From Pseudomonas sp. KU43P (GTDB lineage Bacteria; Pseudomonadota; Gammaproteobacteria; Pseudomonadales; Pseudomonadaceae), in the NCBI RefSeq assembly GCF_033095865.1, contig NZ_AP019365.1, positions 1,337,501 to 1,401,500 of the forward strand: 64,000 nucleotides of DNA, read 5' to 3'. A model generated the notes under the pieces. That model did no database searches and was not told the DNA's origin. It saw only the letters and a list, made by a program, of their open reading frames with translations. Shown here piece by piece: positions 1 through 64,000 of this stretch. The translations under genes were made by a program, and so were the position numbers. The number at the start of each line of letters is the position of its first letter. Position 1 is the first letter of the stretch.

Positions 1-75
1 GTGGCGAATGGCGTCTTCGGAATAGCCAGTTAGCTCGGCTGCGCGATTGATAAGTACCCAGCGAGGTGTGCTCAT
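1..75 (-). CDS. Excisionase-like DNA-binding protein, partial
   Basis: Only the first 25 codons lie in the window; the gene runs off the left edge. It starts at the ATG at 75, which overlaps the stop of the upstream gene as ATGA. The peptide opens with STPRWVLINRAAELTGYSED, which resembles small phage excisionase/AlpA-like helix-turn-helix proteins that usually sit next to an integrase. It is the last visible gene of the leftward early operon, so the integrase is probably just outside the window. The assignment rests on a short N-terminal match only. Confidence 0.5.
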   Translation of the reverse strand, partial: MSTPRWVLINRAAELTGYSEDAIRH

Positions 76-395
76 TTACTCACCTCGTTGCTGCTCACTG
101 CTTCGCTGCCATTTTCCAGCGCTTCAACTGGCGAGGTTGGCTTGTCAGGATGGATGTTGTTGTCGGGCGTACCGCCCTCCGCATTGTTGAGGCTTCGGTA
201 AGGCGATGCATCTGCGCGGCGCTTCTCATTGGTTGTGAGGCCCGACACTTTGCGGATCTGTGAGCAGCGTTCGTGGTTTCCGCGCGTGCGAGTGGTGTTG
301 CAGACGTCGCACATGACCGACATGGCGGGACGGCTGAAGGTCTGCACGCCCTTGGCGTCCCTGGCGTTCGGTATATAAGTGGATGTATTGATCAC
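72..395 (-). CDS. Small Cys-containing phage protein of unknown function
   Basis: A 107-residue protein starting at a GTG that overlaps the preceding stop (GTGA), with an AGAGG ribosome site 8 bases upstream. Residues around 25-50 hold a CDVC pair and a HERC, which could be a small zinc knuckle; the C-terminal third is polar and probably disordered. It is translationally coupled at both ends within the leftward operon, which is the main argument that it is real. I do not recognise a family. Confidence 0.55.
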   Translation of the reverse strand: MINTSTYIPNARDAKGVQTFSRPAMSVMCDVCNTTRTRGNHERCSQIRKVSGLTTNEKRRADASPYRSLNNAEGGTPDNNIHPDKPTSPVEALENGSEAVSSNEVSK

Positions 396-595
396 AGCGA
401 GTACCTCTCATGGGCTCGGCGGGAGTTCGGGCTCAGTGCCAGTTGCTCAGGGGGCGTGCCGCTATCAATAGTCGATGAGGTGCCTGTCACAGGGCGGTTG
501 GTGGGGGTGGTGCGGTCGAGCTTGATCAGGGCGAGAATCAGTGCCACAGCTAGCATCAAGCTGATCAGCTGCCAGGTACGTGTTGAATTACCCAT
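392..595 (-). CDS. Small single-pass membrane protein
   Basis: A 67-residue protein. I chose the ATG at 595, preceded by GAGGGA about 8 bases upstream, over the GTG at 610. Residues about 9-25 form a hydrophobic helix (LISLMLAVALILALIKL), followed by a polar Thr/Pro/Ser-rich tail, so a single membrane span is predicted. It overlaps its downstream neighbour by 4 bases and its upstream neighbour by 8. Function unknown; small membrane proteins in prophage early operons often act in exclusion, but nothing here proves that. Confidence 0.55.
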   Translation of the reverse strand: MGNSTRTWQLISLMLAVALILALIKLDRTTPTNRPVTGTSSTIDSGTPPEQLALSPNSRRAHERYSL

Positions 596-788
596 GTCGG
601 CGTCCCTCACTGATCTGTCTGATTACCTGCTTGCTGGCAAGGTTGAACAGCTCGTCGGCGGAAACCGGCGTGACGGACTGCTCGAAGTTGCTGACGGCGT
701 CAAACCGAGTGCGGTACAGCCCGGCCCGGCCGAGCCAAGCCGCTGCGTCGAGTTTTGCGTCAGGTGCTGGATGATCGTGCAAGCTCAT
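588..788 (-). CDS. Conserved-looking small phage protein
   Basis: A 66-residue protein beginning MSLHDHPAPDAKLDAAAW. The ATG at 788 overlaps the upstream stop (ATGA). There is no membrane segment; it is mixed charged/helical. The coupled start within a run of 4-bp overlaps supports translation. Function not recognised. Confidence 0.5.
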   Translation of the reverse strand: MSLHDHPAPDAKLDAAAWLGRAGLYRTRFDAVSNFEQSVTPVSADELFNLASKQVIRQISEGRRHG

Positions 789-1285
789 ACTGCATTCCCC
801 GCTGTCGCAGTGCTGGCCGGAGTGGTGCGCAGTTGCGAGTGGATGCGCATGGCGAGCGCTTGGATGTCTTGGTGTTGTTGCATGGCCCGGGTGCACCACG
901 GCTCTGTGCCTTGGGCGGCCTTCCACGTTTTCTTAGCCAGGGCCAGTGTCTCGCTGGCATTGATCAGCAAGTCGTAGTCGGACTTGGTCACGGCAAGTCC
1001 GGTATAGGACATGATCCGTTCTTCAAGCTCTTTGATCGTGCGTCTGAGTGCTGCCACGGCCATGTGATGCTTGCGTTGGTCGGCATCGGTATTGATCCGA
1101 GCTTCGTCCAGATCGTCTCTGAGTCCTTTGATCTGCAGTTTGAGGTCAGCTTTATGCAGCTGCTTGCCCACTTCAATGCCGCGGTTGAAGGCGCGGTGGC
1201 GCGCTTTGGGAATAATGAAAGTTAGGGCGATCAGTGAGATCAGCCACAGGATGCCCATGGCGAGAACTTGTTGATGCGGTTGCAT
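785..1285 (-). CDS. Membrane-anchored coiled-coil phage protein
   Basis: A 166-residue protein with ATG at 1285 and a GGAGC ribosome site. Residues about 8-26 form one hydrophobic span (MGILWLISLIALTFIIP). Residues 45-95 are rich in heptad-like Leu/Ala with many Lys/Glu/Asp, predicting a coiled coil, and the C-terminal region is helical. The topology is a small inner-membrane protein with a cytoplasmic coiled coil. An 84-base gap separates it from the prtN-like gene upstream. No catalytic motif is seen and I do not recognise the family. Confidence 0.55.
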   Translation of the reverse strand: MQPHQQVLAMGILWLISLIALTFIIPKARHRAFNRGIEVGKQLHKADLKLQIKGLRDDLDEARINTDADQRKHHMAVAALRRTIKELEERIMSYTGLAVTKSDYDLLINASETLALAKKTWKAAQGTEPWCTRAMQQHQDIQALAMRIHSQLRTTPASTATAGNAV

Positions 1286-1369
1286 GTGCTGTGCTCCAAA
1301 TGAGCCCGCCGCCGTGGGTTTGAGAGCCGGTGACGGGCTTGATGCCCCTGATGGCCGGGGTCGCCTGGT

Positions 1370-1615
1370 TCAAGCGAATTGGTTGGCTGACTCAGCTTGG
1401 CGATCGATGTATGCGGCCAGGTTGGTCAGGTAAACCACGTGCTGAGCCTTCGCCGAGTTGTGCAGCTTGCTCAGCTTCAAGTCGATCTGGCCCTTATTGA
1501 TGAGCTCCCTGAGCCGACGGTCAGAGCCGATGTGAGGGAAGTAGCGCTCCCTCACTGCGGACAATGTCGGGCAGGGTGTGGCGAACTCGCTACGTAGGTG
1601 TTCCAGCGTGCTCAC
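1370..1615 (-). CDS. prtN: PrtN-like pyocin transcriptional activator
   Basis: An 81-residue protein starting at a GTG that overlaps the upstream stop (GTGA). The central part (RERYFPHIGSDRRLRELINK, then LTNLAAYIDRQ) matches the layout of the PrtN family: an EYF/RYF-like element, a -LR-LI-G- helix, and a terminal LAAYID helix. In P. aeruginosa PrtN activates pyocin genes and is repressed by PrtR. Here it is carried by the prophage early operon, not by the tailocin cluster 34 kb away, where no second copy was seen. Whether it acts on tailocin, prophage or both cannot be told from sequence. Confidence 0.65.
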   Translation of the reverse strand: MSTLEHLRSEFATPCPTLSAVRERYFPHIGSDRRLRELINKGQIDLKLSKLHNSAKAQHVVYLTNLAAYIDRQAESANQFA

Positions 1616-2121
1616 GCGCACTTCCCGAGGCCTTCGGGGCCGGGCTGGAGCTTTGCGCGTACTGCGGCGGCGAGGTGCTCTTTGCAGGTCCCGGTGACCG
1701 CGACGCAAACATCGCCCTGGTCGTTGGTCACGACTGCACCCAGGGGTAGCTCACGGTTGACGGTTGCGATGACGTATGCGGTCTGACCGGTTTGGAGCAC
1801 CTCTTCCACGCTTACCTGCGCCTCCATGAGTGCGAGCGCCTCTTCCGACTGTGCGCCGGAGTCAGAGCGGCCATTAGCAAGGTTTTGCAGGAAGTCCCGC
1901 AGGGACTGGCACTTGGTGGAGAGTCCACGTGGAAGGCTCAAGCTGCTAAGCAGCGGTCCAATCGTCACCTTGATTCGGTGATGGGTTGCGTCGTTCTCGA
2001 TCTCGAGCTGCGCGTCGACGGACACTTCCGGCCGTAGCAACTTGCAGATCGCTGAGCCGCCCTTATCCAGAGTGCTCTGCAGCAGCATGATCTGGCGGAG
2101 AGGTATCTGGAACTCGCTCAT
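1612..2121 (-). CDS. Phage early protein of unknown function (169 aa)
   Basis: I chose the ATG at 2121 (MSEFQIPLRQIMLL) because it has a GGAGGTG ribosome site 5 bases away and overlaps the stop of a short upstream ORF. The protein is 169 residues, soluble and without a signal peptide. The middle (residues 50-75) is strand-rich and the C-terminal half carries several Val/Ala-rich strands (TAYVIATVNRELPLGAVVTN). It is coupled to prtN downstream by a GTGA overlap, so the two are probably co-expressed. Family not recognised. Confidence 0.55.
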   Translation of the reverse strand: MSEFQIPLRQIMLLQSTLDKGGSAICKLLRPEVSVDAQLEIENDATHHRIKVTIGPLLSSLSLPRGLSTKCQSLRDFLQNLANGRSDSGAQSEEALALMEAQVSVEEVLQTGQTAYVIATVNRELPLGAVVTNDQGDVCVAVTGTCKEHLAAAVRAKLQPGPEGLGKCA

Positions 2122-2282
2122 ACCGCACCTCCAGTACCAGCTATAGCGTGGGCTTTGCCACTCGGTGAGACGACTAACTGCAAACCGGTGCTGCGCTGGA
2201 ATGCCTGGATCTTTGCAAGGCTGCTGCAGGCGGTGGGATGTATCAGGACCGCGACCGATCCGTTGTGCTGTGCTGATTTCAT
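2118..2282 (-). CDS. Short ORF, first gene of leftward operon (54 aa)
   Basis: The reading frame runs from the ATG at 2282 (AAGGA about 9 bases upstream) to a TGA that forms an ATGA overlap with the next gene. The 54-residue product starts MKSAQHNGSVAVLIHPT and ends in a Gly/Ala-rich tail. It is the first coding unit after the leftward promoter and operator at 2322-2363. The coupled junction and spacing support translation; function unknown. Confidence 0.5.
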   Translation of the reverse strand: MKSAQHNGSVAVLIHPTACSSLAKIQAFQRSTGLQLVVSPSGKAHAIAGTGGAV

Positions 2283-2321
2283 TCTTCCGTGTCCTTGATG
2301 TGAGAGAGGGGCACGGGGCTG

Positions 2322-2363
2322 AAATTAGCAAAGGCTAAATAATTGTTCAATAGCAAATGCTAA
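2322..2363 (-). promoter_or_regulatory. Leftward promoter with two CI operators (OL-like)
   Basis: On the minus strand a -35 TTGAAC (2350-2345) and a -10 TAATTT (2327-2322) are separated by 17 bases. Palindromes TTAGCAAAGGCTAA (2325-2338) and ATAGCAAATGCTAA (2350-2363) overlap or abut these elements. The same half-site (TTAGC/GCTAA) recurs beside the cI-cro promoter, so these are most likely CI/Cro operators controlling the leftward operon. Confidence 0.75.
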
Positions 2364-2419
2364 ATTATAAGGGCGTGGTTGCGCTCCGGCAGATGACCGG
2401 TATTGCGCAACCTGGGTTG

Positions 2420-3121
2420 TTAGAGCTTCTTAGCGTTCCATGCCAGCAAGACGCGGGCCTGTATGTGCATTCGCTCGATCATCGACTCATCAATCATGAT
2501 CGGTGGGTAGATGGGATTATCAGAAATCATCCGCAAGAGGCCTCCGGTCAGGCGCTGTAGGCGCTTGATGTAGAGGTCGCCGTCGAGGGTGAAGACATAG
2601 ATTGCGTCGGTTTTTACCTCGGTAATGCCGCGATCTACAAGAAGGGCGTCTCCATCTGCGAACGTCCCAGACATACTGTCGCCGTCACCGGTGATGATGG
2701 CCAGGTTGTCGACGTTCGAAAAGCTGAGGCCTTGCATCCTGAGCCAGTCGAGGTGAACCGTCATGTCGCGGATAACTTCAATGTGCATTGGGGCTGCCTT
2801 GCCATTCCCCATGGATGCCGCGATATCCAGATGCGGGATCAGCACGAAGTTCTTGTCCTTTGCCGGCCGGGTTGGCAGGCGAAGCACGTTTGCTGGGGCT
2901 GCAGTGGAGGGCTCCTCCAGCGGAGGAGACGTCAGCGTCCCTGCTGCAAGTCCAATCTTGAGTTCGAGATTTAGCGCAGCCTTCTCCCCCAGCTTGCGAT
3001 GGCCGTTGAGAAGCTGCGACAGGTACGACGCGTCCAGGTCATGAGCCTCGGCGAATTCCTTTTGGCTCAGGGTACCCATGATCGTACGGAGGGAGGCGAT
3101 ACGCCTTTCATTGATGTCCAT
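2420..3121 (-). CDS. cI: CI-like phage repressor, S24/LexA-type autoprotease
   Basis: A 233-residue repressor. Residues 1-55 hold a helix-turn-helix (QKEFAEAHDLDASYLSQLLN). The C-terminal S24 peptidase domain has the nucleophile Ser149 in GDSMSGTF and the general base Lys186 in LYIKRLQR, so RecA-stimulated self-cleavage is expected. I chose the ATG at 3121 over the TTG at 3148, which lies inside the operator. The gene is flanked by operators on both sides (2322-2363 and 3142-3198), as in lambda. With recA in the same window and both key residues present, SOS induction of this prophage is likely. Confidence 0.9.
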   Translation of the reverse strand: MDINERRIASLRTIMGTLSQKEFAEAHDLDASYLSQLLNGHRKLGEKAALNLELKIGLAAGTLTSPPLEEPSTAAPANVLRLPTRPAKDKNFVLIPHLDIAASMGNGKAAPMHIEVIRDMTVHLDWLRMQGLSFSNVDNLAIITGDGDSMSGTFADGDALLVDRGITEVKTDAIYVFTLDGDLYIKRLQRLTGGLLRMISDNPIYPPIMIDESMIERMHIQARVLLAWNAKKL

Positions 3122-3141
3122 TTGTCGATGATTGCTTTCCG

Positions 3142-3198
3142 TTAGCAAACAGTAAATTACGTTTTGCTATTGCCTTGATAATTAGCAATTGCTAATCT
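3142..3198 (+). promoter_or_regulatory. Rightward promoter and operators (OR-like)
   Basis: Rightward -35 TTGCCT (3170-3175) and -10 TAATCT (3193-3198) have a 17-base spacer. The perfect palindrome TTAGCAATTGCTAA (3182-3195) overlaps the -10, and TTAGCAAACAGTAA (3142-3155) lies toward cI. A further TTGCTATTGCC half-site lies between. These match the palindromes at 2325-2363, defining a repressor recognition consensus TTAGC-N4-GCTAA. Confidence 0.8.
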
Positions 3199-3218
3199 CT
3201 TCGCCAATGGAGGTGTCT

Positions 3219-3443
3219 ATGACGCTTAGCGATTACTTGAAGACGATGGACAAGGAAGGGCTCGATGGCCTCGCACGGCGTTGCGGGACATCGGTTGGCC
3301 AGTTGAAACAGGTGGCATATGGGAACCGGCGCGCAAGCGCGGGATTGGCGGTCAATTTGGATCGGGAAACAGGAGGGCAAATTCTCTGTGAGTCGCTACG
3401 GCCGGATATCGACTGGGGCTACTTGAGACAGGGAAAGCATTAA
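3219..3443 (+). CDS. Cro-like/YdaS-type repressor
   Basis: A 74-residue protein starting at the ATG at 3219, four bases after a GGAGGTG ribosome site; an upstream in-frame ATG lies inside the operator and was rejected. The N-terminal part (LSDYLKTMDKEGLDGLARRC followed by GTSVGQLKQVAYGNRRAS) is a compact helix-turn-helix typical of YdaS/Cro-family proteins. It is divergent from cI and is the first gene of the rightward transcript, the position of Cro. Known family members compete with CI for operators. The product is inferred from fold and position. Confidence 0.75.
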   Translation: MTLSDYLKTMDKEGLDGLARRCGTSVGQLKQVAYGNRRASAGLAVNLDRETGGQILCESLRPDIDWGYLRQGKH

Positions 3444-3658
3444 GAACGCTGGGCCAGGACTCTCACCTCCCAACCCAGCTATGACAGAGCAGAGCACCAT
3501 CACTCCCGTCATCCGGCGGCCTCTCACCACAAGAATGGCCGGATGACTGCAACCGCATGTCGTGCTCCACAGCACGCAAAGCGCAACATACCGGTCGTGG
3601 TCACAGGATAGGGCGTACGCATCCCTGTGGCTACACCGTTAACTGAGGTTTAACGGTT

Positions 3659-4147
3659 ATGAGTCGCATCGACACCCTGCCGGACACAGGTCCGGCTCTT
3701 TCCCTACGTCATGCACTGTATCGCGCAGGTCGCGAATATAAAGGCGGTCTCACCACGCTGGCTTTCGATATGGGCATGGACTTTGACGCCCTGCAGAAGA
3801 AGCTGAAGCATGACGAAGAGCGCCGTTGGCTCAACCCTGACGAGCTTGAAGAGGTACTGCAGTGGACCTCTGATAAGCGCGTCCTTGATGCCCTGGGTAG
3901 GGCAGCAGGGGTGGTCTGGTATCGCCCGCAGCCGATTCCTGCAACCAATGAGCAACTGAAGGCGGTCGCCCAGCTGCTTGAGGAAGCGGCGCAGTTTGTC
4001 AGCAGCATGCATGAAGGCGCAGCTGACAACGTCTGGGAAAGGCATGAAGTCCAGAAGCTTGAAGCCTGTGGGATGGACGTCATTCGCCAGGTACTTGCAA
4101 TCACTGCAGGTGCGCGCCAAGCCATGGAGGACGAAGCCCATGGCTGA
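3659..4147 (+). CDS. CII-like phage regulatory protein (CP76 family)
   Basis: A 162-residue protein. Its start (SLRHALYRAGREYKGGLTTL) and the following helix-turn-helix-like DMGMDFDALQKKLKHDEERR-WLNPDELEEVL match the phage regulatory CII/CP76 family, which regulates lysogeny and replication genes in enteric and Pseudomonas phages. The gene begins 215 bases after cro; that gap shows only a short inverted repeat around the pre-start sequence (AACCGTTAAA-like at about 3638-3658). It overlaps the next gene by 8 bases. Confidence 0.7.
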   Translation: MSRIDTLPDTGPALSLRHALYRAGREYKGGLTTLAFDMGMDFDALQKKLKHDEERRWLNPDELEEVLQWTSDKRVLDALGRAAGVVWYRPQPIPATNEQLKAVAQLLEEAAQFVSSMHEGAADNVWERHEVQKLEACGMDVIRQVLAITAGARQAMEDEAHG

Positions 4148-4343
4148 CGCCGTAGATTTCGCCAACGATCACGCCGAGTACTTCCTGCAGCTGTCGCTAC
4201 AGCGTCTTGCTCGACTCCCCGAAAAGCCCAGCGCCCAGTTCTGCGAGGACTGCGACGGGGCGATACCGCTGGCACGTCAGCAGTCTGTCGCAGGTTGCGA
4301 GACCTGTGTCGATTGCCAGGAGCTACGGGAGCTCCGGAGATGA
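4140..4343 (+). CDS. DksA/TraR C4-type zinc-finger protein
   Basis: A 67-residue protein with Cys35-x2-Cys38 (CEDC) and Cys56-x2-Cys59 (CVDC), the two zinc pairs of TraR/DksA proteins, preceded by the usual helical segment. Short phage and plasmid TraR-like proteins bind the secondary channel of RNA polymerase and mimic DksA with ppGpp. Its stop overlaps the primase-helicase start as ATGA, so it is co-expressed with replication genes. An unassigned DNA-binding role remains possible. Confidence 0.75.
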   Translation: MADAVDFANDHAEYFLQLSLQRLARLPEKPSAQFCEDCDGAIPLARQQSVAGCETCVDCQELRELRR

Positions 4344-7120
4344 ACGAGCGCCCAACTCCTGCCACAGCTGATTGGGCGCGGCGTTACATTGAAATCTTCG
4401 GTCTCGCCCTGGTTCCCATCGAGCCAGGTGAGAAGGGGCCGAAGGGGGCCGGCTGGAACAAGCCAGGTGGCTATTTCACGGATGCCTCGAATGCTGAAGC
4501 CTTCTGGACTGCGAGCCCGAATCACAACCTCGGCGTTGTGCTCGGGCCGAGTCGTGTCTGCTCGCTCGACGTTGATGACATTGAGCTGACCCGCCAAGTT
4601 CTGCAACAGACCCTTGGCCTCGACGTCGATGCTCTGGCAGATGCGTATCCGACCTCCGTGGGCAACCCGGAGCGGTTCCGCGTTATGTTCCGCGTGCCCG
4701 AAGGTGTGGAGCTGAGTCGCCACGCCCTGGTCTGGCCGAACAAGAACGATCCCGATGGCACTATTTACAAGGGGCTCATGGCGCAAGTGAAGGCCGCGCA
4801 GGAGGAAGGCGATGCTGCCCGCGAGGCAGCTTTCCGCATGGCGGCTGAGCCCTTCAAGAAAGTGACGGTTTTCGAGCTTCGGGGCGGCCTGGTACAAGAC
4901 GTCTTGCCGCCGTCCATCCATCCAGGCACCCGTAAGCCCTACACATGGCGTACCCCGCCGAGTGCCGAAGGGCTACCAGAGTTGCCGGCTGACTTGCTGG
5001 CCATCTGGCAGGATTGGGACGAGTTCAAGCCGAAGGGGGAGGCTGTTTGCCCGTGGAAGCCGAAGACGGCAACGCTTGTGCCTGCTGCCCGCCCCTCGTC
5101 CAGGCCATTACCAGCTGCTGCACGATCTGGTGATCGGCTACCTGAGGTAATTCCTGAATTCAACCGCATCCATGACATCGCCACGATGATCGAGGCGCAC
5201 GGCTACAAGCGCATCGACGGGAAGTGGTTGAGCCCGCACAGCAGCTCTGGTGCGCCTGGCGTGACTATCACGGATGGCAAGCTGTACTCGCATCACACAT
5301 CGGATCCGCTGGCGAACGGGCACAAGAACGACGCGTTCGATGTTTTCTGCATACTAATGCACGACGGGGACCAGAGGGCTGCGACCAGGGCGGCTGCTCA
5401 GCTCCTCGGCATTGACGCGAAATCTCGTCCGCCAGCACCGCCGCCATTGGGCGAGCTTCCCCGTACCCCATCGGTGGTTGAGCAGGCCGACCAAGGGCCA
5501 GTCGTCGACAGTAATGTCGATCACCTTCCCCGCACCCCATCGGACGTCGAGGCGCCGAGCCCGGCCGGCTTCTCGGCCAACGGGGGGGCAGGGGGTGGCA
5601 CCTTCGATATGGAAGTTGCGATGCGGCGTTTCGCCCTGGTCGAAGGCACCACCAGTGTGTGGGACTTGGACAAAGGGAAGTCGATGAAACGGACAGGCTT
5701 CGAGGCCCTGGTCGGCAAGCCGCTCGCGAAGGAGTGGATGGAGCGGACAGACAAGAAGCTCATCGCCTCCGAGAAGGTGGCTGAGCTTGAGCAGGCCCGA
5801 AAAATGTCCAGTAAGAAGGGTGGGGCGCTAAAGCTGGAGCCGCTCGATCGGTACATCTACATCGATGGTACGAAAGAGGCCTGGGATCGCGAGAAGAAAC
5901 GCCGTCTACCTGAGGGCAGCGTGAAAATGGCCTTGGGTGACGCCTATCAGCTCTGGTTGAACAGCCCGGAACGGCGGGTGGTGGACGTCGACCACATCGT
6001 GTTCGACCCGACGATGACCAAGGATCCGGCGATCTACATCAACACGTTCGAGGGCTTGCCGCTTGAGCCTGCCCGCGACGACGCGGCTTGCGAGAATCTG
6101 CGTTGGCTGATCTCGTTCCTTTGCAACCATGACGCAGAGGCGTTGGACTGGCTGGTGAAGTGGCTGGCGTACCCGCTGCAGCATATGGGCGCGAAGCTGG
6201 ACACGGCGATCCTGTTCCACTCGACCATGGAAGGCTCGGGCAAGAGCCTGCTGTTCGCAGACATCATGGGCGAGTTGTACGGTGAGTACGGTGCCACCGT
6301 TGGGCAAGACCAGCTGGAGGGCAGCTTCAACGCTTGGCGAAGCGGCAAGCTCTGGGCTGTGTTCGAAGAAGTCGTGAGCCGTGACCAGCGCTACAACCAG
6401 GTCGGCAAGATCAAGCACATGATCACCGGCAAAACGGTGCGCATGGAGTCGAAGTTTATCAACGGCTGGGAAGAGACCAACCACATGAACGCGGCTTTCT
6501 TGAGCAACGAGATCATGCCGTGGCCGATCAGCGAAGACGACCGCCGAATGCTGGTCATGTGGCCCTTGGAGACGCTTCCCGCTGAGAGGCAGAAGGCAAT
6601 CGCCAGGGAGCTGGCGAACGGTGGGGTGGCTGCATTGTACGGATGGCTGCTGAGCGTCGACCTCGAGGACTTCAATCAGCGCACGCGTCCACCGAAGACC
6701 GAGGCCCGGCAGCGCCTGGTTGAGCTGAGCCGTACGGCCTGGCAGACCTTCTTCCACCTCTGGCGAAATGGTGAGCTTGGGTACGGCCTATGGGGCTGCT
6801 GCCTGACCTCGGATGTGTACGCCATGTTCATTGAGTGGTGCGCCCACAACAAGGAGCATGCGATGAGCCAGACCAAGTTCTCACTGATGCTCAGTGCGAA
6901 GGTAGAGAAGACGAGGGCCATCCCCTGGACGGACTGTTCCACGGAGCACGGGATGCGTCGTTTCGCAGCGTTCTTCATGCCCAACGATGGTGATCCTTCC
7001 CTGCCCCCATCCATGAATGCGGCCGTGCTGGGCAAGAACGTTCGCGAGTGGCGCGAGCGAGCGAAGCTCGCGGGCTGGACGGTGGAAGCCTGGGACCACA
7101 TCAAGAGGGTTGCAGCATGA
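4340..7120 (+). CDS. Phage DNA primase-polymerase/helicase fusion
   Basis: A 926-residue replication protein. Residues about 8-190 resemble the bifunctional primase/polymerase domain (GLALVPIEPGEKGPKGAGW early, SLDVDD acidic pair later). Residues about 560-800 are an SF3/D5-type helicase: Walker A GSGKS at 632-636, followed by LWAVFEEV, ITGKTVRMESKF and an SEDDRRMLVMWP segment. The linker (about residues 370-430) is Pro-rich and contains an in-frame duplication (see findings). I chose the ATG at 4340, coupled to the DksA-like gene, rather than an upstream ATG at 4295. It likely initiates phage replication, possibly at the repeat cluster just downstream. Confidence 0.85.
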   Translation: MNERPTPATADWARRYIEIFGLALVPIEPGEKGPKGAGWNKPGGYFTDASNAEAFWTASPNHNLGVVLGPSRVCSLDVDDIELTRQVLQQTLGLDVDALADAYPTSVGNPERFRVMFRVPEGVELSRHALVWPNKNDPDGTIYKGLMAQVKAAQEEGDAAREAAFRMAAEPFKKVTVFELRGGLVQDVLPPSIHPGTRKPYTWRTPPSAEGLPELPADLLAIWQDWDEFKPKGEAVCPWKPKTATLVPAARPSSRPLPAAARSGDRLPEVIPEFNRIHDIATMIEAHGYKRIDGKWLSPHSSSGAPGVTITDGKLYSHHTSDPLANGHKNDAFDVFCILMHDGDQRAATRAAAQLLGIDAKSRPPAPPPLGELPRTPSVVEQADQGPVVDSNVDHLPRTPSDVEAPSPAGFSANGGAGGGTFDMEVAMRRFALVEGTTSVWDLDKGKSMKRTGFEALVGKPLAKEWMERTDKKLIASEKVAELEQARKMSSKKGGALKLEPLDRYIYIDGTKEAWDREKKRRLPEGSVKMALGDAYQLWLNSPERRVVDVDHIVFDPTMTKDPAIYINTFEGLPLEPARDDAACENLRWLISFLCNHDAEALDWLVKWLAYPLQHMGAKLDTAILFHSTMEGSGKSLLFADIMGELYGEYGATVGQDQLEGSFNAWRSGKLWAVFEEVVSRDQRYNQVGKIKHMITGKTVRMESKFINGWEETNHMNAAFLSNEIMPWPISEDDRRMLVMWPLETLPAERQKAIARELANGGVAALYGWLLSVDLEDFNQRTRPPKTEARQRLVELSRTAWQTFFHLWRNGELGYGLWGCCLTSDVYAMFIEWCAHNKEHAMSQTKFSLMLSAKVEKTRAIPWTDCSTEHGMRRFAAFFMPNDGDPSLPPSMNAAVLGKNVREWRERAKLAGWTVEAWDHIKRVAA

Positions 7121-7449
7121 CTCAGCCGGTAAGCGTGTTGGGTGTGTTGGGTTGGTGTTGGGTTGGTTTCTGCAAGTCAACACAGGTTTACGCCCCGGAA
7201 TCTGTGGCTTGGCAGCGTTGTGTGTTGAGTGTGTTGGGTTCGCGCACGCGCGCGCGCATGCGACCTACTTCAACAGCAGGAATTGAACGGGGAATAAATC
7301 TCTATGCGAACCCTGAAAATCCCAACACACCCAACACACTAAACACTGCTGTTCCAAATCCATTGAATTCATTGGGCTTCGTGTGTGTTGGGTTTGTGTC
7401 GGGTTGGCTAAATGTGTGTTGGGTGCTGATTTCGGAGGAATGGCGATGA
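7117..7449 (+). CDS. Repeat-encoded ORF between primase and antiterminator
   Basis: This 110-residue frame starts with an ATGA overlap on the primase stop and ends with an ATGA overlap on the next gene, so ribosomes could pass through it. Its sequence is dictated by TGTTGGG repeats read in both orientations: VLGVLGWCWVGF-type segments from one strand sense and NPNTPNTLNT from the inverted copies. Such a composition is unusual for a folded protein, and the DNA repeats may be the functional entity. Coding status is uncertain. Confidence 0.35.
   Translation: MTQPVSVLGVLGWCWVGFCKSTQVYAPESVAWQRCVLSVLGSRTRARMRPTSTAGIERGINLYANPENPNTPNTLNTAVPNPLNSLGFVCVGFVSGWLNVCWVLISEEWR
7136..7423. repeat. TGTTGGG iteron-like repeat cluster, possible replication origin
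   Basis: Eight exact TGTTGGG heptamers lie within 288 bases: six forward (three in 7136-7165, one near 7219-7226, two in 7387-7423) and two inverted (CCCAACACACCCAACA at 7321-7336), plus degenerate TGTTGAG and TGTCGGG copies. An alternating purine-pyrimidine GC tract (7242-7260) sits between clusters. The position directly after the primase-helicase gene is typical for a phage origin or replication-protein binding array. The function is an inference. Confidence 0.5.
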
Positions 7450-7994
7450 CGATGGACCAGGAAAGATGCCTTCAACGCCAGGTGCAAGTGGCCCAGCACC
7501 TGAAAGACATGGCGGAATTGATTGACCAGGCGGAGCGCCTGCGGCTGGTGGGCGGGCTAATGCAGCACTGGGGCGAGCAGCGTAGGCAATTGGGGCTGGA
7601 AGCCAGCCTTGGCAGCCAGATGGGCACGATCATGGAGTGGAAGGGAGCGGCACCACGCACAGGGTCGTCAGGTGCGCGGATCCTGATGGCGGGCGCCGGC
7701 CTGGATCACGCTGCCGCGGAAGTCGACGCAGCCGTTGCTGAGTTGGCACGCGGGGACAAACGGGCGGCAACGCTGGCCAAGTTGGCCGAGCTGCGTTACG
7801 TCCATCAGGTTACGATCAGGGAGCAGATGCGCGAGGTCGGGCTTGCTGAAGGTGCGGAGCGGACCTACCGGAATTGGGTCAAGTCGCTGCACCTGCGAGT
7901 GTTCGCCCTGCTGGCTGCCCGCGCTGGCCGAGCGCGACGCTATACCGTTCGTCGGGTCGGCATGCGACTTGTGTGCAACATTGATGCGACATAG
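7446..7994 (+). CDS. Q-like late antiterminator (probable)
   Basis: A 182-residue protein. I chose the ATG at 7446, seven bases after GGAGG; the ATG at 7440 abuts the ribosome site. The C-terminal part (EVGLAEGAERTYRNWVKSLHLRVFALLAAR) looks like the region-4-like helix-turn-helix at the end of phage antitermination Q proteins, and the position is right: last gene before the terminator-rich late leader and the holin. No zinc motif is visible. If correct, it lets RNA polymerase read through the terminators at 8142, 13782, 19119 and 29624. The family call is tentative. Confidence 0.45.
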   Translation: MTMDQERCLQRQVQVAQHLKDMAELIDQAERLRLVGGLMQHWGEQRRQLGLEASLGSQMGTIMEWKGAAPRTGSSGARILMAGAGLDHAAAEVDAAVAELARGDKRAATLAKLAELRYVHQVTIREQMREVGLAEGAERTYRNWVKSLHLRVFALLAARAGRARRYTVRRVGMRLVCNIDAT

Positions 7995-7999
7995 CCACC

Positions 8000-8050
8000 A
8001 CATGGCGACGAACCGAAAACAGGCTCTTTTCGGTTTTTCCGGTGCCATGT
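8000..8050. other. Nested inverted repeats in late leader
   Basis: Outer arms ACATGGC (8000-8006) and GCCATGT (8044-8050) enclose inner arms AACCGAAAA (8011-8019) and TTTTCGGTT (8027-8035). They lie just after the Q-like gene and before the intrinsic terminator at 8142. This could be a terminator, a pause element or an antiterminator loading site; the sequence alone does not decide. Confidence 0.45.
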
Positions 8051-8141
8051 AAAAAGTCCCCACGATATCAAAAGTGCGCTTAGGCGCTTACCCCACAAGC
8101 ACTGTGCTGTGCAACCCGCCCCGCTCTGTCGGTGCATCGAG

Positions 8142-8171
8142 AACCCTGCCACCTGGCGGGGTTTTCTTTTT
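8142..8171 (+). terminator. Intrinsic terminator upstream of prophage late genes
   Basis: Stem AACCCTGCC/GGCGGGGTT (one T-G pair) with loop ACCT, followed by TTCTTTTT. It sits 32 bases before the holin start, as expected for a late-operon terminator that needs antitermination. Confidence 0.8.
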
Positions 8172-8202
8172 CCGGCGCCGTGCTTTTGCCAATGAGGCCT
8201 GC

Positions 8203-8544
8203 ATGAACAGCGAGCAACAAGCATTAGTCGAGATGCCGATCTGGATGGTGATCATTCTTTCCTTAGTCGGCGGTGTGTCGGGTGAGATGTGGAGGGCTGA
8301 CAAAGCTGGGGTCCGTGGTTGGGCGCTGGTTCGGCGCATCATCTTGCGCTCGGGTGCCTGCATTGTTTGCGGCCTGTCCACCATCATGCTGCTGTATTCG
8401 ATGGGGGCATCGCTCTGGGCGGCTGCAGCGTTCGGGTGCCTGACCGCGATGGCAGGTGCTGATGTCGCTATCAGCCTTTACGAACGTTGGGCAGCGAAGC
8501 GGCTGGGCGTTTGCGAAGTGCCGCCGGTGAGCCGTGAAGGGTAA
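8203..8544 (+). CDS. Phage holin
   Basis: A 113-residue membrane protein starting at the ATG at 8203 (GAGG 7 bases upstream). Hydrophobic segments at about residues 10-28, 48-66 and 70-88 fit a small pore-forming holin. It is clearly homologous to the tailocin holin at 36450-36788: both share NSEQQAL/TNEQQAL, a GGVSGEMWRADKAG / GGLSGEMWRADKAG stretch and an LYERWA tail. Holins time lysis by permeabilising the inner membrane. It leads the late operon although the endolysin is 22 kb downstream, the same split layout as in the tailocin. Confidence 0.85.
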   Translation: MNSEQQALVEMPIWMVIILSLVGGVSGEMWRADKAGVRGWALVRRIILRSGACIVCGLSTIMLLYSMGASLWAAAAFGCLTAMAGADVAISLYERWAAKRLGVCEVPPVSREG

Positions 8545-8899
8545 CGAACGGCGGGGCAGTAGCGCATCGCGTGGCTACGGTCACCGCTGGCGGTTGGCTC
8601 GGGAGGTGTTTCTCGGGGCCAACCCGTTCTGCTCAATGTGTTCGACGGCCTTCCGGCCGGTGGCTGCCACGGTGGTAGACCACAAGGTCGCGCCCCGTCT
8701 GCAGGAGGCAAAGGAATTCGGTGACCCTGACAAGATCAAGGCCGCGTGGAAGCTGTTCTGGGATCAGGGCAACTGGCAGCCACTGTGCAAACTGTGCCAT
8801 GACTCGGTGAAGCAGAGGCTGGAGCGCAGCGGGCGGGTGGCTGGCTGCAGCCCGTCCGGCATGCCGCTTGACCCCAACCACCACTGGAACCGGCGTTGA
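8534..8899 (+). CDS. HNH endonuclease
   Basis: A 121-residue protein from a GTG at 8534 overlapping the holin stop. The core has a zinc-binding CSMC and CKLCH pair, the VVDHKVAPR segment with the catalytic-type His, and the terminal NHH element of HNH nucleases. In HK97-type cos phages an HNH protein just upstream of the small terminase stimulates cos cleavage by the terminase; order and spacing fit that role. Confidence 0.85.
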   Translation: MKGNERRGSSASRGYGHRWRLAREVFLGANPFCSMCSTAFRPVAATVVDHKVAPRLQEAKEFGDPDKIKAAWKLFWDQGNWQPLCKLCHDSVKQRLERSGRVAGCSPSGMPLDPNHHWNRR

Positions 8900-9040
8900 G
8901 CCGACCCCCGCCCGCCCTGGTCTGCCGGGGTAGGGGGGGTAAAAAACTTTTTGCTCGCCCTCTCGTTGACCGCATGCCCACCTCCGTGTGCAAAACCGGG
9001 AAAAATGGAGGAGGGGGGGTATCAGATTTTGGAGGTTTCC
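8900..9040. other. HNH-terminase intergenic region, candidate cos site
   Basis: A non-coding 141-base stretch between the HNH gene and the small terminase. It contains two GGGGGGGT tracts exactly 80 bases apart (8933-8940 and 9013-9020) and a C-rich block (8904-8918). In cos phages with this gene order the packaging site usually lies here. The ribosome site for terS (GGAGG) is at 9031-9035. The cos assignment is positional. Confidence 0.4.
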
Positions 9041-9574
9041 ATGGCCGGAAACGGTAACTCCGGGCGGCCTGGGCTGCCCGCATCGGTGCATCTGCTCAAC
9101 GGCAACCGCAGCAAGCTTTCACCTGCGCAGCTGATGAACGAAATCAAAGACCCTGCGGTGCCGGTCGGCGTGCCGCCTATGCCGGACTTCCTCACGGGCG
9201 ACGCGGCCGCTGAGTGGACACGCATCACTGAGGCGCTACTTGCACTGGGTTGGGTGTCACGGCTCGACCAGTTGGCGCTTGCGACGTACTGCCAGGCCTA
9301 CGGCGACTGGCTGCGCTTCCAGCGTTTGATCGCTGAGCGCAATGCTCAGTCACTGGACGGCCTGGGCGGTGAGGTGCAGACCTTCAAGACCGGCGCGCAG
9401 CAGACCCATGTGCTGCGCCAGTTGGCCAACGACGCTGAGAAGCGAGCCAACGCGGCCGGTGCTCAGTTCGGGTTATCTCCCCTGGCGCGCCGGAACATGA
9501 GAGCCGCACCGGCGGCACAAGGAGATTTGTTCCCGAATGCAGAACGAGACGCTGCCTCAAAGTATTTCAGCTGA
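9041..9574 (+). CDS. terS: Phage terminase small subunit, P27 family
   Basis: A 177-residue protein starting MAGNGNSGRPGLPASVHLLNG, with GGAGG five bases before the ATG at 9041. The PPMPDFLTGDAAAEWTRITEAL / LDQLALATYCQAYGDWLRF layout is characteristic of P27-type small terminases, which recognise the packaging site. It overlaps the large subunit by 38 bases, as usual for this pair. Confidence 0.9.
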   Translation: MAGNGNSGRPGLPASVHLLNGNRSKLSPAQLMNEIKDPAVPVGVPPMPDFLTGDAAAEWTRITEALLALGWVSRLDQLALATYCQAYGDWLRFQRLIAERNAQSLDGLGGEVQTFKTGAQQTHVLRQLANDAEKRANAAGAQFGLSPLARRNMRAAPAAQGDLFPNAERDAASKYFS

Positions 9575-11369
9575 CTGCCGGGTAAAGGCGTTTGCGGACC
9601 AGGTGCTGGCCGGTTCAATCGTCGCCGGGCCGGATGTTCGCAACGCTGCGCGGCGCCATCTGTTGGACCTGGACAGCGGGCATGAGCGCGGGTTGATCTG
9701 GAATGCCGAAGCTGCCTTACGCGCCATAGGTTTTTTCGAAGACGTGCTTCGATTGAACGGTGGCGACTTTGAGGGGCTGCCCTTTCGCCTCGCACCGTGG
9801 CAAGCGTTCATCGTCGGTAGCCTGTTTGGCTGGTACACCGATGATGGCTACCGCCGGTTTCGCCAGGCGTACATCGAAACCGGCAAGGGCTCGGGCAAGT
9901 CGCCGCTTGTTGGCGGGATCGGCCTTTATGGCTTGGTTGCTGACGGCGAGCAACGAGCGGAGGTGTATGCAGCGGCCACGAAAAAGGACCAGGCGCAGAT
10001 CCTGTTCCGCGATGCGGTAGCGATGGTCAACATGGCGCCGCATCTTGCCGGGCGTCTTGTCCAGTCCGGACGTGATGAGAAGGTCTGGAACCTTTTCTAT
10101 CCCGCGACCAACAGTTTTTTCCGCCCGATCAGCTCCGACGACGGCCAGTCCGGCCCCCGGCCCCATGTGGCGTTGATCGATGAGCTGCATGAGCACAAGA
10201 CCGCCAGTGCCGTGAACATGATGCGAGCCGGTACCAAGTTCCGGCGCCGGGCATTGATCGTGATGATCACCAACAGTGGTTCCGATAAGGGCTCGGTGTG
10301 TGGCCAGTATCACGACCTTGGTGTGCGAATCTGTGAAGGAAAAGAGCATAACGACGCGTTCTTTGCCTTCATCTGCTCGCTCGATAAGGGGGACGACCCT
10401 TTCAAGGACGAAGCGTGCTGGCCGAAGGTGAACCCGTCGCTGGACTACATCCTTGAGGGGCAGACCGATGGCATTCCTGGTCGTAAGTATCTGCGTGAGC
10501 AGGTGGCCGAGGCTAAGGGGTTGCCAGCCAAGGAGGCTGTGGTCAGGCGCCTGAATTTCTGCGAGTGGACACAGGCGACATCGCCGTGGCTGTCGTGGGA
10601 AATCTGGAGCGGTGCGGCCGAGCGGGTGCCGATGCGAGTTCTACGCAACAGGCCATGCGTCGGCGGGCTCGACTTATCCAGCACCACGGACCTGACGGCG
10701 TTCGTGCTGATGTTCAGCCCAACGCCTTACGACCCTCATTGGCGCTCTCTGTCGTATTTCTGGATCCCCGACGAGGACCTGGTGGGGCGGGAGAAACGCG
10801 ACCGTGTTCCGTACCTGCAGTGGATCAAAGAGCGCCACCTTGAAACGACGCCGGGTCGGGCCATCAGCAAGCTGCACGTGCTCAGGCGGCTACAGACGAT
10901 CTGCGATTTCTTCGACGTGCGGCGTATTGCCTACGATCGATGGCGGATCGAGGACCTACTGCAGCTGATGACCGACAACGGCATCACGCTGCCGGAGCTC
11001 AAGCCTTTTGGCCAAGGTTTTAAGGACATGGGGCCGGCGGTGGATGAGTTCGAGCGGCGCTTGTTGGGCCGCAAGGCCGAGCCATCTGAGGTGATCGAGC
11101 TGGACCCCGAGGATTTCGAGGTTGTGTCGGAGGTCACCACGGTCTCAGAGGTGGTCGAGACCCTGCTGCACGACGACAACCCCGTGATGACCTGGAACGC
11201 AGGCAACGCGGTGATCGTCTTCGACCCAGCCAACAATCGGAAGGTCGACAAATCCAAAGCCACGGGCCGTATCGACGGCATTGTCGCTGCTGTGATGGCG
11301 GTTGGCATCAGCAGCGACATTTCCGAAGCATCAGGCACGTCGGTTTACGACGAAGGGGTAGGTATATGA
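9537..11369 (+). CDS. terL: Phage terminase large subunit
   Basis: A 610-residue packaging motor. The N-terminal ATPase has Walker A GKGSGKS (116-122) and Walker B VALIDE (211-216). The C-terminal nuclease begins around GGLDLSSTTDLTAFVLMF with its metal-binding Asp. It cleaves concatemers and drives DNA into the prohead through the portal. Length and motif spacing fit HK97/P27-type TerL. The ATG at 9537 has AAGGAG 12 bases upstream. Confidence 0.95.
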   Translation: MQNETLPQSISADCRVKAFADQVLAGSIVAGPDVRNAARRHLLDLDSGHERGLIWNAEAALRAIGFFEDVLRLNGGDFEGLPFRLAPWQAFIVGSLFGWYTDDGYRRFRQAYIETGKGSGKSPLVGGIGLYGLVADGEQRAEVYAAATKKDQAQILFRDAVAMVNMAPHLAGRLVQSGRDEKVWNLFYPATNSFFRPISSDDGQSGPRPHVALIDELHEHKTASAVNMMRAGTKFRRRALIVMITNSGSDKGSVCGQYHDLGVRICEGKEHNDAFFAFICSLDKGDDPFKDEACWPKVNPSLDYILEGQTDGIPGRKYLREQVAEAKGLPAKEAVVRRLNFCEWTQATSPWLSWEIWSGAAERVPMRVLRNRPCVGGLDLSSTTDLTAFVLMFSPTPYDPHWRSLSYFWIPDEDLVGREKRDRVPYLQWIKERHLETTPGRAISKLHVLRRLQTICDFFDVRRIAYDRWRIEDLLQLMTDNGITLPELKPFGQGFKDMGPAVDEFERRLLGRKAEPSEVIELDPEDFEVVSEVTTVSEVVETLLHDDNPVMTWNAGNAVIVFDPANNRKVDKSKATGRIDGIVAAVMAVGISSDISEASGTSVYDEGVGI

Positions 11370-11542
11370 AGTTGGTAATTGCATCCTGGGTGGCGGGCCT
11401 TCTGGGCTTCGCGCTGCTGGTCGCGGGTGTCTGGATGGTGCATCGACCTGCCGCATTCATCGTCGCGGGGGTAGGGCTGTTGGTCTGGGCCAAGTTGGCC
11501 GATCAGGCAGCGGCGCACCAAGTGGCAAGGGAAGGAGGCTGA
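11366..11542 (+). CDS. Small two-span membrane protein
   Basis: A 58-residue ORF starting with an ATGA overlap on terL and ending two bases before the portal start. Two hydrophobic segments (about residues 3-22 and 28-43) predict a hairpin membrane protein. Small membrane proteins between terminase and portal are frequent in Pseudomonas HK97-type prophages; function unknown. Coupling to terL supports expression. Confidence 0.6.
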   Translation: MKLVIASWVAGLLGFALLVAGVWMVHRPAAFIVAGVGLLVWAKLADQAAAHQVAREGG

Positions 11543-11544
11543 CC

Positions 11545-12813
11545 ATGTTCTTTTCCAGCTTGCTCGCTTCGGGCGCGGGCACGTTGACCAATCCGGACAG
11601 CGGCTTTTGGCGCGGTCTGCTCGGTGGCGGTCGAAGCTCGGCTGGTGTAGCGGTAACGCCAGAGTCTGCGCTTGCCCTGCCCATCCTGCAAAACTGCGTC
11701 ACCTTGCTGGCCGAAACGGTGGCGCAGCTGCCTCTTGACCTGTTCCAGCGCAAGGATAAGGGGCAACGGGATGCGGCGATCAATCACCCGTTGTACGACG
11801 TGCTGCGCTATCAGCCCAACCCGTTCCAAACACCCTGTGAATACATGGAGCGGCACCAGGGGGCGGCCGGCCTGCGGGGTAACGCCTTCAGCTTCATCGA
11901 CCGGCGCGAAGACGGCAACGTCACGGCGCTGTGGTCACTAAAGAACGAGCAGGTCCAGGTGCTTAAGGGCGCCGATCTGTTGCCTTACTACCGGATTGGT
12001 ACCAGCGAGTCGGTGCCCATGCGGATGGTGCATCACGTTCGCTGGTTCGGTACGAACCCTTATGTCGGGCTGTCACCCATAGAGTTGCATGCTGACGCGA
12101 TTGGGCTGACTCAGGCGGTACGCCAGTACACCGGCAAAAGCTTTGCCAACGGCGTGGCCGTGTCCGGCGTGATCGAGCGACCCCGCGAGGCACCCGCGAT
12201 TAAAGATCAGGGCACCATCGACAAGATCGTCGATCAGTGGGGGCAGAAGTTCGGCGGTATGGACAACGCCAAGAAAGTCGCCCTGCTGCAGGAAGGCATG
12301 ACCTTCAAGCCGGTGTCGATGACCAACGTTGACGCTGAAATCGTCGGCATCATGAAGCTGACCGGCCTGGACATTGCGCGGATCTACAAGATACCCCTGC
12401 CCATGGTGAACGACCTGGAGAAGTCGAACTACAACACCCTGGAGCAGTTGATGATCCAGTTCGTGGTGTTCGCCTTACTGCCCTGGGTGAAGCGCCATGA
12501 ACAAGCGATGATGCGCGACTTCCTGCTGCCGAAGGATCGCCGGGAATACTTCATTGAGTTCAACCTGTCCGGGCTGCTGCGCGGCGACCAGAAAAGCCGC
12601 TATGAGGCTTACGCTATCGGTCGCCAGTGGGGTTGGCTGAGCGTGAACGACATCCGGCGGTTGGAGAACATGCCGCCCGTGCAGGGCGGTGATATCTACC
12701 TGCAGCCCCTCAACATGGTTGACGCTGGCAAGCAGCCCGACCTGAACAACCCCACCGTGCGCGCCCAGCTGGAGCTGCAGCACGCCGAGATCGGGAGGAT
12801 CCTCGCCCAATGA
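11545..12813 (+). CDS. Phage portal protein, HK97 family
   Basis: A 422-residue portal. Typical elements are TPESALALPILQNCVTLLAETVAQLP near the N terminus, NHPLYDVLRYQPNPFQTP, and LTGLDIARIYKIPLPMV before the C-terminal crown. The dodecameric portal forms the DNA entry vertex and binds terminase and the neck proteins. The ATG at 11545 follows AAGGAGG. Its stop overlaps the protease start by 4 bases. Confidence 0.93.
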   Translation: MFFSSLLASGAGTLTNPDSGFWRGLLGGGRSSAGVAVTPESALALPILQNCVTLLAETVAQLPLDLFQRKDKGQRDAAINHPLYDVLRYQPNPFQTPCEYMERHQGAAGLRGNAFSFIDRREDGNVTALWSLKNEQVQVLKGADLLPYYRIGTSESVPMRMVHHVRWFGTNPYVGLSPIELHADAIGLTQAVRQYTGKSFANGVAVSGVIERPREAPAIKDQGTIDKIVDQWGQKFGGMDNAKKVALLQEGMTFKPVSMTNVDAEIVGIMKLTGLDIARIYKIPLPMVNDLEKSNYNTLEQLMIQFVVFALLPWVKRHEQAMMRDFLLPKDRREYFIEFNLSGLLRGDQKSRYEAYAIGRQWGWLSVNDIRRLENMPPVQGGDIYLQPLNMVDAGKQPDLNNPTVRAQLELQHAEIGRILAQ

Positions 12814-13757
12814 GTAAGCGCTATCTGCGGGCCTCCAGCCTGCTGTTCAATCAACCCCTGCTGGTCACGCCAGACATGCTCGACCTGGGCGTGCGTTGGG
12901 CCAATCAAACCATGAGCCTCAACATCATCAACCTCGGAGGCAGCTCGGCCCAGCTCTGGAAGGATGATGATCCGATCGACCGGGTGGCCTACGCAGACGA
13001 GCAGCGGCGCAATGCCATTGCCCAGACCGGGATTGAGGTCATCCCGGTCAGCGGTGTGCTGGTCAGTCGCGGCAGTCACCTTAACGCGTGCGAAACCATG
13101 ACCAGTTACGAAGGGCTGCGCTCCCAGCTGCAGCGCGCAGTAGCTGATCCATTGGTCGAACACATCGTGCTGGATATCGACAGTCCTGGTGGCTCTGCCG
13201 TGGGCGCCTTCGAGCTGGCCGAGGATATCCGGGCGATGACCGCGCAGAAGCCTATCACCGGCTTGGTGAACTTCATGGCGTACAGCGGCGGCTACCTGAT
13301 CGGCTCGGCGTGCAGCGAGATCGTGGTTAGTCGCACTAGCGGTGTCGGCTCCATCGGGGTGATTGCCAGTCACATGGACCGTTCGAAGATGGAAGAGGGG
13401 ATGGGGGTCAAGGTGACCACGGTGTATGCCGGGGCACACAAGAACGACCTCTCGCCGCATGAGCCCATTACTGAGCAGTCGATGAAGTTCCTCAACGAGC
13501 TGGTGCAGGAGAGTTACCAGATGTTTGTCAGTGCTGTTGCCGAGTATCGCGGCCTTCCGCTTGCCAAAGTGATTGGCACCGAGGCTGCGCTCTATCGCGG
13601 TCAGAATGCAATCAATGCAGGCCTGGCTGACCGCCTGCAGAACCCTCAACACACCGTTGACGAGCTGTCTCGAGCCGTTGCGCAGAACCGTGCAACACGC
13701 CAGACGGGCCGTATCAGCGTGCGAGCAGCAGCGTTAGCGATGCAGTCGCTCGCCTGA
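12810..13757 (+). CDS. S49-family prohead protease
   Basis: A 315-residue SppA/S49-type serine protease. The nucleophile is Ser159 in MAYSGGYLIGSACSE. Lys211 in GAHKND lies 52 residues later, matching the Ser-Lys spacing of bacterial SppA. LDIDSPGGSAVGAFELA is the conserved core strand-helix. In HK97-type heads such proteases remove the capsid delta domain and scaffold during maturation; portal-protease-capsid order supports this. A terminator follows at 13782. Confidence 0.92.
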   Translation: MSKRYLRASSLLFNQPLLVTPDMLDLGVRWANQTMSLNIINLGGSSAQLWKDDDPIDRVAYADEQRRNAIAQTGIEVIPVSGVLVSRGSHLNACETMTSYEGLRSQLQRAVADPLVEHIVLDIDSPGGSAVGAFELAEDIRAMTAQKPITGLVNFMAYSGGYLIGSACSEIVVSRTSGVGSIGVIASHMDRSKMEEGMGVKVTTVYAGAHKNDLSPHEPITEQSMKFLNELVQESYQMFVSAVAEYRGLPLAKVIGTEAALYRGQNAINAGLADRLQNPQHTVDELSRAVAQNRATRQTGRISVRAAALAMQSLA

Positions 13758-13781
13758 TTCCACCGTATCAACTGTATCTCG

Positions 13782-13804
13782 ACCCGCCTAGTGCGGGTTT
13801 TTTT
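13782..13804 (+). terminator. Intrinsic terminator between protease and capsid genes
   Basis: Stem CCCGC/GCGGG with loop CTAGT and a run of eight T. It lies inside the late operon, so the capsid gene requires read-through or its own promoter. Confidence 0.75.
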
Positions 13805-13820
13805 ATGCCCAGGAGGCAGC

Positions 13821-15143
13821 ATGTCCCTTGTACTTCAAATGCGTAACGAGCGCGCCGGCCTGGTCGCCCAGGTGCAGGCCCTTGCCCAAATCGAGGCAGG
13901 CGGCGGTAGCTTGACCGCCGAGCAGTTGCAGCAATTCACCAGCCTCGAAACGCAGATCAATGATCTGACGGCCAAGATCAAGCGTGCCGAGTCGGCCGAG
14001 CAGCTGGCTGCAGCCAGCGCGGTACCTATCACCGAGTCGGCTCAAGGCGTCACTGGCCCGCCGGGCAGCAATATTTCCGGCCCATTCAGCGAAAAGGCCA
14101 AGCCTGGTACCGGCATGGCGCAGATGGCTCGTTTGTTGGCCTCTGCCCACGGCAACCAGCAGACAGCCGCCCAAATGGCGAAGGACGGCGGTTTCCCCGC
14201 TGATGTCCACATGGCGTTGAGCGTCGTAACTCCGGGTGCCGGCGGTGTGCTGGTGCCGCAGAATTTCGCTACCGAGGTCATCGAGTCGCTTCGGCCGGTG
14301 TCCATTGTCCGCAAGATGGGCGTCACCAGCTTGCCGCTGAACAACGGCAACCTGACCCAGCCGCGTATCACCGGCAACACCGTGGTGACATACATCGGCA
14401 GCGATACCGATATCCCGATCACCGGCATGGCGTTCGCCGACACCAAGCTTTCGGCGAAAAAGGCCGCCGCTATCGTGCCGATTTCCAATGACCTGTTAGC
14501 CATGAGCGGGGTTAACCCTCGGGTCGATGGCCTTGTGCTCAGTGACCTGACCGTGAGCATGGGCCTGTCGGAGGATCTGCACTTTATCCGCGCTGATGGC
14601 TCTGGCTCGCTGCCCAAGGGGATGCGCTACTGGGCGCTGCCGTTCAACGTCTTGCCAGCGCCTGCGGTCGATGGCCTGACGCTGGAAAAGATCGACCTGT
14701 TCCTGGGCGGCATGATGCTGCGCCTGGAAACCGCGAACGTGATGATGAAGTCGTGCGGCTGGCTGATGGCGCCGCGTGTGTTGCGTTGGCTGCAGGCGCT
14801 GCGTGACGGCAACGGCAACAAGGCCTATCCGGAGATCGATCAGGGCATGCTGAAAGGCTACCCAGTCGGTTTGAGCAACCAGATTCCGGTCAACCTCGGC
14901 GCCGACGGCAATGAAACCGAGATCTACTTCGTCAACTTCGCCGACTGCATGATCGGCGAGGACATGGACCTGACCCTGAGCTTCAGCAACGAGGCCTCCT
15001 ACAAGGACGCCGAGGGCAACATGGTCAGCGCCTTCCAGCGTGACCAGACCTTGCTGCGTGTCATCGCGAAACACGACTTCGGCCCGCGTCACGTCGAGAG
15101 CATCGTGGTGGCGGTCGCCGTGAAGTGGGGCGCAGGCATGTAA
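13821..15143 (+). CDS. HK97-fold major capsid protein
   Basis: A 440-residue protein starting at the ATG at 13821 (AGGAGG 6 bases upstream). Residues about 1-105 are a helical, Gln/Glu-rich delta/scaffold domain; the capsid fold begins near LSVVTPGAGGVLVPQNFATEV, a hallmark of HK97-type capsids. Segments KKAAAIVPISNDLL and GLSEDLHFIRADGSGSLPKGM are also typical. The upstream S49 protease likely trims the N-terminal domain after assembly. Confidence 0.93.
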   Translation: MSLVLQMRNERAGLVAQVQALAQIEAGGGSLTAEQLQQFTSLETQINDLTAKIKRAESAEQLAAASAVPITESAQGVTGPPGSNISGPFSEKAKPGTGMAQMARLLASAHGNQQTAAQMAKDGGFPADVHMALSVVTPGAGGVLVPQNFATEVIESLRPVSIVRKMGVTSLPLNNGNLTQPRITGNTVVTYIGSDTDIPITGMAFADTKLSAKKAAAIVPISNDLLAMSGVNPRVDGLVLSDLTVSMGLSEDLHFIRADGSGSLPKGMRYWALPFNVLPAPAVDGLTLEKIDLFLGGMMLRLETANVMMKSCGWLMAPRVLRWLQALRDGNGNKAYPEIDQGMLKGYPVGLSNQIPVNLGADGNETEIYFVNFADCMIGEDMDLTLSFSNEASYKDAEGNMVSAFQRDQTLLRVIAKHDFGPRHVESIVVAVAVKWGAGM

Positions 15144-15188
15144 TCCCTGGCCCCGGATTGGCCGGGGCCGCTCGACTGGATGGAAGTT

Positions 15189-15458
15189 ATGGCAAAGGTA
15201 ATTGTTGTGTTCACCGGTTCCTGGCGCGGTTACAGCAAGGGCGAAGTGGCGGGCTTCGAGGAAAATGTTGCGCAGTCGCTGATCGAAGGCGGCCGTGCTG
15301 AGCTGCACGACGGCAAGAAAACTGGCAAGTCCAGTGGTGGTAAGGGCAAGCCCGCTCCGGCGGCGAAAGAGCCACCCCAGCCCGGCCCGTCGACGGAGCC
15401 ACCACCGAATCCGGATTCGACCACCGCTGATCCGGATGACGACGAAGAGAAACCCTGA
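15189..15458 (+). CDS. Small capsid-adjacent protein with Pro-rich acidic tail
   Basis: An 89-residue protein from the ATG at 15189 (GGAAG upstream). The first 45 residues are a compact strand-helix segment (KVIVVFTGSWRGYSKGEVAGF, AQSLIEGGRAELHD). The rest is Lys/Gly, Pro and then Asp/Glu-rich, so probably disordered. Position between capsid and head-tail connector suggests a head accessory role. Not recognised beyond that. Confidence 0.6.
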   Translation: MAKVIVVFTGSWRGYSKGEVAGFEENVAQSLIEGGRAELHDGKKTGKSSGGKGKPAPAAKEPPQPGPSTEPPPNPDSTTADPDDDEEKP

Positions 15459-15460
15459 TC

Positions 15461-16012
15461 ATGGCGCGTCGCATCGCCTACACGGGGGCGCCCGTGCTGA
15501 CGTTGGAACAGGTGGCATTTCAGTGCCGGGCTGAGCCAGAAGACCTGCAGCCCGAGCTGATCGACCTGATCATCATCCCTGGGGTTACTGCACAGGGTGA
15601 ATCGAAAACAGGGGCGGCGATCCGTGAAGCAATCTACGAGGAGGACTGGCCGGCGACGTATCCGTCGGGCCATTCGTTGGACATTGGCCAGGTGGTTGCC
15701 GTCGAGTCCGTGGTGGTGCTGGGAGAAACTGGCCAGGTGACTCCCTTCACCGGCCAGCTGGAGCTTAGCCAGGGTGGTAAGGAGAGTTATCTGCTTTTCC
15801 CTGGTGGCCGTCCTGCTGGCCGGCTTCGCATCCGGTACCGCGCCGGGGTGGACTTAGAGGCTCACCCCGGTGTGTTGAGCTGGTTGCTGATGGCGGCGGA
15901 AACGGCGTTCACCCACCGCGGACTGTTGGTTGTGAGGCAATCCCTTGCCGAAGTGCCGTCGAGCTTCGTTGACCATCTGCTGGCGGATGTCACTGTTCCT
16001 CCGAGGTTCTAA
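15461..16012 (+). CDS. Head-tail connector protein (gp6-like)
   Basis: A 183-residue protein with an all-helical N-terminal region (TLEQVAFQCRAEPEDLQPELIDLIIIPGV) and the RIRYRAG-DLEAHPGVLSWLLMAAETAF C-terminal pattern of gp6/gp15-type connectors, which sit below the portal and seal the head. It is followed directly by the head-closure and tail-completion genes. Confidence 0.75.
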   Translation: MARRIAYTGAPVLTLEQVAFQCRAEPEDLQPELIDLIIIPGVTAQGESKTGAAIREAIYEEDWPATYPSGHSLDIGQVVAVESVVVLGETGQVTPFTGQLELSQGGKESYLLFPGGRPAGRLRIRYRAGVDLEAHPGVLSWLLMAAETAFTHRGLLVVRQSLAEVPSSFVDHLLADVTVPPRF

Positions 16013-16014
16013 TC

Positions 16015-16404
16015 ATGGCATTGCGAGTGAGTACGCGGGCACCTGCCTCGGGTGAGTTGAAGCATCGCATGCAGGTGCGGAAAAGAGCTGACAAGCCGTC
16101 AGGGCCGGGGCTTGAGTCTGAACTCACGCATGTTTGCTGGCGTTGGGTGAAGGTTGAGCCGTTGGGCACCGCGACCTATGCCGCGGCTCAGCAAACAAAC
16201 ACCGGGGTCACGCACCGTTTGTACTGCCGCTTCATTCCCGACTTGGCTTCAGATTGCGAATTCGTTGGTCGGGGGCGGATTTATCGGGTGAAGCGTCCCA
16301 CTGAGCTTGCGGGCGAGCAGATCTGGTCGGTGGTGGAGGTGGAAGAGCTGGGAGCGCAGCCTGCTCAGGCGGGAGGTGGCCGTGGCCAACTCCGTTTCGA
16401 TTGA
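16015..16404 (+). CDS. Phage head closure protein
   Basis: A 129-residue small beta-rich protein. GELKHRMQVRKRAD near the start and the central W-x-W-KVEPLGTATYAAAQQTNTGVTHRLYCRF segment match the SPP1 gp16/HK97 gp7-type head-tail adaptor family. It overlaps the next gene by 23 bases, consistent with the neck cassette order connector, closure, tail completion, terminator. Confidence 0.78.
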   Translation: MALRVSTRAPASGELKHRMQVRKRADKPSGPGLESELTHVCWRWVKVEPLGTATYAAAQQTNTGVTHRLYCRFIPDLASDCEFVGRGRIYRVKRPTELAGEQIWSVVEVEELGAQPAQAGGGRGQLRFD

Positions 16405-16816
16405 CGGCTACCTGCACGTTGATGGCTTCGACAAGTTCGAGCAGGAGGCCTTCAACAAGCGAAAGATCCGCGCCGGCATGCGCAAGGTTGGCCAACTGAT
16501 CACCGGCCGGGCGCAGATGAACCTGGCGCTTGGCGGTGGCCAAGAGGGCTACCCGATCAACCGCACCGGTGCGACCACCGACTCGATCGGTTTCAAGCTG
16601 TCGCGCTCGGGGTTCCTGGTGCGGGTCGCACCGAACAAGACCGCGAGCATGCGGGCGTTCTATCCGGCGTATCTGCATTACGGCGTTCGCCGCAAGCAGG
16701 GCGGCGGGTGGCGCATCAAGCCCCGCGACAACTACATGACCGACGCGCTGACCGACAGCCGCGCCGACGTACAACGCATCCTGCAGCAGGCTTTCGCCGC
16801 CGCGCTGCTCAACTGA
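16382..16816 (+). CDS. HK97 gp10-like tail completion protein
   Basis: A 144-residue protein from the GTG at 16382, placed by GGGAGG six bases upstream. Features: AGMRKVGQLITGRAQMNLALGG helix, TDSIGFKLSRSGFLVRVAPNK strands, YPAYLHYGVRRKQGGGWRIKPRDNYM. This matches the HK97 gp10/minor tail-joining family. It joins the neck to the tail terminator encoded next. Confidence 0.75.
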   Translation: MANSVSIDGYLHVDGFDKFEQEAFNKRKIRAGMRKVGQLITGRAQMNLALGGGQEGYPINRTGATTDSIGFKLSRSGFLVRVAPNKTASMRAFYPAYLHYGVRRKQGGGWRIKPRDNYMTDALTDSRADVQRILQQAFAAALLN

Positions 16817-16824
16817 GAGCCGAC

Positions 16825-17424
16825 ATGAAAATCACGCCTGTGATCGAGCAGCTGCGCGCCTATGCGCCTGGCTTAGAAGGGCGCGTGGCCGGTGGCCTGG
16901 ATTGGGACCCGACTGCCGACAGCGGAAAGCTGGAAATCCCGGCGGCGTACGTGATCGCGGTGGGCGACTCGGCCGACGAGCCGACCGCGCAGAACGTGTA
17001 CACGCAGGCCGTCCGCGACGCGATCGACGTGTGCGTGGTGCTGCCCACCGACGACGAGCGCGGGCAATCGGTGGCTGACCCGCTGCACGACCTGCGCGCC
17101 CAGCTGTGGCGCGCCCTGGTGGGCTTCGAGCCTGACCCGGAGTCGGGGCCGCTGCTCTACGACGGCGGCCAGCTGCTGCTGATAGACCGCGAGCGGGTGG
17201 TTTACCGCTACCGCTTCTATGCCGACCTGCAGCTGGGTCGCTGGGAGCAGAACGGCCAGGGCAAGCCGCAGACCTGGCAGGAATGGCAGCTGGCCGGCCT
17301 GCCCGAGCTGGAAGGGATCGACACCCGCTTCGACTTCATCAACCCCCTGAAAGACTCCAACGTCACGGCCCCAGGCCCTGACGGGCGAGTCGAGTTCACC
17401 ACCCGGGAGAACCTGACCCCATGA
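16825..17424 (+). CDS. Phage tail terminator protein
   Basis: A 199-residue protein starting MKITPVIEQLRAYAPGLEGRVAGG. The pattern of a helical start, then LEIPAAYVIAVGDSADEP and DAIDVCVVLPTDDERGQSVADPLHDLR, fits tail terminator proteins of contractile-tail Pseudomonas prophages, which cap the tube/sheath and bind the head. It overlaps the DUF2635 gene by 4 bases. Confidence 0.7.
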   Translation: MKITPVIEQLRAYAPGLEGRVAGGLDWDPTADSGKLEIPAAYVIAVGDSADEPTAQNVYTQAVRDAIDVCVVLPTDDERGQSVADPLHDLRAQLWRALVGFEPDPESGPLLYDGGQLLLIDRERVVYRYRFYADLQLGRWEQNGQGKPQTWQEWQLAGLPELEGIDTRFDFINPLKDSNVTAPGPDGRVEFTTRENLTP

Positions 17425-17606
17425 AGACCATCAACCTCAAGCCGGCACCCGGGCGCGAGTGCCCGATGCCGCACAACCCCCGCGAGCTGCTGCCCGCCGG
17501 CGGCGCCCCGGTGCCGCGTAATGCGTACTGGGAGCGCCGTATCAGCGACGGTGATGCCGTCGAGCAGAAAGCCAGCAGCAAACCCAAGGGGAGCACGGCG
17601 GAATGA
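17421..17606 (+). CDS. DUF2635 family phage protein
   Basis: A 61-residue protein with the DUF2635 signature: N-terminal KTINLKPAPGRECPMP, then RELLPAGGAPVPRNAYWERRISDGDAV. Genes of this family lie immediately before the Mu-type tail sheath gene, as here, with ATGA overlaps on both sides. The molecular role is unknown. Confidence 0.8.
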   Translation: MKTINLKPAPGRECPMPHNPRELLPAGGAPVPRNAYWERRISDGDAVEQKASSKPKGSTAE

Positions 17607-19099
17607 GCGTAAGTTTCAGCAACATCCCCAGCGACATTCGCGTGCCGCTGTTCTATGCCGAAGTCGACAACTCCATGGCCAACAGTGGCGCATCGAGCTT
17701 GCGCCGGCTGCTCATTGGCCAGGTCAACGACGATGCCGACGGCGCCGAAATTGGCCGCCTGACGCTGGTGTCGCGGACCAGCGAAGCCAAGGACATTGGC
17801 GGCGCCGGCTCGATGCTGGCCAGCATGCACGCCCGTTGGCGCGCCATCGACGTCGCCGGCGAGGTGTGGTGCCTGCCGCTCAAGGTCGCCACCGGCGTGG
17901 CTGCCACGGGCACCGTTACCGTAACGGGGTCGGTTGAGTCGGCTGGCCTGGTCAATCTGTACATCGCCGGGCAGCGCGTGCGCGCCCTGGCGGTGGCGGG
18001 CGCTTCGGCCGATGCGGTGGCCACCGCCCTGGCGGCGGCCATCAATGAGGCGATCGACCTGCCGGTTACCGCCACGGTAGCCGCCGGCGTGGTCACCCTG
18101 CAGGCCAAGTTCAAGGGCGAGCTGGGCAACGACATTCAGCTGCAGCTCAATCGCCTGGGCCGTGTGAACAGCGAGGTTACCCCGGCGGGGTTGACCATCG
18201 TCACCACCGGCATGACCAGCGGTGTCGGCAGTCCTGACGCCGCTGCCGCGCTGGCGGCGCTGGGCGACGAAGAGTTCGAATTCATCGCCCAGCCTTGGAG
18301 TGATGCCGACATCCTGGACGCCTGGAAAGAAACCATGGACGACAGCGCCGGCCGCTGGTCCTGGGCAAAGCAGCTGTACGGCCACGTCTACACCGCCAAG
18401 CGCGGCACCCTCGGTGAGCTGGTGGCGGCCGGCCGCCTGCGCAATGACCCGCATGTCACGGTGCATGGCTTCGAACGGGGCGTGCCGCAGCCAGCGTGGG
18501 AAGTGGCGGCGGCCTGGGCAGCGCGCACCGCCGTGTTCATCAGTGCCGACCCGGCGCGGCCGACGCAAACCGGCTCGCTGGCTGGCATCGACCCGGCCGA
18601 CGCGAGCGATCGTTTCACCCTGACCGAACGGCAGTCGCTGCTGACCAGCGGGGTGGCCACCGCTGGCTACAACGGTGGCAGCTACCGGATCGAGCGCGCC
18701 ATTACCACGTATCAGCGCAACGCCTACGGGCAAGCCGATGATTCGTACCTGGACAGCGAGACGCTGCACCAGTCGGCGTATGTGATCCGCTACCTGCGCA
18801 GCATCATCACCAGCAAGTACGGCCGCCATAAGCTGGCCAACGACGGCACCCGCTTTGGCCCCGGCCAGGCGATCGTCACGCCGAAGGTGATTCGCGGTGA
18901 GCTGATCGCGGCCTACGGCGCGCTCGAGCGTGACGGCATTGTCGAGAATGCCGAGATGTTCAATCAGTACCTGATCGTGGAGCGCGACGCCAACAACCCG
19001 AACCGGCTCAGCGTGCTGTTCCCGCCGGATCTGGTGAATCAACTGCGCGTGTTCGCGCTGCTGTACCAGTTCCGCCTGCAGTACCCCGAAGCGACTTAA
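17603..19099 (+). CDS. Contractile tail sheath protein (Mu gpL-like)
   Basis: A 498-residue sheath subunit. Early segments (SFSNIPSDIRVPLFYAEVDNS, LIGQVNDDADG) and the C-terminal LHQSAYVIRYLRSIITSKYGRHKLANDGTRF region are typical of the Mu-like sheath family. It stacks around the tube and contracts to drive the tube through the envelope. It is unrelated in detail to the P2-type tailocin sheath at 42804. A terminator follows at 19119. Confidence 0.92.
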   Translation: MSVSFSNIPSDIRVPLFYAEVDNSMANSGASSLRRLLIGQVNDDADGAEIGRLTLVSRTSEAKDIGGAGSMLASMHARWRAIDVAGEVWCLPLKVATGVAATGTVTVTGSVESAGLVNLYIAGQRVRALAVAGASADAVATALAAAINEAIDLPVTATVAAGVVTLQAKFKGELGNDIQLQLNRLGRVNSEVTPAGLTIVTTGMTSGVGSPDAAAALAALGDEEFEFIAQPWSDADILDAWKETMDDSAGRWSWAKQLYGHVYTAKRGTLGELVAAGRLRNDPHVTVHGFERGVPQPAWEVAAAWAARTAVFISADPARPTQTGSLAGIDPADASDRFTLTERQSLLTSGVATAGYNGGSYRIERAITTYQRNAYGQADDSYLDSETLHQSAYVIRYLRSIITSKYGRHKLANDGTRFGPGQAIVTPKVIRGELIAAYGALERDGIVENAEMFNQYLIVERDANNPNRLSVLFPPDLVNQLRVFALLYQFRLQYPEAT

Positions 19100-19118
19100 T
19101 CCGCATCGTTCAACCCCG

Positions 19119-19141
19119 GCCCGCCTTGTGCGGGCTTTTTT
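19119..19141 (+). terminator. Intrinsic terminator after prophage sheath gene
   Basis: Stem GCCCGC/GCGGGC with loop CTTGT, then six T. It may set the sheath:tube ratio by partial termination, or be bypassed by the antiterminator. Confidence 0.78.
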
Positions 19142-19156
19142 CTGGGAGATCCCTTT

Positions 19157-19504
19157 ATGGGTCAGAAAGTCGCAGGCACCTGTTACATCAAGGTCGACGG
19201 CGATCAGTTGGTCATCACCGGCGGCGTGGAGTGCCCGCTGTCGGACGTGAAGCGGGAGACCGTCACGCGGGGCTACTTCAAAGAAGAAGACCTGATCCCT
19301 TACGTCGTCGTTGACGCGGTGAAAACCGCCAACTTTCCCCGGGCCAAGCTGGCCGCCGGTATTGCCATGACCGTAACGGCTGAACTCGCCGATGGCTCCG
19401 TGTACGTGCTGAGCGGTGCGTACCTGGTCGATGAGGCCAAAGTGACCGGCGACGACGCCAAGGTCTCGCTCAAATTCGAAGGCATCCAAGGAGACTGGCA
19501 GTAA
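19157..19504 (+). CDS. Tail tube protein (Mu gpM-like)
   Basis: A 115-residue beta-rich protein (GQKVAGTCYIKVDGDQLVITGG, FPRAKLAAGIAMTVTAELADG) matching the Mu-type tail tube family. It assembles on the tape measure to form the inner tube. It follows the sheath gene, and its stop overlaps the chaperone start. Confidence 0.9.
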   Translation: MGQKVAGTCYIKVDGDQLVITGGVECPLSDVKRETVTRGYFKEEDLIPYVVVDAVKTANFPRAKLAAGIAMTVTAELADGSVYVLSGAYLVDEAKVTGDDAKVSLKFEGIQGDWQ

Positions 19505-19803
19505 TGAGCACCGTAACCCACACCCTCGCCGAACCGATCCAGGCCCATGGCGATGAAGTCAACGAACTGACCCTGCGCCGTCCCACCGTGCAGGAATGCC
19601 GGGCCATCAAGGCGCTGCCCTACAACATCGGCGAGAGCGGTTACCCGATCCTCGACGTGGAGGTGGCGGCCAAGTACATCGCCGTGTGCGCGACCATCCC
19701 CGCCAGTTCGGTAAACCAGTTGGCGCTGCCCGACTTGAACAACGTGGCCTGGCTCATCGTGGGTTTTTTCATGCCCCGCGATTCGGAACAGTCGGCAGCC
19801 TAA
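19504..19803 (+). CDS. Tail assembly chaperone, short form
   Basis: A 99-residue protein (TLRRPTVQECRAIKALPYNIGE, LPDLNNVAWLIVGFFMP) of the Mu gp41-type tail assembly family. It lies between tube and tape measure, the standard location of the tail chaperone. Its frame contains the slippery run at 19761-19770, which allows production of the longer 146-residue form (separate entry). Confidence 0.85.
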   Translation: MSTVTHTLAEPIQAHGDEVNELTLRRPTVQECRAIKALPYNIGESGYPILDVEVAAKYIAVCATIPASSVNQLALPDLNNVAWLIVGFFMPRDSEQSAA

Positions 19804-19943
19804 CCGAGCTGGCCTATGACCTCGCTTGGTGGTGGAAAGCCACCCCGGGCGAGGTGCTGGGCTGGACCCTCGACACGCTGTTCGAGAGCGAGGAAAACGC
19901 GTGGCGCATCAACGCGCTGACTGGGGGTGGCAATGGCGGATAA
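19504..19943 (+). CDS. Tail assembly chaperone, -1 frameshifted long form
   Basis: If ribosomes slip back one base at G-GGT-TTT-TTC (19761-19770), translation continues in the frame that reads TELAYDLAWWWKATPGEV and ends at 19943, giving about 146 residues. That extension (helical, ending LFESEENAWRINALTGGGNGG) is the E'/GT-type domain usually fused by frameshifting in tailed phages, and it has no start codon of its own near the junction. It likely recruits tube subunits to the tape measure. Confidence 0.75.
19761..19770 (+). promoter_or_regulatory. -1 ribosomal slippery sequence
   Basis: Codons GTG GGT TTT TTC offer two overlapping canonical X-XXY-YYZ heptamers: G-GGT-TTT and T-TTT-TTC. The -1 frame is open from here to 19943 and encodes the conserved chaperone extension. 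Confidence 0.8.
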
Positions 19944-22398
19944 ATTCCAGCTAAAGGCCCTGATCACCGGCGTCGACAAGCTGTCGCCGGTGCTCAGTGG
20001 CGTGCGCAAGAACGCGGCGATGCTGCGCAAGCAGTTGAACAGCTCGGGCCTGGGCAAGATCACCTTTGGCGAGGCCCTGCAGGGCGGCGCCATTGCGGCG
20101 CCGTTTGTCATGGGCGTGAAGGCCGCTATGGGCTTTGAGAGCGCCATGGCCGACGTGAAAAAGGTGGTCAACTTCGACACGCCGGCGCAGTTCAAGGCGA
20201 TGAGCGACGACGTGCTGGGCCTGTCCGAGCGGCTGCCGATGGCGGCCGAGGGCATCGCGCAGATCGTTGCGGCGGGTGGTCAGTCGGGCATTGCCCGGGA
20301 AGAGCTGAACCGCTTTGCCGAAGACGCAGTAAAAATGGGCGTGGCCTTCGACCAGACGGCCGAAGAGTCCGGTTCGATGATGGCCAAGTGGCGCACGGCC
20401 TTCAAAATGAATCAGGCCGAGGTGGTGACCCTCGCTGACCAGATCAACTACCTGGGCAACACCGGCGCCGCGAGCACCGGGCAGATTTCCAACATCCTAA
20501 CGGCCATCGGCCCGCTGGGTGAGGTGGCCGGTGTCAGCGCGGCCCAGCTGGCCGCCATGGGTTCAACCCTGGCCGGCGTGGGTATCGCCCAGGACGTGGC
20601 GGCCACTGGCATCAAGAACTTCATGCTGACCCTGACCGCCGGTACGGCGGCCACCAAGTCGCAGAAGGAGGCGTACAAGGCGCTGCGCCTGGACGCCAAC
20701 GAGCTGGCCAAGGGCATGCAGAGCGACAGCGAGGGCACGATTAACCGCGTGCTGCAGACGCTGGCTCAGGTCGAGAAGAGCAAGCAGGCGGCCGTGCTGA
20801 CCAACTTGTTCGGCAAAGAGTCGGTGGGGGCCATTGCGCCGCTGCTGACGAGCCTGGCCACCCTGCAGAAAAACTTTAGGTCGATCGGCGATGAAACGCA
20901 GTACGCCGGTTCGATGAACAGCGAGTATGCCGCCCGGGCAGCCACCACACAGAACGCCATGCAGCTGCTGCAGAACCGCGTGACCCGTCTGGGTATCACG
21001 GTCGGCAGCATGCTGTTGCCGCCGCTGAACGACTTCATGGCCACCGTGGGGCCGATTATCAGCAGTGTCGGCGCCCTGGCTGCAGCTCACCCCTGGTTGA
21101 TCAAGGGCGTGCTGGGCGCGGCGGTGGGCTTCACAGTGCTGCGCCTGGCCACGGCCGGCGCTACGGCAGCCCTGGCGATGATGAACGGGGTGGCGAGCAT
21201 GAGCCCGATCGGGATGATCGTGCGCGGCATCGCCATCGCCGCCGGCGTACTGATCGCCAACTGGTCGACCGTGGCACCGTATTTCCAGGCGGTGTGGGAC
21301 AAGATCAAGGGGCCAGCGATGGCCCTGTGGGGCTGGATGAAAACGGCCTTCGCCTGGTCGCCGATTGGTTTGATCGTGGCCAACTGGGAGCCGCTGAGCC
21401 GGTACTTTGTGGCCCTGTGGGATGAGATCAAAGGCCCGGCGATGGCCGTGTGGGGGTGGATGAAAACCGCCTTTGCCTGGACGCCGCTCGGCCAGATCGT
21501 CGCCAACTGGCAGCCGCTGAGCCGGTTCTTTGCCAGCCTGTGGGGCTTGGTCAAGGCGCTGTCGGTGCCCTTCATGGGCTTTATGCGGACCCTGTTCGAC
21601 TACTCCCCGCTGGGGTTGATCGTCAACCATTGGGGGCCGATCAGCGGGTTTTTCCAAGGCGTTTGGGAGGCGATCAAGGCGCTGTCGGTGCCGTTCCTCG
21701 ACTTCCTGAAAACCCTGTTTGACTGGTCGCCGCTGGGCTTGCTGGTCAAGCACTGGGAGCCGATCACGGCCTATTTCAAAGGGCTGTGGGAGAAGCTGCG
21801 GCCGATCGTTGAACCCATGATGAAATTCTTGGGGTTCAGCTCCGAAGGCGGGGTGATCGGGGCCGCGACCAACAAGGTCAACGCCTGGACGGAGCAGCAG
21901 CAGGCGCGCAACGCAGCGGCCCAACCGGTGCCGGGCGCCCTGGTGCGGCCAATGGCTGAGCCGGTGCAGCTGCTGCCCGAGGCCACCAGCGCGGCCAGCC
22001 TGTTGCGGGTGCCTGGGCAAGCGCCGGAGCGGCCGCCGCTGCGCCTGGTGTCGTCGGCACCGGCGCTTACGGCCTCGCAGCTGGGCGAACAAGCCAAGGA
22101 AAGCTATGCCAAGGGGCTGACCCAGGCCGAGGCGCTGAAACAGGCTGAAACGACCGTTGTGCAGCGCCCTGGCCTGACGTCCGTGGCCGCCCCGGCGCTT
22201 GGTGGTTTGCCGGCGTCGCGGGGTTCGCTGGTCCAGCAGTCGGCAGCGGCCAACAAGACCCAGCTGGAAGGGTCGATGGTGGTCCGCTTCGACAATGCCC
22301 CGCAGGGCATGCGCGTCGAACAGGGCGAATCCAACCAGCCCGGCCTGCAGGTAACCCCGCAGGTCGGCTATCGCTCATTGGGTAGGGGGGCAGGATGA
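19933..22398 (+). CDS. Phage tail tape measure protein
   Basis: An 821-residue protein; the ATG at 19933 follows a GGGGGTGG ribosome site. N-terminal DKLSPVLSGVRKNAAMLRK and the central AAGGQSGIAREELNRFAEDAVKMGVAFD segment match TP901/Mu-type tape measures. Residues about 370-420 are strongly hydrophobic. Four exact 41-residue tandem units follow (21361-21852), each with a P-(I/L)-G-x-(I/L)-V-x-x-W-x-P-(L/I)-(S/T) core. It sets tail length and is ejected during infection. Confidence 0.92.
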   Translation: MADKFQLKALITGVDKLSPVLSGVRKNAAMLRKQLNSSGLGKITFGEALQGGAIAAPFVMGVKAAMGFESAMADVKKVVNFDTPAQFKAMSDDVLGLSERLPMAAEGIAQIVAAGGQSGIAREELNRFAEDAVKMGVAFDQTAEESGSMMAKWRTAFKMNQAEVVTLADQINYLGNTGAASTGQISNILTAIGPLGEVAGVSAAQLAAMGSTLAGVGIAQDVAATGIKNFMLTLTAGTAATKSQKEAYKALRLDANELAKGMQSDSEGTINRVLQTLAQVEKSKQAAVLTNLFGKESVGAIAPLLTSLATLQKNFRSIGDETQYAGSMNSEYAARAATTQNAMQLLQNRVTRLGITVGSMLLPPLNDFMATVGPIISSVGALAAAHPWLIKGVLGAAVGFTVLRLATAGATAALAMMNGVASMSPIGMIVRGIAIAAGVLIANWSTVAPYFQAVWDKIKGPAMALWGWMKTAFAWSPIGLIVANWEPLSRYFVALWDEIKGPAMAVWGWMKTAFAWTPLGQIVANWQPLSRFFASLWGLVKALSVPFMGFMRTLFDYSPLGLIVNHWGPISGFFQGVWEAIKALSVPFLDFLKTLFDWSPLGLLVKHWEPITAYFKGLWEKLRPIVEPMMKFLGFSSEGGVIGAATNKVNAWTEQQQARNAAAQPVPGALVRPMAEPVQLLPEATSAASLLRVPGQAPERPPLRLVSSAPALTASQLGEQAKESYAKGLTQAEALKQAETTVVQRPGLTSVAAPALGGLPASRGSLVQQSAAANKTQLEGSMVVRFDNAPQGMRVEQGESNQPGLQVTPQVGYRSLGRGAG
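21361..21852 (+). repeat. Four 123-bp in-frame tandem repeats in tape measure gene
   Basis: Units start at 21361, 21484, 21607 and 21730, each 41 codons, with the core PLGLIVxxWxPLSxxFxxLW and a Trp/Phe-rich helix. A diverged half unit precedes them. Repeat number in a tape measure would directly affect tail length. Confidence 0.85.
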
Positions 22399-23813
22399 CC
22401 ACGTGGCGGGACGAGCTACACCCGGCCTCCTTTCGGGGGGTGCCGTTTCACGTCGACAGCGACAGCATGCCAGTCGGTCGGCGCACCCAGGTGCATGAGT
22501 ACCCCCAGCGGGACAAGCCGCTGGTGGAGGACCTGGGCCGCGTAACCCGCGAAATCAAGATGGCAGCCTTCGTGATCGGCGAAGACTTCCTGATCAAGCG
22601 TGATGACCTGCTGAATGCGTTGGACAAACCCGGCGCCGGGGAACTGATCCACCCCTGGTATGGCCGCCTGATGGTCACGGCGACCGGTTGTTCGGTGGGG
22701 CATGAGCGCCGCGAAGGCGGCATGGCGCGCTTCGACCTGGTGTTTGTGGAAGACGGCGAGAAGGGGTTTCCCGCCGGCGTGCCGAACACGGCGCGGCAGC
22801 TGGAAGAGTCGTCGGAAACCCTGCTGCAGTCGGCGATCCGGCGTTACAAGGAAGCCATGGCGGTGGTGAACCGGGCGCGCCTGGCGGTGGTGATGCTGCA
22901 GAACGGCATCGCCGGCGTGCAGATGGCCATTGCCCAGGAACTGCGCCAGTTGACGGGCCTGGTCAGTTCGGTGGAGGCGCTGGCCGACATGCTGATCAAC
23001 GCCCCGGGCAACTTCGCAGCGATGATCCGGGGGCAGTTCTCGAGCGTCGGCGGCAGCCGTTCGACCGGTTACCGCTGGGGGCCATCGAGCAGCACGTTGT
23101 CGAGCAGCGCGAGCAGTACCGCGTCGGCATCGTCCAGTGTTTCCAGCATCGAAGCCGACCCGGAGTTTGCCAGCACCGTGGCCGGCCTGCCCGAGGCTGA
23201 ACCGGAGTTTTCCAGCTTTGCCGCATCGAGCCGGGCCATTACCTCGCAGGTCGAGCAGTCCCGCGAACTGGCGGCGCAGGTGGTAGCCGCGGCTGCAGCG
23301 ATCGAGGCCGGTAGCAGTGCCGCCGGTGGTGCTGCCACGGCGGCGGTGATCGAGGCCGCCCGCGAGCTGGTGCGCGATGCGCTGATTGTCCTGGCCGTGC
23401 GCACGGCCGCCGCCATGCCAGTGGTGCAAGCGCCGGCGCCGCTGTCGGGGTATCCGTCCCTGCAGCAGCAAGTGGCTTCGCCGATCGCACGCCCTGACGT
23501 GCCGGTGACTGCTGACGTGGTGGCCGTTCGCGACGCGATCGAGGCCGCGCTAGTGGCCGCCGAGCAGACCGCCCCGCATGAGCATTTCGAGGTGCTGGAG
23601 GTGGTGCGCAAGCAAGTACGCGCCCACCTGACAGAGGTGGCCCGCGCCGGCGTGCGTATGGCTGAGATGACCACGCTGGAGAGCCTGCCGGCGGTGGTGC
23701 TGGCCTATCAGCGCTACGGCGACGCAACCCGCGCCGCTGAAATCGTTACACGTAACAAGGTCGCACACCCGGGCTTCTTGCCTGCCGGGGTGCTGTCCGT
23801 CGCTCAAGAGTAA
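22395..23813 (+). CDS. DNA circularization/tail protein (Mu gpN-like)
   Basis: A 472-residue protein. The N-terminal domain (WRDELHPASFRGVPFHVDSDSMPVGRRTQVHEYP) is the DNA_circ_N signature found in Mu gpN and relatives, which are baseplate hub-associated proteins despite the historical name. A Ser/Ala-rich linker (about residues 205-280) separates it from a helical C-terminal half. The start overlaps the tape measure stop. Confidence 0.85.
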   Translation: MTTWRDELHPASFRGVPFHVDSDSMPVGRRTQVHEYPQRDKPLVEDLGRVTREIKMAAFVIGEDFLIKRDDLLNALDKPGAGELIHPWYGRLMVTATGCSVGHERREGGMARFDLVFVEDGEKGFPAGVPNTARQLEESSETLLQSAIRRYKEAMAVVNRARLAVVMLQNGIAGVQMAIAQELRQLTGLVSSVEALADMLINAPGNFAAMIRGQFSSVGGSRSTGYRWGPSSSTLSSSASSTASASSSVSSIEADPEFASTVAGLPEAEPEFSSFAASSRAITSQVEQSRELAAQVVAAAAAIEAGSSAAGGAATAAVIEAARELVRDALIVLAVRTAAAMPVVQAPAPLSGYPSLQQQVASPIARPDVPVTADVVAVRDAIEAALVAAEQTAPHEHFEVLEVVRKQVRAHLTEVARAGVRMAEMTTLESLPAVVLAYQRYGDATRAAEIVTRNKVAHPGFLPAGVLSVAQE

Positions 23814-23817
23814 GCCT

Positions 23818-24930
23818 ATGGATGACATGAATGCTGTCACGCTGAGCGTGAACGGCCTGGACTATCGCGGCTGGAAGAAAGTCAGCATCAGCGCGGGGAT
23901 CGAGCGGCAGAGCCGTGATTTCCGCCTGGGGGTGACGTGGCGCTGGCCCGGCCAGGCGGTGGAAATCCCGGTGCGGCAGGGTGACTACTGCGAAGTACGC
24001 ATCGGCGACGACCTGGTGCTGACCGGGTGGGTGTTCGCCACGCCGATCAGCTACGACAGCCGCAGCGTGGAACGGTCGGTGTCCGGCCGCTCGCTGACCG
24101 CCGACCTGGTGGACAGCTCGGCGGTCAACAAGCCCGGGCAGTGGCGCGGGCAGAGCGTGCAGAAGATCGTCCAGGCGCTGGCCGAGCCTTACGGGGTCAA
24201 GGTGCTGAGCGAGGTGGCCGAAACCACCAAGCTGGCCGATCACCAGATCGAGCCGGGCGAAACGGTGTTCGAGTCGGTCGACCGGCTGCTGACGCTTTCC
24301 CGTCTGCTGTCGACCGACGACGCCCGGGGCCGGGTGGTGATCATCAAGCCCGGCAGCGCCGGCCGTGCGGTCGATCGCCTGGAACTGGGGCAGAACATCC
24401 TGACCGGCCGTGCCGAGCTGGATTTCTCCGGAGTGTTCTCCGAATACCGTGTGACCGGGCAGCGCTCGGGGTCAGACGGCACCTACGGTGAGCAGGCCAG
24501 CGAGGTCAAGGCCGAACTGGACGACCCACGCGGTACCCGTCACCGCGTGCTGCTGATTCATGAGAGCGGTCAGATGACCCCGGAGCTGGCCCAGGCCCGG
24601 GCCAACTGGGAGCGCGGCAGCCGCATGGGTAAGGCGCTGACCCTGAACTATCAGGTGCAGGGGTGGCGGCAGTCCAACGGCGCGCTATGGCTGCCGAACA
24701 TGGTGGTGCGGGTGGTCGACCCGCTGATCGGCATTGATCGCGACATGCTGATCAGTGAAATCGAATACGTGCTGGATGACGCCGGCACGGTGGCCAACAT
24801 CGTGGTAGGCCCGCCGGATGGCTTCGACCCAGAACCGAAAGACCCGCACAAGTCGCGCAAGCTCAAGAAGGGCGGCAAGGCCGACAACTTCGAATACCTG
24901 ATTCCTGCTGACTGGAAGCCTGGCCCATGA
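23818..24930 (+). CDS. Baseplate hub protein (Mu gpP / late control D-like)
   Basis: A 370-residue protein with the gpD/gp27-like hub layout: VTLSVNGLDYRGWKKVSISAGI at the start, RSLTADLVDSSAVNKPGQWRGQSVQKIVQALA, and LPNMVVRVVDPLIGIDRDMLISEIEYVLDDAG near the end. Hub proteins carry the spike and attach to the tube. It overlaps gp45-like downstream by 4 bases. Confidence 0.85.
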   Translation: MDDMNAVTLSVNGLDYRGWKKVSISAGIERQSRDFRLGVTWRWPGQAVEIPVRQGDYCEVRIGDDLVLTGWVFATPISYDSRSVERSVSGRSLTADLVDSSAVNKPGQWRGQSVQKIVQALAEPYGVKVLSEVAETTKLADHQIEPGETVFESVDRLLTLSRLLSTDDARGRVVIIKPGSAGRAVDRLELGQNILTGRAELDFSGVFSEYRVTGQRSGSDGTYGEQASEVKAELDDPRGTRHRVLLIHESGQMTPELAQARANWERGSRMGKALTLNYQVQGWRQSNGALWLPNMVVRVVDPLIGIDRDMLISEIEYVLDDAGTVANIVVGPPDGFDPEPKDPHKSRKLKKGGKADNFEYLIPADWKPGP

Positions 24931-25418
24931 AACCCATGAGAAATTTCTTTGCCCGGGGCGTCGTCGCCCTGGTCGATGCTGGCCGCAAGCTGCAGAGCCT
25001 GCAAATGCGCCTGACCGCCGACGAAGTGAAAGACGGTATGGAGCACTTCGAGCCTTACGGCTTCACGTCCAACCCGCATCCGGGCGCTGAGGGCCTGGCG
25101 GCGTTCCTGGGCGGCGATCGCTCCCATGGGGTGGTGATCTGCGTGTCAGACCGCCGCTTTCGCCTGCAGGGCATGCAGAGCGGTGAAGTGGCCCTGCACA
25201 CCGACGAAGGCGACGTGCTGCATTTCAAGCGCGGCCGGGTGATCGAGGTGCAGACCGCGACATTTCGGGTCAAGGCCGACACGGCGGTCGAGTTTGATAC
25301 GCCGCTGATCAGCACCACCGGGCGCATCGTGTCGGACGGTGACCAGATCGCCGCTGGCGTCAGCACCTCGCTGCACGTTCACGAAGGCTCGGACAAGAAG
25401 CCGGTTAAGGGAGGCTGA
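24927..25418 (+). CDS. Baseplate spike protein (Mu gp45-like / gpV)
   Basis: A 163-residue protein with an OB-fold-like central part (GVVICVSDRRFRLQGMQSGEVALHTDEGDVLHF) and a C-terminal beta repeat region (FRVKADTAVEFDTPLISTTGRIVSDGDQIA), ending in a His-containing tip (SLHVHEGSD). Mu gp45 is the trimeric membrane-piercing spike. Order P-gp45-gp46-J-gp48 is the Mu baseplate cassette. Confidence 0.85.
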   Translation: MKPMRNFFARGVVALVDAGRKLQSLQMRLTADEVKDGMEHFEPYGFTSNPHPGAEGLAAFLGGDRSHGVVICVSDRRFRLQGMQSGEVALHTDEGDVLHFKRGRVIEVQTATFRVKADTAVEFDTPLISTTGRIVSDGDQIAAGVSTSLHVHEGSDKKPVKGG

Positions 25419-25419
25419 C

Positions 25420-25821
25420 ATGGCGCTATTCAGCGATGACGGCTCGGAACAGGCCTGGCAGCGCGCCGTGGTGATCAGCCTGCTGACCTGGCGGCGCGCC
25501 GAGGATGGCGACCAACTGGACGACGACCAGCGCTATGGCTGGTGGGGCGACACCTTCCCCACGGTCGAGCGCGACCGCATCGGCTCACGCCTCTGGCAGC
25601 TGCGCCGGCGCACGCTGACCGATGACACGGTGCGCGATGCCGTAGCGTTCGCCCGCGAGTCGCTGGCCTGGCTGGACGATGACGACCGGGTGGCGACCGT
25701 TACCGTAACGGCGTCGCGGGAGGTCACCCGGCTGAACCTGCAGGTGGTGCTGTCGATGCGCGACGGCTCAGTGATCGATGTTCAACTAGACAAGCTGTGG
25801 CAGGTGATCAATGCCGTTTGA
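25420..25821 (+). CDS. Baseplate protein gp46-like (gpW-type)
   Basis: A 133-residue protein from the ATG at 25420 (GGGAGG upstream). AVVISLLTWRRAEDGDQ, GWWGDTF and DDDRVATVTVTASREVTRLNLQVVLSMRDGSV match Mu gp46/GP46 family proteins, which link hub and wedges. It overlaps the J-like gene by 11 bases. Confidence 0.85.
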   Translation: MALFSDDGSEQAWQRAVVISLLTWRRAEDGDQLDDDQRYGWWGDTFPTVERDRIGSRLWQLRRRTLTDDTVRDAVAFARESLAWLDDDDRVATVTVTASREVTRLNLQVVLSMRDGSVIDVQLDKLWQVINAV

Positions 25822-26851
25822 AACCCCTACGTTGCCCGCGCTGATCGCCCGGGCACAGTCCGACCTGTCCGGCGGCAGTGCGCTGCTACGTTCCGACGCC
25901 GAGGTGCTGGCCCGTGTCCTGGGCGCGGCCAGTTACGGGCGCTACGGCCATCAGCAGTACATCGCCGACCAGATCCTGCCCGACACGGCCGACGAAGAAA
26001 CCCTGCTGCGCATGGCCCGCGCGCGGCTCAAGCGCGACCGTCTGGAAGCCGTGGCAGCCACTGGCCCGGCGGCCTTCACCGGCGCCGTGTCGGCACTGTT
26101 GGACGCCGGCACGCTGCTGCAGCGCGATGACCAGGTGCTGTTCCGGGTGCGCGCCACGGTCAAGCTGACCGCCACCTCGGGGGTGGCCGAGATCGAGGCG
26201 CTGGACGCCGGTGAGCTGGGCAACACCCCGGCCGGTACCCAGCTGCGCCTGGTGTCGCCGGTGCTGGGCGTCAATGAGGTGTTCACTGTCGGGGCGGACG
26301 GCCTGGCCGGTGGCACCGAGCAGGAGAGCATCGAGACGCTGCGCGGGCGGGTGATCCGTTCTTACCGGGTCATTGCCCACGGCGGCAGCAAGAGCGATTA
26401 CGAAACCTGGGCGCTGGAGGTGGCCGGCGTGACCCGGGCCTGGGTGGTGCGTCGCTGGGTTGGCCCGGGCACGGTGGCGGTGTTCTTCGTGCGGGATGGC
26501 GATATCGACATCATCCCCAACGCCGAGGCGCTGGCCACCGTGGCGGCCTACATCGAGCAGGAGCGCCCGGTGACGGCCGAAGTATACGTGCTGCCCCCGG
26601 TGGAAAAGCCGGTGCAGTACCAGCTGACGGTCACCCCGGACAGCAGCGCCGTTCGCCGCGCCGTGGAAGCCGCCCTGGTCGACCTGCACAACCGCGAATC
26701 GGAGCTGGGTGGCGGTCTGCTGGCCACGCACATCGCCGAGGCCATCAGCGGCGCCGTGGGCGAGCGCGACCACAAGGTGCTGGCTCCGATCGGCGACGTA
26801 ACAGCGGCCACTAATCAGCTGCTGACCTATGGGGGTGTGCTGTGGTCGTGA
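25811..26851 (+). CDS. Baseplate J-like wedge protein (Mu gp47)
   Basis: A 346-residue wedge protein. RSDAEVLARVLGAASYGRYGHQQYIADQILPDTADEETL is the typical J family start; VRRWVGPGTVAVFFVRDGD and the C-terminal AEAISGAVGERDHKVLAPIGDV agree. J subunits form the baseplate wedges that trigger sheath contraction. Confidence 0.9.
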   Translation: MPFETPTLPALIARAQSDLSGGSALLRSDAEVLARVLGAASYGRYGHQQYIADQILPDTADEETLLRMARARLKRDRLEAVAATGPAAFTGAVSALLDAGTLLQRDDQVLFRVRATVKLTATSGVAEIEALDAGELGNTPAGTQLRLVSPVLGVNEVFTVGADGLAGGTEQESIETLRGRVIRSYRVIAHGGSKSDYETWALEVAGVTRAWVVRRWVGPGTVAVFFVRDGDIDIIPNAEALATVAAYIEQERPVTAEVYVLPPVEKPVQYQLTVTPDSSAVRRAVEAALVDLHNRESELGGGLLATHIAEAISGAVGERDHKVLAPIGDVTAATNQLLTYGGVLWS

Positions 26852-27438
26852 GAACGGTGGACGACTACCTGGCCCAGCTGCGCGCCCTGTTGCCCCCGGG
26901 GCCGGCCTGGGATCGCGAGTTCAACCCCGGCGTTGACCAGTTGCTGCAGGCGGCCGCCGAGGAACTGGCCCGTGAGGATCTGCGCGCCGTGGCCCTGCTC
27001 GCCGAAAGCGAGCCGGCCACCGTGCGCGAGCTGGTGCCCGACTGGGAACGGGTCATGAGCCTGCCCGACCCGTGCATGGGCGACTCGCCGTCGTTCCAGG
27101 ACCGGCAACTGGCTGTGCGCCGGCGGTTGCTGGAGGTGGGTGGGCAGACGCCGGCGTACTTCGTTGACTTGGCTTTCACCCTCGGTTACCGCCAGGCGCG
27201 GGTGGTCGAGCACCGGGCGCCGCGCTTTGGCCGTTCGCGCTTTGGCTCGGCCCGCTTCGGCACCTGGGGCGCGCAGTTCATGTGGACCCTGGAAACCGGC
27301 CCTCGCCAGGCCGCCGGCAGCCGCTTCGGCTTCAGCCACTGGGGGCAATCCTTCGGCGTCGCCTCGAATGGCGCCCTTGAATGCCTGGTCAGCCGTTCGG
27401 CGCCGGCGCACACACTTGAAACCATCAACTACGGATAA
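26842..27438 (+). CDS. Baseplate/tail protein I-like (Mu gp48, YmfQ family)
   Basis: A 198-residue protein from GTG 26842 (GTG 26848 is equally possible, with a GTGA overlap). LRALLPPGPAWDREFNPGVDQLLQAAAEELAR and PDPCMGDSPSFQDRQLAVRRRLLEVGGQTPAYF are the YmfQ/DUF2313 hallmark. It connects tail fibres to the baseplate and precedes the fibre gene. Confidence 0.88.
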   Translation: MVVRTVDDYLAQLRALLPPGPAWDREFNPGVDQLLQAAAEELAREDLRAVALLAESEPATVRELVPDWERVMSLPDPCMGDSPSFQDRQLAVRRRLLEVGGQTPAYFVDLAFTLGYRQARVVEHRAPRFGRSRFGSARFGTWGAQFMWTLETGPRQAAGSRFGFSHWGQSFGVASNGALECLVSRSAPAHTLETINYG

Positions 27439-27443
27439 GCACC

Positions 27444-29273
27444 ATGGATTACCCGAAAAGCACGCCCAACGTGGGCTTGGTCGGCGGCAAGTTCGTCGAC
27501 GAAAACACCAGCACCGGGCAAGCCGGGTCGCTGATCCCGGCGACCTGGGGCAACTCGGTTACGGACGAACTGCTGGCCGTGATCGTCGCGGCCGGCCTGA
27601 CGCCCAGCGAAGGCGACCTGACCCAGTTGCAGAAGGCTATCCAGACACTGGCAGCCAGCGACGTGAAACGTACCGTGCGCGTCGCCACTACCGGCGCCAT
27701 TGCGCTGTCCGGAGTGCAGACTATTGACGGCGTGGCCCTGGTCGCCGGTAACCGGGTGCTGGTGAAGGATCAGGCGGCCGGCTCGCAGAACGGTATCTAC
27801 ACCGTCGCTGCCGGCGCCTGGGTGCGCGCCCTGGACACCAACGAAAGCGCCGAATGTGTGCCCGGGCACCTGGTGATTGTCGAGAGTGGTACCGCCCACG
27901 GCGGGGCGATCTGGCAGCTGGCGAACACCACGTTGCCGACCCTTGGTACCACCGCCCTGGTGTATGCCCGTGTGTTTGGCAAAACTGGCGTGGCCGCCGG
28001 CACCTATCGTTCGGTGACCATTGACGTACAGGGCCGGGTCACAGCTGGCAGCAACCCGACCACGCTGGCCGGGTACGGCATTACCGACGTCTACACCCAG
28101 GCGCAGGTCGACAACCTGTTGGCGGGCAAGGCGGGTAACGCCACCACTCTGGCCGGCTATGGCATCACGGATGCGTACACGCAAAGCCAGGTCAACACGT
28201 TGTTGGCTGCCAAGGCGCCATTGGCCAGCCCGGCCTTCACTGGCATCCCCACGGTGCCCACGGCGGCTGCAGGCACCAACAACCTGCAGGCGGCTAGCAC
28301 GGCGTTTGTGCAGGCCGCGATCGCCGCCCTGGTCGGCTCGTCGCCGGCAGCGCTGGACACGCTCAAGGAGCTAGCCGACGCGATCGGCAACGACCCGAAC
28401 TTTGCGACCACCATGGTCAATGCCCTGGCCGGCAAGGCCAACAAGGCCACGACGCTGGCGGGTTACGGCATCACTGACGGGGTGAAGTTTGGCGACTATG
28501 GCCTGGGCAAGCCCATTACCCTGGAGGGCGGCTCCAACCTGAATGCGCTGGTACAGCCAGGCATCTACCTGTTTGGCTCGGGCACGGCGCTGGTCAACGC
28601 GCCGATCACCGGGGCCAGTTATGTGATCGTGCGCGGCTCTGAGGTGTACCCGCACCAGGAGCTGCGGCGTATCTATCAGAACCGGGTATTCATCCGGGCG
28701 GCAAAAACGGCGAATCCCACTACAGCTGCGGCTGATTGGATGGACTGGGAAGAGCTGCTGACCTCGGGCAATCATGTCCAGTCGACGGCAGATGAAGCGC
28801 AGGCCGGCGTTGCAACATCCGGCTGGATGACGCCCTTGCGCGTCTATCAAGCGGTTCGCTCGGCGGTGTATCGCTGCACCGAAGCGGCCTGGGGCGTCAT
28901 TCGCTTGGCCACACAGGATGAGACGGACGCGGGCGCGCTGGACGTCGCTGCAGTCACCCCGTTGAAGCTGAAAAAGCACAGCAGCATCGGGGTCGGGCAG
29001 ACCTGGCAGAACGTGCTGGCTTCGCGTGCGCTGAACACCACGTACACCAACAGTACCGGCCGCCCAATCATGATCACTGTCGCACTGCGCGATCAGGGCA
29101 GCTACATGTCGGAGATGTATGTGGCCGGTGTGCAGGTCGGTACGTGGGACCAGTCCACCAGCATCACCTACACGCAAACTTTCATTGTCCCAGCCGGCGC
29201 CACTTACATGGTTACGGGTAACGGCGGTTCCGCCGGCGGGAACACCCTTGTGCTTTGGACGGAGCTGCGCTGA
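27444..29273 (+). CDS. Prophage tail fibre protein
   Basis: A 609-residue fibre. The N-terminal part (residues 1-70) is a baseplate-attachment domain. Residues about 72-330 are repeated shaft modules (TTLAGYGITD, SPAFTGIPTVPTAAAGTN, STAFVQAAIAALVGSSPAALDTL) homologous to the tailocin fibre at 39749. The C-terminal part (residues 345-609) is unrelated to the tailocin tip and likely binds the receptor, ending in a beta domain (TYTQTFIVPAGATYMVTGN). It is followed by a chaperone gene with an overlapping start. Confidence 0.88.
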   Translation: MDYPKSTPNVGLVGGKFVDENTSTGQAGSLIPATWGNSVTDELLAVIVAAGLTPSEGDLTQLQKAIQTLAASDVKRTVRVATTGAIALSGVQTIDGVALVAGNRVLVKDQAAGSQNGIYTVAAGAWVRALDTNESAECVPGHLVIVESGTAHGGAIWQLANTTLPTLGTTALVYARVFGKTGVAAGTYRSVTIDVQGRVTAGSNPTTLAGYGITDVYTQAQVDNLLAGKAGNATTLAGYGITDAYTQSQVNTLLAAKAPLASPAFTGIPTVPTAAAGTNNLQAASTAFVQAAIAALVGSSPAALDTLKELADAIGNDPNFATTMVNALAGKANKATTLAGYGITDGVKFGDYGLGKPITLEGGSNLNALVQPGIYLFGSGTALVNAPITGASYVIVRGSEVYPHQELRRIYQNRVFIRAAKTANPTTAAADWMDWEELLTSGNHVQSTADEAQAGVATSGWMTPLRVYQAVRSAVYRCTEAAWGVIRLATQDETDAGALDVAAVTPLKLKKHSSIGVGQTWQNVLASRALNTTYTNSTGRPIMITVALRDQGSYMSEMYVAGVQVGTWDQSTSITYTQTFIVPAGATYMVTGNGGSAGGNTLVLWTELR

Positions 29274-29623
29274 TGAAATATTTCAAGAATCCCGAGGGCG
29301 GCCAGGTGTTTGCCTTTGCGGCGGATGGCTCCGACGATGAGTACATTCCCGCCCACCTGGTGCCGATGGATGACGCCGAAGTGGCTCTGCACCTGAACCC
29401 TGCAGCGGCAGCGCCCACCCGCACCATGATCGAGGCCGAGCGCCTGCGTGCTTACGCTGACCCGTTGATCGGCAGCGATCGCTACTTTGCCGAGGCGCAG
29501 CGCGAAAGCCTACTGGGCAATGCTGAGAACGCCGAGACGGCCAAGCGCCTTGGCTTGGAACGGTTCGCCGAGATCCAGGCCGAGTACCCCTGGCCGGATG
29601 AAGACACCGGCGCCGCCTCCTAA
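29273..29623 (+). CDS. Tail fibre assembly/chaperone-like protein
   Basis: A 116-residue protein starting at the ATG at 29273, which shares its A with the fibre stop codon. MKYFKNPEGGQVFAFAADGSDDEYIP followed by a region ending EAERLRAYADPLIGSDRYFAEAQRESLLG fits small tail-fibre-associated proteins of Pseudomonas phages. The role as a folding chaperone for the fibre tip is inferred from position. Confidence 0.7.
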   Translation: MKYFKNPEGGQVFAFAADGSDDEYIPAHLVPMDDAEVALHLNPAAAAPTRTMIEAERLRAYADPLIGSDRYFAEAQRESLLGNAENAETAKRLGLERFAEIQAEYPWPDEDTGAAS

Positions 29624-29648
29624 AGCCCCGCACTGCCGGGGCTTTTTC
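29624..29648 (+). terminator. Intrinsic terminator after prophage tail genes
   Basis: Stem AGCCCC/GGGGCT with loop GCACTGCC, followed by TTTTTC. It separates tail-fibre genes from the lysis block. Confidence 0.8.
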
Positions 29649-29670
29649 TTTCCTGCTATTCGAGGTTTTC

Positions 29671-30300
29671 ATGCTTAAACACGTATTCCTGGCGGCCCCC
29701 CAGTGGCTGCTGCTGTTTCCTGTGCGCGTTGCGCTGATCCTGATCGGCCTGGTGGTCGTGCCGCTGGCCATGCCGTTACTCGTAACGGAAGGCCCGCCGG
29801 TGCCCTTCACCCAGGCCCCCGGCAACTGGCAGTTCAAGCGACTGCCTGCATGGGCTTGGTTGTGGTCGAACGATCGCGACGGCGCCGCCGGCGATAAGCG
29901 CGGCTGGTGGCACCTCAACGCGCCGTTCGGGCTGGGCGCCTATCACCCGCTGTCGATGTTCGTGTGGTTGGCCCTGCGCAACCCGGCCAACAACATGCGT
30001 TTCACGCGCTGGCTGGGCTGCCCGGTCACCGAGTGTGATTACCGATACTGGGGCGACGAGAACGTCGAGGATCGGCCAGGGGAGGGTGGTCGCCGCCTTT
30101 TACTTGCCACTCACAAAAAAACAGGGCGCCGCTACTACGGCTTCTACGGCGTGTGGGAATGGTCGACTACTCGCGCCGTAGTCATACAGATCGGCTTCAA
30201 GGGTGAGCCAAAGGACTGGGCAGAGGACTACACCGGCGATCTTTCCCGCCAATGGGCTGGCATGACTTTCGAAATCAACCTGTTTAAGGACATCTCGTAA
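29671..30300 (+). CDS. Membrane-anchored phage protein (DUF7338-like)
   Basis: A 209-residue protein with one N-terminal hydrophobic segment (residues about 8-38) followed by an aromatic-rich soluble domain (GWWHLNAPFGLGAYHPLSMFVWLALRNPANNM, RYYGFYGVWEWS). The pattern resembles uncharacterised proteins next to lysis genes of Pseudomonas phages. It overlaps the endolysin start by one base. No catalytic motif is seen. Confidence 0.6.
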   Translation: MLKHVFLAAPQWLLLFPVRVALILIGLVVVPLAMPLLVTEGPPVPFTQAPGNWQFKRLPAWAWLWSNDRDGAAGDKRGWWHLNAPFGLGAYHPLSMFVWLALRNPANNMRFTRWLGCPVTECDYRYWGDENVEDRPGEGGRRLLLATHKKTGRRYYGFYGVWEWSTTRAVVIQIGFKGEPKDWAEDYTGDLSRQWAGMTFEINLFKDIS

Positions 30301-30851
30301 TGGCTATCACCGAAAAACAGCTGCAGCAGATTCTTCCTAACGCCGGCCGCCAAGCCGGCGTTTTTGTTCCTGGCCTCAACGCGGCAATGGGCAAGTACGG
30401 CATCGTCACCCGTTTGCGCATGGCGGCATTCCTCGCCGAGATCGGCCATGAGTCTGGCCAGCTGCGCTATGTGCGTGAACTTGGAAATGATGCCTACCTG
30501 GCCAAGTACGACACCGGCCGCCTGGCCCAGCGCCTCGGCAATACGCCTGAGGCCGATGGTGATGGCCAGAAGTATCGCGGTCGTGGCCTGATCCAAGTCA
30601 CCGGGCGGGCCAACTACGAAGCCTGCAGCGAGGCCCTGTTCGGTGACGCTCGCCTGCTGGCCACCCCGGAGCTGCTCGAGCATCCGGTCTACGCCTCAAT
30701 GTCGGCAGGTTGGTTCTGGCACAAGAATGGCCTCAACAGCCTGGCCGACAAGGGCGACTTCCTGTCGATCACAAAGCGGATCAACGGCGGTACCAACGGC
30801 TTGGAGGATCGCGAAGCGCTCTACAAGCGAGCGCTTGAGGTGCTGCAGTGA
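30300..30851 (+). CDS. Endolysin, glycoside hydrolase family 19 type
   Basis: A 183-residue chitinase-like muramidase. The likely acid/base pair is Glu51 in EIGHESGQLRYVRE and Glu60, followed by RYRGRGLIQVTGRANY, a GH19 endolysin hallmark. It degrades peptidoglycan at the end of the lytic cycle. It has no signal peptide, so it depends on the holin encoded at 8203. Close paralogue of the tailocin endolysin at 49077. Codons 13-22 form a terminator-like hairpin (30339-30365). Confidence 0.92.
   Translation: MAITEKQLQQILPNAGRQAGVFVPGLNAAMGKYGIVTRLRMAAFLAEIGHESGQLRYVRELGNDAYLAKYDTGRLAQRLGNTPEADGDGQKYRGRGLIQVTGRANYEACSEALFGDARLLATPELLEHPVYASMSAGWFWHKNGLNSLADKGDFLSITKRINGGTNGLEDREALYKRALEVLQ
30339..30365 (+). 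terminator. Intragenic terminator-like hairpin in endolysin gene
   Basis: A perfect 9-bp stem AACGCCGGC/GCCGGCGTT with loop CGCCAA, followed by TTT, inside the coding sequence. The tailocin endolysin has the same structure with one compensated base pair (49113-49139). Confidence 0.65.
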
Positions 30852-31405
30852 AGGCCCTGGATTGGCGTCTGGCTTGCCTCGCGCTGCTGCTGGGCTTGGC
30901 CCTGGGTGGGCGTGGCGCCTGGTTGTGGCAGGCCTGCACCTACGGTAAGCAGCTTGCCGAACAGGCTGCGGACTACGGCCGTCAGTTGGCGGCAAAGGAT
31001 CGCGATCATGGCCGGGAGCGTGAGCAGGCTGCTGCGGCGGCACTCGATCAGATGGCGGAACAGCAGGGTGCGCGCCGCGCCCTGGAGGGGCGCCTGCAGG
31101 AACAGAATCAGACCCATTGGAAGGAGATGGCGGATGCCAAAAAAACTCGGGATCGCCTGCGCGATCAGCTTGCTACTGCTGACGTGCGGCTGTCAGTCCT
31201 TGTCGACGCCGGAGCCTTTGCCTCCCAGAGTTGTGACGGTGAGGTGCGAGAAACCACCAGCCCCGGAGGCGTGGTTCATGGAATCATTCGAGCCGACGTT
31301 GACCACGCGTTTGCTCAACGAATTCTCGCCATCACCCAAGAGGGCGACCGGGGGTTGATCGCGCTAAAGGCGTGCCAGGCTTACGTCTCGGAAATTATCA
31401 AATGA
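30848..31405 (+). CDS. Inner-membrane spanin Rz
   Basis: A 185-residue protein from a GTG overlapping the endolysin stop (GTGA). One N-terminal membrane anchor (residues about 7-26) is followed by a long Gln/Ala/Arg-rich coiled coil and a C-terminal GDRGLIALKACQAYV motif. Rz links to the lipoprotein Rz1 encoded inside it, and together they disrupt the outer membrane. Paralogue at 49619. Confidence 0.85.
   Translation: MKALDWRLACLALLLGLALGGRGAWLWQACTYGKQLAEQAADYGRQLAAKDRDHGREREQAAAAALDQMAEQQGARRALEGRLQEQNQTHWKEMADAKKTRDRLRDQLATADVRLSVLVDAGAFASQSCDGEVRETTSPGGVVHGIIRADVDHAFAQRILAITQEGDRGLIALKACQAYVSEIIK
31134..31358 (+). CDS. Outer-membrane spanin Rz1, nested in Rz
   Basis: A 74-residue lipoprotein entirely within Rz in another frame. 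The ATG at 31134 has AAGGAG seven bases upstream. The signal ends in LLLLTCGC with Cys20 as the probable lipidated residue; the mature part is Pro-rich (STPEPLPPRVV, PPAPEAW). It shares the layout of the nested Rz1 in the tailocin. Confidence 0.82.
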   Translation: MPKKLGIACAISLLLLTCGCQSLSTPEPLPPRVVTVRCEKPPAPEAWFMESFEPTLTTRLLNEFSPSPKRATGG

Positions 31406-31414
31406 TACTTAGAG

Positions 31415-31449
31415 CGTTCCCAGCCAAACGAGGCTGGGGACGTTTTTTT
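31415..31449 (+). terminator. Strong terminator ending prophage late operon
   Basis: An 11-bp stem CGTTCCCAGCC/GGCTGGGGACG (one T-G pair) with loop AAACGA and seven T. It isolates the AT-rich cargo genes downstream from late transcription. Confidence 0.9.
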
Positions 31450-31517
31450 GGGGACTGGAGACTTTAAAAAATTAGAGTTATAAAAAGCACTGAAAATGTG
31501 ACATGCATGGAGTGGCT

Positions 31518-33407
31518 ATGAGGTTCACTAGCAAGCAGGTATATAAAGGGCTGTGGCTCGATGATGGTCTTGAAGTCACAGGGAGTGTTGCCGTGCTCAC
31601 TGGTAAAAACGGCTGCGGAAAGACTAGGTTTCTTGAGGCTGTGCGAGGAAGTTTCGAGGTGACCATTGAGGGTGAGATTCTAGATCCAAATAATATCTTA
31701 TATCTCCCTCAAGGTGAAATGCAGGGTAAGTTTGGGGGCGGGTTTTCTGGTGTGGAGCACGAACAAAGAATACAGAGTCTTATTCGATGGTATGGTTTTA
31801 ATAAAGGGTTTCTGGCTGAGCCATTCAATCCAATAGGGGATAGAGGCTATCCTATGGATTTGCCATATGGCCTCGAGCAATTGCACAAGTCACTAAGCTA
31901 CGTGGCGTCCAGGCTTAACAAAGATGTGCTTGACTTATCCTCAGAGGAAATACGTCTCAACTTTGTAGAGCCCAATAATTTTGCCGGTCATCTCTCTATA
32001 GCTTCGATCTGCAACGAATATATAGTTAGGGAGCGGCAGAATCTCTATCACATGTGGCTCAGTAAGGAGTTTGGCAAAAATGTACTCTGGATTGAGCCGG
32101 GCGAGTTTTTGAAGCGATTCGGCACTCCTCCCTGGAGTCTTTTTAATGATATTGTTAAAGAGCTGTTTGATGGTAAATTTTTTATGTCAGAGCCGCTGCT
32201 TGATGACGTCTATTCGGACTATCAGCCTGAGTTTTTTGAGGTTGAAACAAAAGCGAAGGTGGAGTTGGAGTCGCTGTCATCTGGTGAAAAAAATTTGCTT
32301 TGGATGGCAGTGAGCATATTTAAGCTTCAGTACCAGCGCGGGCCGCTAATCGGTATTCCTAAACTAATTTTAATGGATGAGCCAGATGCGCTGCTTCACC
32401 CAAAAATGGTACTAAAGCTGTACTCTGTCATTAGGATGCTGGCTGATCATTTTGGTTGCGTTGTCATTTTTTCCACCCACTCACCGACAACTGTTGCACT
32501 GGCATCGGAAGGTGAGGTTTTTAGAGTGGAGAAAAACAAAATAGTTGGGGTTGATAGAGATTCGGCAATCTCGGATCTTCTTGAAGGTGTAAGTCAGATT
32601 TCGCTTAATCCGAATAATAGGAGAGAGGTTTTCGTTGAAAGCTTGGCTGATGTTAATGTGTATAGGTATATTTTTGATCGGATGAGGTCTCGGTTTGAAA
32701 GTGTTGATCCTAAAATTTCGCTTTCATTCTTGGTCGCTGGGCCGAAAATGAAAGCGGGCCAAGTGGCCGACAAGTTTAGGCAGCATTTCGGTAAGGTTTC
32801 TGAAGAGTTGATAGAGAGCTTCTCGGAGAGTCTTAACGGTGTGGGAAATAGCGGTCAAGTAGAGGAGATGGTTCACTCACTCTCTAGTTTGGGGAATAGA
32901 AGTGTAAAAGGAGTAATCGATTGGGACCTAAAAAATACACCGTCAAACGGTGTGTCTGTCCTGGGGTATGAACTGTTTTATACTCTTGAAAATATCCTCC
33001 TAAATCCAATTTATGTGGTGCGCTTATTGTATAGGTTGCAGCCTCGTCTTTATGATTTTGAGAGGTTCTGTGGTGAGAGTTTGTCTGTGGAGGAATGGAA
33101 GGAGGATTATAATCTGTTACAAAGAACTGTTGATTCATTCATTGAGGAGGTGTTGGGTAGTGGGGAGGATGATTGCGGAGAGATTGAGTTTCTTTCCGGT
33201 GGGTCTATTAAGGTTCGGTCGGACTTTTTAAGGCATCAAGGACATAAGTTGAAGGGCATGATTGTTGAAAAGTTTCAGGTGCTTAAGTCCTGTGATAAGA
33301 GGGAGGGGGACCTACTGCTGGAGTTGACACGTGTAATGATTGATGATTTTGGTTGGAGATTTGTGCCTAAGGTTTTCGATAAGTTGTTTTGCGAACTGCA
33401 GTCGTAA
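31518..33407 (+). CDS. AAA ATPase fused to TOPRIM/DUF4435-like domain
   Basis: A 629-residue protein; the ATG at 31518 has GGAG six bases upstream. Residues 1-340 form an ABC/AAA15-type ATPase: Walker A GKNGCGKT (29-36), signature LSSGE (253-257), Walker B LILMDE (283-288) with Asp287/Glu288, and switch His321 in STHSP. Residues 370-629 look TOPRIM/DUF4435-like: FVESLADVNVYRYIF with Glu374 and Asp378, then VIDWDLKN with Asp468/Asp470, and YELFYTLENILLNP. This architecture recalls OLD nucleases and the AriA-AriB parts of PARIS anti-phage systems. Codon usage is strikingly AT-rich, indicating transfer. It pairs with the gene at 33552. Confidence 0.75.
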   Translation: MRFTSKQVYKGLWLDDGLEVTGSVAVLTGKNGCGKTRFLEAVRGSFEVTIEGEILDPNNILYLPQGEMQGKFGGGFSGVEHEQRIQSLIRWYGFNKGFLAEPFNPIGDRGYPMDLPYGLEQLHKSLSYVASRLNKDVLDLSSEEIRLNFVEPNNFAGHLSIASICNEYIVRERQNLYHMWLSKEFGKNVLWIEPGEFLKRFGTPPWSLFNDIVKELFDGKFFMSEPLLDDVYSDYQPEFFEVETKAKVELESLSSGEKNLLWMAVSIFKLQYQRGPLIGIPKLILMDEPDALLHPKMVLKLYSVIRMLADHFGCVVIFSTHSPTTVALASEGEVFRVEKNKIVGVDRDSAISDLLEGVSQISLNPNNRREVFVESLADVNVYRYIFDRMRSRFESVDPKISLSFLVAGPKMKAGQVADKFRQHFGKVSEELIESFSESLNGVGNSGQVEEMVHSLSSLGNRSVKGVIDWDLKNTPSNGVSVLGYELFYTLENILLNPIYVVRLLYRLQPRLYDFERFCGESLSVEEWKEDYNLLQRTVDSFIEEVLGSGEDDCGEIEFLSGGSIKVRSDFLRHQGHKLKGMIVEKFQVLKSCDKREGDLLLELTRVMIDDFGWRFVPKVFDKLFCELQS

Positions 33408-33551
33408 GGATTGGATGGTCTGTCGGTCGAGTCGCACGGTTTAAAATTCCCATCCCTTCTTTGCCTGGGGGTTCGCTATAGTGTTCGATGCGTCTTGTGC
33501 TTTAGTGTGAAGAGGGAAGATCTCTGGTATAAGTACGGCTTTGGAGTGAAG

Positions 33552-34313
33552 ATGGGTAGCTTAGGTTATTTCGAAGAGGTTTTTGGTAAGCATGGCTTGA
33601 TGATCCCAGTATTTTCTAATTTTGGGATTTTGCAGGATCTTTGCGCAGAACTGGCTGGAGTAGAAAATCCATCTGATGAAGAGATTCAAAGTGTTCTGTC
33701 AATGGTTTATACCCCGGGGCATTTAGCTGCTATGGTTCTCTCCCGGTATCCTACCGTGCCGTTTGTTTCGGATTTTAAAGTGTCGATAGCTGAGTCGGTA
33801 GAAGCACATTTTTTAGGTCTAGGTCATGTAGCAGTCGCTGGACTTATGCCGGTGGTTGAAGGGGTTGGTCGTAGATTATATGAGCATAAAAAGCTAGGGC
33901 CGCGTCGGGGGAATGGGATTGTAAATAGATTTAATGCGCTCACGGATTTTGCCATCGCGGAGGTAAATGAGCGGAAGCTTGGAGATTATGCAGAGGTGCA
34001 TTCAATGTTGAATTCGTTTAGGGTGTTTTTGGGTGGTTTTTTTTACTCGGACTCTGAAGTGTACCCGATAAGCGATAAAACAAATCGTAATGGCGTAACA
34101 CATGGTGCCTATGATGATGGCGATTTTGGAAGTCCTTTAAATTTCTATAAAACTTTAGGGGCGATCGATATGCTTTGCTTAATTGCTAGCTTTCAAGTGT
34201 TTCCTCCAAAGGCAACGCCAGAGAGCAATGCGTTAGCAATGCATTATCAAAGTATACGGAATTTAAATAATTATAGTCGAGATAAGTGGAGTAAATTCTT
34301 TGCGGAGCCCTAA
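33552..34313 (+). CDS. Cargo partner protein with R-x4-H (HEPN-like) motif
   Basis: A 253-residue protein if it starts at the ATG at 33552 (GGAG five bases upstream); a TTG at 33411 would add 47 residues and bring it within 4 bases of the ATPase gene. The N-terminal half is a helical region of unknown family. The C-terminal part contains NRNGVTHG, in which Arg179-x4-His184 matches the R-x4-6-H active-site pattern of HEPN RNases, followed by an FYKTLGAIDMLCLIASF helix, as in several abortive-infection proteins. AT-rich like its neighbour. A toxin/effector role is an inference. Confidence 0.55.
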   Translation: MGSLGYFEEVFGKHGLMIPVFSNFGILQDLCAELAGVENPSDEEIQSVLSMVYTPGHLAAMVLSRYPTVPFVSDFKVSIAESVEAHFLGLGHVAVAGLMPVVEGVGRRLYEHKKLGPRRGNGIVNRFNALTDFAIAEVNERKLGDYAEVHSMLNSFRVFLGGFFYSDSEVYPISDKTNRNGVTHGAYDDGDFGSPLNFYKTLGAIDMLCLIASFQVFPPKATPESNALAMHYQSIRNLNNYSRDKWSKFFAEP

Positions 34314-34488
34314 GGCAAAAGATAGATGCTTGTCCAGCGCATCAACGTCGTGCACAAAGGGGCTAGATGAATGACCGGCGGCGCACTTTCAGAAATACTG
34401 CCCCAATCCATCATCGGTGGCAGTCACGCTGCAGGGGCCGGCTCGGCCGCCCGATGGAGCATCGGAGGTAGTGGGCACCTTTGCTGAT

Positions 34489-34695
34489 TCAAGCTCGGAG
34501 GCGCTCGATCCCGACCGAGATTGCTTCCGAGTGGGTGTCCAGCGTCATCAGGGCTACCATGACGTTGTCATGGATATGGATCGAGCCACGTTGACTAACC
34601 CAGAGGGACAGCTCTTCTAGTGCTGCTCTGATGGCAGTTTGGTTGAGTAGCAGCAGCTCCAGGGTGTCTGCTGTGATTTCGGCTTTCTCGTCCAT
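34489..34695 (-). CDS. Small conserved prophage-end protein
   Basis: A 68-residue helical protein (MDEKAEITADTLELLLLNQTAIRAALEELSLW). The ATG at 34695 has GGGAG upstream. Similar small genes occur near attachment ends of Pseudomonas prophages as far as I recall. It points leftward, opposite to the late and cargo genes, and its promoter must lie in 34696-34800. Between 34314 and 34488 I see no gene. Function unknown. Confidence 0.6.
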   Translation of the reverse strand: MDEKAEITADTLELLLLNQTAIRAALEELSLWVSQRGSIHIHDNVMVALMTLDTHSEAISVGIERLRA

Positions 34696-35234
34696 GATAG
34701 GCTCCCAATACCGTAGATATTTTTAGGGCAAATTTAGGGCAGATTCTGGGACGCCTGAGGCCAGAATGGGCCATTTGCTCAGGTGAGAATAACCGTTTTT
34801 ACTGGCCTATAGTGGCCCACCGAGCATGTCGGGCGGGTTCAAATCCCTATCCTTAGTTAAGGCAGGGATCAATGCAGGCCCTGGCTCGGCCTCCATGGGC
34901 GAGAGCGGGTCTGACCTTGGGGCAAAAATGGGGCAAACCATGCGCCATTTCATGCCAATCTATGCCAATGCATACGCTTATGCTGCAAGCCTCAAAGGCG
35001 CTCAAGTCCCAGTTCTGCGGGGCTTTGGCGCCTTTTCACGTTACTACTCAAGCACAATCGGTGTGTGTGCGGAAAGATCAGACATTCAGGGCCTTACAGC
35101 GGGTGATCTGGTTGGCGATTGTGAAACCGGCAATGGTACAGGCTTTTTCAACGAGATGCAGAAAGAGCCCATGGGGCATGAGCGCGCAGCAAGGTGCGTT
35201 GCATTTCATGCCGCGCGCCTGCATTATGCACGCT
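34696..35234. other. Prophage/tailocin junction: att-like repeats and prtR operator region
   Basis: A 539-base non-coding stretch. TTTAGGGCA occurs at 34722 and 34733, and TGGGGCAAA at 34918 and 34929, each pair exactly 11 bases apart and variants of one motif, as expected for integrase arm sites. A tRNA T-arm-like GGGTTCAAATCCC lies at 34835-34847 between them. A hairpin with arms AAAGGCGC/GCGCCTTT occurs around 35000-35035. Closer to prtR, TGCAT/ATGCA elements (34969, 35202, 35220-35238) resemble those in the tailocin promoter. The exact attR is not determined. Confidence 0.45.
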
Positions 35235-35972
35235 ATGCAAAAACGCAACGTAGCCACCGTACTTAGAGAACTGCTCGACCGCCACGGCCTGTCCCCGACG
35301 GAGCTGCACCGGCGCACGGGCGTACCGCAATCCACCCTGTCGCGTATTCTCGGCGGCAAGATCGTCGACCCGTCAGACAAGCACGTGTCGAAGATCGCCG
35401 ACTATTTCGGAGTCAGCACCGAGCAGTTGCGTGGCCGTGCCGCACTTGGCCAGTCACACGAGGCCGCGCTGCCGGCCCATGGCCATGCGGACCTCGGCGA
35501 CATCAGCCTGTGGGACGATGAAACCCCCGTCGAGGACGACGAGGTGTCGGTACCCTTTCTTCGCGAGGTCGAATTGGCAGCAGGATCAGGAAGATTCGTC
35601 ATCGAAGAGAGCGAGCGCGCGCGCTTGCGCTTCGGCAAGCGCAGCCTGCGCCACAATGGCGTTCAGTTCGATCAGGCCAAGTGCGTGACGGTCCGCGGCA
35701 ACAGCATGCTGCCGGTGTTGCGCGATGGCGCCACGGTCGGGGTCAATACCGGCAAGTGCTCGATTGGCGACATCATCGATGGCGACCTTTACGCCATCAA
35801 CCACAACGGCCAGCTGCGGGTGAAACAGGTCTATCGACTGCCCACCGGCATTCGCCTGCGTAGCTTCAACCGTGACGAACACCCCGATGAAGACTACAGC
35901 TTCCAGCAGATGCAGGACGAGCAGATCAGCCTGCTCGGGCATGTGTTCTGGTGGGGCATGTACGCCCGCTAA
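35235..35972 (+). CDS. prtR: PrtR-like tailocin repressor, S24 autoprotease
   Basis: A 245-residue repressor (ATG 35235; ATG 35226 also possible). Residues 10-62 form a helix-turn-helix (SPTELHRRTGVPQSTLSRIL). The S24 domain has a likely cleavage site Ala116-Gly117 (LAAGSG), Ser157 in GNSM and Lys197 in RVKQVY. PrtR represses R/F-pyocin genes and is cleaved upon RecA activation. It is transcribed in the same direction as the tailocin and followed by a terminator, so it forms its own unit. Long ORFs that extend upstream run through operator sequence and were discarded. Confidence 0.9.
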   Translation: MQKRNVATVLRELLDRHGLSPTELHRRTGVPQSTLSRILGGKIVDPSDKHVSKIADYFGVSTEQLRGRAALGQSHEAALPAHGHADLGDISLWDDETPVEDDEVSVPFLREVELAAGSGRFVIEESERARLRFGKRSLRHNGVQFDQAKCVTVRGNSMLPVLRDGATVGVNTGKCSIGDIIDGDLYAINHNGQLRVKQVYRLPTGIRLRSFNRDEHPDEDYSFQQMQDEQISLLGHVFWWGMYAR

Positions 35973-35989
35973 ATACCCCCAGCTTCAAG

Positions 35990-36015
35990 AAAACCCGCCT
36001 CGGCGGGTTTTTTTT
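35990..36015 (+). terminator. prtR intrinsic terminator
   Basis: Stem AAACCCGC/GCGGGTTT with loop CTCG and a run of eight or more T. Confidence 0.88.
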
Positions 36016-36057
36016 CGCCTGAAGAAAAGGCCTACAAGGCAGATGGTGCAAGGCCTC

Positions 36058-36132
36058 CATGCATATCAGCAAAATCCAGTGCATAGAAATTTCAAGAAAT
36101 GCATTGACTGCATATGCATGAATGCATAGCCT
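36058..36132 (+). promoter_or_regulatory. Tailocin promoter with TGCAT operator array
   Basis: Six TGCAT pentamers lie within 71 bases. A consensus-like -35 TTGACT (36104-36109), a 17-base spacer that contains two ATGCAT palindromes, and a poor -10 TAGCCT (36127-36132) suggest a repressed and possibly activator-dependent promoter. The same TGCAT/ATGCA elements precede prtR. PrtR is the obvious candidate ligand. Confidence 0.6.
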
Positions 36133-36449
36133 GTGTCTCAAGCCGGACGGAAACCGGTTGTTACACAGGCAGCGATGGACAGGCCTCAACTGTCCAGAGG
36201 GTTGGCAACTGGCCCGGGTGTGCAGCGTAAAGCACCACGATCAGTTTTCCGGCGGGCAGGTTGCCGCGGTCGGAGTCAATAACTTGAAGCGTAACCGCTC
36301 GGTGTCACCAGTCGTGGCCGGCGGTTGGACAACGCATTACTGAAAAGCCTGCCTCGCCGGGCTTTTTGGAATGCCGGGTCTTTGAACTCAGAGTACCCAC
36401 AACCCGCCTGTTGGCTCCCGCCAACAGGCATTACACAGGAGACAGGACA
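36133..36449 (+). promoter_or_regulatory. Tailocin leader with terminator and hairpin
   Basis: A 317-base untranslated leader. It contains a terminator (AAAAGCC/GGCTTTT arms with T run, 36343-36367) and a perfect 10-bp hairpin GCCTGTTGGC/GCCAACAGGC with loop TCCC (36406-36429), 20 bases before the holin start and just before its AGGAG site. No protein-coding frame is convincing. The arrangement mirrors the prophage leader before its holin (8000-8202), suggesting control by attenuation or antitermination. Confidence 0.6.
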
Positions 36450-36788
36450 GTGACGAACGAGCAACAAGCGTTACTGGAGATGCCGCTCTGGCTGGTGATC
36501 GTCCTGGCATTGCTGGGCGGCCTGAGCGGCGAGATGTGGCGGGCCGACAAGGCCGGCGCTACCGGCTGGTCACTGCTGAGGCGGCTGGCGCTGCGCTCCG
36601 GGGCCTGCATGGTCTGCGGGGTATCGACGGTGATGCTGCTGTATGCCGGCGGCCTGTCGATCTGGGCAGCCAGCGCATTCGGCTGCATGACTGCAGTAGG
36701 CGGCGCCGATGTGGCGATGCGGCTGTATGAACGCTGGGCAATTCGGCGTTTGGGCTTGCGCGACAGTACGCAGACCGATGAGCGATAG
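36450..36788 (+). CDS. Tailocin holin
   Basis: A 112-residue membrane protein from the GTG at 36450 (AGGAG eight bases upstream). Three hydrophobic segments (about residues 12-30, 46-64, 68-88) and the same GGLSGEMWRADKAG and LYERWA motifs as the prophage holin at 8203. It should form the lesion through which the GH19 endolysin at 49077 escapes to release tailocin particles. Confidence 0.87.
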   Translation: MTNEQQALLEMPLWLVIVLALLGGLSGEMWRADKAGATGWSLLRRLALRSGACMVCGVSTVMLLYAGGLSIWAASAFGCMTAVGGADVAMRLYERWAIRRLGLRDSTQTDER

Positions 36789-36799
36789 GAGGAATATGC

Positions 36800-37297
36800 A
36801 TGAGCGAATTGTCTACTTTGCATTCGGCAGTGACGGCAACCATTCGTAGGGCGATGCCGGAGCTGGCTTCAGTCGATGCTTATACGGCTGTAGGAAATGC
36901 ACCGGAACGGCCGGCGCTACGTCATGGCATCGTGCGTATGACGGCCGACGCAGCACCACGGGATGGTCGCTCGGTACTGGTCGCCACCTTCGAGGCGGAC
37001 ATCACGGCCGACAGCGCCAACCCCGAAGCACGCCTGCAGGGCAGCCTGCTGGCCGCGCAATTGATGGACTTGCTGCGCCAGCAGCATTGGGCGCTGGACT
37101 TCGTCGAGGCCAGCCGCAATGTCCAGGCGCAGTTCGAAGGCAGCGCCTGGACTGTGCGCTGGGATCAGCCGGTGCTGCTCGGCGATCCGAACTGGAACTG
37201 GCCGGACCAGCCTCCCGGCAGCCTGATGCTGGGCTTTGCGCCCGACATAGGCCTGGACAATGAAGCGCATTACATTGCCCCGGAGACGCTGACATGA
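36800..37297 (+). CDS. Tailocin protein between holin and spike (PA0615-like position)
   Basis: A 165-residue protein from the ATG at 36800 (AGGAGG seven bases upstream). It has a helical start and strands such as [14 protein letters not shown], and ends with a Trp/Pro-rich segment ([23 protein letters not shown]). In R-pyocin clusters a gene of this size sits between holin and gpV. It probably belongs to the particle or its assembly, but its exact role is not known to me. Overlaps gpV by 4 bases. Confidence 0.65.
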
Positions 37298-37854
37298 GCT
37301 ACGTCAGCGCCATGCATGACCGCATGCTGGCGTGCCTGCTCATACCCTGCCGGGTGGTTGCGCTGGACCTTGACGCCGCCCGGGTGCGGGTATCCGATGG
37401 CAGCGGCTGGACCAGCGCCTGGTTGCGCTGGCATGCCCAGGCCGCCGGGCAGGCCCGCCACTGGCGGGCGCCCAGCGTGGGTGAGCAGGGCGTGTTGCTC
37501 AGCCCCAGTGGCGAGCCGGCCCAGGGTACTTTCATCGCCGGCCTCTATGGCAACGCCGGTAGCGCTGCAGACAACCGCGGGCACGTCGAGGTGTGGCGTT
37601 TTGCCGATGGCGGCTCGCTCAGCTACGACTGGCAGGCCAGTCATTACGACATCCAGCTGCCGGGCGGTAACGCCACCGTCCGGGTCGGCGACAGCACCGT
37701 GCAGGTCAGTGACGGCGCAATCAGCCTGCAGGCCGCCGCGATCAAACTCACGGGCAATGTCACCGTCGACGGTCCGCTGCAGGTCAGCGGCGATATCAAC
37801 GGCGGTGGGCGGATCATCGACACCGCCGGCAACACCGCTAACCACAAACATTGA
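37294..37854 (+). CDS. Baseplate spike protein gpV
   Basis: A 186-residue P2 gpV-like spike. The OB-fold region ([38 protein letters not shown]) is followed by a beta-helical stalk ([33 protein letters not shown]) and a tip ending in NTANHKH, a His-x-His motif that binds iron in P2-like spikes. It punctures the outer membrane of target cells. A terminator follows. Confidence 0.9.
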
Positions 37855-37858
37855 ATCA

Positions 37859-37880
37859 AGCCCGCCACTGCGGGCTTTTT
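37859..37880 (+). terminator. Intrinsic terminator after gpV
   Basis: Stem AAGCCCGC/GCGGGCTT with loop CACT and T5, within the tailocin operon. Confidence 0.8.
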
Positions 37881-37897
37881 CATGCCTGGAGAATGCC

Positions 37898-37942
37898 ATG
37901 CAAACCCATGAACAGGGCGCTGCCACGGGAGGTGCGCCATGA
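37898..37942 (+). CDS. Possible 14-residue leader peptide before gpW
   Basis: ATG at 37898 opens MQTHEQGAATGGAP and its TGA overlaps the gpW ATG as ATGA; GGAG lies nine bases upstream. It could couple translation of gpW after the terminator. There is no other support. Confidence 0.3.
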   Translation: MQTHEQGAATGGAP

Positions 37943-38265
37943 TCGGCCTGGACCGCCGCACCGGCCAGCCACTGGCCGGCATCGGCCACCTGCGCCAGTC
38001 CATCGAAGACATCCTTGGCACACCGTTGGGCAGCCGCCGCATGCGGCCCGAGTACGGCAGCCAGCTGCGGCGCTTTGTCGACCTGCCCGTCAACGAGGGC
38101 TGGAAGAGCGCCGTGCAGGCCGAGGTGGCCCGCGCGCTAGGCCGGTGGGAACCACGCCTGCAGCTTGAGCGGGTGACGGTGGTCGCGGTGCTCGATGGCC
38201 AGGTCAGCCTGGCGCTGAAAGGCCGCTACCTGGGCGACGACGCCCTGCTGGAGGTGAGCCTATGA
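37939..38265 (+). CDS. Baseplate wedge protein gpW
   Basis: A 108-residue protein with the GPW/gp25 signature: DRRTGQPLAGIGHLRQSIEDILGTPLGSRRMRPEYGSQLR. It is the inner wedge/sheath initiator of contractile tails. GGGAGG precedes the ATG, and it overlaps gpJ by 4 bases. Confidence 0.93.
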   Translation: MIGLDRRTGQPLAGIGHLRQSIEDILGTPLGSRRMRPEYGSQLRRFVDLPVNEGWKSAVQAEVARALGRWEPRLQLERVTVVAVLDGQVSLALKGRYLGDDALLEVSL

Positions 38266-39143
38266 GCCAGGTCGACCTGTCGAAACTGCCAGCGCCACAG
38301 CTACTGGAAGATCTCGATTTCGAAGCGCTCTACCAAGCTGACCTGGAGACTTTCCGCGAATACCTGGGCGATGCCTGGACCGCCAACCTGGAAAGCGACC
38401 CGGTCACCAAGCTGCTCGAGGTAGGTGCCTACCGCAAGCTTCTAAACCGCGCCCGCATCAATGATGCCGCCAAGGCGCTGTTGCTGGCTTATGCCCAGGG
38501 CAGTGACCTGGACCAGTTGGCGGCGAACGTCAGCCTGCAGCGCCTGGTGATCCAGGTCGAAGACCTGAGCAGCGTGCCCCCCATCGAAGCGCTACTGGAA
38601 TCGGACGACGCCCTGCGCGAGCGAGTGCAGCTGGTTTACGAAGGCCTGACCACTGCCGGCCCGCGCAACAGTTACATCCTGCATGCCCGCAACGCCTCGG
38701 GGCAGGTGGCTGACGCCACCGCCGAAAGCCCGTCGCCGGCGGTGGTGGATGTGACCGTGCTGGGCCTTGAGGGTGATGGCAAGGCCAGCGCCGAGCTGCT
38801 GGTGCAGGTGGCTGCCTACCTCAATGACGACGACATTCGCCCGGTCGCCGACCGGGTCAATGTGCGCAGCGCCGAGGTACTGCCGTATCGCATCGATGCC
38901 GTGCTCTATTTCGCCGACAGCGGGCCCGAGTACGAGGCGATTCTCGCCGAGTGCCAGCGTCGCCTGGAAGCCTGGGTCAACCCGCGACGGCGCCTGGGGG
39001 TTGAGGTGGCCCGCTCGGGTATCGACGCCCAGCTGCACATCGATGGCGTCAGCCGGGTGGAGCTGAACAACTGGGCCGACATTCGGCCGAGCAAGGCGCA
39101 GGCAGCCTGGTGCAGCGGTTTCACCTTGACGCGGGGAGGCTGA
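38262..39143 (+). CDS. Baseplate wedge protein gpJ
   Basis: A 293-residue P2 gpJ homologue: LPAPQLLEDLDFEALYQADLETFREYL, DPVTKLLEVGAYRKLLNRARINDAAKALLLAYAQGSDLDQLA, RNSYILHARNASGQV. It forms the wedge arms with gpI. It is the P2-type counterpart of the Mu-type J at 25811. Confidence 0.93.
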   Translation: MSQVDLSKLPAPQLLEDLDFEALYQADLETFREYLGDAWTANLESDPVTKLLEVGAYRKLLNRARINDAAKALLLAYAQGSDLDQLAANVSLQRLVIQVEDLSSVPPIEALLESDDALRERVQLVYEGLTTAGPRNSYILHARNASGQVADATAESPSPAVVDVTVLGLEGDGKASAELLVQVAAYLNDDDIRPVADRVNVRSAEVLPYRIDAVLYFADSGPEYEAILAECQRRLEAWVNPRRRLGVEVARSGIDAQLHIDGVSRVELNNWADIRPSKAQAAWCSGFTLTRGG

Positions 39144-39147
39144 CGAC

Positions 39148-39756
39148 ATGCAGAGTCTATTGCCGCTCAACCGTACAGCGTTGGAGTGCGCCATCGAACG
39201 TGCGGCCGACGAAGACCTCAAGGTCAGCCTGCGGCTGCTCTACAGCCCGGACAGCTGCCCCGCCCACCTGCTTTACCACTTGGCCTGGGCATGGTCGGTG
39301 GACCGCTGGGAAGACAGCTGGAGCGATGAGATCAAGCGTTCGGTGATCCGCTCGGCGTTCTTCGTTCACGCTCACAAAGGCACCCTCGGTGCCCTAAGGC
39401 GGGTGGTGGAGCCCTTCGGTTACCTGATCGAAGTACAGGAGTGGTGGCAAGCCACGCCGCCCGCGCAGGCGGGCACCTTCACCTTGAAGGTCGGCGTTTC
39501 CGATGCGGGCATCAGCGAAAGCACCTACCAGGAACTGTCATCGCTGATCGATGACGCCCGCCCGGTCAGCCGCCACCTGACGGGCCTGGTGATCAGCCTT
39601 GAAAGCCGTGGCGCCCTTCATGTCGGCTGCGCGATCCAGGACGGCGACGAATTGGACATCTACCCGTTGGCGCCGCGTGACATCGAGGTCGCCGGTGCCA
39701 TAGGCCGCGGCGGCCGCGAACATACAATCGATACCTTGGACATAGCACATGGTTGA
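39148..39756 (+). CDS. Tail protein gpI
   Basis: A 202-residue P2 gpI homologue: SLLPLNRTALECAIERAADE, CPAHLLYHLAWAWSVDRWEDSWSDEIKRSVIRSAFFVHAHKGTLGALRRVVEPFG. It joins the fibre to the baseplate and overlaps the fibre gene by 8 bases. Confidence 0.92.
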   Translation: MQSLLPLNRTALECAIERAADEDLKVSLRLLYSPDSCPAHLLYHLAWAWSVDRWEDSWSDEIKRSVIRSAFFVHAHKGTLGALRRVVEPFGYLIEVQEWWQATPPAQAGTFTLKVGVSDAGISESTYQELSSLIDDARPVSRHLTGLVISLESRGALHVGCAIQDGDELDIYPLAPRDIEVAGAIGRGGREHTIDTLDIAHG

Positions 39757-42319
39757 CCAGACTTCTCAGTTCTACGCCATCCTCACCAACGTGGGCGCGG
39801 CGAAACAAGCCAACGCGGATGCCTTGGGCATCGCATGGAAAATCACCCAGATGGGCGTCGGCGATGCCAACGGTACCGACCCCACCCCCAATGCCACCCA
39901 GACCAGCCTGATCAACGAATGGCGCCGCGCGCCCTTGAATCAGTTGAAGGTGGATGACAAGAACAGCGCGATCATCATTGCCGAGCAGGTGATTCCGGCC
40001 GATGTCGGTGGCAAGTGGATTCGCGAAATCGCGCTGTACGACACTGATGGCGACATGGTCGCCGTGGCCAACTGTGCGCCGACCTACAAGCCACTGTTGA
40101 GTCAGGGTTCCGGACGTACCCAGGTGGTGCGGATGAACCTGGTGGTCAGCAGCGCCAGCAACGTGCAGTTGAAGATCGATCCGGCGGTGGTGCTGGCGAC
40201 TCGGGAGTGGGTTACCGAAGAGTTGGCCAGGCAGGATTTCAAGCATTCGGTGTTGGTTGCAACTACTGCGAATATCACCTTGAGTGGACTGCAATCGGTT
40301 GATGGTGTTGCGCTTGCTGTTGGGGTGCGGGTGCTGGTGAAGAACCAGGCGGTGGCGAAGGATAATGGAATTTATCAAGTGGCCGCCGGTGCATGGGCCC
40401 GCAGTAGCGATGCGGATACCGATCCCAAGGTAACTCCGGGAATGTTGGTGCTGGTAGAGCGCGGGACGGTCAACGCTGACAGCGCATGGCAACTGGTGAC
40501 TGATGCGCCGATTACTTTGGGTGTAACTGCCTTGGCCTATGAAATGGCCTTTGGCCGCACTGGTGTGGCTGCAGGCACTTATCGCAGCGTGACGGTGGAT
40601 GCCAATGGCCGGGTAACCGCTGCGACTAACCCGACCACGGTGGCGGGTTATGGGTTGACCGACGTTTACACGAAGACCCAAATTGATCAGGCCCTTGGTC
40701 TCAAAGCTGCACTGGTCAGCCCAGCGTTTACCGGTGTACCGAGTGGCCCTACAGCGGCAGCGGGTACCAATTCAACTCAACTTGCCAGTACTGCATTTGT
40801 GCAGGCTGCCATCGCCGCATTGGTTGCGTCTTCGCCTGCAGCCCTGGATACCTTAAACGAACTGGCCGCGGCCCTGGGCAATGACCCAAATTTCGCGGCC
40901 ACCATGACTAATGCACTTGCATTGAAGGCCCCCTTAGCTAGCCCCGCCTTCAGTGGGGCACCAACTGCTCCGACACTATTGGGGACAGATAAGAGCACGA
41001 GGTTAGCGAGCGCAGCGACCGTGCGAGCGATCATGGCTCAATATGGTATGGCATCGGGAGCGGTCAACTACGTCGGCAGCATCGATTCGCTAAACGAGAC
41101 GGGCATCTACCTGGTCACCAGCGCCACTTCCGGAACAAAACCGGAGAGTACTGCGCAAGTAGGGGGAGGGCAAATTCCACAGGGTACAGTTCTTCATTTG
41201 GAGCGCGGTAGCAGCAACATGGCTACTCAAATGTGGGATTCACTGATCAATACGACCTCGCCGATAACCTGCTTGCGAACCAGGAACTCAGCCGGAGTTT
41301 GGACGTCCTGGCAAGCAATAGTGACCACAGCCGGGACGATTACACCTGCGCGAGGTGATGCAAGCTCGAAGGTTGCAACAACTCAATTCGTTAGAGAGGC
41401 AGGTTTAAATTTCCCGACGCAAAGAGTGTGGCTGGAAAGTGGCGATACGCTGAAGCAGGCTCATGCGGGTGCTCATGTGTCCATGGGGTATTCAGGTACG
41501 TGGACAGGTGAACTAAATCTGCCGCCGACAGGTATCGGCATAGGCTCGATTTTCACTATGAGTGTTAGCTCAGGTATGGGAACACTAGTAGTAAATGCCC
41601 CCGCAGTACCTGGATATATCGCCGTTGGTACAAATGCTCTCAAGACCATCACTCTCACCCATCAAGATCCACCTCTACAGCTAGTGTGTCTTGCGGATGG
41701 CGTATACCAAGTGCTGTGTGCAAGTGCCTTCTCTATATCAAGCAACAACTTTCCTTATAGATCGAAAATTTTTTACAAAGTTGCCGGTATCTATCAATGG
41801 ACGGTACCGACAAATGTCACCCGGGTTTCGGTACATGTTCGCGGAGGGGGGGGCAGTGGCTCATTCGTTATCGACTCTGTGTCACGTGGTGCCGGTGGTG
41901 GCGGTGCTGGCGGTGTATGCGAACGATTCTGTGCAGTTACGCCCGGTAGTGTCATTACTGTCACCGTCGGTGCGGGCGGCACTGCCGTAACGACTGATGG
42001 TGAAGCGGGCATTACCGGAGGCACATCCTCATTTGGTACGTTTTGCTCTTCAACGGGCGGCCGAGGCGGTAACGTGAACGGCGGCGCTGCAGGTGGGGTT
42101 GGTATTGGGGGGGACTTCAACGCCTCGCTAGGAATGGGCTTTCCGCCGGTTCGAAATCTCAACAATACGGGGTCTTGGGGAGGGCAAGGAGGGGGTGGTG
42201 AGAGCATCTTCGCGGCTGCGGACTCAGCACTTCTGACACAGCCTGGCATGGGCGGCGGCGGACGATCTATTACCAGGTCACAACCTGGAGTTGATGGTTG
42301 CGTGATTATCACTTATTGA
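39749..42319 (+). CDS. Tailocin tail fibre (receptor-binding) protein
   Basis: An 856-residue fibre. Residues 1-155 are the P2 gpH/DUF3751 baseplate-binding domain (SQFYAILTNVGAAKQANADALG). Residues about 165-400 share the shaft modules of the prophage fibre (DGVALAVGVRVLVKNQA, TGVAAGTYRSVTVDANGRVTA, STAFVQAAIAALVASSPAALDTLNEL). After about 41000 the base composition becomes more AT-rich, and the last 190 residues are extremely Gly-rich (GAGGGGAGG, GGRGGNVNGGAAGG, PGMGGGGRS), like glycine-rich fibre-tip domains. It decides which strains are killed. Confidence 0.9.
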   Translation: MVDQTSQFYAILTNVGAAKQANADALGIAWKITQMGVGDANGTDPTPNATQTSLINEWRRAPLNQLKVDDKNSAIIIAEQVIPADVGGKWIREIALYDTDGDMVAVANCAPTYKPLLSQGSGRTQVVRMNLVVSSASNVQLKIDPAVVLATREWVTEELARQDFKHSVLVATTANITLSGLQSVDGVALAVGVRVLVKNQAVAKDNGIYQVAAGAWARSSDADTDPKVTPGMLVLVERGTVNADSAWQLVTDAPITLGVTALAYEMAFGRTGVAAGTYRSVTVDANGRVTAATNPTTVAGYGLTDVYTKTQIDQALGLKAALVSPAFTGVPSGPTAAAGTNSTQLASTAFVQAAIAALVASSPAALDTLNELAAALGNDPNFAATMTNALALKAPLASPAFSGAPTAPTLLGTDKSTRLASAATVRAIMAQYGMASGAVNYVGSIDSLNETGIYLVTSATSGTKPESTAQVGGGQIPQGTVLHLERGSSNMATQMWDSLINTTSPITCLRTRNSAGVWTSWQAIVTTAGTITPARGDASSKVATTQFVREAGLNFPTQRVWLESGDTLKQAHAGAHVSMGYSGTWTGELNLPPTGIGIGSIFTMSVSSGMGTLVVNAPAVPGYIAVGTNALKTITLTHQDPPLQLVCLADGVYQVLCASAFSISSNNFPYRSKIFYKVAGIYQWTVPTNVTRVSVHVRGGGGSGSFVIDSVSRGAGGGGAGGVCERFCAVTPGSVITVTVGAGGTAVTTDGEAGITGGTSSFGTFCSSTGGRGGNVNGGAAGGVGIGGDFNASLGMGFPPVRNLNNTGSWGGQGGGGESIFAAADSALLTQPGMGGGGRSITRSQPGVDGCVIITY

Positions 42320-42328
42320 GGTCACATT

Positions 42329-42727
42329 ATGTGGGCACTAGTAATAGATGGTGTTGTAACAGACATAACGGCATCCAGTCCCGAGGGCCGGTTTCACCCT
42401 GACATGGATTGGAAGTTTAGCAGTGTAAATGTTCAGCCAGGATGGCTGTACGCAAATGGCGAATTTGCAAAGAAGGTAGAACAGTTGGACGAGCGGATGT
42501 CCGCGGAGCGCGAATGGCGTGACGGCGAATTAGTTGCTCGCCAATGGTTGCGCGATAGGCATCGAGATGAGCAGGACCTGAACATTCCCACATCAATCAG
42601 CAACGAGCAGTTCGTGGAGCTTCTGGAGTATATGCAAGCACTTCGAGAATGGCCCAATTCTCAATCATTTCCCACTGTTGCAATGCGGCCAATCTCACCG
42701 ATCTGGCTTGAGTTGATCAAACCATAA
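42329..42727 (+). CDS. Tail fibre assembly chaperone-like protein
   Basis: A 132-residue protein following the fibre by 9 bases. WALVIDGVVTDITASSPEGRFHPDMDWKF begins a fold seen in small fibre-associated proteins; the C terminus is a REW-rich helical segment. It shares the AT-rich composition of the fibre tip, so tip and chaperone were probably acquired together. The chaperone role is inferred. Confidence 0.7.
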   Translation: MWALVIDGVVTDITASSPEGRFHPDMDWKFSSVNVQPGWLYANGEFAKKVEQLDERMSAEREWRDGELVARQWLRDRHRDEQDLNIPTSISNEQFVELLEYMQALREWPNSQSFPTVAMRPISPIWLELIKP

Positions 42728-42787
42728 CGCTCCGCCACCGGCGCGTTTTTTGTAACACCATCCAGGCCCTGCACCGCAGGGCCTTTT
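42726..42787 (+). terminator. Double terminator after fibre module
   Basis: First hairpin: AACGC...GCGTT arms (42726-42747, inner CCG/CGG) with T6. Second: GGCCCTGC/GCAGGGCC with loop ACC and T4 (42765-42787). Confidence 0.75.
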
Positions 42788-42803
42788 CACATCTGGAGAC
42801 TTT

Positions 42804-43970
42804 ATGAGCGGATTCTTCCACGGCGTCACCGTGACAAACGTCGACACCGGCGCCCGCAGCATCGCGCTGCCTTCTTCCTCGATCATCGGCCTGGTCGACA
42901 CCTTCACCGAAGGCGCTGGCACCACCGCCAAGGCCAACGACCTGGTGCTGATCACCAGCGAACGTGAAGCCGTCGCCGCGTTCGGCGAAAACGCGGCCAT
43001 CACCAAAGCCTGCCGTGCCATCTACACCCGCGCCAAGGCTGTCATCGTCGCCTGCGGCGTGGCCAAGTTCGAAGACGCCGCCGAGCAGACCGCAGCCATC
43101 ATCGGCACGGTGCAGGCCGACGGCAAGCGCACTGGCCTGCAGGCGCTGCTCGACGGCAAGAGCCGTTTCAACGCCCAGCCCCGCTTGCTGGCTGCACCAC
43201 GCCACACCGCCACCCAGGCCGTCGGCACTGCCTTGGTCGCCCTGGCCGACAAGCTGCGCGGCATTGCCATCATCGACGGCCCCAACACCACCGACGAAGC
43301 GGCCATCGACTATGCCAAAAACTTCGGTGCCAAGCGTGCCTTCCTGGTCGACCCCGGCGTGCAGTACTGGGACAACGGCGAGGAAGCCACCGTCGATGCG
43401 CCCGGCTCGGCCTGGGTGGCCGGCCTGTTCGCCTGGACCGACCGCGAATACGGCTTCTGGGCCTCGCCATCGAACAAAGAGTTCGTCGGCATCACCGGTA
43501 CCACCCGCCCGGTGGAGTTCCTCGATGGCGACGACACCTGCCGCGCCAACCTGCTGAACAACGCCAACATCGCCACCATCATCCGTGACGACGGCTTCCG
43601 CCTGTGGGGCAACCGCACCTTGTCCAGCGACCCTAAATGGGCCTTCGTCACCCGCGTGCGGACAATGGACATCGTCATGGACGCGATCCTCTACGGGCAC
43701 AAATGGGCCGTCGACCGGTCCATCACCGCCACCTACGTCAAGGACGTGACCGAAGGCCTGCAAGCCTTCATGCGCGACCTGAAGAACCAGGGCGCGATCA
43801 TCAACTTCGAGGTCTTCGCCGACCCGGAGCTGAACACTGCCAGCCAGCTCGAGCAGGGCAAGGTGTACTGGAACATTCGCTTCACCGACGTGCCGCCTGC
43901 CGAAAACCCCAATTTCCGCGTTGAAGTCACCAACCAGTGGCTGACCGAAGTCCTCGATTCCGCCGCTTAA
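42804..43970 (+). CDS. Tailocin tail sheath protein (P2 FI-like)
   Basis: A 388-residue P2-type sheath: SGFFHGVTVTNVDTGARSIALPSSSIIGLVDTF at the start, PVEFLDGDDTCRANLLNNANIATIIRDDGFRLWGNRTLSSDPKW near the end. It contracts to drive the tube into the target cell, causing depolarisation. Ribosome site CTGGAG precedes the ATG. Confidence 0.95.
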   Translation: MSGFFHGVTVTNVDTGARSIALPSSSIIGLVDTFTEGAGTTAKANDLVLITSEREAVAAFGENAAITKACRAIYTRAKAVIVACGVAKFEDAAEQTAAIIGTVQADGKRTGLQALLDGKSRFNAQPRLLAAPRHTATQAVGTALVALADKLRGIAIIDGPNTTDEAAIDYAKNFGAKRAFLVDPGVQYWDNGEEATVDAPGSAWVAGLFAWTDREYGFWASPSNKEFVGITGTTRPVEFLDGDDTCRANLLNNANIATIIRDDGFRLWGNRTLSSDPKWAFVTRVRTMDIVMDAILYGHKWAVDRSITATYVKDVTEGLQAFMRDLKNQGAIINFEVFADPELNTASQLEQGKVYWNIRFTDVPPAENPNFRVEVTNQWLTEVLDSAA

Positions 43971-43983
43971 GGAGCGCATCTAC

Positions 43984-44493
43984 ATGGCAATGATTCCCGA
44001 AACCCTGGCCAACCTGAACCTGTTCGTCGATGGCGTCAGCTTCCAGGGCGATGTACCCAGCCTGACGCTGCCCAAGCTCACCCTGAAAATGGAGGAGCAC
44101 CGCCCCGGCGGCATGGACATGCCGGTCGAGATGGACCTGGGCATGGAGAAGCAGGAAGCGGCCTTCACCACCAGCGGCGTGCGCCGCGAAGCGCTGAAGT
44201 TCTTCGGCCTGGCTGATGGCAGTGGATTCAACGGCACCTTCCGCGGTGCGTTCAAGGGTCTCAAGGGCAAGATCAACCCGGTGATTGTGACCCTGCGTGG
44301 CACGCTGAAAGAAATCGACATGGGTGATTGGAAATCCGGCGACAAGGCCGAGATCAAGCACAGCGTCGGCCTGACCTACTACAAGCTCGAAGTCGATGGC
44401 CGCCTGGTCTACGAGATCGATGCACTGGGCATGAAGCGGGTCATCGACGGTGTCGACCAACTGGCCACCCAGCGCGCCGCGCTCGGTTTGTAA
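43984..44493 (+). CDS. Tailocin tube protein (P2 FII-like)
   Basis: A 169-residue tube subunit: PETLANLNLFVDGVSFQGDVPSLTLPKLTLKMEEHRPGGMDMPVEMDLGMEKQEA is the FII signature. It polymerises inside the sheath. AAGGAG precedes the ATG; ATG 43990 is an alternative start. Confidence 0.94.
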   Translation: MAMIPETLANLNLFVDGVSFQGDVPSLTLPKLTLKMEEHRPGGMDMPVEMDLGMEKQEAAFTTSGVRREALKFFGLADGSGFNGTFRGAFKGLKGKINPVIVTLRGTLKEIDMGDWKSGDKAEIKHSVGLTYYKLEVDGRLVYEIDALGMKRVIDGVDQLATQRAALGL

Positions 44494-44503
44494 GGAGGCG
44501 AAC

Positions 44504-44806
44504 ATGGCTCAAGCGAAAAAGCAGCCGCAGTGGCTGACCCTGAATGCCGACCGCGTCACCGTGCGCCTGTCGCGCCCCAGCGAGGCTAATGGCGTGCTGG
44601 TCGACAGCCTGTCGCTGCGGGCACCGACCGTGCGTGATATCCGCAACGCCCAAGCCGGTGGCTCTGGCGATGACGAGCAGCGTGAGCTGAACCTGTTCGC
44701 GTCGCTGGCCGAAGTCGGCATCAAGGACCTCGAAGGCCTTGCCCTGAAAGACTATGGCCGCCTGCAAAGCGGCTATTTTCGCCTGGTGCAGGACGACGAA
44801 CTTTGA
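44504..44806 (+). CDS. Tailocin tail assembly chaperone E, short form
   Basis: A 100-residue P2 gpE-like chaperone (WLTLNADRVTVRLSRPSEANGVLVDSLSLRAPTVRDIRNAQ). AAGGAGG precedes the ATG at 44504. It ends in CTT TGA at 44801-44806, where a +1 shift would extend it. Located between tube and tape measure as in P2. Confidence 0.85.
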   Translation: MAQAKKQPQWLTLNADRVTVRLSRPSEANGVLVDSLSLRAPTVRDIRNAQAGGSGDDEQRELNLFASLAEVGIKDLEGLALKDYGRLQSGYFRLVQDDEL

Positions 44807-44918
44807 CCCGGCCCGGCAGAAGGCCGCCGCCAGGCGGCTGGCCAAGGAGCTGAACTTTTCCGCGAGCGAAATCATGGCCATGTCGTTTAGCGACATGGTC
44901 TGGTGGCTCGCGCCGTGA
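44504..44918 (+). CDS. Tailocin chaperone E+E', predicted +1 frameshift product
   Basis: After CTT (44801-44803) the +1 frame reads GAC CCG GCC and continues for 37 codons to the TGA at 44916, encoding DPARQKAAARRLAKELNFSA then SEIMAMSFSDMVWWLAP. That is a recognisable E'-type domain and has no start codon of its own nearby. The total product would be 137 residues. P2 makes its gpE+E' by a -1 shift; here the frames require +1 (or -2). Confidence 0.7.
44801..44807 (+). promoter_or_regulatory. prfB-like CTT TGA C recoding site
   Basis: The zero frame reads CTT TGA C, identical to the E. coli prfB +1 frameshift heptamer (established example). AGGA lies seven bases upstream of CTT, farther than the Shine-Dalgarno stimulator of prfB. 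The +1 frame is open and encodes the E' domain. Confidence 0.65.
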
Positions 44919-44931
44919 CAAGGAGGAACCT

Positions 44932-46974
44932 ATGGCTAACACACAGGTGTTGACCCTCGGGCTCGGCGTCACCGTCATCAATCCCCTGGGGCAGGCCATC
45001 GACTTGCTGCGCCGGGATGTCGAACGCCTGCGCAGGCAGGTCGACGACACTCGGCTCGGCAGGCTCGTCGGCGAGGTGATCCGACTGGGGCTGGAGCTCG
45101 GTAAGGTACGTCAGGTCGAGCGCCAGCTAGCGCTCGACCAAGAGCAGCAACACGAAGAGCAGGTCGCCCGGTTGGGTGATGAGATTGATGCTGTCGAGCG
45201 TTTGCGTAGGCATTATCTGCTGCTGGACCAGGTGATCGCTGGGATGACGCGGTTACAGCCGCTGCCCGGTCAATGGGCGATCAATGTTTTGCAGCCGCCG
45301 CCGTATGCGGCAACTGATGCTGCAACACCCAAGCCGCAAGCCGCCGAGCAGCCGACCTCGGTAACTAACGTCAACGCCAACGTGCCCCTGGCCAGAGGTG
45401 TGGCGGCTGCAGCAGGGATGGGCTTGGCGGCGCTGGCCGGCAGGTATGGAGCGCGTGAAATCATCCGGCGCCAACCCCGTGACACTCAGCGAAGGATCGC
45501 CAGGGGCGCCCGTAAGGAATGGCAGGAGAACCGTGTCGATGCCATCGGCAAGGTCGGCAAGGCGCTGATCTCCGGCGAGGACGGAAAGGAGAAAGCACAA
45601 GGAGTCGGTGCTGCTGTTGGCGAAATCGGTGGTCGTGTGCTGGGGGCGGTGCTGCCTTTGCTCAGCAAGAGCAAGTCGGCCAGAAAGCATGGAGCCAAAC
45701 TGGGCGGCTATCTGGGGGAGGCAGTGGGTGAACTGGCTGGCGGCAAACTGTATGCCTGGGCCACCCAGGAGACGGACGCCGAGATCGGTGCTCCCGATGC
45801 AGTGGCGAGTGCAGTGACGGGCGAACAAGCAGGTAAACGGCCAGAGGCACCCGCAGGCAGGGCTGTCGCCATGGCCAGCGGACTGTTGGCAGTCGCAGGT
45901 TATGCCGCTTACAACAGGCGCCGGCGTTTGCCAGCCGACACCCGACAACGGATTGCGCGCGTGACCCGCAAGGAATGGCGGGATAACCGTATGGACACCG
46001 CTGGCAAGATCGGCCAAGCCCTCATTACCAGTGAGGACGGTGAGGAACGGGCCAGTGGCGTGGGAGCTGCTGTCGGTGAAATGGGCGGCAGGCTGCTTGG
46101 CGCTGCCTTGCCCCATTTGACTCGGAACCGATGGGGCCGCACACACGGTGCCAAGGTAGGAGGTTACCTGGGTGAGGCGCTAGGAGCGCTGGCCGGTAGT
46201 GGCCTGTTCAACTGGGCTGTCCAGGCTAGCAACACGCAGGGTGAGGCGCTTTCAGCAGTTGACGAGGCGGCAGCGCCGCCGCCCGGCGAACAGGCCCCCA
46301 CTGCGCAAAAGCCCGAAATTCCAGCAGCTCCTCTGGTTGCAATGGCAGGGGCAGGCCTGCGCATGCCGGCTGCCGCAAAGCTGCTCAAGCGGGTCCCAGG
46401 CGCAGCGCTGCTGGATGCCACATCGCAGATCGTGCACACCTACAACAGCGACGGTACGCCTGCGCAGAAGCTGGAAGGCTACGGCACGGCCGTCGGTGGT
46501 CTGGGTGGCAGCCTTGCGGGTGCAGCAGCAGGGGCTGCGATCGGCTCGGTGGTCCCCGGTTTCGGCACCCTGATCGGCGCTCTTATCGGTGGCGCGGTGG
46601 GCGGCATGGGGGGCGAGGGTGTTGGTGGGTGGCTGGGCAGGGCGGTGGCTTCGGTCACCCAGGATGCGGAGCCAGCCGCCGGCAAGTCCGCGGCAAAGTC
46701 ACCCGGCCAGGCATCCCCGGCGCAAGGCCTCGAGGATGTCTCCCCACCGCGGCCTGCGGCTTCAGTGCAATGCTCGCGGTCCGCGTCGCAGGCTGAAGCG
46801 CCCCCCGTCATCAACCAGCAGTTCACGTTCACCGCGAACATGCCGGTGACCTTCAACAACAGCCTCAACGACCCGACCACCCGGCAGCAACTGGAAGCCA
46901 TCACCCGTCGCGTGCTCGACGACCTGATGCGTCAGGCGCGATCGGTGCAAATGGCCGATCAACCCCAACCATGA
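44932..46974 (+). CDS. Tailocin tape measure protein
   Basis: A 680-residue protein from the ATG at 44932 (AAGGAGG upstream). The N-terminal coiled coil (residues 15-105) is followed by two related blocks (45481-45768 and 45937-46221) with a 152-residue period (RIARGARKEWQENRVD / RIARVTRKEWRDNRMD), then a Gly/Ala-rich hydrophobic segment (about residues 515-570) typical of tape measures. It sets tube length; it is shorter than the prophage one. Confidence 0.88.
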   Translation: MANTQVLTLGLGVTVINPLGQAIDLLRRDVERLRRQVDDTRLGRLVGEVIRLGLELGKVRQVERQLALDQEQQHEEQVARLGDEIDAVERLRRHYLLLDQVIAGMTRLQPLPGQWAINVLQPPPYAATDAATPKPQAAEQPTSVTNVNANVPLARGVAAAAGMGLAALAGRYGAREIIRRQPRDTQRRIARGARKEWQENRVDAIGKVGKALISGEDGKEKAQGVGAAVGEIGGRVLGAVLPLLSKSKSARKHGAKLGGYLGEAVGELAGGKLYAWATQETDAEIGAPDAVASAVTGEQAGKRPEAPAGRAVAMASGLLAVAGYAAYNRRRRLPADTRQRIARVTRKEWRDNRMDTAGKIGQALITSEDGEERASGVGAAVGEMGGRLLGAALPHLTRNRWGRTHGAKVGGYLGEALGALAGSGLFNWAVQASNTQGEALSAVDEAAAPPPGEQAPTAQKPEIPAAPLVAMAGAGLRMPAAAKLLKRVPGAALLDATSQIVHTYNSDGTPAQKLEGYGTAVGGLGGSLAGAAAGAAIGSVVPGFGTLIGALIGGAVGGMGGEGVGGWLGRAVASVTQDAEPAAGKSAAKSPGQASPAQGLEDVSPPRPAASVQCSRSASQAEAPPVINQQFTFTANMPVTFNNSLNDPTTRQQLEAITRRVLDDLMRQARSVQMADQPQP

Positions 46975-46983
46975 GGAGTACCC

Positions 46984-47829
46984 ATGACCTACCTGGAACA
47001 GTTGCAAGGCGGCTTGCATGCACTGGTCAAGGCGGCAGAGGCGGGGCGTCGGCGTGCCGACGCCATGCTCGACCCGATGAACCAGGCGGTCGGCCATGTC
47101 AAGGAGGCGGCCGCCGAACTCGAGGGCCTGCCATGGATCGGCCCGGCTATCGGCAAGCGCCTGCAACGCACGATGCGCGCCATCGATTCGGCCAAGCAGC
47201 GCGTCGACAAAGTGATGGCCAAGTACGACCACGCCGTCGACGTGGTGCGCAAGGTGCAGGACCGTGTCGACGCCTTCGCCGAACACCTGGGCAAGGCCGG
47301 TGCGGCCATTCGCCGGGTGATCGGGGATGCGCGCGCGGTCGCCAAGGGCGTGCTCACGACCTTTGGCTTCGCGCCCGACGCAACCCCTGCAGCAGAGGCG
47401 ATCAAACCGTTCGCGCACTTGCTGGTGCTGCAGCCATTGAAGGCCAATGCCGCACCTTACTACTTCAATCTCGACACTGCTGCCTTCGACCAGCTACGCC
47501 GGCAAACGCGTTTTCGCTGGGCCGGGCAAGAACGCCTGAGCCGCGAGAACGCTCAGCAGGCAGTAAGCCTTGGCGAAGAAACCATCAGCATCCGTGGTGC
47601 GATCTTCCCTGGTTTCAAGGGTGGACTGGGGCAGTTGCAGGCGCTGCGTGGCATCGGCCGCCAGCTCTTGCCGCTGTCGTTGACCACCGGCTACGGCGAA
47701 GTGCTCGGTACCTGGTGCCTGACCAGCATCGAGGAAGAGCAGGGCGCCTTGCTGGCCGGCGGCATTCCCCGCAAACAGGGTTTTTCACTGGAGTTCGTCA
47801 GCTATGGTCAAGACCTGCAAAACGTCTGA
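46984..47829 (+). CDS. Tail tube-initiating protein gpU, extended
   Basis: A 281-residue protein. The C-terminal 140 residues are P2 gpU-like (RFRWAGQERLSRENAQQAVSLGEETISIRGAIFPGFKGG, LTTGYGEVLGTWCLTSIEEEQG). The N-terminal 140 residues are an added helical region (LEQLQGGLHALVKAAEAGRRRADAML) not found in the 160-residue P2 gpU, so this is a fusion or elongated variant. It overlaps gpX by 26 bases. Confidence 0.88.
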   Translation: MTYLEQLQGGLHALVKAAEAGRRRADAMLDPMNQAVGHVKEAAAELEGLPWIGPAIGKRLQRTMRAIDSAKQRVDKVMAKYDHAVDVVRKVQDRVDAFAEHLGKAGAAIRRVIGDARAVAKGVLTTFGFAPDATPAAEAIKPFAHLLVLQPLKANAAPYYFNLDTAAFDQLRRQTRFRWAGQERLSRENAQQAVSLGEETISIRGAIFPGFKGGLGQLQALRGIGRQLLPLSLTTGYGEVLGTWCLTSIEEEQGALLAGGIPRKQGFSLEFVSYGQDLQNV

Positions 47830-48010
47830 GGGCGACGTGCTCGATACCCTCTGTCATCACTATTACGGGCACCTCGATGGCAGTGTCGAGGCCGTGCTGC
47901 AAGCCAACCAGGGGCTGGCCGAGGAGGCCCAGCCTTTTCGCAGCGGCGTGAGCATCCGCTTGCCAACCTTGGCGACGGTGCCGGCCAATACCGTGCAGCT
48001 CTGGGACTGA
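47804..48010 (+). CDS. Tail protein gpX (LysM-like)
   Basis: A 68-residue P2 gpX homologue: TSEGDVLDTLCHHYYGHLDGSVEAVLQANQGLAEEAQPFRSGVSIRLP. The fold is LysM-like, and it binds the hub/tube in the baseplate. Confidence 0.9.
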   Translation: MVKTCKTSEGDVLDTLCHHYYGHLDGSVEAVLQANQGLAEEAQPFRSGVSIRLPTLATVPANTVQLWD

Positions 48011-48014
48011 TGCC

Positions 48015-49049
48015 ATGAAACCGCTTTTTCGCATTCAGGCCGATGGCCGGGATATTACTGGGTTGATCAATGATCGCCTGTTGCTGCTGCGCACCACCGA
48101 CAAGCCAGGGATGGAGTCGGACGACTTCGAGCTGCGCATCGACGCCCGCGACGGCACTGTGGCGTTGCCCGCCCGCGGCGCGCTGATCGAGGTGCATCTG
48201 GGCTACGCCGGCCAGCCGCTGACCCGGCTGGGGCGTTACACCGTCGATGAGGTCGAGCTGTCCGGCCCACCCGACACCCTGGTGATTCGCGGCAAGGCCA
48301 GCGACCTGCGTGGCAGCGGCAGGACCGTGCGCAGCGGTAGCTGGGAGTCCGTGCCACTGCAGCGTATCGTCACCGAGATCGGTGCACGCAATGGCTGGCA
48401 GACGATCTCCCCGGTGCTCACCCTGGTACCACGCGTCGATCAATACAACGAGTCGGACTTCAACTTCATCACCCGCTTGGCCCGCCAGTACGACTGCACC
48501 GCCAAGCTCGCCAACGGCCAGTTGCTGGTGCTGCCGCGCCAGGGCGGGCAGAGCGCCAGCGGCAAGCCCCTGGATGTAGTCGGCATTGCCCGAAACGAGG
48601 TCAGTCAGTGGCATTTCCGCCTGGACGACAAGGCTGCACGCAAGGCTGTGCGCACCCGCCACCTGGACGCGGCCAGCGGTGAGACGAAGACCGTGGAGCG
48701 GGTCAACGATGAGGCAACCGATGGCCAGCGACCGGTGCATACCGATCGCCATCTGTACCCCAACCGTGCTGCGGCCGAGCAAGCGGCCCGGGCGCGGCTT
48801 GCCAGCTTCAATCGCGACACTGCCAGTGTGCGCCTGGAGCTGCCAGGGCGCACCGACCTGTTTGCCGAGCGCAGCATCGATCTGCAGGGTTTTGTCCATG
48901 GGCTGGACGGGCAGTACCAGATCGACTCGGTGGAGCAGGTGTTTACTGAGTCGGGGTGGCGTACCACGGTGCAAGGCAATGGCGGCAAGGCAGGCAAGTT
49001 GAAGGCCAAGGGCACGGCGCCGCGCCGTGGGGCCACGACCAAGGCCTGA
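48015..49049 (+). CDS. Baseplate hub protein gpD (late control D)
   Basis: A 344-residue P2 gpD homologue: RIQADGRDITGLINDRLLLLRTTDKPGMESDDFELRIDARDG at the start and RSIDLQGFVHGLDGQYQIDSVEQVFTESGWRTTVQG near the end. It forms the trimeric hub that holds gpV. Confidence 0.93.
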   Translation: MKPLFRIQADGRDITGLINDRLLLLRTTDKPGMESDDFELRIDARDGTVALPARGALIEVHLGYAGQPLTRLGRYTVDEVELSGPPDTLVIRGKASDLRGSGRTVRSGSWESVPLQRIVTEIGARNGWQTISPVLTLVPRVDQYNESDFNFITRLARQYDCTAKLANGQLLVLPRQGGQSASGKPLDVVGIARNEVSQWHFRLDDKAARKAVRTRHLDAASGETKTVERVNDEATDGQRPVHTDRHLYPNRAAAEQAARARLASFNRDTASVRLELPGRTDLFAERSIDLQGFVHGLDGQYQIDSVEQVFTESGWRTTVQGNGGKAGKLKAKGTAPRRGATTKA

Positions 49050-49076
49050 AGGGCAATTCACTCAAGGAGGTCAGAC

Positions 49077-49625
49077 ATGCTCACAGAAACGCAATTGTTA
49101 CAGATCTTGCCTAACGCCCGCCCCGTCGCGGGCGTTTTTCTTTCTGCGCTGAATGTTACGTTGCCACGCTGGGAAATCGACAGTCCCAGGCGCGTGGCGG
49201 CATTCATCGCCCAGGTCGGCCATGAGTCCGGCCAGTTTCGCTACGTGAAGGAACTCGGTAGTGATCGTTATCTGGCCCGTTACGACACTGGTAGCCTGGC
49301 ACGGCGCCTGGGCAACACACCGCAGGCAGATGGCGATGGCCAGTTGTACTGCGGGCGCGGCCTGATCCAGGTCACCGGGCGCAACAATTACCAGGCCTGC
49401 AGCCGTGCGCTGTTCGGCGACGAGCGTCTGCTGGCGCAACCGCAGCTGCTCGAGCAACCGCGCTGGGCCTGCGAGTCGGCGGCGTGGTTCTGGCATTCGC
49501 GTGGGCTCAATGCCTTGGCCGACCGGGGCGACTTCAACCGTATCACGCGCCATATCAATGGCGGGCTCAATGGGCTGGAGGAGCGCCTCACGCTCTGGGC
49601 AAGGGCGCGTGAGGTGCTGTGTTGA
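49077..49625 (+). CDS. Tailocin endolysin, GH19 type
   Basis: A 182-residue paralogue of the prophage endolysin. Probable catalytic Glu50 (QVGHESGQFRYVKE) and Glu59; GRGLIQVTGRNNYQ is conserved. AAGGAGG precedes the ATG. Needed for release of tailocin particles. It contains a terminator-like hairpin in codons 13-21 (49113-49139). Confidence 0.92.
   Translation: MLTETQLLQILPNARPVAGVFLSALNVTLPRWEIDSPRRVAAFIAQVGHESGQFRYVKELGSDRYLARYDTGSLARRLGNTPQADGDGQLYCGRGLIQVTGRNNYQACSRALFGDERLLAQPQLLEQPRWACESAAWFWHSRGLNALADRGDFNRITRHINGGLNGLEERLTLWARAREVLC
49113..49139 (+). terminator. Intragenic terminator-like hairpin in tailocin endolysin
   Basis: A perfect 9-bp stem AACGCCCGC/GCGGGCGTT with loop CCCGTC, then TTT. 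Relative to 30339-30365, one pair has switched from G-C to C-G on both arms. Confidence 0.65.
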
Positions 49626-50098
49626 GTCGGTTGCAACGAGGGCTTGGCGCACTTTTGCTTGTACTTTGCGTTGCGCTGACCTGGCAGGTTCAAGGCTGGC
49701 GCTACGGGCGGCAGTTGGCCCAGCAGGCGCAAGCGCAGGCCGAAGCCGAAGCTGCGCGGCAGCTTGCCGAGCGTGAGCAGCGCCAGGCCCTCGAGCAGCG
49801 CCTGGAGGAAAGTGAAACCCGTCACTTCGAGGAGCTTACCCATGTGCAACAGTCTCAGGTTCGCCTGCGTGATCGCCTTGCTACTGCCGATCTGCGCCTG
49901 TCGGTCCTGGTCGAGCGCGGCGCCGTCTGCGGTGCAGTGCCTGCCGCCGCCAGCGCCGGCGGCGTGGATCATGCAACCGTACGCGCCGGACTTGAGCCGG
50001 CGCATGCTGGACGAATTATCGCCATTACCGACGAGGGGGACCGGGGGTTGATTGCGTTGCGGGCTTGTCAGGATTATGTGCGGGGGTTGCGGCGGTGA
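49619..50098 (+). CDS. Tailocin inner-membrane spanin Rz
   Basis: A 159-residue protein from GTG 49619 (TTG 49622 possible). N-terminal anchor (residues about 8-24), a coiled coil rich in Gln/Ala/Glu, and the C-terminal GDRGLIALRACQDYV shared with the prophage Rz. Rz1 is nested within it. Confidence 0.83.
   Translation: MLSRLQRGLGALLLVLCVALTWQVQGWRYGRQLAQQAQAQAEAEAARQLAEREQRQALEQRLEESETRHFEELTHVQQSQVRLRDRLATADLRLSVLVERGAVCGAVPAAASAGGVDHATVRAGLEPAHAGRIIAITDEGDRGLIALRACQDYVRGLRR
49842..50051 (+). CDS. Tailocin outer-membrane spanin Rz1, nested
   Basis: A 69-residue lipoprotein in another frame of Rz. ATG 49842 has GAGGAG seven bases upstream. The signal ends LLLPICACRSW, with a lipobox-like Cys at 18 or 20; Pro-rich mature part (LPPPAPAAW). 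Confidence 0.8.
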   Translation: MCNSLRFACVIALLLPICACRSWSSAAPSAVQCLPPPAPAAWIMQPYAPDLSRRMLDELSPLPTRGTGG

Positions 50099-50145
50099 TT
50101 GTTGTGGGGAGTAAGTGCTTGCCTTCAGCTTTTTTGTGTTCATGA

Positions 50146-50173
50146 GACCGAGCGCCGCCCGCGCGACGCTCGG
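50146..50173 (+). terminator. Hairpin terminator between tailocin and cinA
   Basis: Stem ACCGAGCG/CGCTCGGT with a 12-base loop, followed by only a short TTTC. The stretch 50099-50278 otherwise holds no gene, only the ribosome site for the cinA-like gene. Confidence 0.6.
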
Positions 50174-50278
50174 TTTCAACCGCGCCATAGCATTCGATCC
50201 GTGCCCCCGGCTCACTCCCTCCAAGACATGCCCCACCCCCAAATGCTACGGTGTCCCGCATCCCCCAAGGAGCCCACC

Positions 50279-50761
50279 ATGGACCCGATCACCGCGCTTT
50301 CCACCCGCCTGGGCGAGCACCTGCGCCGGTTCAACGCCCAGGTGACCACCGCCGAATCCTGCACCGGCGGCGGCATCGCCGAGGCCATCACCCGCGTGCC
50401 CGGCAGTTCAGCCTGGTTTGAGGCCGGCTATGTCACCTATTCCAATAGCCAGAAAACCCGCCAGCTGAACGTGCCCGCTGGGTTGTTCACCCAGGTAGGT
50501 GCAGTCAGCCAGGAGGTGGTCGAGGCCATGGCCCGTGGCGCCCGGCTCGCCAGCGGGGCGCGCTTTGCGGTGGCCGTCAGTGGTATTGCCGGGCCCGACG
50601 GCGGCTCGCCGGCAAAGCCGGTGGGCACCGTATGGCTGGCCTGGGCCGATGGCGATCATGTGTACAGTGAGCGCCGCCACTTCGACGGTGACCGCGAAAG
50701 CGTGCGCCGACAGACGGTGATCGCCGCGTTAGACGGCTTGTTACAGCTTGGTGCCGAGTAA
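50279..50761 (+). CDS. pncC: CinA C-terminal domain, NMN amidohydrolase
   Basis: A 160-residue stand-alone CinA C-terminal domain (PncC type), which deamidates nicotinamide mononucleotide to nicotinate mononucleotide. Diagnostic segments: [67 protein letters not shown] precedes the ATG. It forms the right flank of the tailocin locus and lies directly upstream of recA, the common Pseudomonas order. Confidence 0.92.
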
Positions 50762-50776
50762 TTCGACGACAGGGGT

Positions 50777-50824
50777 TTGCTCAAGCGCTTGGCTGTGGAA
50801 TAATACTGGCTACTTATACAGGTA
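50777..50824 (+). promoter_or_regulatory. recA promoter with LexA box
   Basis: CTG-N10-CAG at 50806-50821 within TACTGGCTAC...CAGGTA is a clear LexA site. A -10-like TAATAC (50801-50806) overlaps it, with TTGCTC (50777-50782) 18 bases upstream. LexA binding would block recA transcription until DNA damage. Confidence 0.88.
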
Positions 50825-50864
50825 TTCCGGCCATCAGGGCCACGTCGAACACGTGAGGATTTCA

Positions 50865-51932
50865 ATGGACGACAACAAGAAGCGCGCCTTGGCTGCGGCC
50901 CTGGGTCAGATCGAACGCCAATTCGGCAAAGGCGCTGTCATGCGCATGGGCGATCACGAGCGCCAGGGTATCCCGGCCATCTCGACCGGTTCGCTGGGCC
51001 TGGACATTGCTCTGGGCATCGGCGGCCTGCCAAAAGGCCGCATCGTCGAGATCTATGGCCCGGAATCGTCGGGTAAGACCACGCTGACCCTGTCGGTCAT
51101 CGCCGAAGCCCAGAAAAACGGCGCCACCTGCGCCTTCGTCGACGCCGAACACGCCCTCGACCCTGAATACGCCGGCAAGCTGGGCGTCAACGTCGACGAC
51201 CTGCTGGTCTCGCAGCCGGACACCGGTGAGCAGGCCCTGGAAATCACCGACATGCTGGTGCGCTCCAACGCCGTTGACGTGATCATCGTCGACTCTGTGG
51301 CTGCCCTGGTACCCAAGGCCGAAATCGAAGGCGAGATGGGTGACATGCACGTCGGCCTGCAGGCCCGTCTGATGTCCCAGGCGCTGCGCAAGATCACCGG
51401 CAACATCAAGAACGCCAACTGCCTGGTCATTTTCATCAACCAGATCCGTATGAAGATCGGCGTGATGTTCGGTAGCCCGGAAACCACCACTGGTGGTAAC
51501 GCCTTGAAGTTCTACGCCTCGGTGCGCCTGGACATCCGCCGCACTGGCGCGGTAAAGGAAGGCGACGAAGTGGTGGGCAGCGAAACCCGCGTCAAGATCG
51601 TCAAGAACAAGGTCTCACCACCGTTCCGCCAGGCCGAGTTCCAGATTCTCTACGGCAAGGGCATCTACCGTAACGGTGAGATCATCGACCTGGGTGTATC
51701 CCAAGGGCTGGTGGAGAAGTCCGGTGCCTGGTACAGCTACCAAGGCAACAAGATCGGTCAGGGCAAGGCCAACGCCGCCAAGTACCTGCAAGAAAACCCG
51801 GCCATCGGTGCCGAGATCGAGAAGCAGATCCGCGAAAAGCTGCTCAACTCGGGTGCTGTTGCTGCTGCCGGCAAGGCCGCGGCTACTGAAGCCGATGCCG
51901 ACGATATGGCTGATGCCGACGCCGGTTATTAA
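50865..51932 (+). CDS. recA: RecA recombinase
   Basis: A 355-residue RecA. Walker A GPESSGKT at 65-72; the ATG at 50865 follows GAGGAT. Upstream in-frame codons run through the LexA box and were excluded. RecA filaments promote strand exchange and self-cleavage of LexA, of CI (2420) and of PrtR (35235), so induction of both phage elements depends on this gene. recX follows 22 bases downstream. Confidence 0.98.
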
Positions 51933-51954
51933 TCTGCGTTGGTAGAGCGACTGT

Positions 51955-52422
51955 ATGTCCGTCGTACTCGACACCCCCGTCGCCGTCCGGCGGACAGCCA
52001 TGGACCTGCTCGCGCGCCGCGAGCACGGTCGCGTCGAGCTGACGCGCAAACTGCGTCAGCGCGGCGCTTCGGATGAACTGATCGAGCCTGAGCTCGATCG
52101 GCTCGCCGAAGAGGGGCTGCTTAGTGAAGCTCGCTATCTTGAGAGTTTTATCCGATACCGCTCCAATGCAGGTTATGGTCCCGCACGTATTCGTGAGGAC
52201 TTGGGCCAGCGTGGTCTGAACCGCGGCGACATCGACCAGGCACTACGCGAAAGCGGTGTGGACTGGGCGGAGCGGTTGCAGGAGGCCTGGCAGCGCAAGT
52301 TCGCCGGCCAGCGCCCGCAAGACCCCCGTAGCCGTGCTCAGCAGACCCGATTTCTCGCGTACCGTGGGTTTCCCATGGACATGATCGGCCGCCTGCTCAG
52401 CGGCCGAGATTTGTACGACTGA
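51955..52422 (+). CDS. recX: RecX regulatory protein
   Basis: A 155-residue RecX: three-helix repeats with [42 protein letters not shown] and [22 protein letters not shown]. It binds RecA filaments and limits their activity. Probably cotranscribed with recA by read-through. Confidence 0.95.
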
Positions 52423-52428
52423 AGCCGC

Positions 52429-53547
52429 CTAACTGACCTTCAACGCTTCCCGTGCTCGTTGCGTGGTATGCATGGGCTGCGGCTTTGCCCAGTTCTCCGG
52501 CAGGTTGATGAAGTCCACCAGCTCACGCAGGCGGCCTTGATCGCGCCCATTGAAGGCAAAGGTCAGTCGGGTCAGGTGGCTGAAGTTGCCAACCTCATGC
52601 TCTGCGCCACTGTCTGCATGCTGATGGTATTTGCCGCTCAGGCGCAAATCGGCGAAACCTTCCTGAATCTCGAACAGCGCGGCATCGCTGAGCCGGTGGT
52701 GCATGCGTATCACGAACTGGTTCTTCAGCCAGCGGCTGGAGTGATAGTTGCTGTAGAACTGGTTGATCTCCTCCACCGCGTCGTCAGCGCTGTACACCAG
52801 GCGCAACAGCTTCAGGTCGCTGGGAAGGATGTAGCGGTTTTCCTGCAATTGGCGGCTGATGAAATCCAGGCAATCGCGCCAGAACGTGCCGCCCGGCGAG
52901 TCCAGCAGGACCACCGGCACCAGCGGGCTTTTGCCAGTCTGAATCAACGTCAATACTTCGAGTGCTTCATCGAGGGTGCCAAAGCCACCTGGGCAAAGCA
53001 CCAGGGCATCGGCTTCCTTGACGAAAAACAACTTGCGAATGAAAAAGAAGTGGAACGGCAACAGCTTGTCGGTACCGTCCACGGTCGGGTTGGCATGTTG
53101 TTCGAAGGGCAGGGTGATGTTGAAACCAAGGCTGTGCTCACTCCCGGCGCCTTCGTGGGCTGCCGCCATGATCCCGCCGCCGGCGCCGGTAATGACCATG
53201 AGATCGGAACGGGCCAGGGTAGCCCCCAGTTCGCGTGCCAGTGCATACATCGGATGCTCGATCGGGGTGCGCGCCGAGCCGAACACGGTCACCTTGCGCC
53301 GCCCCTTGTAGCGCTGCAGGGCGCGGAAAGAATGGTCGAGTTCGCGAAGCGCCTGCAGGGTGATCTTGGCGCTCCAGCGGTCACTGTCATCGTGGGCCAT
53401 GCGCAGGATGGTCAGCATCATGTCGCGGTACAGGGGCAGGTTGGGGCTGTCAGGCGCGACCAGTTGCAACTGCTCGTCGATCTTGCTCAGGTCGATGCCG
53501 CTGTCCCTGAAGTGATTGAACAGATGTTCATTCGATTGGTAAGGCAT
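52429..53547 (-). CDS. LOG-family protein (nucleotide 5'-monophosphate nucleosidase-like)
   Basis: A 372-residue protein with the LOG core: VTVFGSARTP (Rossmann start), VITGAGGGIMAAAHEGA and the signature PGGFGTLDE (186-194). LOG proteins hydrolyse N-glycosidic bonds of nucleoside monophosphates; the long C-terminal extension (residues 250-372) sets it apart from short plant-type LOGs. Corresponds to the PA3615 position next to recX. Convergent with recX. Confidence 0.85.
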   Translation of the reverse strand: MPYQSNEHLFNHFRDSGIDLSKIDEQLQLVAPDSPNLPLYRDMMLTILRMAHDDSDRWSAKITLQALRELDHSFRALQRYKGRRKVTVFGSARTPIEHPMYALARELGATLARSDLMVITGAGGGIMAAAHEGAGSEHSLGFNITLPFEQHANPTVDGTDKLLPFHFFFIRKLFFVKEADALVLCPGGFGTLDEALEVLTLIQTGKSPLVPVVLLDSPGGTFWRDCLDFISRQLQENRYILPSDLKLLRLVYSADDAVEEINQFYSNYHSSRWLKNQFVIRMHHRLSDAALFEIQEGFADLRLSGKYHQHADSGAEHEVGNFSHLTRLTFAFNGRDQGRLRELVDFINLPENWAKPQPMHTTQRAREALKVS

Positions 53548-53847
53548 TCAACGTCTCCTTCTGCAGCAAAACCTCTGACCGAGCCGATGGCGTGGCTCGG
53601 CCGCGACACTGCGTGTGTCGCTGGCTGCTCTGGCTCGAGTGTGCATCCCGAGCATTGCAGTTGGCCTTCAGGCCGTGATGCAGGGTGTCAGTCCATCTTG
53701 TTGTTTTGTCACTCTTCGCTATCAATCTAGACCCTTGCGCACGATCGTGCAGGCAAGGAGCGTGGGGCCACTCGTCGGGGTCTGGCCATCGTTGCCGAGG
53801 GTTTGGTTAACTGGAGAAGCGAAACGTGTCGATGCAGGAGGTGGCCT
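53548..53847. other. Intergenic region with a 12-bp palindrome
   Basis: A 300-base gap between divergent genes; it must hold promoters for both sides. The perfect palindrome GCACGATCGTGC lies at 53739-53750, flanked by CTTGC and GGCAAG. No coding frame is convincing. Confidence 0.4.
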
Positions 53848-54051
53848 ATGCATCGCTTGGTCATCAAGGTGGACCGGGAGCTCTATCAGCAACTGGAAAA
53901 TGCCGCGCAGGATCACCATGTGAGCCTGGAGGAGGAGTGTCGCCGAAGGTTGGCGACGCTGGAGTGCCAGTCACGCTACCTGCAGGCGCTGCTGGCGGAG
54001 ATGCGCGCCGACGAAGAGGCCCGGCGCGCCGAAGGTGTGCAGGTTACCTGA
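53848..54051 (+). CDS. Arc-like ribbon-helix-helix protein
   Basis: A 67-residue protein from ATG 53848 (AGGAGG upstream). HRLVIKVDRELYQQLENAAQDHHVSLEEECRRRLATL has the strand-helix-helix spacing of Arc/FitA-type DNA-binding proteins. No toxin partner is adjacent; the downstream gene is convergent. A regulator of unknown target. Confidence 0.65.
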   Translation: MHRLVIKVDRELYQQLENAAQDHHVSLEEECRRRLATLECQSRYLQALLAEMRADEEARRAEGVQVT

Positions 54052-54471
54052 TCACTTCTTCTTGTTGCCGGCGGAGCAGCTGGCAGCATCGAAAGCCTGG
54101 TCCATGAACGGCTGGTTGGTCTTGTAGACGGTGAAGTGGTAGACCATCACTGCGCCTTTGGACATCAGGTTACGATAACCACTGTTGCGGCATACGCTGT
54201 CGCCGAGCTGGCTGCGCACCTGTGCCGGGTTTTCCTGCATGCGCGCGGCATGCTCGGCGCGTACGCTGAGGTGGTTGATCAGCGCATTATCTTTGACGGT
54301 GTAGCCCTGGTCGAGAATGTCCTCGTTGATGGCGCGTGGGGTGCCGACACTGCTTTCCTGAGCAACTTTCTGCAGCATCTTGTTCAACTCGAACTCCTGC
54401 TTGGACGCTGCCTGGGCGGCGAGTGGCAGTGCGAGCAAAAGGCTCAGGGTCGGGGCGATAAGACGCAGCAT
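54052..54471 (-). CDS. PA3611-like secreted protein (QSregVF family)
   Basis: A 139-residue protein from ATG 54471 (AGGAGAG upstream). Signal peptide residues 1-21 (LIAPTLSLLLALPLAAQA). The mature part contains NKMLQKVAQESSVGTPRAINEDILDQGYTV and two Cys (SVCRNSGYR, AASCSAG) that may form a disulfide. It matches the PA3611-type putative quorum-sensing-regulated virulence factor family, also located near recA in P. aeruginosa. Confidence 0.78.
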   Translation of the reverse strand: MLRLIAPTLSLLLALPLAAQAASKQEFELNKMLQKVAQESSVGTPRAINEDILDQGYTVKDNALINHLSVRAEHAARMQENPAQVRSQLGDSVCRNSGYRNLMSKGAVMVYHFTVYKTNQPFMDQAFDAASCSAGNKKK

Positions 54472-54694
54472 GAATCTCTCCTGGTTCGATGACTGGCGCT
54501 TTGACATGCGCCGGTGGCTGGCGTTCCATGAACACTTCGGCTTCACCGGCAAATTTCCAGCCGCCAAAGCGCCGATTATAGGGGACCAGCGCGTTCCGCT
54601 GCACGGCAAATGACGCACGCTCTGGTAGACTGGCGCTTTGTTCAAACCGAGTTTTCGCAGTGTCCAGTCACAACCCTGTCAAAGGCTTGCCAGC

Positions 54695-55405
54695 ATGAGC
54701 CATGCGGTAGCGCGCCTGCGCGCCGAACGCCTGGCACGTAGTAACAAACCGTTCATCGCTCGCGGCTCACGTGCCGAGCGCTGCCCTGGCTGCCGGGTCA
54801 TTGCCACCCATTGCCTGTGCGCCTGGAAGCCGCGCGTGCAAGCCGACTCAGGGGTGTGCCTACTGATGCATGATACCGAGCCATTGAAACCGACCAATAC
54901 CGGCTGGCTGATCGCCGACCTGATCGAGGACACTTCTGCCTTCGGCTGGTTGCGCACCACGGTGGACGAAGGTCTGCTGGCGCTGCTCGACGACCCCCAA
55001 TGGCAGCCCTACATTGTCTTCCCCGGTGAATTCGTGGCCCAGGAGCGTGTGGTGAGCGAAGTGCAGCGCGTAGCGGGCAAGCGGCCGCTGTTCATCCTGC
55101 TCGATGCCACTTGGACGGAAGCGCGAAAGATGTTTCGCAAGAGCCCGTACCTGGATCGGTTTCCGGTGCTGAGCCTGCAGGCCGAGCAGATGTCGCGCTA
55201 TCGCCTGCGCCGTTCCAAGCGCGACGACCATTTTTGCACGGCCGAAGTCGCGGCCATGTGTTTGGAGCTGGCAGGCGACAGCCAGGCCTCCCAAGCGCTG
55301 GATGCGTACCTGGACGTGTTCAGCCTGCACTATCTCAGTGGCAAGCGCCGCCTGCCGCTGGATGAGCAGGATGACGTCCACCAGCGTTTGCATACCTTCC
55401 TATAG
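54695..55405 (+). CDS. tapT: tRNA-uridine aminocarboxypropyltransferase (DTW domain)
   Basis: A 236-residue protein from ATG 54695. Cys30-x2-Cys33 and Cys40-x-Cys42 form the N-terminal zinc site. The DTW motif is the variant DATW (137-140) followed by TEARKMFRKSPYL, and SRYRLRRSK follows. TapT/Tuc enzymes add the 3-amino-3-carboxypropyl group to U47 of tRNA. A pattern typical of proteobacterial members. Confidence 0.85.
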   Translation: MSHAVARLRAERLARSNKPFIARGSRAERCPGCRVIATHCLCAWKPRVQADSGVCLLMHDTEPLKPTNTGWLIADLIEDTSAFGWLRTTVDEGLLALLDDPQWQPYIVFPGEFVAQERVVSEVQRVAGKRPLFILLDATWTEARKMFRKSPYLDRFPVLSLQAEQMSRYRLRRSKRDDHFCTAEVAAMCLELAGDSQASQALDAYLDVFSLHYLSGKRRLPLDEQDDVHQRLHTFL

Positions 55406-55584
55406 TCCAAGGGGCAGCAGCTCCACTTTGGTTCATAATGACGGGGCTGGCAGCCAGGGTGGGCGAGGCGGCGGGGCGATTGGCTTGACCACTCCTGACC
55501 GTGCTCGGCATCCTTGGCGCCGATTCCCCGCCAGGCGCTATCACTACCCCGCATGCGCCTGCACAGAACAGGATCCATAGATCG

Positions 55585-56235
55585 ATGGCCACTTACGAAA
55601 TCCTGATAGCCGATGACCACCCGCTGTTTCGTAGCGCTCTGCGCCAGGCCGTTACCCTCGGCCTGGGCACGGATGTGCGTCTGGTTGAAGTGGCGAGCAT
55701 CGCCGAGCTGGAAACCCGCTTGAGCGAAAAATCCGACTGGGACCTGGTCCTGCTCGACCTGAACATGCCGGGCGCGTATGGCTTCTCTGGGCTGGTCCTG
55801 TTGCGAGGGCAATATCCGCAAATTCCGGTTGTGATGGTTTCCGCCCAAGAAGAGGCTGCGGTGGTGGTCAAGTCGCGCGAATTTGGCGCCAGTGGCTTCA
55901 TTCCCAAGTCCAGCGGCCTGGAAGTCATTCAGGACGCCGTGCGCAAGGTGCTCGACGGTGACGTCTGGTGGCCACCCCAGGCCTTCGAGAAGGTCGACGT
56001 GTCGGCCGAAGCCAAGGCCGCCAGCGAAGGCCTGGCCAGCCTCACGCCGCAGCAGTTCCGCGTGCTGACCATGGTCTGCGAAGGCTTGCTGAATAAGCAG
56101 ATCGCCTACGAGCTGAATGTGTCGGAAGCGACCATCAAAGCCCACGTGACGGCTATCTTCCGCAAGCTCGGCGTGCGCACCCGGACGCAGGCGGCGCTGT
56201 TGCTGCAACAACTTGAATCGGTTGCAAGTAGTTGA
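55585..56235 (+). CDS. erdR: LuxR-type response regulator, ErdR-like
   Basis: A 216-residue regulator. Receiver domain with Asp10/Asp11 (LIADDHP) and phospho-acceptor Asp58 (LLDLNMPGAYG); C-terminal GerE helix-turn-helix (LTPQQFRVLTMVCEGLLNKQIAYELNVSEATIKAHVTAIFRKLGV). It resembles ErdR, which controls ethanol/acetate metabolism in Pseudomonas; the symbol is given on similarity. The 179-base upstream gap may hold its promoter. Confidence 0.8.
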   Translation: MATYEILIADDHPLFRSALRQAVTLGLGTDVRLVEVASIAELETRLSEKSDWDLVLLDLNMPGAYGFSGLVLLRGQYPQIPVVMVSAQEEAAVVVKSREFGASGFIPKSSGLEVIQDAVRKVLDGDVWWPPQAFEKVDVSAEAKAASEGLASLTPQQFRVLTMVCEGLLNKQIAYELNVSEATIKAHVTAIFRKLGVRTRTQAALLLQQLESVASS

Positions 56236-56308
56236 GATCCTGCGTCTTCACGCTTTTTTGACCCGCGCCGGTCTAGTCTGCTGGCCTTTTATCTGTGAAG
56301 TGACTCAC

Positions 56309-56671
56309 ATGTCGCCATTCAAAGGCCAGACCGGCCTCAAACGCATCTTCAACGCCGCCGGCTATTCGCTGGACGGTTTGCGCGCCGCCTTCAAAGGTGA
56401 AGCAGCCTTCCGCCAGTTGGTATTGCTCAATGTCCTGTTGATTCCGATCGCCTTCTGGCTGCCAGTCAGCCGTGCCGAACGGGCGATCATGATCGCGGTG
56501 TGCCTGCTCGGATTGATCGTCGAGCTGTTCAACTCTGCAGTGGAGGCGGCCATCGACCGAATCTCCCTCGAACGCCACCCGTTGTCGAAGAACGCCAAGG
56601 ACATGGGTAGCGCCGCGCAGCTGGTGGCGCTGACCATGGTCGCGCTGGTTTGGGGCGTGATTCTGCTTTAA
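56309..56671 (+). CDS. dgkA: Diacylglycerol kinase
   Basis: A 120-residue integral membrane kinase. ELFNSAVEAAIDRIS (72-86) is the DgkA active-site motif; three membrane helices at about 36-52, 58-75 and 103-119. It recycles diacylglycerol to phosphatidic acid. Its stop overlaps the convergent finR stop by 4 bases. Confidence 0.95.
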   Translation: MSPFKGQTGLKRIFNAAGYSLDGLRAAFKGEAAFRQLVLLNVLLIPIAFWLPVSRAERAIMIAVCLLGLIVELFNSAVEAAIDRISLERHPLSKNAKDMGSAAQLVALTMVALVWGVILL

Positions 56672-57594
56672 GCGATAGGCGGCAATACGATTTCATCACT
56701 GCGGGTAAAGCCCGCAGTGAAGTTGCGACAGAGTTCGAGAAACTCGCGCATGGCCGAAGTCTGGTACTTTTGTTTGTGCCAGATGAAATAGAACTGTCTC
56801 ATCAGGTCCAGCTCCGGTGTCTCCACCGGTACCAGGCTGCCACGGCGGAATGCATCACGCAGGGCCATGCGCGAAATGCAGCTGATGCCCAACCCCGACT
56901 CCACGGCCCGCTTGATCGCCTCGGTGTGCTCCAGCTCCAAGCGGATGTTCAGGTTGGCGCGATGATGACGCATGGCCTGGTCGAAGGTCAGGCGCGTGCC
57001 GGAGCCCTGTTCGCGCACGATCCAGTCCTCATGGGACAAGCGCTCGACATCGGCCCGGCCAAGCTTGGCGAGTGGATGTTGCGGGGCACAGAACACCACC
57101 AGCTCGTCTTCGACCCAAGGTTGCACCTCAAGGTCCGGGTGGTTGCAGTCGCCTTCAATCAGACCCAGATCAATTTCGTACTGTGCCACCTGGTGCACTA
57201 TGTGAGCTGTGTTCTGCACGTGCAGTTTCACCTGGCTTTCCGGGTGTACCTGCATGAAGCTGCCGATCAGCAGCGTGGCCAGGTAGTTACCGATGGTCAG
57301 CGTAGCGCCCACCGCCAGCGAGCCGAAACCGGACTTGCCGTTGAGCAAGTCTTCAATTTCCTTGGCCTGGTCGAGCAGTGCAACTGCCTGAGGCAATAGC
57401 TGATGGCCAAGGGCGTTGAGGGCCAGACGCTTGCCCGCGCGGTCGAACAGTTGGCAGCTTGATTGCCGCTCAAGCTCGGTGATCGATGTACTGGCGGCCG
57501 ATTGCGACAAAGCCAGCACGCTGGCGGCTCGAGAGACGCTTTGGTGCTGGGCTACGGCAACGAAGACCTGGAGCTGACGAAGTGTAAATCGCAT
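56668..57594 (-). CDS. finR: LysR-type regulator FinR
   Basis: A 308-residue LysR regulator. Residues 1-60: winged helix (FTLRQLQVFVAVAQHQSVSRAASVLALSQSAASTSI); the rest is the effector-binding domain. Divergent from the ferredoxin-NADP reductase gene, the finR-fprA arrangement known in P. putida where FinR activates fprA under redox stress and sulfite-related conditions. Confidence 0.9.
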   Translation of the reverse strand: MRFTLRQLQVFVAVAQHQSVSRAASVLALSQSAASTSITELERQSSCQLFDRAGKRLALNALGHQLLPQAVALLDQAKEIEDLLNGKSGFGSLAVGATLTIGNYLATLLIGSFMQVHPESQVKLHVQNTAHIVHQVAQYEIDLGLIEGDCNHPDLEVQPWVEDELVVFCAPQHPLAKLGRADVERLSHEDWIVREQGSGTRLTFDQAMRHHRANLNIRLELEHTEAIKRAVESGLGISCISRMALRDAFRRGSLVPVETPELDLMRQFYFIWHKQKYQTSAMREFLELCRNFTAGFTRSDEIVLPPIA

Positions 57595-57609
57595 ATCTAT
57601 ATAACCGAT

Positions 57610-57660
57610 AACACATATCTTGATAATTCAGTTAACAGATATTGTCGCTGCCCCTAAACT
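57610..57660 (+). promoter_or_regulatory. fprA promoter and probable FinR site
   Basis: -35 TTAACA (57632-57637), 17-base spacer, -10 TAAACT (57655-57660). The surrounding CATATCTTG...CAGATATTG inverted repeat could be a LysR box. The divergent finR start is at 57594. Confidence 0.5.
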
Positions 57661-57712
57661 ATCGCGCAACTGCGCGTCTTGCGCGCTGCGTTTTTCTTCA
57701 GGAGCCCCATAG

Positions 57713-58492
57713 ATGAGCAACATGAACCACGAACGTGTCCTCAGTGTGCATCACTGGAACGACACCCTGTTCAGCTTCAAGTGCACCCGCGACCCGGGCC
57801 TGCGCTTCGAGAACGGTCAGTTCGTGATGATCGGCCTGCAACAGGACAATGGCCGTCCGCTCATGCGCGCCTATTCCATCGCGTCGCCGAACTGGGAAGA
57901 GCATCTGGAATTCTTCAGCATCAAGGTGCCGGACGGCCCGCTGACTTCCCAGCTGCAGCACCTGAAGGAAGGCGACGAGATCATCATCAGCAAGAAGCCT
58001 ACCGGCACACTGGTACTTGACGACCTGAACCCAGGCAAGCACCTCTACCTGCTGAGCACCGGCACCGGCCTGGCGCCGTTCATGAGCGTCATTCAGGATC
58101 CGGAAACCTACGAGCGTTTCGAAAAGGTGATCCTGGTGCACGGCGTTCGTTACGTGAACGAAGTGGCCTATCGCGAGTTCATCACTGAACACCTGCCGCA
58201 GAACGAGTTCTTCGGTGAGGCCGTGCGTGACAAGCTGATCTACTACCCGACCGTGACTCGCGAGCCGTTCGAGAACCAGGGCCGCCTGACCGACCTGATG
58301 CGCAGCGGCAAGCTGTTCAGCGACATCGGCCTGCCACCGATCAACCCGCAGGATGACCGTGCGATGATCTGCGGTAGCCCGAGCATGCTCGACGAGACCA
58401 GCGAAGTGCTCGACAGCTTCGGTTTGAAGATTTCGCCGCGTATGCGCGAGCCGGGTGATTACCTGATCGAGCGTGCCTTCGTCGAGAAGTAA
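57713..58492 (+). CDS. fpr: Ferredoxin--NADP+ reductase
   Basis: A 259-residue FAD enzyme. FENGQFVMIGLQQDNGRPLMRAYSIASPNWEEHLEFFS binds FAD (R-x-Y-S motif), LYLLSTGTGLAPFMSVIQDPE binds NADP, and it ends in VEK. It transfers electrons between NADPH and ferredoxin/flavodoxin in oxidative stress and Fe-S metabolism. AGGAG precedes the ATG. Regulated by FinR by inference from position. Confidence 0.95.
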   Translation: MSNMNHERVLSVHHWNDTLFSFKCTRDPGLRFENGQFVMIGLQQDNGRPLMRAYSIASPNWEEHLEFFSIKVPDGPLTSQLQHLKEGDEIIISKKPTGTLVLDDLNPGKHLYLLSTGTGLAPFMSVIQDPETYERFEKVILVHGVRYVNEVAYREFITEHLPQNEFFGEAVRDKLIYYPTVTREPFENQGRLTDLMRSGKLFSDIGLPPINPQDDRAMICGSPSMLDETSEVLDSFGLKISPRMREPGDYLIERAFVEK

Positions 58493-58504
58493 TGCGAATG
58501 CAGC

Positions 58505-58540
58505 AATAAAAAACGCAGGCCTTGGCCTGCGTTTTTTATT
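58505..58540. terminator. Bidirectional terminator fpr/trmO
   Basis: A perfect 17-bp inverted repeat AATAAAAAACGCAGGCC with a 2-base loop, with A/T runs on both sides. It serves convergent fpr and trmO. Confidence 0.93.
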
Positions 58541-58558
58541 GCTCAAGGTTCATGGGCT

Positions 58559-59254
58559 TCAGCTTTCGCGTACCACTTCCAGCACCCGAATCACATCGGC
58601 CTGGGGGTATTGCCAACGGACCTGCACATCCCAGAACTTCACCCCGTACACGCGCTCCGGCGCAGGCACCTGGTAGGCCGGACGTGGGTCCTGGGCCAGG
58701 CATTGCTCGATCAGCTCCACCAGCGGCTCGCCCAGGCGCAGTGCATGGGCCCTGGCCTGGGGCAGGGCAACGTCGCCCCATTGCACGGCAATTGCCTGAG
58801 GCGCAGCGCTGGCCATGAGGTTGCTCGCCCCGGCGATGCTGTCGGCGTAAGGCACATAGGGCTTGATGTCGAGCACTGGTGTACCGTCGAGCAGGTCGAT
58901 CCCCGACAGCAGCAGCCGCCCCGGCTCCACGCCCTCCAGGCGCACCACCGATTGGCCGATGCCATTCGGGCGGTGCGTCGCACGGGTGGCGAACACCCCC
59001 ATGCTCTTGTTGCCGCCCAGGCGCGGTGGGCGCACTTTCAGGCGTGGCTTGTCTTCCAGGGCCTGATGGAACAGAAACAGCAGCCAGACATGGCTGACCT
59101 GCTCAAGGCCCTCTACGGCATCGCCCTGGTCGAAGGGCGGCAGCAGTTCCAGCACGCCACGTGCCGCGGGCGCCAACTGCGGCTGGCGCGGAATGGCGAA
59201 CTTCTCCTTGAAGCAGGAGCGCACGATGCCGACTGGTGTGACCGTGTGCTGCAT
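58559..59254 (-). CDS. trmO: tRNA t6A37 N6-methyltransferase TrmO
   Basis: A 231-residue TsaA/TrmO protein from ATG 59254 (GTG 59260 possible). VTPVGIVRSCFKEKFAIPRQP, VSHVWLLFLFHQ, GVFATRATHRPNGIGQSVVRLEGVE are TrmO signatures. It methylates t6A37 of tRNA-Thr(GGU) using SAM. Last gene of a leftward three-gene unit. Confidence 0.92.
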   Translation of the reverse strand: MQHTVTPVGIVRSCFKEKFAIPRQPQLAPAARGVLELLPPFDQGDAVEGLEQVSHVWLLFLFHQALEDKPRLKVRPPRLGGNKSMGVFATRATHRPNGIGQSVVRLEGVEPGRLLLSGIDLLDGTPVLDIKPYVPYADSIAGASNLMASAAPQAIAVQWGDVALPQARAHALRLGEPLVELIEQCLAQDPRPAYQVPAPERVYGVKFWDVQVRWQYPQADVIRVLEVVRES

Positions 59255-59260
59255 GGTCAC

Positions 59261-59722
59261 TTAGCCACGCACCCGAAGGGTCAGGCCCTTGAGGAAGTTG
59301 CGCAGCAATTGGTCGCCGCACGGGCGGTAGTTGTCATGGCCGACCTTGCGGAACAGCGCGCTGAGTTCGGGTTTGGACACCGGGAAGTTGACCGATTTGA
59401 GGATCACGTGCAGGTCCTCTTCCTTCAACTCGAAGGCCACCCGCAGCTTTTTGAGGATGGTGTTGTTGGTCACTGGCAGTTCGACCGGTTGCGGTGCACG
59501 GCTGTCGTCCTTGCCGCGGCGGTGGATCACCAGGCCGTCGAGGAAGTGCGCCATCACCCGCTCTGGGCAGCGTACAAAACCTGCCTCGTCTTCTTTCTTC
59601 AGGTAGGTGGCGAGCACCACCGGGTTTACCTCGAGGCCGGACAGCGCGATGATTTCGGCCATCTTGGCGTCGTTCACCTTGAGCATGTAGCGCAAGCTGC
59701 GAAGGACATCGTTGTGGTTCAT
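59261..59722 (-). CDS. yehS: DUF1456 family protein (YehS-like)
   Basis: A 153-residue protein from ATG 59722. Two tandem copies of a helical unit (NDVLRSLRYMLKVNDAKMAEIIAL and NNTILKKLRVAFELKEEDLHVILK), each followed by a P/F-rich segment, as in E. coli YehS. Role unknown. Six bases separate it from trmO. Confidence 0.88.
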   Translation of the reverse strand: MNHNDVLRSLRYMLKVNDAKMAEIIALSGLEVNPVVLATYLKKEDEAGFVRCPERVMAHFLDGLVIHRRGKDDSRAPQPVELPVTNNTILKKLRVAFELKEEDLHVILKSVNFPVSKPELSALFRKVGHDNYRPCGDQLLRNFLKGLTLRVRG

Positions 59723-59769
59723 TGCTACAGAATCCTGTTCAGAAGCCGTGCCTGAGCGCGGCGTATTAC

Positions 59770-60480
59770 TTAGAAACGTTCGGTGCTGGCCAGGTAGCGC
59801 CATTGCCCCAGGGGCAGTTTGCCCATGGCCACGCCACCCAGGCGAATGCGGCGCATGCTGCGCACTTCCAGGCGCAGGTAGGCGCACAGTTCGGAAATCT
59901 GTCCGGGTTGCGGGTTCTTCAGCGCCAGGCGCAAGTGGGTTTCGTTCTGCCAGCTGGCCTTGGCCTTCGGCAACTCCCGGTCATTGCGGGTTGCCCCGCG
60001 CGCCAGCCTTTCCAAAGCCTGCGGCGTGGTCTCGCCGCGCACCTCGATGATGTATTCCTGCTCCAGCTTGCGCAGGTCGGCGTCGATCTTGCGGGTTACC
60101 CGCCAGTCCTGGGTATATACCTGCAGGCCGCTGGCGCCGCGTTCCAGCGGTGCGACACAGGACAGCCGGGCGAAGTGCCCGTGCAGCGGCCGTACACCTT
60201 CGCGATGGGCTTCGCTGAGGTTGCCCAGATTGATGCTGGCGCGCGCCGTCTCGCTGTCGATGCCTGCTTGCTGGTTGAGCAGCAAGGTCACCGGTTCAAG
60301 GGTTTCTGCCCTGGCGCCTGGCAACAGCGCGATGCGCTGGGCGTCCACCTTGAACTGTGGTTGCTCGACCACGATGCCATCGACCGTGACCCAGCCCCCC
60401 TCGATATACAGCTCGGCCTCGCGGCGGGAGCAACCGAGCTGCTCGATGAGGCGTTTGGACAGGCGGACGGGTTCGGACAT
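59770..60480 (-). CDS. S4-domain pseudouridine synthase-like protein
   Basis: A 236-residue protein from ATG 60480. An S4 RNA-binding domain (RLSKRLIEQLGCSRREAELYIEGGWVTVDG) is followed by an RsuA/RluF-like fold. At the position of the catalytic Asp (R-L-D-x-x-[TS]-G in active enzymes) it reads P-L-E-R-G-A-S-G, Glu113 replacing Asp. So it may be inactive or divergent and act as an RNA-binding protein. First gene of the unit with yehS and trmO. Confidence 0.8.
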   Translation of the reverse strand: MSEPVRLSKRLIEQLGCSRREAELYIEGGWVTVDGIVVEQPQFKVDAQRIALLPGARAETLEPVTLLLNQQAGIDSETARASINLGNLSEAHREGVRPLHGHFARLSCVAPLERGASGLQVYTQDWRVTRKIDADLRKLEQEYIIEVRGETTPQALERLARGATRNDRELPKAKASWQNETHLRLALKNPQPGQISELCAYLRLEVRSMRRIRLGGVAMGKLPLGQWRYLASTERF

Positions 60481-60601
60481 GGAGGTCGATTCGCAATGCA
60501 GGGAAAGACCGCCATTGTACCTGCCCATGGCCGCTAGATGATGGGAATCTGTGTCAAATGCGCCATTTCAGAAACATTGCACGGCTTCCTACTTAGGCGT
60601 C

Positions 60602-61057
60602 CTAGGACGTTGTACGAATCAGTTTCATATGGAGCAGGGGATAGGGTTGCCCCAAACCGTCGGTTTCCGAGCGGCCAATCACTTCGAAGCCTTCGTGCAG
60701 GTAGAAGCCCAAGGCCTGCGGGTTCTGCTCGTTGACATCCAGGGTCTCGGCGTTGAGCTCGGCGATGGCGTAGCGCAGCAGGCGTCTGCCGACGCCCCGG
60801 CCGCGATAGGCTGGAGCGACGAACAGCATGTCGACACGGCCGTTGGCGACACCGGCGAAGCCGCAGATGCGTTGGTGGTCTTTGCAGCAGATGAGCATCA
60901 CGGCGTCGAGATAGCTGCGCAGGACATGTTCGCGCAACAGCAGGATGTAGGCATCGGGAAGGAAATCGTGGGTCGCGCGTACCGAGTCTTCCCAGACCTG
61001 GACCAGCGCCGGGTAGTCTGTCAGATGCGGGGTTTGCAGCGTCAGTGCCGAATGCAT
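60602..61057 (-). CDS. GNAT acetyltransferase
   Basis: A 151-residue GNAT protein. The acetyl-CoA loop is R-G-R-G-V-G-R-R-L in VAPAYRGRGVGRRLLRYAI; DFLPDAYILLLREHVLRSYL and ALGFYLHEGFEVIGRSETDGLGQPYPLLHMKL resemble YjaB-type enzymes. Substrate unknown. Confidence 0.85.
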   Translation of the reverse strand: MHSALTLQTPHLTDYPALVQVWEDSVRATHDFLPDAYILLLREHVLRSYLDAVMLICCKDHQRICGFAGVANGRVDMLFVAPAYRGRGVGRRLLRYAIAELNAETLDVNEQNPQALGFYLHEGFEVIGRSETDGLGQPYPLLHMKLIRTTS

Positions 61058-61090
61058 GGCGATGTCCTCTGGGGCCCTGAGGAAACCATA

Positions 61091-61119
61091 GATGCAAAAA
61101 AAAACCCCGCCAGTAGGCG
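61091..61119 (-). terminator. Left remnant of rimO terminator / left repeat copy
   Basis: On the minus strand CGCCTACTGGCG then GGGG and nine T. The right-hand copy of the same 12-mer (62843-62854) is followed on the plus strand by GGGG, the missing half of a longer stem. Left CCCCGCC plus right GGCGGGG would rebuild one perfect terminator, implying that the interval between was inserted into it. Confidence 0.65.
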
Positions 61120-61125
61120 TTTCGA

Positions 61126-61284
61126 ACTAGTCGGGGGTGACCTGGCCACTTGCGATAAAATTTCTAGCGCTGTCGACGGGGGGGGGCTGGATGTGGGCAT
61201 TGATGGCGACCCTAGTCCGCTAGAGGCCTCAGGCGACCCATAGGCATAAATGTAAGTTGGTGGTAATTCGATAATGTCACTCAT
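61126..61284 (-). pseudogene. ORF fragment downstream of com
   Basis: Opens at ATG 61284 with AAAGGTG upstream and reads MSDIIELPPTYIYAYGSPEA, then a Ser/Pro-rich stretch. The frame continues across the 12-bp repeat into flanking DNA, so its real end was probably lost. The span given ends near the element border. In Mu, com precedes mom, but I see no Mom similarity here. Confidence 0.3.
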
Positions 61285-61302
61285 AAAAAAGCACCTTTTG
61301 AG

Positions 61303-61479
61303 TTAAATGACTTTCGCGAATAATTTCGCTTGTATGTCGCTCAAAGGCGATGGCTCGGGGCTCAGGGCCCTCTCATGATTCAATGTCCCACAACGGGAGC
61401 ACTTGATCTGGAGCTGGGTGACTCCCGCCACTCGGGCGAGAAGTCGTTTGCAATTACCGCAACGGATGTCTCTAAGCAT
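61303..61479 (-). CDS. com: Com-like zinc-finger translational regulator
   Basis: A 58-residue protein from ATG 61479. Cys7-x2-Cys10 and Cys27-x2-Cys30 in LRDIRCGNCKRLLAR and LQIKCSRCGTLNHERA match the Mu Com family, a zinc protein that activates translation of the DNA-modification gene mom. No mom-like or methyltransferase gene is adjacent, so it is orphaned. It lies within the repeat-bounded unit downstream of the transposase. Confidence 0.75.
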   Translation of the reverse strand: MLRDIRCGNCKRLLARVAGVTQLQIKCSRCGTLNHERALSPEPSPLSDIQAKLFAKVI

Positions 61480-61553
61480 CTGCAAAGCCTTAAGTTTTTC
61501 TGCTAGGCTCCGCCACGCTCGCGCGAGCAGTGAGGCCTTGGCTGGCTTGCAGG

Positions 61554-62761
61554 CTATCTCTGCGATCTGGCGTCTCCCTTGGGTGTGTCAGCACCCTCTG
61601 GAGTCGCCCTCTCTTTTTCTCGCCGCACAAATGACAGGCCGGTTTGAAGCGTATGTCCGACGGTGTTCGACCAAAGGCAGGCTTGGCTGGCCTCCCGGTG
61701 GATGATGTTGTAAGCCAGCAACAGTCCCCAGACTTCCTGATAAATCAGCTCGACCTTCTTGCTGCGCAGCGTCACGGCATTCTGCTGCATCGAGCTTTTG
61801 ATAGCTCGAAAGCCTAATTCAATCTCCCAGCGCTCCAGGTACAGCTCGGCCACGGCCTTCGCGCTGTAGCCTTCCGTTGGCAGTGAAGTGAGTAGCGATC
61901 GGATCTGTCCTTGGCTTTCATAGCTGACCTCCCGCACCTCCCAGTGTGTGGGCAAGTTCGGGTTTCGCTTTCGAGCCTGAGGCGAGACCTTCATCCGCAC
62001 ACGGCGATCGTGCTCGCCATAACGCTCGACTTCCTCCATGACCAGGTTCTTGCGGGCCGGCGTTAACCAGTGGCGATTGTCGCCACCCTCGGCGACGCTC
62101 AGCAACAAGTCTGCCCCCAAAAGCCTTCGAACAAGGTGGTCGAATTGTCCGGAATCTGCCCCGCAAAGGTCTCAGCCAAGCGCATCTCGCTGCCACGGTA
62201 GGGGCTGTGTTGGGCGTCGAGAATCACGTGGGAACGTACATTCATCAGTGCAACGAGGCGTAGCATCGGGAATGGTGTCTGGCGTTCAGTGCCGGTGTTG
62301 CCCGAGCCGAAATGCTCTCGCAACTCAGGCGAGTCGGGCGTTCGCAGTAATGCGCCGTCCACCGCGAACACTTGCAGGACGTTCCAGTCATCACCTTCGT
62401 ATCGCTCGCAGCCCCACTGTTTACCGGTCTGGCGGAACAAGGAGTCGACTGGGTCGGCACCCAATCGTTTACGTGCTTCGGTCACGCCGCTACGCGCCAA
62501 CAACTGGTCAGAAGCCAAGCCTTGAGCGCAGATATTCAGCCGCCTGGCCACTTCATGAACAGGCTCATCGCGGAACAGGGCCATGCCCAGCACCAACCAA
62601 AGCACCTGATCGCTTGGCAGGCGCCGCCGCCGGATGGTGGCTTGCGCCGAGAGGTTAAGCGCACTGGCAACCCACTCAACAGGGATATTCTGGGTGAAGG
62701 CGCTAAGGTCGGAGAAATTGAAGAGATCGCCGAGATCGAGCAACTGCTGCTGATTGGGCAC
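61554..62761 (-). pseudogene. IS4-family transposase, frameshifted
   Basis: Two frames together cover an IS4 transposase: 62761-62099 (from GTG; FAVDGALLRTPDSPELREHFG with the first catalytic Asp) and 62120-61554, containing the Y-x2-R-x3-E-x6-K signature in YLERWEIELGFRAIK. They are joined near 62110 by a one-base shift in a run of G. At the second catalytic position the sequence reads LFEGFWG where relatives have L-F-D-[KR]-G-[FY]-W, so a catalytic Asp also seems lost. Probably inactive. Confidence 0.85.
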
Positions 62762-62765
62762 AAAA

Positions 62766-62795
62766 AATCCGATACCAGGGGGCTGGTATCGGATT
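62766..62795 (-). terminator. Hairpin terminator just before transposase start
   Basis: A perfect 13-bp stem AATCCGATACCAG/CTGGTATCGGATT with a 4-base loop; on the minus strand it is followed by six T and then the GTG start. It would stop transcription entering the element from rimO, a known strategy of insertion sequences. Confidence 0.8.
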
Positions 62796-62877
62796 CTCTA
62801 GAAACCCCGGCTTGGACTCAAATGCTTAAGTGAACAGCATTACGCCAGTAGGCGGGGCTTGGTTGCGGGTGCAAGCC

Positions 62878-64000
62878 TCAGACAGGCTCGGCCCACATGT
62901 CATACTCGTCGGCATCGACGACTCGGCAACGTACCTTGTCACCCGGCTTGAAGCCGTGGTTGCCATCGATGAACACGCTGCCATCGATCTCCGGTGCATC
63001 GAAGAAGCTGCGGCCCACCGAGCCCTGCTCCTCGACTTCGTCGATCAGCACTTCGATTTCCTTGCCGATGCGCAGTTGCAGGCGTGCGGCGCTGATCGCC
63101 TGCTGGTGGGCCATGAAGCGATCCCAACGGTCCTGTTTGACGTCGTCCGGCACTTCGTCCAGGCCCAGGTCGTTGGCGGGTGCGCCCTCGACCGGCGAAT
63201 ACTGGAAGCAGCCGACACGGTCGAGCTGCGCTTCGGTCAGCCAGTCCAGCAGGTACTGGAAGTCTTCTTCGGTCTCGCCCGGGAAGCCGACGATGAAGGT
63301 CGAACGGATCACCAGTTCAGGGCACTGTTCGCGCCAGTTCTTGATGCGCGCCAGGGTGCGGTCTTCGAAGGCGGGGCGCTTCATCGACTTGAGTACCTTG
63401 GGGCTGGCGTGCTGGAACGGGATGTCCAGGTACGGCAGGATCTTGCCGGCCGCCATCAGCGGAATCACGTCGTCGACGTTCGGGTATGGGTATACATAGT
63501 GCAGGCGCACCCAGGCACCCAAGCTGCTCAGTGCTTCGCACAGCTCCAGCATGCGGGTCTTGACCGGGCGGCCGTTCCAGAAGTCGGTCTTGTACTTGAC
63601 GTCGACGCCGTAGGCGCTGGTGTCCTGGGAGATCACCAGAATTTCCTTGACGCCGGCCTTGACCAGGCGCTCGGCCTCACTAAGCACTTCGCCGACCGGG
63701 CGGCTGACCAGCTTGCCGCGCATCGACGGGATGATGCAGAAGCTGCAGCTGTGGTTGCAGCCCTCGGAAATCTTCAGGTAGGCATAGTGGCGCGGGGTCA
63801 GCTTGACGCCCTGCGGTGGTACCAGGTCGATAAGCGGGTTGTGGTCCTGGCGTGGCGGCACCACTTCGTGCACGGCGTTGACCACCTGCTCGTACTGCTG
63901 CGGGCCGCTGACCGACAGCACGCTCGGGTGCACGTCACGGATGTTGCCTTCCTCGACGCCCATGCAGCCGGTGACGATGACCTTGCCGTTTTCCTTGATC
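62878..64000 (-). CDS. rimO: Ribosomal protein S12 methylthiotransferase RimO, partial
   Basis: The C-terminal 373 codons of RimO; the 5' end lies beyond 64000 (the frame stays open: [12 protein letters not shown] before GVEEGN). The radical-SAM cluster motif Cys-x3-Cys-x2-Cys is in [45 protein letters not shown] core and a C-terminal TRAM domain ([26 protein letters not shown]) follow. It adds a methylthio group to Asp89 of S12. The IS element sits in its terminator. Confidence 0.95.

Follow-up and report, generated by a model that had tools for sequence, protein, structure and literature searches.

The window, that is, the whole stretch of 64,000 nucleotides of Pseudomonas sp. KU43P DNA that was analysed, contains a prophage with primase, terminase, major head protein, tape measure, endolysin and repressor genes. 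A tail module upstream of the island was assigned by eye. The island itself is AT-rich and consists of two intact genes, with a GC content of 0.436 versus 0.614 for the window (0.438 in gene 1 and 0.425 in gene 2). It is bounded on the left by the terminator of the lysis operon and on the right by a conserved right-end prophage gene, and genes 1 and 2 are the only open reading frames of at least 200 aa wholly within 31405-34489. The features of the region are the following.

30300-30851, plus strand: left border, endolysin (phrog_181, E 5.2e-76)
30848-31405, plus strand: left border, Rz-like gene, labelled from its position and the names of matched phage records, with no family match
31411-31446, plus strand: terminator hairpin at the end of the lysis operon, marking the slot's left edge (RNAfold -26.0 kcal/mol, running into a T tract)
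31518-33407, plus strand: gene 1, intact, 629 aa, predicted AAA_21/AAA_15 ATPase fused to a DUF4435-like Toprim domain (Pfam, PADLOC, family alignment, model)
31602-31625, plus strand: Walker A codons of gene 1, G29 to T36 (GKNGCGKT)
32595-33404, plus strand: C-terminal Toprim-like part of gene 1, residues 360-629 (DUF4435 in 19/51 members, AriB-like alignment, model)
32637-32639, plus strand: codon E374 of gene 1, predicted Toprim metal-binding Glu (51/51)
32919-32927, plus strand: codons D468-W469-D470 of gene 1, predicted Toprim DxD (both Asp 51/51)
33552-34313, plus strand: gene 2, intact, 253 aa, HEPN-like protein (searches of Pfam, NCBIfam, PADLOC and PHROGs without a match)
34086-34103, plus strand: R-x4-H motif of gene 2, codons R179 to H184 (R and H 19/19 in alignment A5 and 9/9 in alignment A2, spacing never gapped)
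34489-34695, minus strand: right border, 68-aa conserved gene of phrog_12397, function unknown (E 5.9e-19)

The difference in GC content and the presence of the hairpin agreed with the preliminary description, which had placed an AT-rich two-gene island between the late-operon terminator and the prophage right end. All the residues which it named in the two genes were found at their positions, and the corresponding motifs went beyond chance, varying little or not at all across the 51 gene-1 and 19 gene-2 proteins aligned. The same hairpin (about 31411-31446) was missing from the list of a simple terminator scan, and the count of promoters was not above that in shuffles. On the right side of the prophage, homology with a sister prophage extended to 34854. 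The search for an attachment site gave a tRNA-T-arm-like stretch near 34840, with only weak matches elsewhere in the genome, and the left end was not found. No DNA match to the island was present in 50,697 phage records (E <= 1e-5), and no protein match to a known phage was obtained for the island genes at E <= 1e-5.

The ATG of gene 1 is preceded by GGAG, a ribosome-binding-like sequence. The Walker A motif G29-T36, LSSGE at 253-257, D287/E288, H321, E374, D378, D468 and D470 were confirmed in its product. Two Pfam families were above cut-off (AAA_21, 52.8 bits; AAA_15, 46.3 bits), and the top PADLOC models were ATPase-Toprim_I-B (6.5e-17) and AriA (2e-16). The match to the PADLOC model AriAB (6.9e-12, 42.8 bits) was limited to model positions 282-404 of 694, in the ATPase part; among ten relatives scanned, some reached further (299-585 in L057 and 233-532 in L059). 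A scan of viral contigs for the gene-1 family yielded 66 loci, and the alignment A4 comprised 50 of these proteins plus the window copy (n = 51). The 16 loci outside A4 corresponded to near-duplicates (L033, L047), a split gene (L058), partial genes (L065, L085, L086), two long proteins with a C-terminal half unaligned to the profile (L087, L088) and weak matches (L089-L096). By eye, the C-terminal half of L087 and L088 showed a differing EG...D / DFDE part. Fifteen positions were identical in 51/51 proteins of A4, namely G29, N31, G32, G34, K35, S254, G256, E257, D287, E288 and H321, together with E374, D468, D470 and P497 further downstream; D378 (50/51), E491 (49/51) and N492 (48/51) were near-invariant. 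The Pfam matches and the invariance of the key residues support the earlier assignment of gene 1 to the ABC/AAA15-type ATPases. In the AlphaFold2 model (pLDDT 88.3, pTM 0.62), residues 1-361 form an ABC-type head whose fold matches PtuA, SMC and ABC proteins; the whole-model fold searches had matches covering these residues only and are silent on the C-terminal half. The family occurs time and again in viral contigs, where no partner gene is conserved, and also on plasmids. A membrane effector was rejected for genes 1 and 2, the best 19-residue mean hydropathy being 1.39 and 1.62.

The C-terminal part of gene 1 had been described as TOPRIM/DUF4435-like. When the 51 C-terminal parts were compared to Pfam DUF4435, 19 matched at E <= 1 (best 6.1e-7) and 32/51 did not. 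The window copy belongs to the latter group, with no DUF4435 match at E <= 1. The profile of the C-terminal parts aligned to a pair of AriB-like proteins (L112 and L113, taken from two same-genus gene pairs of the AAA + DUF4435 kind) with an E of 1.5e-4, compared to 0.14-0.46 for three shuffled controls; singly, the AriB-like proteins gave 0.0042 and 2.9e-5. The matched columns were V-E-x3-D, I-D-x-D and Y-x-x-E-N. Eight OLD Toprims were fetched and seven compared, L133 being omitted: E was 0.04-0.57 when each was aligned individually and 0.079 when they were combined. These values equal or come close to those of shuffled controls, and an OLD-type Toprim was rejected for gene 1. The OLD-like Toprim family PF20469 had no match in the 51 C-terminal parts at E <= 1. 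No AriB chain was reached among PDB sequences by the C-terminal profile up to E 10, and a fused AAA-DUF4435 protein (L114) aligned to the gene-1 family over only 28 C-terminal columns. In the model, strands and helices alternate in the C-terminus, where E374 stands just past strand 368-373 and D468 ends strand 463-468. The DUF4435 matches of relatives and the AriB-like alignment support, at the level of sequence, the TOPRIM/DUF4435-like assignment and the prediction that gene 1 joins an AAA15/21-type ATPase to a DUF4435-like Toprim akin to PARIS AriB. The ATPase part does not favour PARIS, because the whole gene-1 family aligned to OLD proteins with E values down to 3.1e-11 (L129), versus 4.2e-8 and 1.5e-7 with AriA-like proteins.

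PARIS is triggered by phage proteins such as Ocr, and in the OLD family and in Gabija GajA an ATPase and a Toprim are found within one protein. According to the available parts of PMC12409363, the AriA hexamer of two-gene PARIS sequesters three AriB, and phage proteins bound by AriA lead to the release and dimerization of AriB; the released AriB, a proposed two-metal nuclease, cuts tRNA-Lys. The same parts report ATPase and Toprim in one protein for OLD-type nucleases. PARIS also exists as single-gene fusions, so that the ATPase-DUF4435 architecture in one gene is already known, and it is carried in prophage hotspots (PMC9122126, available parts). In this source two-gene PARIS is called with AAA_15 or AAA_21 thresholds of 32 and 27 bits, both exceeded by gene 1, and the fusions are called by their own profiles. 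Gene 1 resembles the AriAB fusion in having, within one chain, an ATPase and after it a predicted Toprim of DUF4435 type, in its E-x3-D, D-x-D and E-N motifs, which line up with AriB-like proteins, and in being prophage-borne. It differs from it in that the window copy lacks a DUF4435 match and PADLOC AriAB matches the ATPase only. Gene 1 is best read as a divergent relative of single-gene PARIS.

The ATG at 33552 was taken as the start of gene 2; it is preceded by GGAG, and four relatives (L028, L097, L098 and L099) begin there too (MGSL/MGNL). An alternative TTG start at 33411 would add 47 aa. The motif reads in full N178-R179-N-G-V-T-H184-G185. N178, R179, H184 and N197 do not vary in A5 (19 rows) or A2 (9 rows), even in distant members. 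E103 was present in 19/19 family members and E103-x3-R107 in 16/19, and position 180 was occupied by H (14/19) or N (5/19). The HEPN hallmarks given in the available parts of PMC3710099 are R-x4-6-H, with the Arg followed by a polar residue (N, D or H), and E-x3-[KR] further upstream. Gene 2 shares R-x4-H, the polar residue, the upstream E-x3-R and, in its model, an all-helical fold with HEPN ribonucleases such as HEPN TM0613, Csm6, AbiV and HepS of Gifsy-1. It is unlike them in that no partner gene recurs, Pfam gives no HEPN match and profile alignments with three HEPN families gave none either. The R179-x4-H184 pattern that had been noted in gene 2 is well sustained by the family; as to its HEPN nature, the fold search of the model gave HEPN proteins as best matches, with weak scores, and the Pfam search gave no HEPN profile. 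The model has low confidence at the motif loop, and PDB sequence searches gave at best E 0.31. Assignment by sequence to the DUF4209, ApeA or AbiV HEPN was rejected, the alignments not being above shuffled controls. Several alignments to DUF4209 proteins nevertheless landed on one and the same region, around E103. The neighbours of gene 2 were also screened for a toxin-antitoxin partner, which was rejected: beyond those shared by closely related pairs or trios of loci, the only recurring neighbours were the slot border gene, seen at two loci and in the window, and a family present at three loci (L098, L104, L110) at differing distances. The gene-2 family extends over Proteobacteria, Bdellovibrionales and Acidobacteria and was found on plasmids and in genome contigs. 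We consider gene 2 as a member of an unclassified HEPN-like family and as a putative RNA-cutting protein.

The distribution of the two genes was compared in several samples. In 398 genomes of the genus, a search at E <= 1e-20 detected gene 1 in 4 and one at E <= 1e-5 detected gene 2 in 7, the genome studied here being the only one to hold both. In 283 relatives, gene 1 was present in its own genome and in G415, which was already known, and in 369 genomes of the class, gene 2 was present in its own genome only. At the 65 gene-1 loci scoring above 130 bits (4 plasmid, 3 same-genus and 58 viral, representing 62 distinct proteins in a 170-residue comparison), no gene-2 family member was detected (0/65, profile A2, E <= 1e-4). 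At least 1 kb was available downstream in 61/65 and on both sides in 52/65; the four loci without 1 kb downstream are the closest relatives, L031-L034, in which the downstream sequence is missing or short. Their recurring neighbours were phage-like genes and host-like SOS or methylase genes (named by eye). Reciprocally, no gene-1 family member was seen at 25 gene-2 loci (0/25), a set that leaves out the short locus L011, checked by fewer searches. Seven plasmid records matched gene 2, of which two from Providencia and one from Stenotrophomonas were not among the loci taken. At the gene-2 locus L028, a shorter AAA ATPase (443 aa, 56-62 bits) lies about 5 kb away, and at L107 a weak ATPase match (22.7 bits) was seen. 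The preliminary description had seen in gene 2 a partner of gene 1, adding a further effector to it, and had named a lack of co-occurrence elsewhere among the findings that would refute this. No pairing was found in the sample, in which L031-L034 lack sufficient downstream sequence, and the partnership is not supported.

The DNA to the right of the island (34314-35100) matched 35/298 genomes, own included, and seven of those loci were taken, chosen for the border-gene match. Four of the seven (L135, L136, L139 and L140) had both the lysis cassette and the border gene, and the other three had the border gene only in the stretch taken. Neither gene 1 nor gene 2 was detected in these slot loci (0/7, tblastn E <= 1e-4). 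L135 is a near sister prophage, with 91.9% identity to 25366-28480, 84.6% to 29623-31387 and 89.6% to 34489-34854; its slot holds a D12 DNA methyltransferase and a 334-aa gene with a GC content of 0.43 and no Pfam match. The slot of L136 contains a GmrSD_N + AlbA_2 protein, with methylase-, SRAP- and UmuDC-like genes (by eye), that of L139 a DUF6602 protein, and that of L140 a SRAP protein, with methylase- and UmuDC-like genes (by eye). In L139, a SIR2_2 protein is located beyond the border gene, before a second copy of this gene. As these four related loci fill the same place with other genes, the prophage-cargo setting proposed earlier is borne out: the island fills, as cargo, a variable slot of a Pseudomonas prophage family, between the lysis cassette and the phrog_12397 gene. 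A homologous endolysin precedes the gene-1 relative at four loci, the distance between the two starts being 1.3 kb in L032, L033 and L034 and 2.1 kb in L039; in L063 the gene-1 relative adjoins the border gene. Two gene-2 relatives, those of L028 and of L023 (the latter identical to L098), adjoin the border gene as well. Therefore, both families use the same kind of slot, separately. The gene 1 of L039 is identical to that of L020. The slot pattern matches the prophage hotspots in the available parts of PMC9122126, which concern other phages and hosts. In the portions of the literature available, including PMC9122126, PMC12409363, PMC3710099 and PMC12629846, no description of the slot or of the gene-2 family was found.

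It is conceivable, though rather unlikely, that gene 1 acts like an OLD or retron I-B ATPase-Toprim degrading DNA, not like the RNA-cutting AriB, with gene 2 as an unrelated neighbour. ATPase-Toprim_I-B is the best PADLOC match of gene 1, reaches E <= 1e-10 in 51/51 members and covers ATPase and Toprim in some relatives; the whole-family alignment to the OLD protein L129 points in the same direction. The GajA model matches the ATPase of gene 1 at E 1.9e-12. The C-terminal part alone, however, aligns to AriB-like proteins and not to the seven OLD Toprims, Pfam gives DUF4435 and no OLD-like Toprim, and genes 1 and 2 match no reverse transcriptase family. A retron I-B differs by its reverse transcriptase gene, and gene 1 as a retron effector was rejected, the island being without such an ORF. 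No msDNA-coding RNA was matched in Rfam above the gathering score within the window. Gene 2 may also not be an active ribonuclease but a helical regulator or a phage-fitness protein with an R-x4-H look-alike. The weak fold scores, the low-confidence motif loop and the lack of a library match leave this a possible, if doubtful, reading; against it stand the four residues invariant in both alignments down to distant members, the second HEPN hallmark in 16/19 (PMC3710099, available parts), and the HEPN chains at the top of the fold-match list.

The two genes are on the same strand, 144 bp apart, with a similarly low GC content and no terminator listed between them, as would be expected of one two-gene system in which gene 1 provided the sensor and a Toprim effector, and gene 2 worked with it as a second effector, of HEPN type, or as a regulator. 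Such a system is quite unlikely in view of the counts in the 398 genomes and at the 65 and 25 loci (L031-L034 being without downstream sequence), and each gene occurs without the other beside slot border genes. A composite system, in which the PARIS-like ATPase would also control the adjoining HEPN RNase and one signal would elicit metal-dependent Toprim and metal-independent HEPN RNA cutting, is similarly improbable, and keeps some likelihood because the downstream sequence of L031-L034 is missing or short. It is very improbable that both genes serve the prophage's own cycle and not defence, as their position directly after the lysis operon could suggest: a strong terminator separates them from this operon, the sister prophage L135 keeps the phage genes without either of them, and the families occur elsewhere, gene 1 on plasmids and gene 2 on plasmids and genome contigs.

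In the reading that we hold to be probable, the cargo slot houses two independently acquired, stand-alone defence-type genes, gene 1 being a single-chain PARIS-like protein and gene 2 a predicted HEPN RNase. It accommodates the domains observed, the conserved predicted catalytic residues, the variable slot and the absence of linkage between the genes in the sample. The defence function that we infer for both genes, with its trigger, substrate and outcome, may be pictured as follows. The ABC/AAA-type ATPase of gene 1 would sense a sign of infection, and its rearrangement would activate its own C-terminal Toprim, a predicted two-metal nuclease with acidic residues matching AriB. Sensor and nuclease being in one chain, activation would therefore take place in situ, unlike that of two-gene PARIS, in which the sequestered AriB is set free. 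By analogy, gene 1 might cleave tRNA and cause growth arrest. Gene 2, as a predicted metal-independent HEPN ribonuclease using R179/H184 with E103, would act alone.

The new two-gene combination claimed earlier is better explained by two genes residing independently in a cargo slot. The gene-1 family would represent divergent one-chain ATPase-Toprim proteins found repeatedly in viral contigs, and the gene-2 family a HEPN-like family unmatched by four profile libraries. Since sensor and nuclease are inseparable in gene 1, this protein could show PARIS-type nuclease switching without release. The slot between the lysis cassette and the phrog_12397 gene may be mined for further candidates in Pseudomonas prophages.

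Near the right end of the prophage, the homology with the sister prophages, related Pseudomonas prophage loci, stopped at positions 34,851–34,854. This point lies within the stretch GGGTTCAAATCCC (34,840–34,860), which resembles a tRNA T-arm and may be an attachment site. A search of the host's own genome gave only weak other matches to this stretch.

A second phage-like cluster, located at approximately 35,200–50,100, directly followed the first prophage. It possessed a repressor of its own and, as judged by eye, ORFs resembling tail genes, and stopped, again as judged by eye, short of a RecA-like ORF near position 50,750. The segment 49,101–50,072 was also matched by the endolysin regions of the sister prophages. 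The cluster may be a tailocin. Within the tape measure ORF of the first prophage, two tandem direct repeats of 123 nt each, 75% alike, were visible at positions 21,256–21,501.

The cargo slot, between the lysis cassette and the border gene phrog_12397, was filled in another genome of the same genus (locus L136, 6424–8202) by a 592 aa fusion of GmrSD_N and Schlafen AlbA_2. In locus L139, an 837 aa SIR2_2-domain protein (9432–11,945, GC 0.42) was flanked by two copies of phrog_12397, and the border gene may therefore travel with cargo modules.

In locus L024 (4919–7132), a KAP-family NTPase adjoined a relative of the HEPN-like gene 2, on the opposite strand. Two relatives from viral contigs, L087 and L088, kept the ATPase of gene 1 with a different C-terminal half, in which Toprim-like acidic motifs were also recognized by eye. 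Since the ATPase is kept while the C-terminal half differs, this ATPase family may swap nuclease parts.
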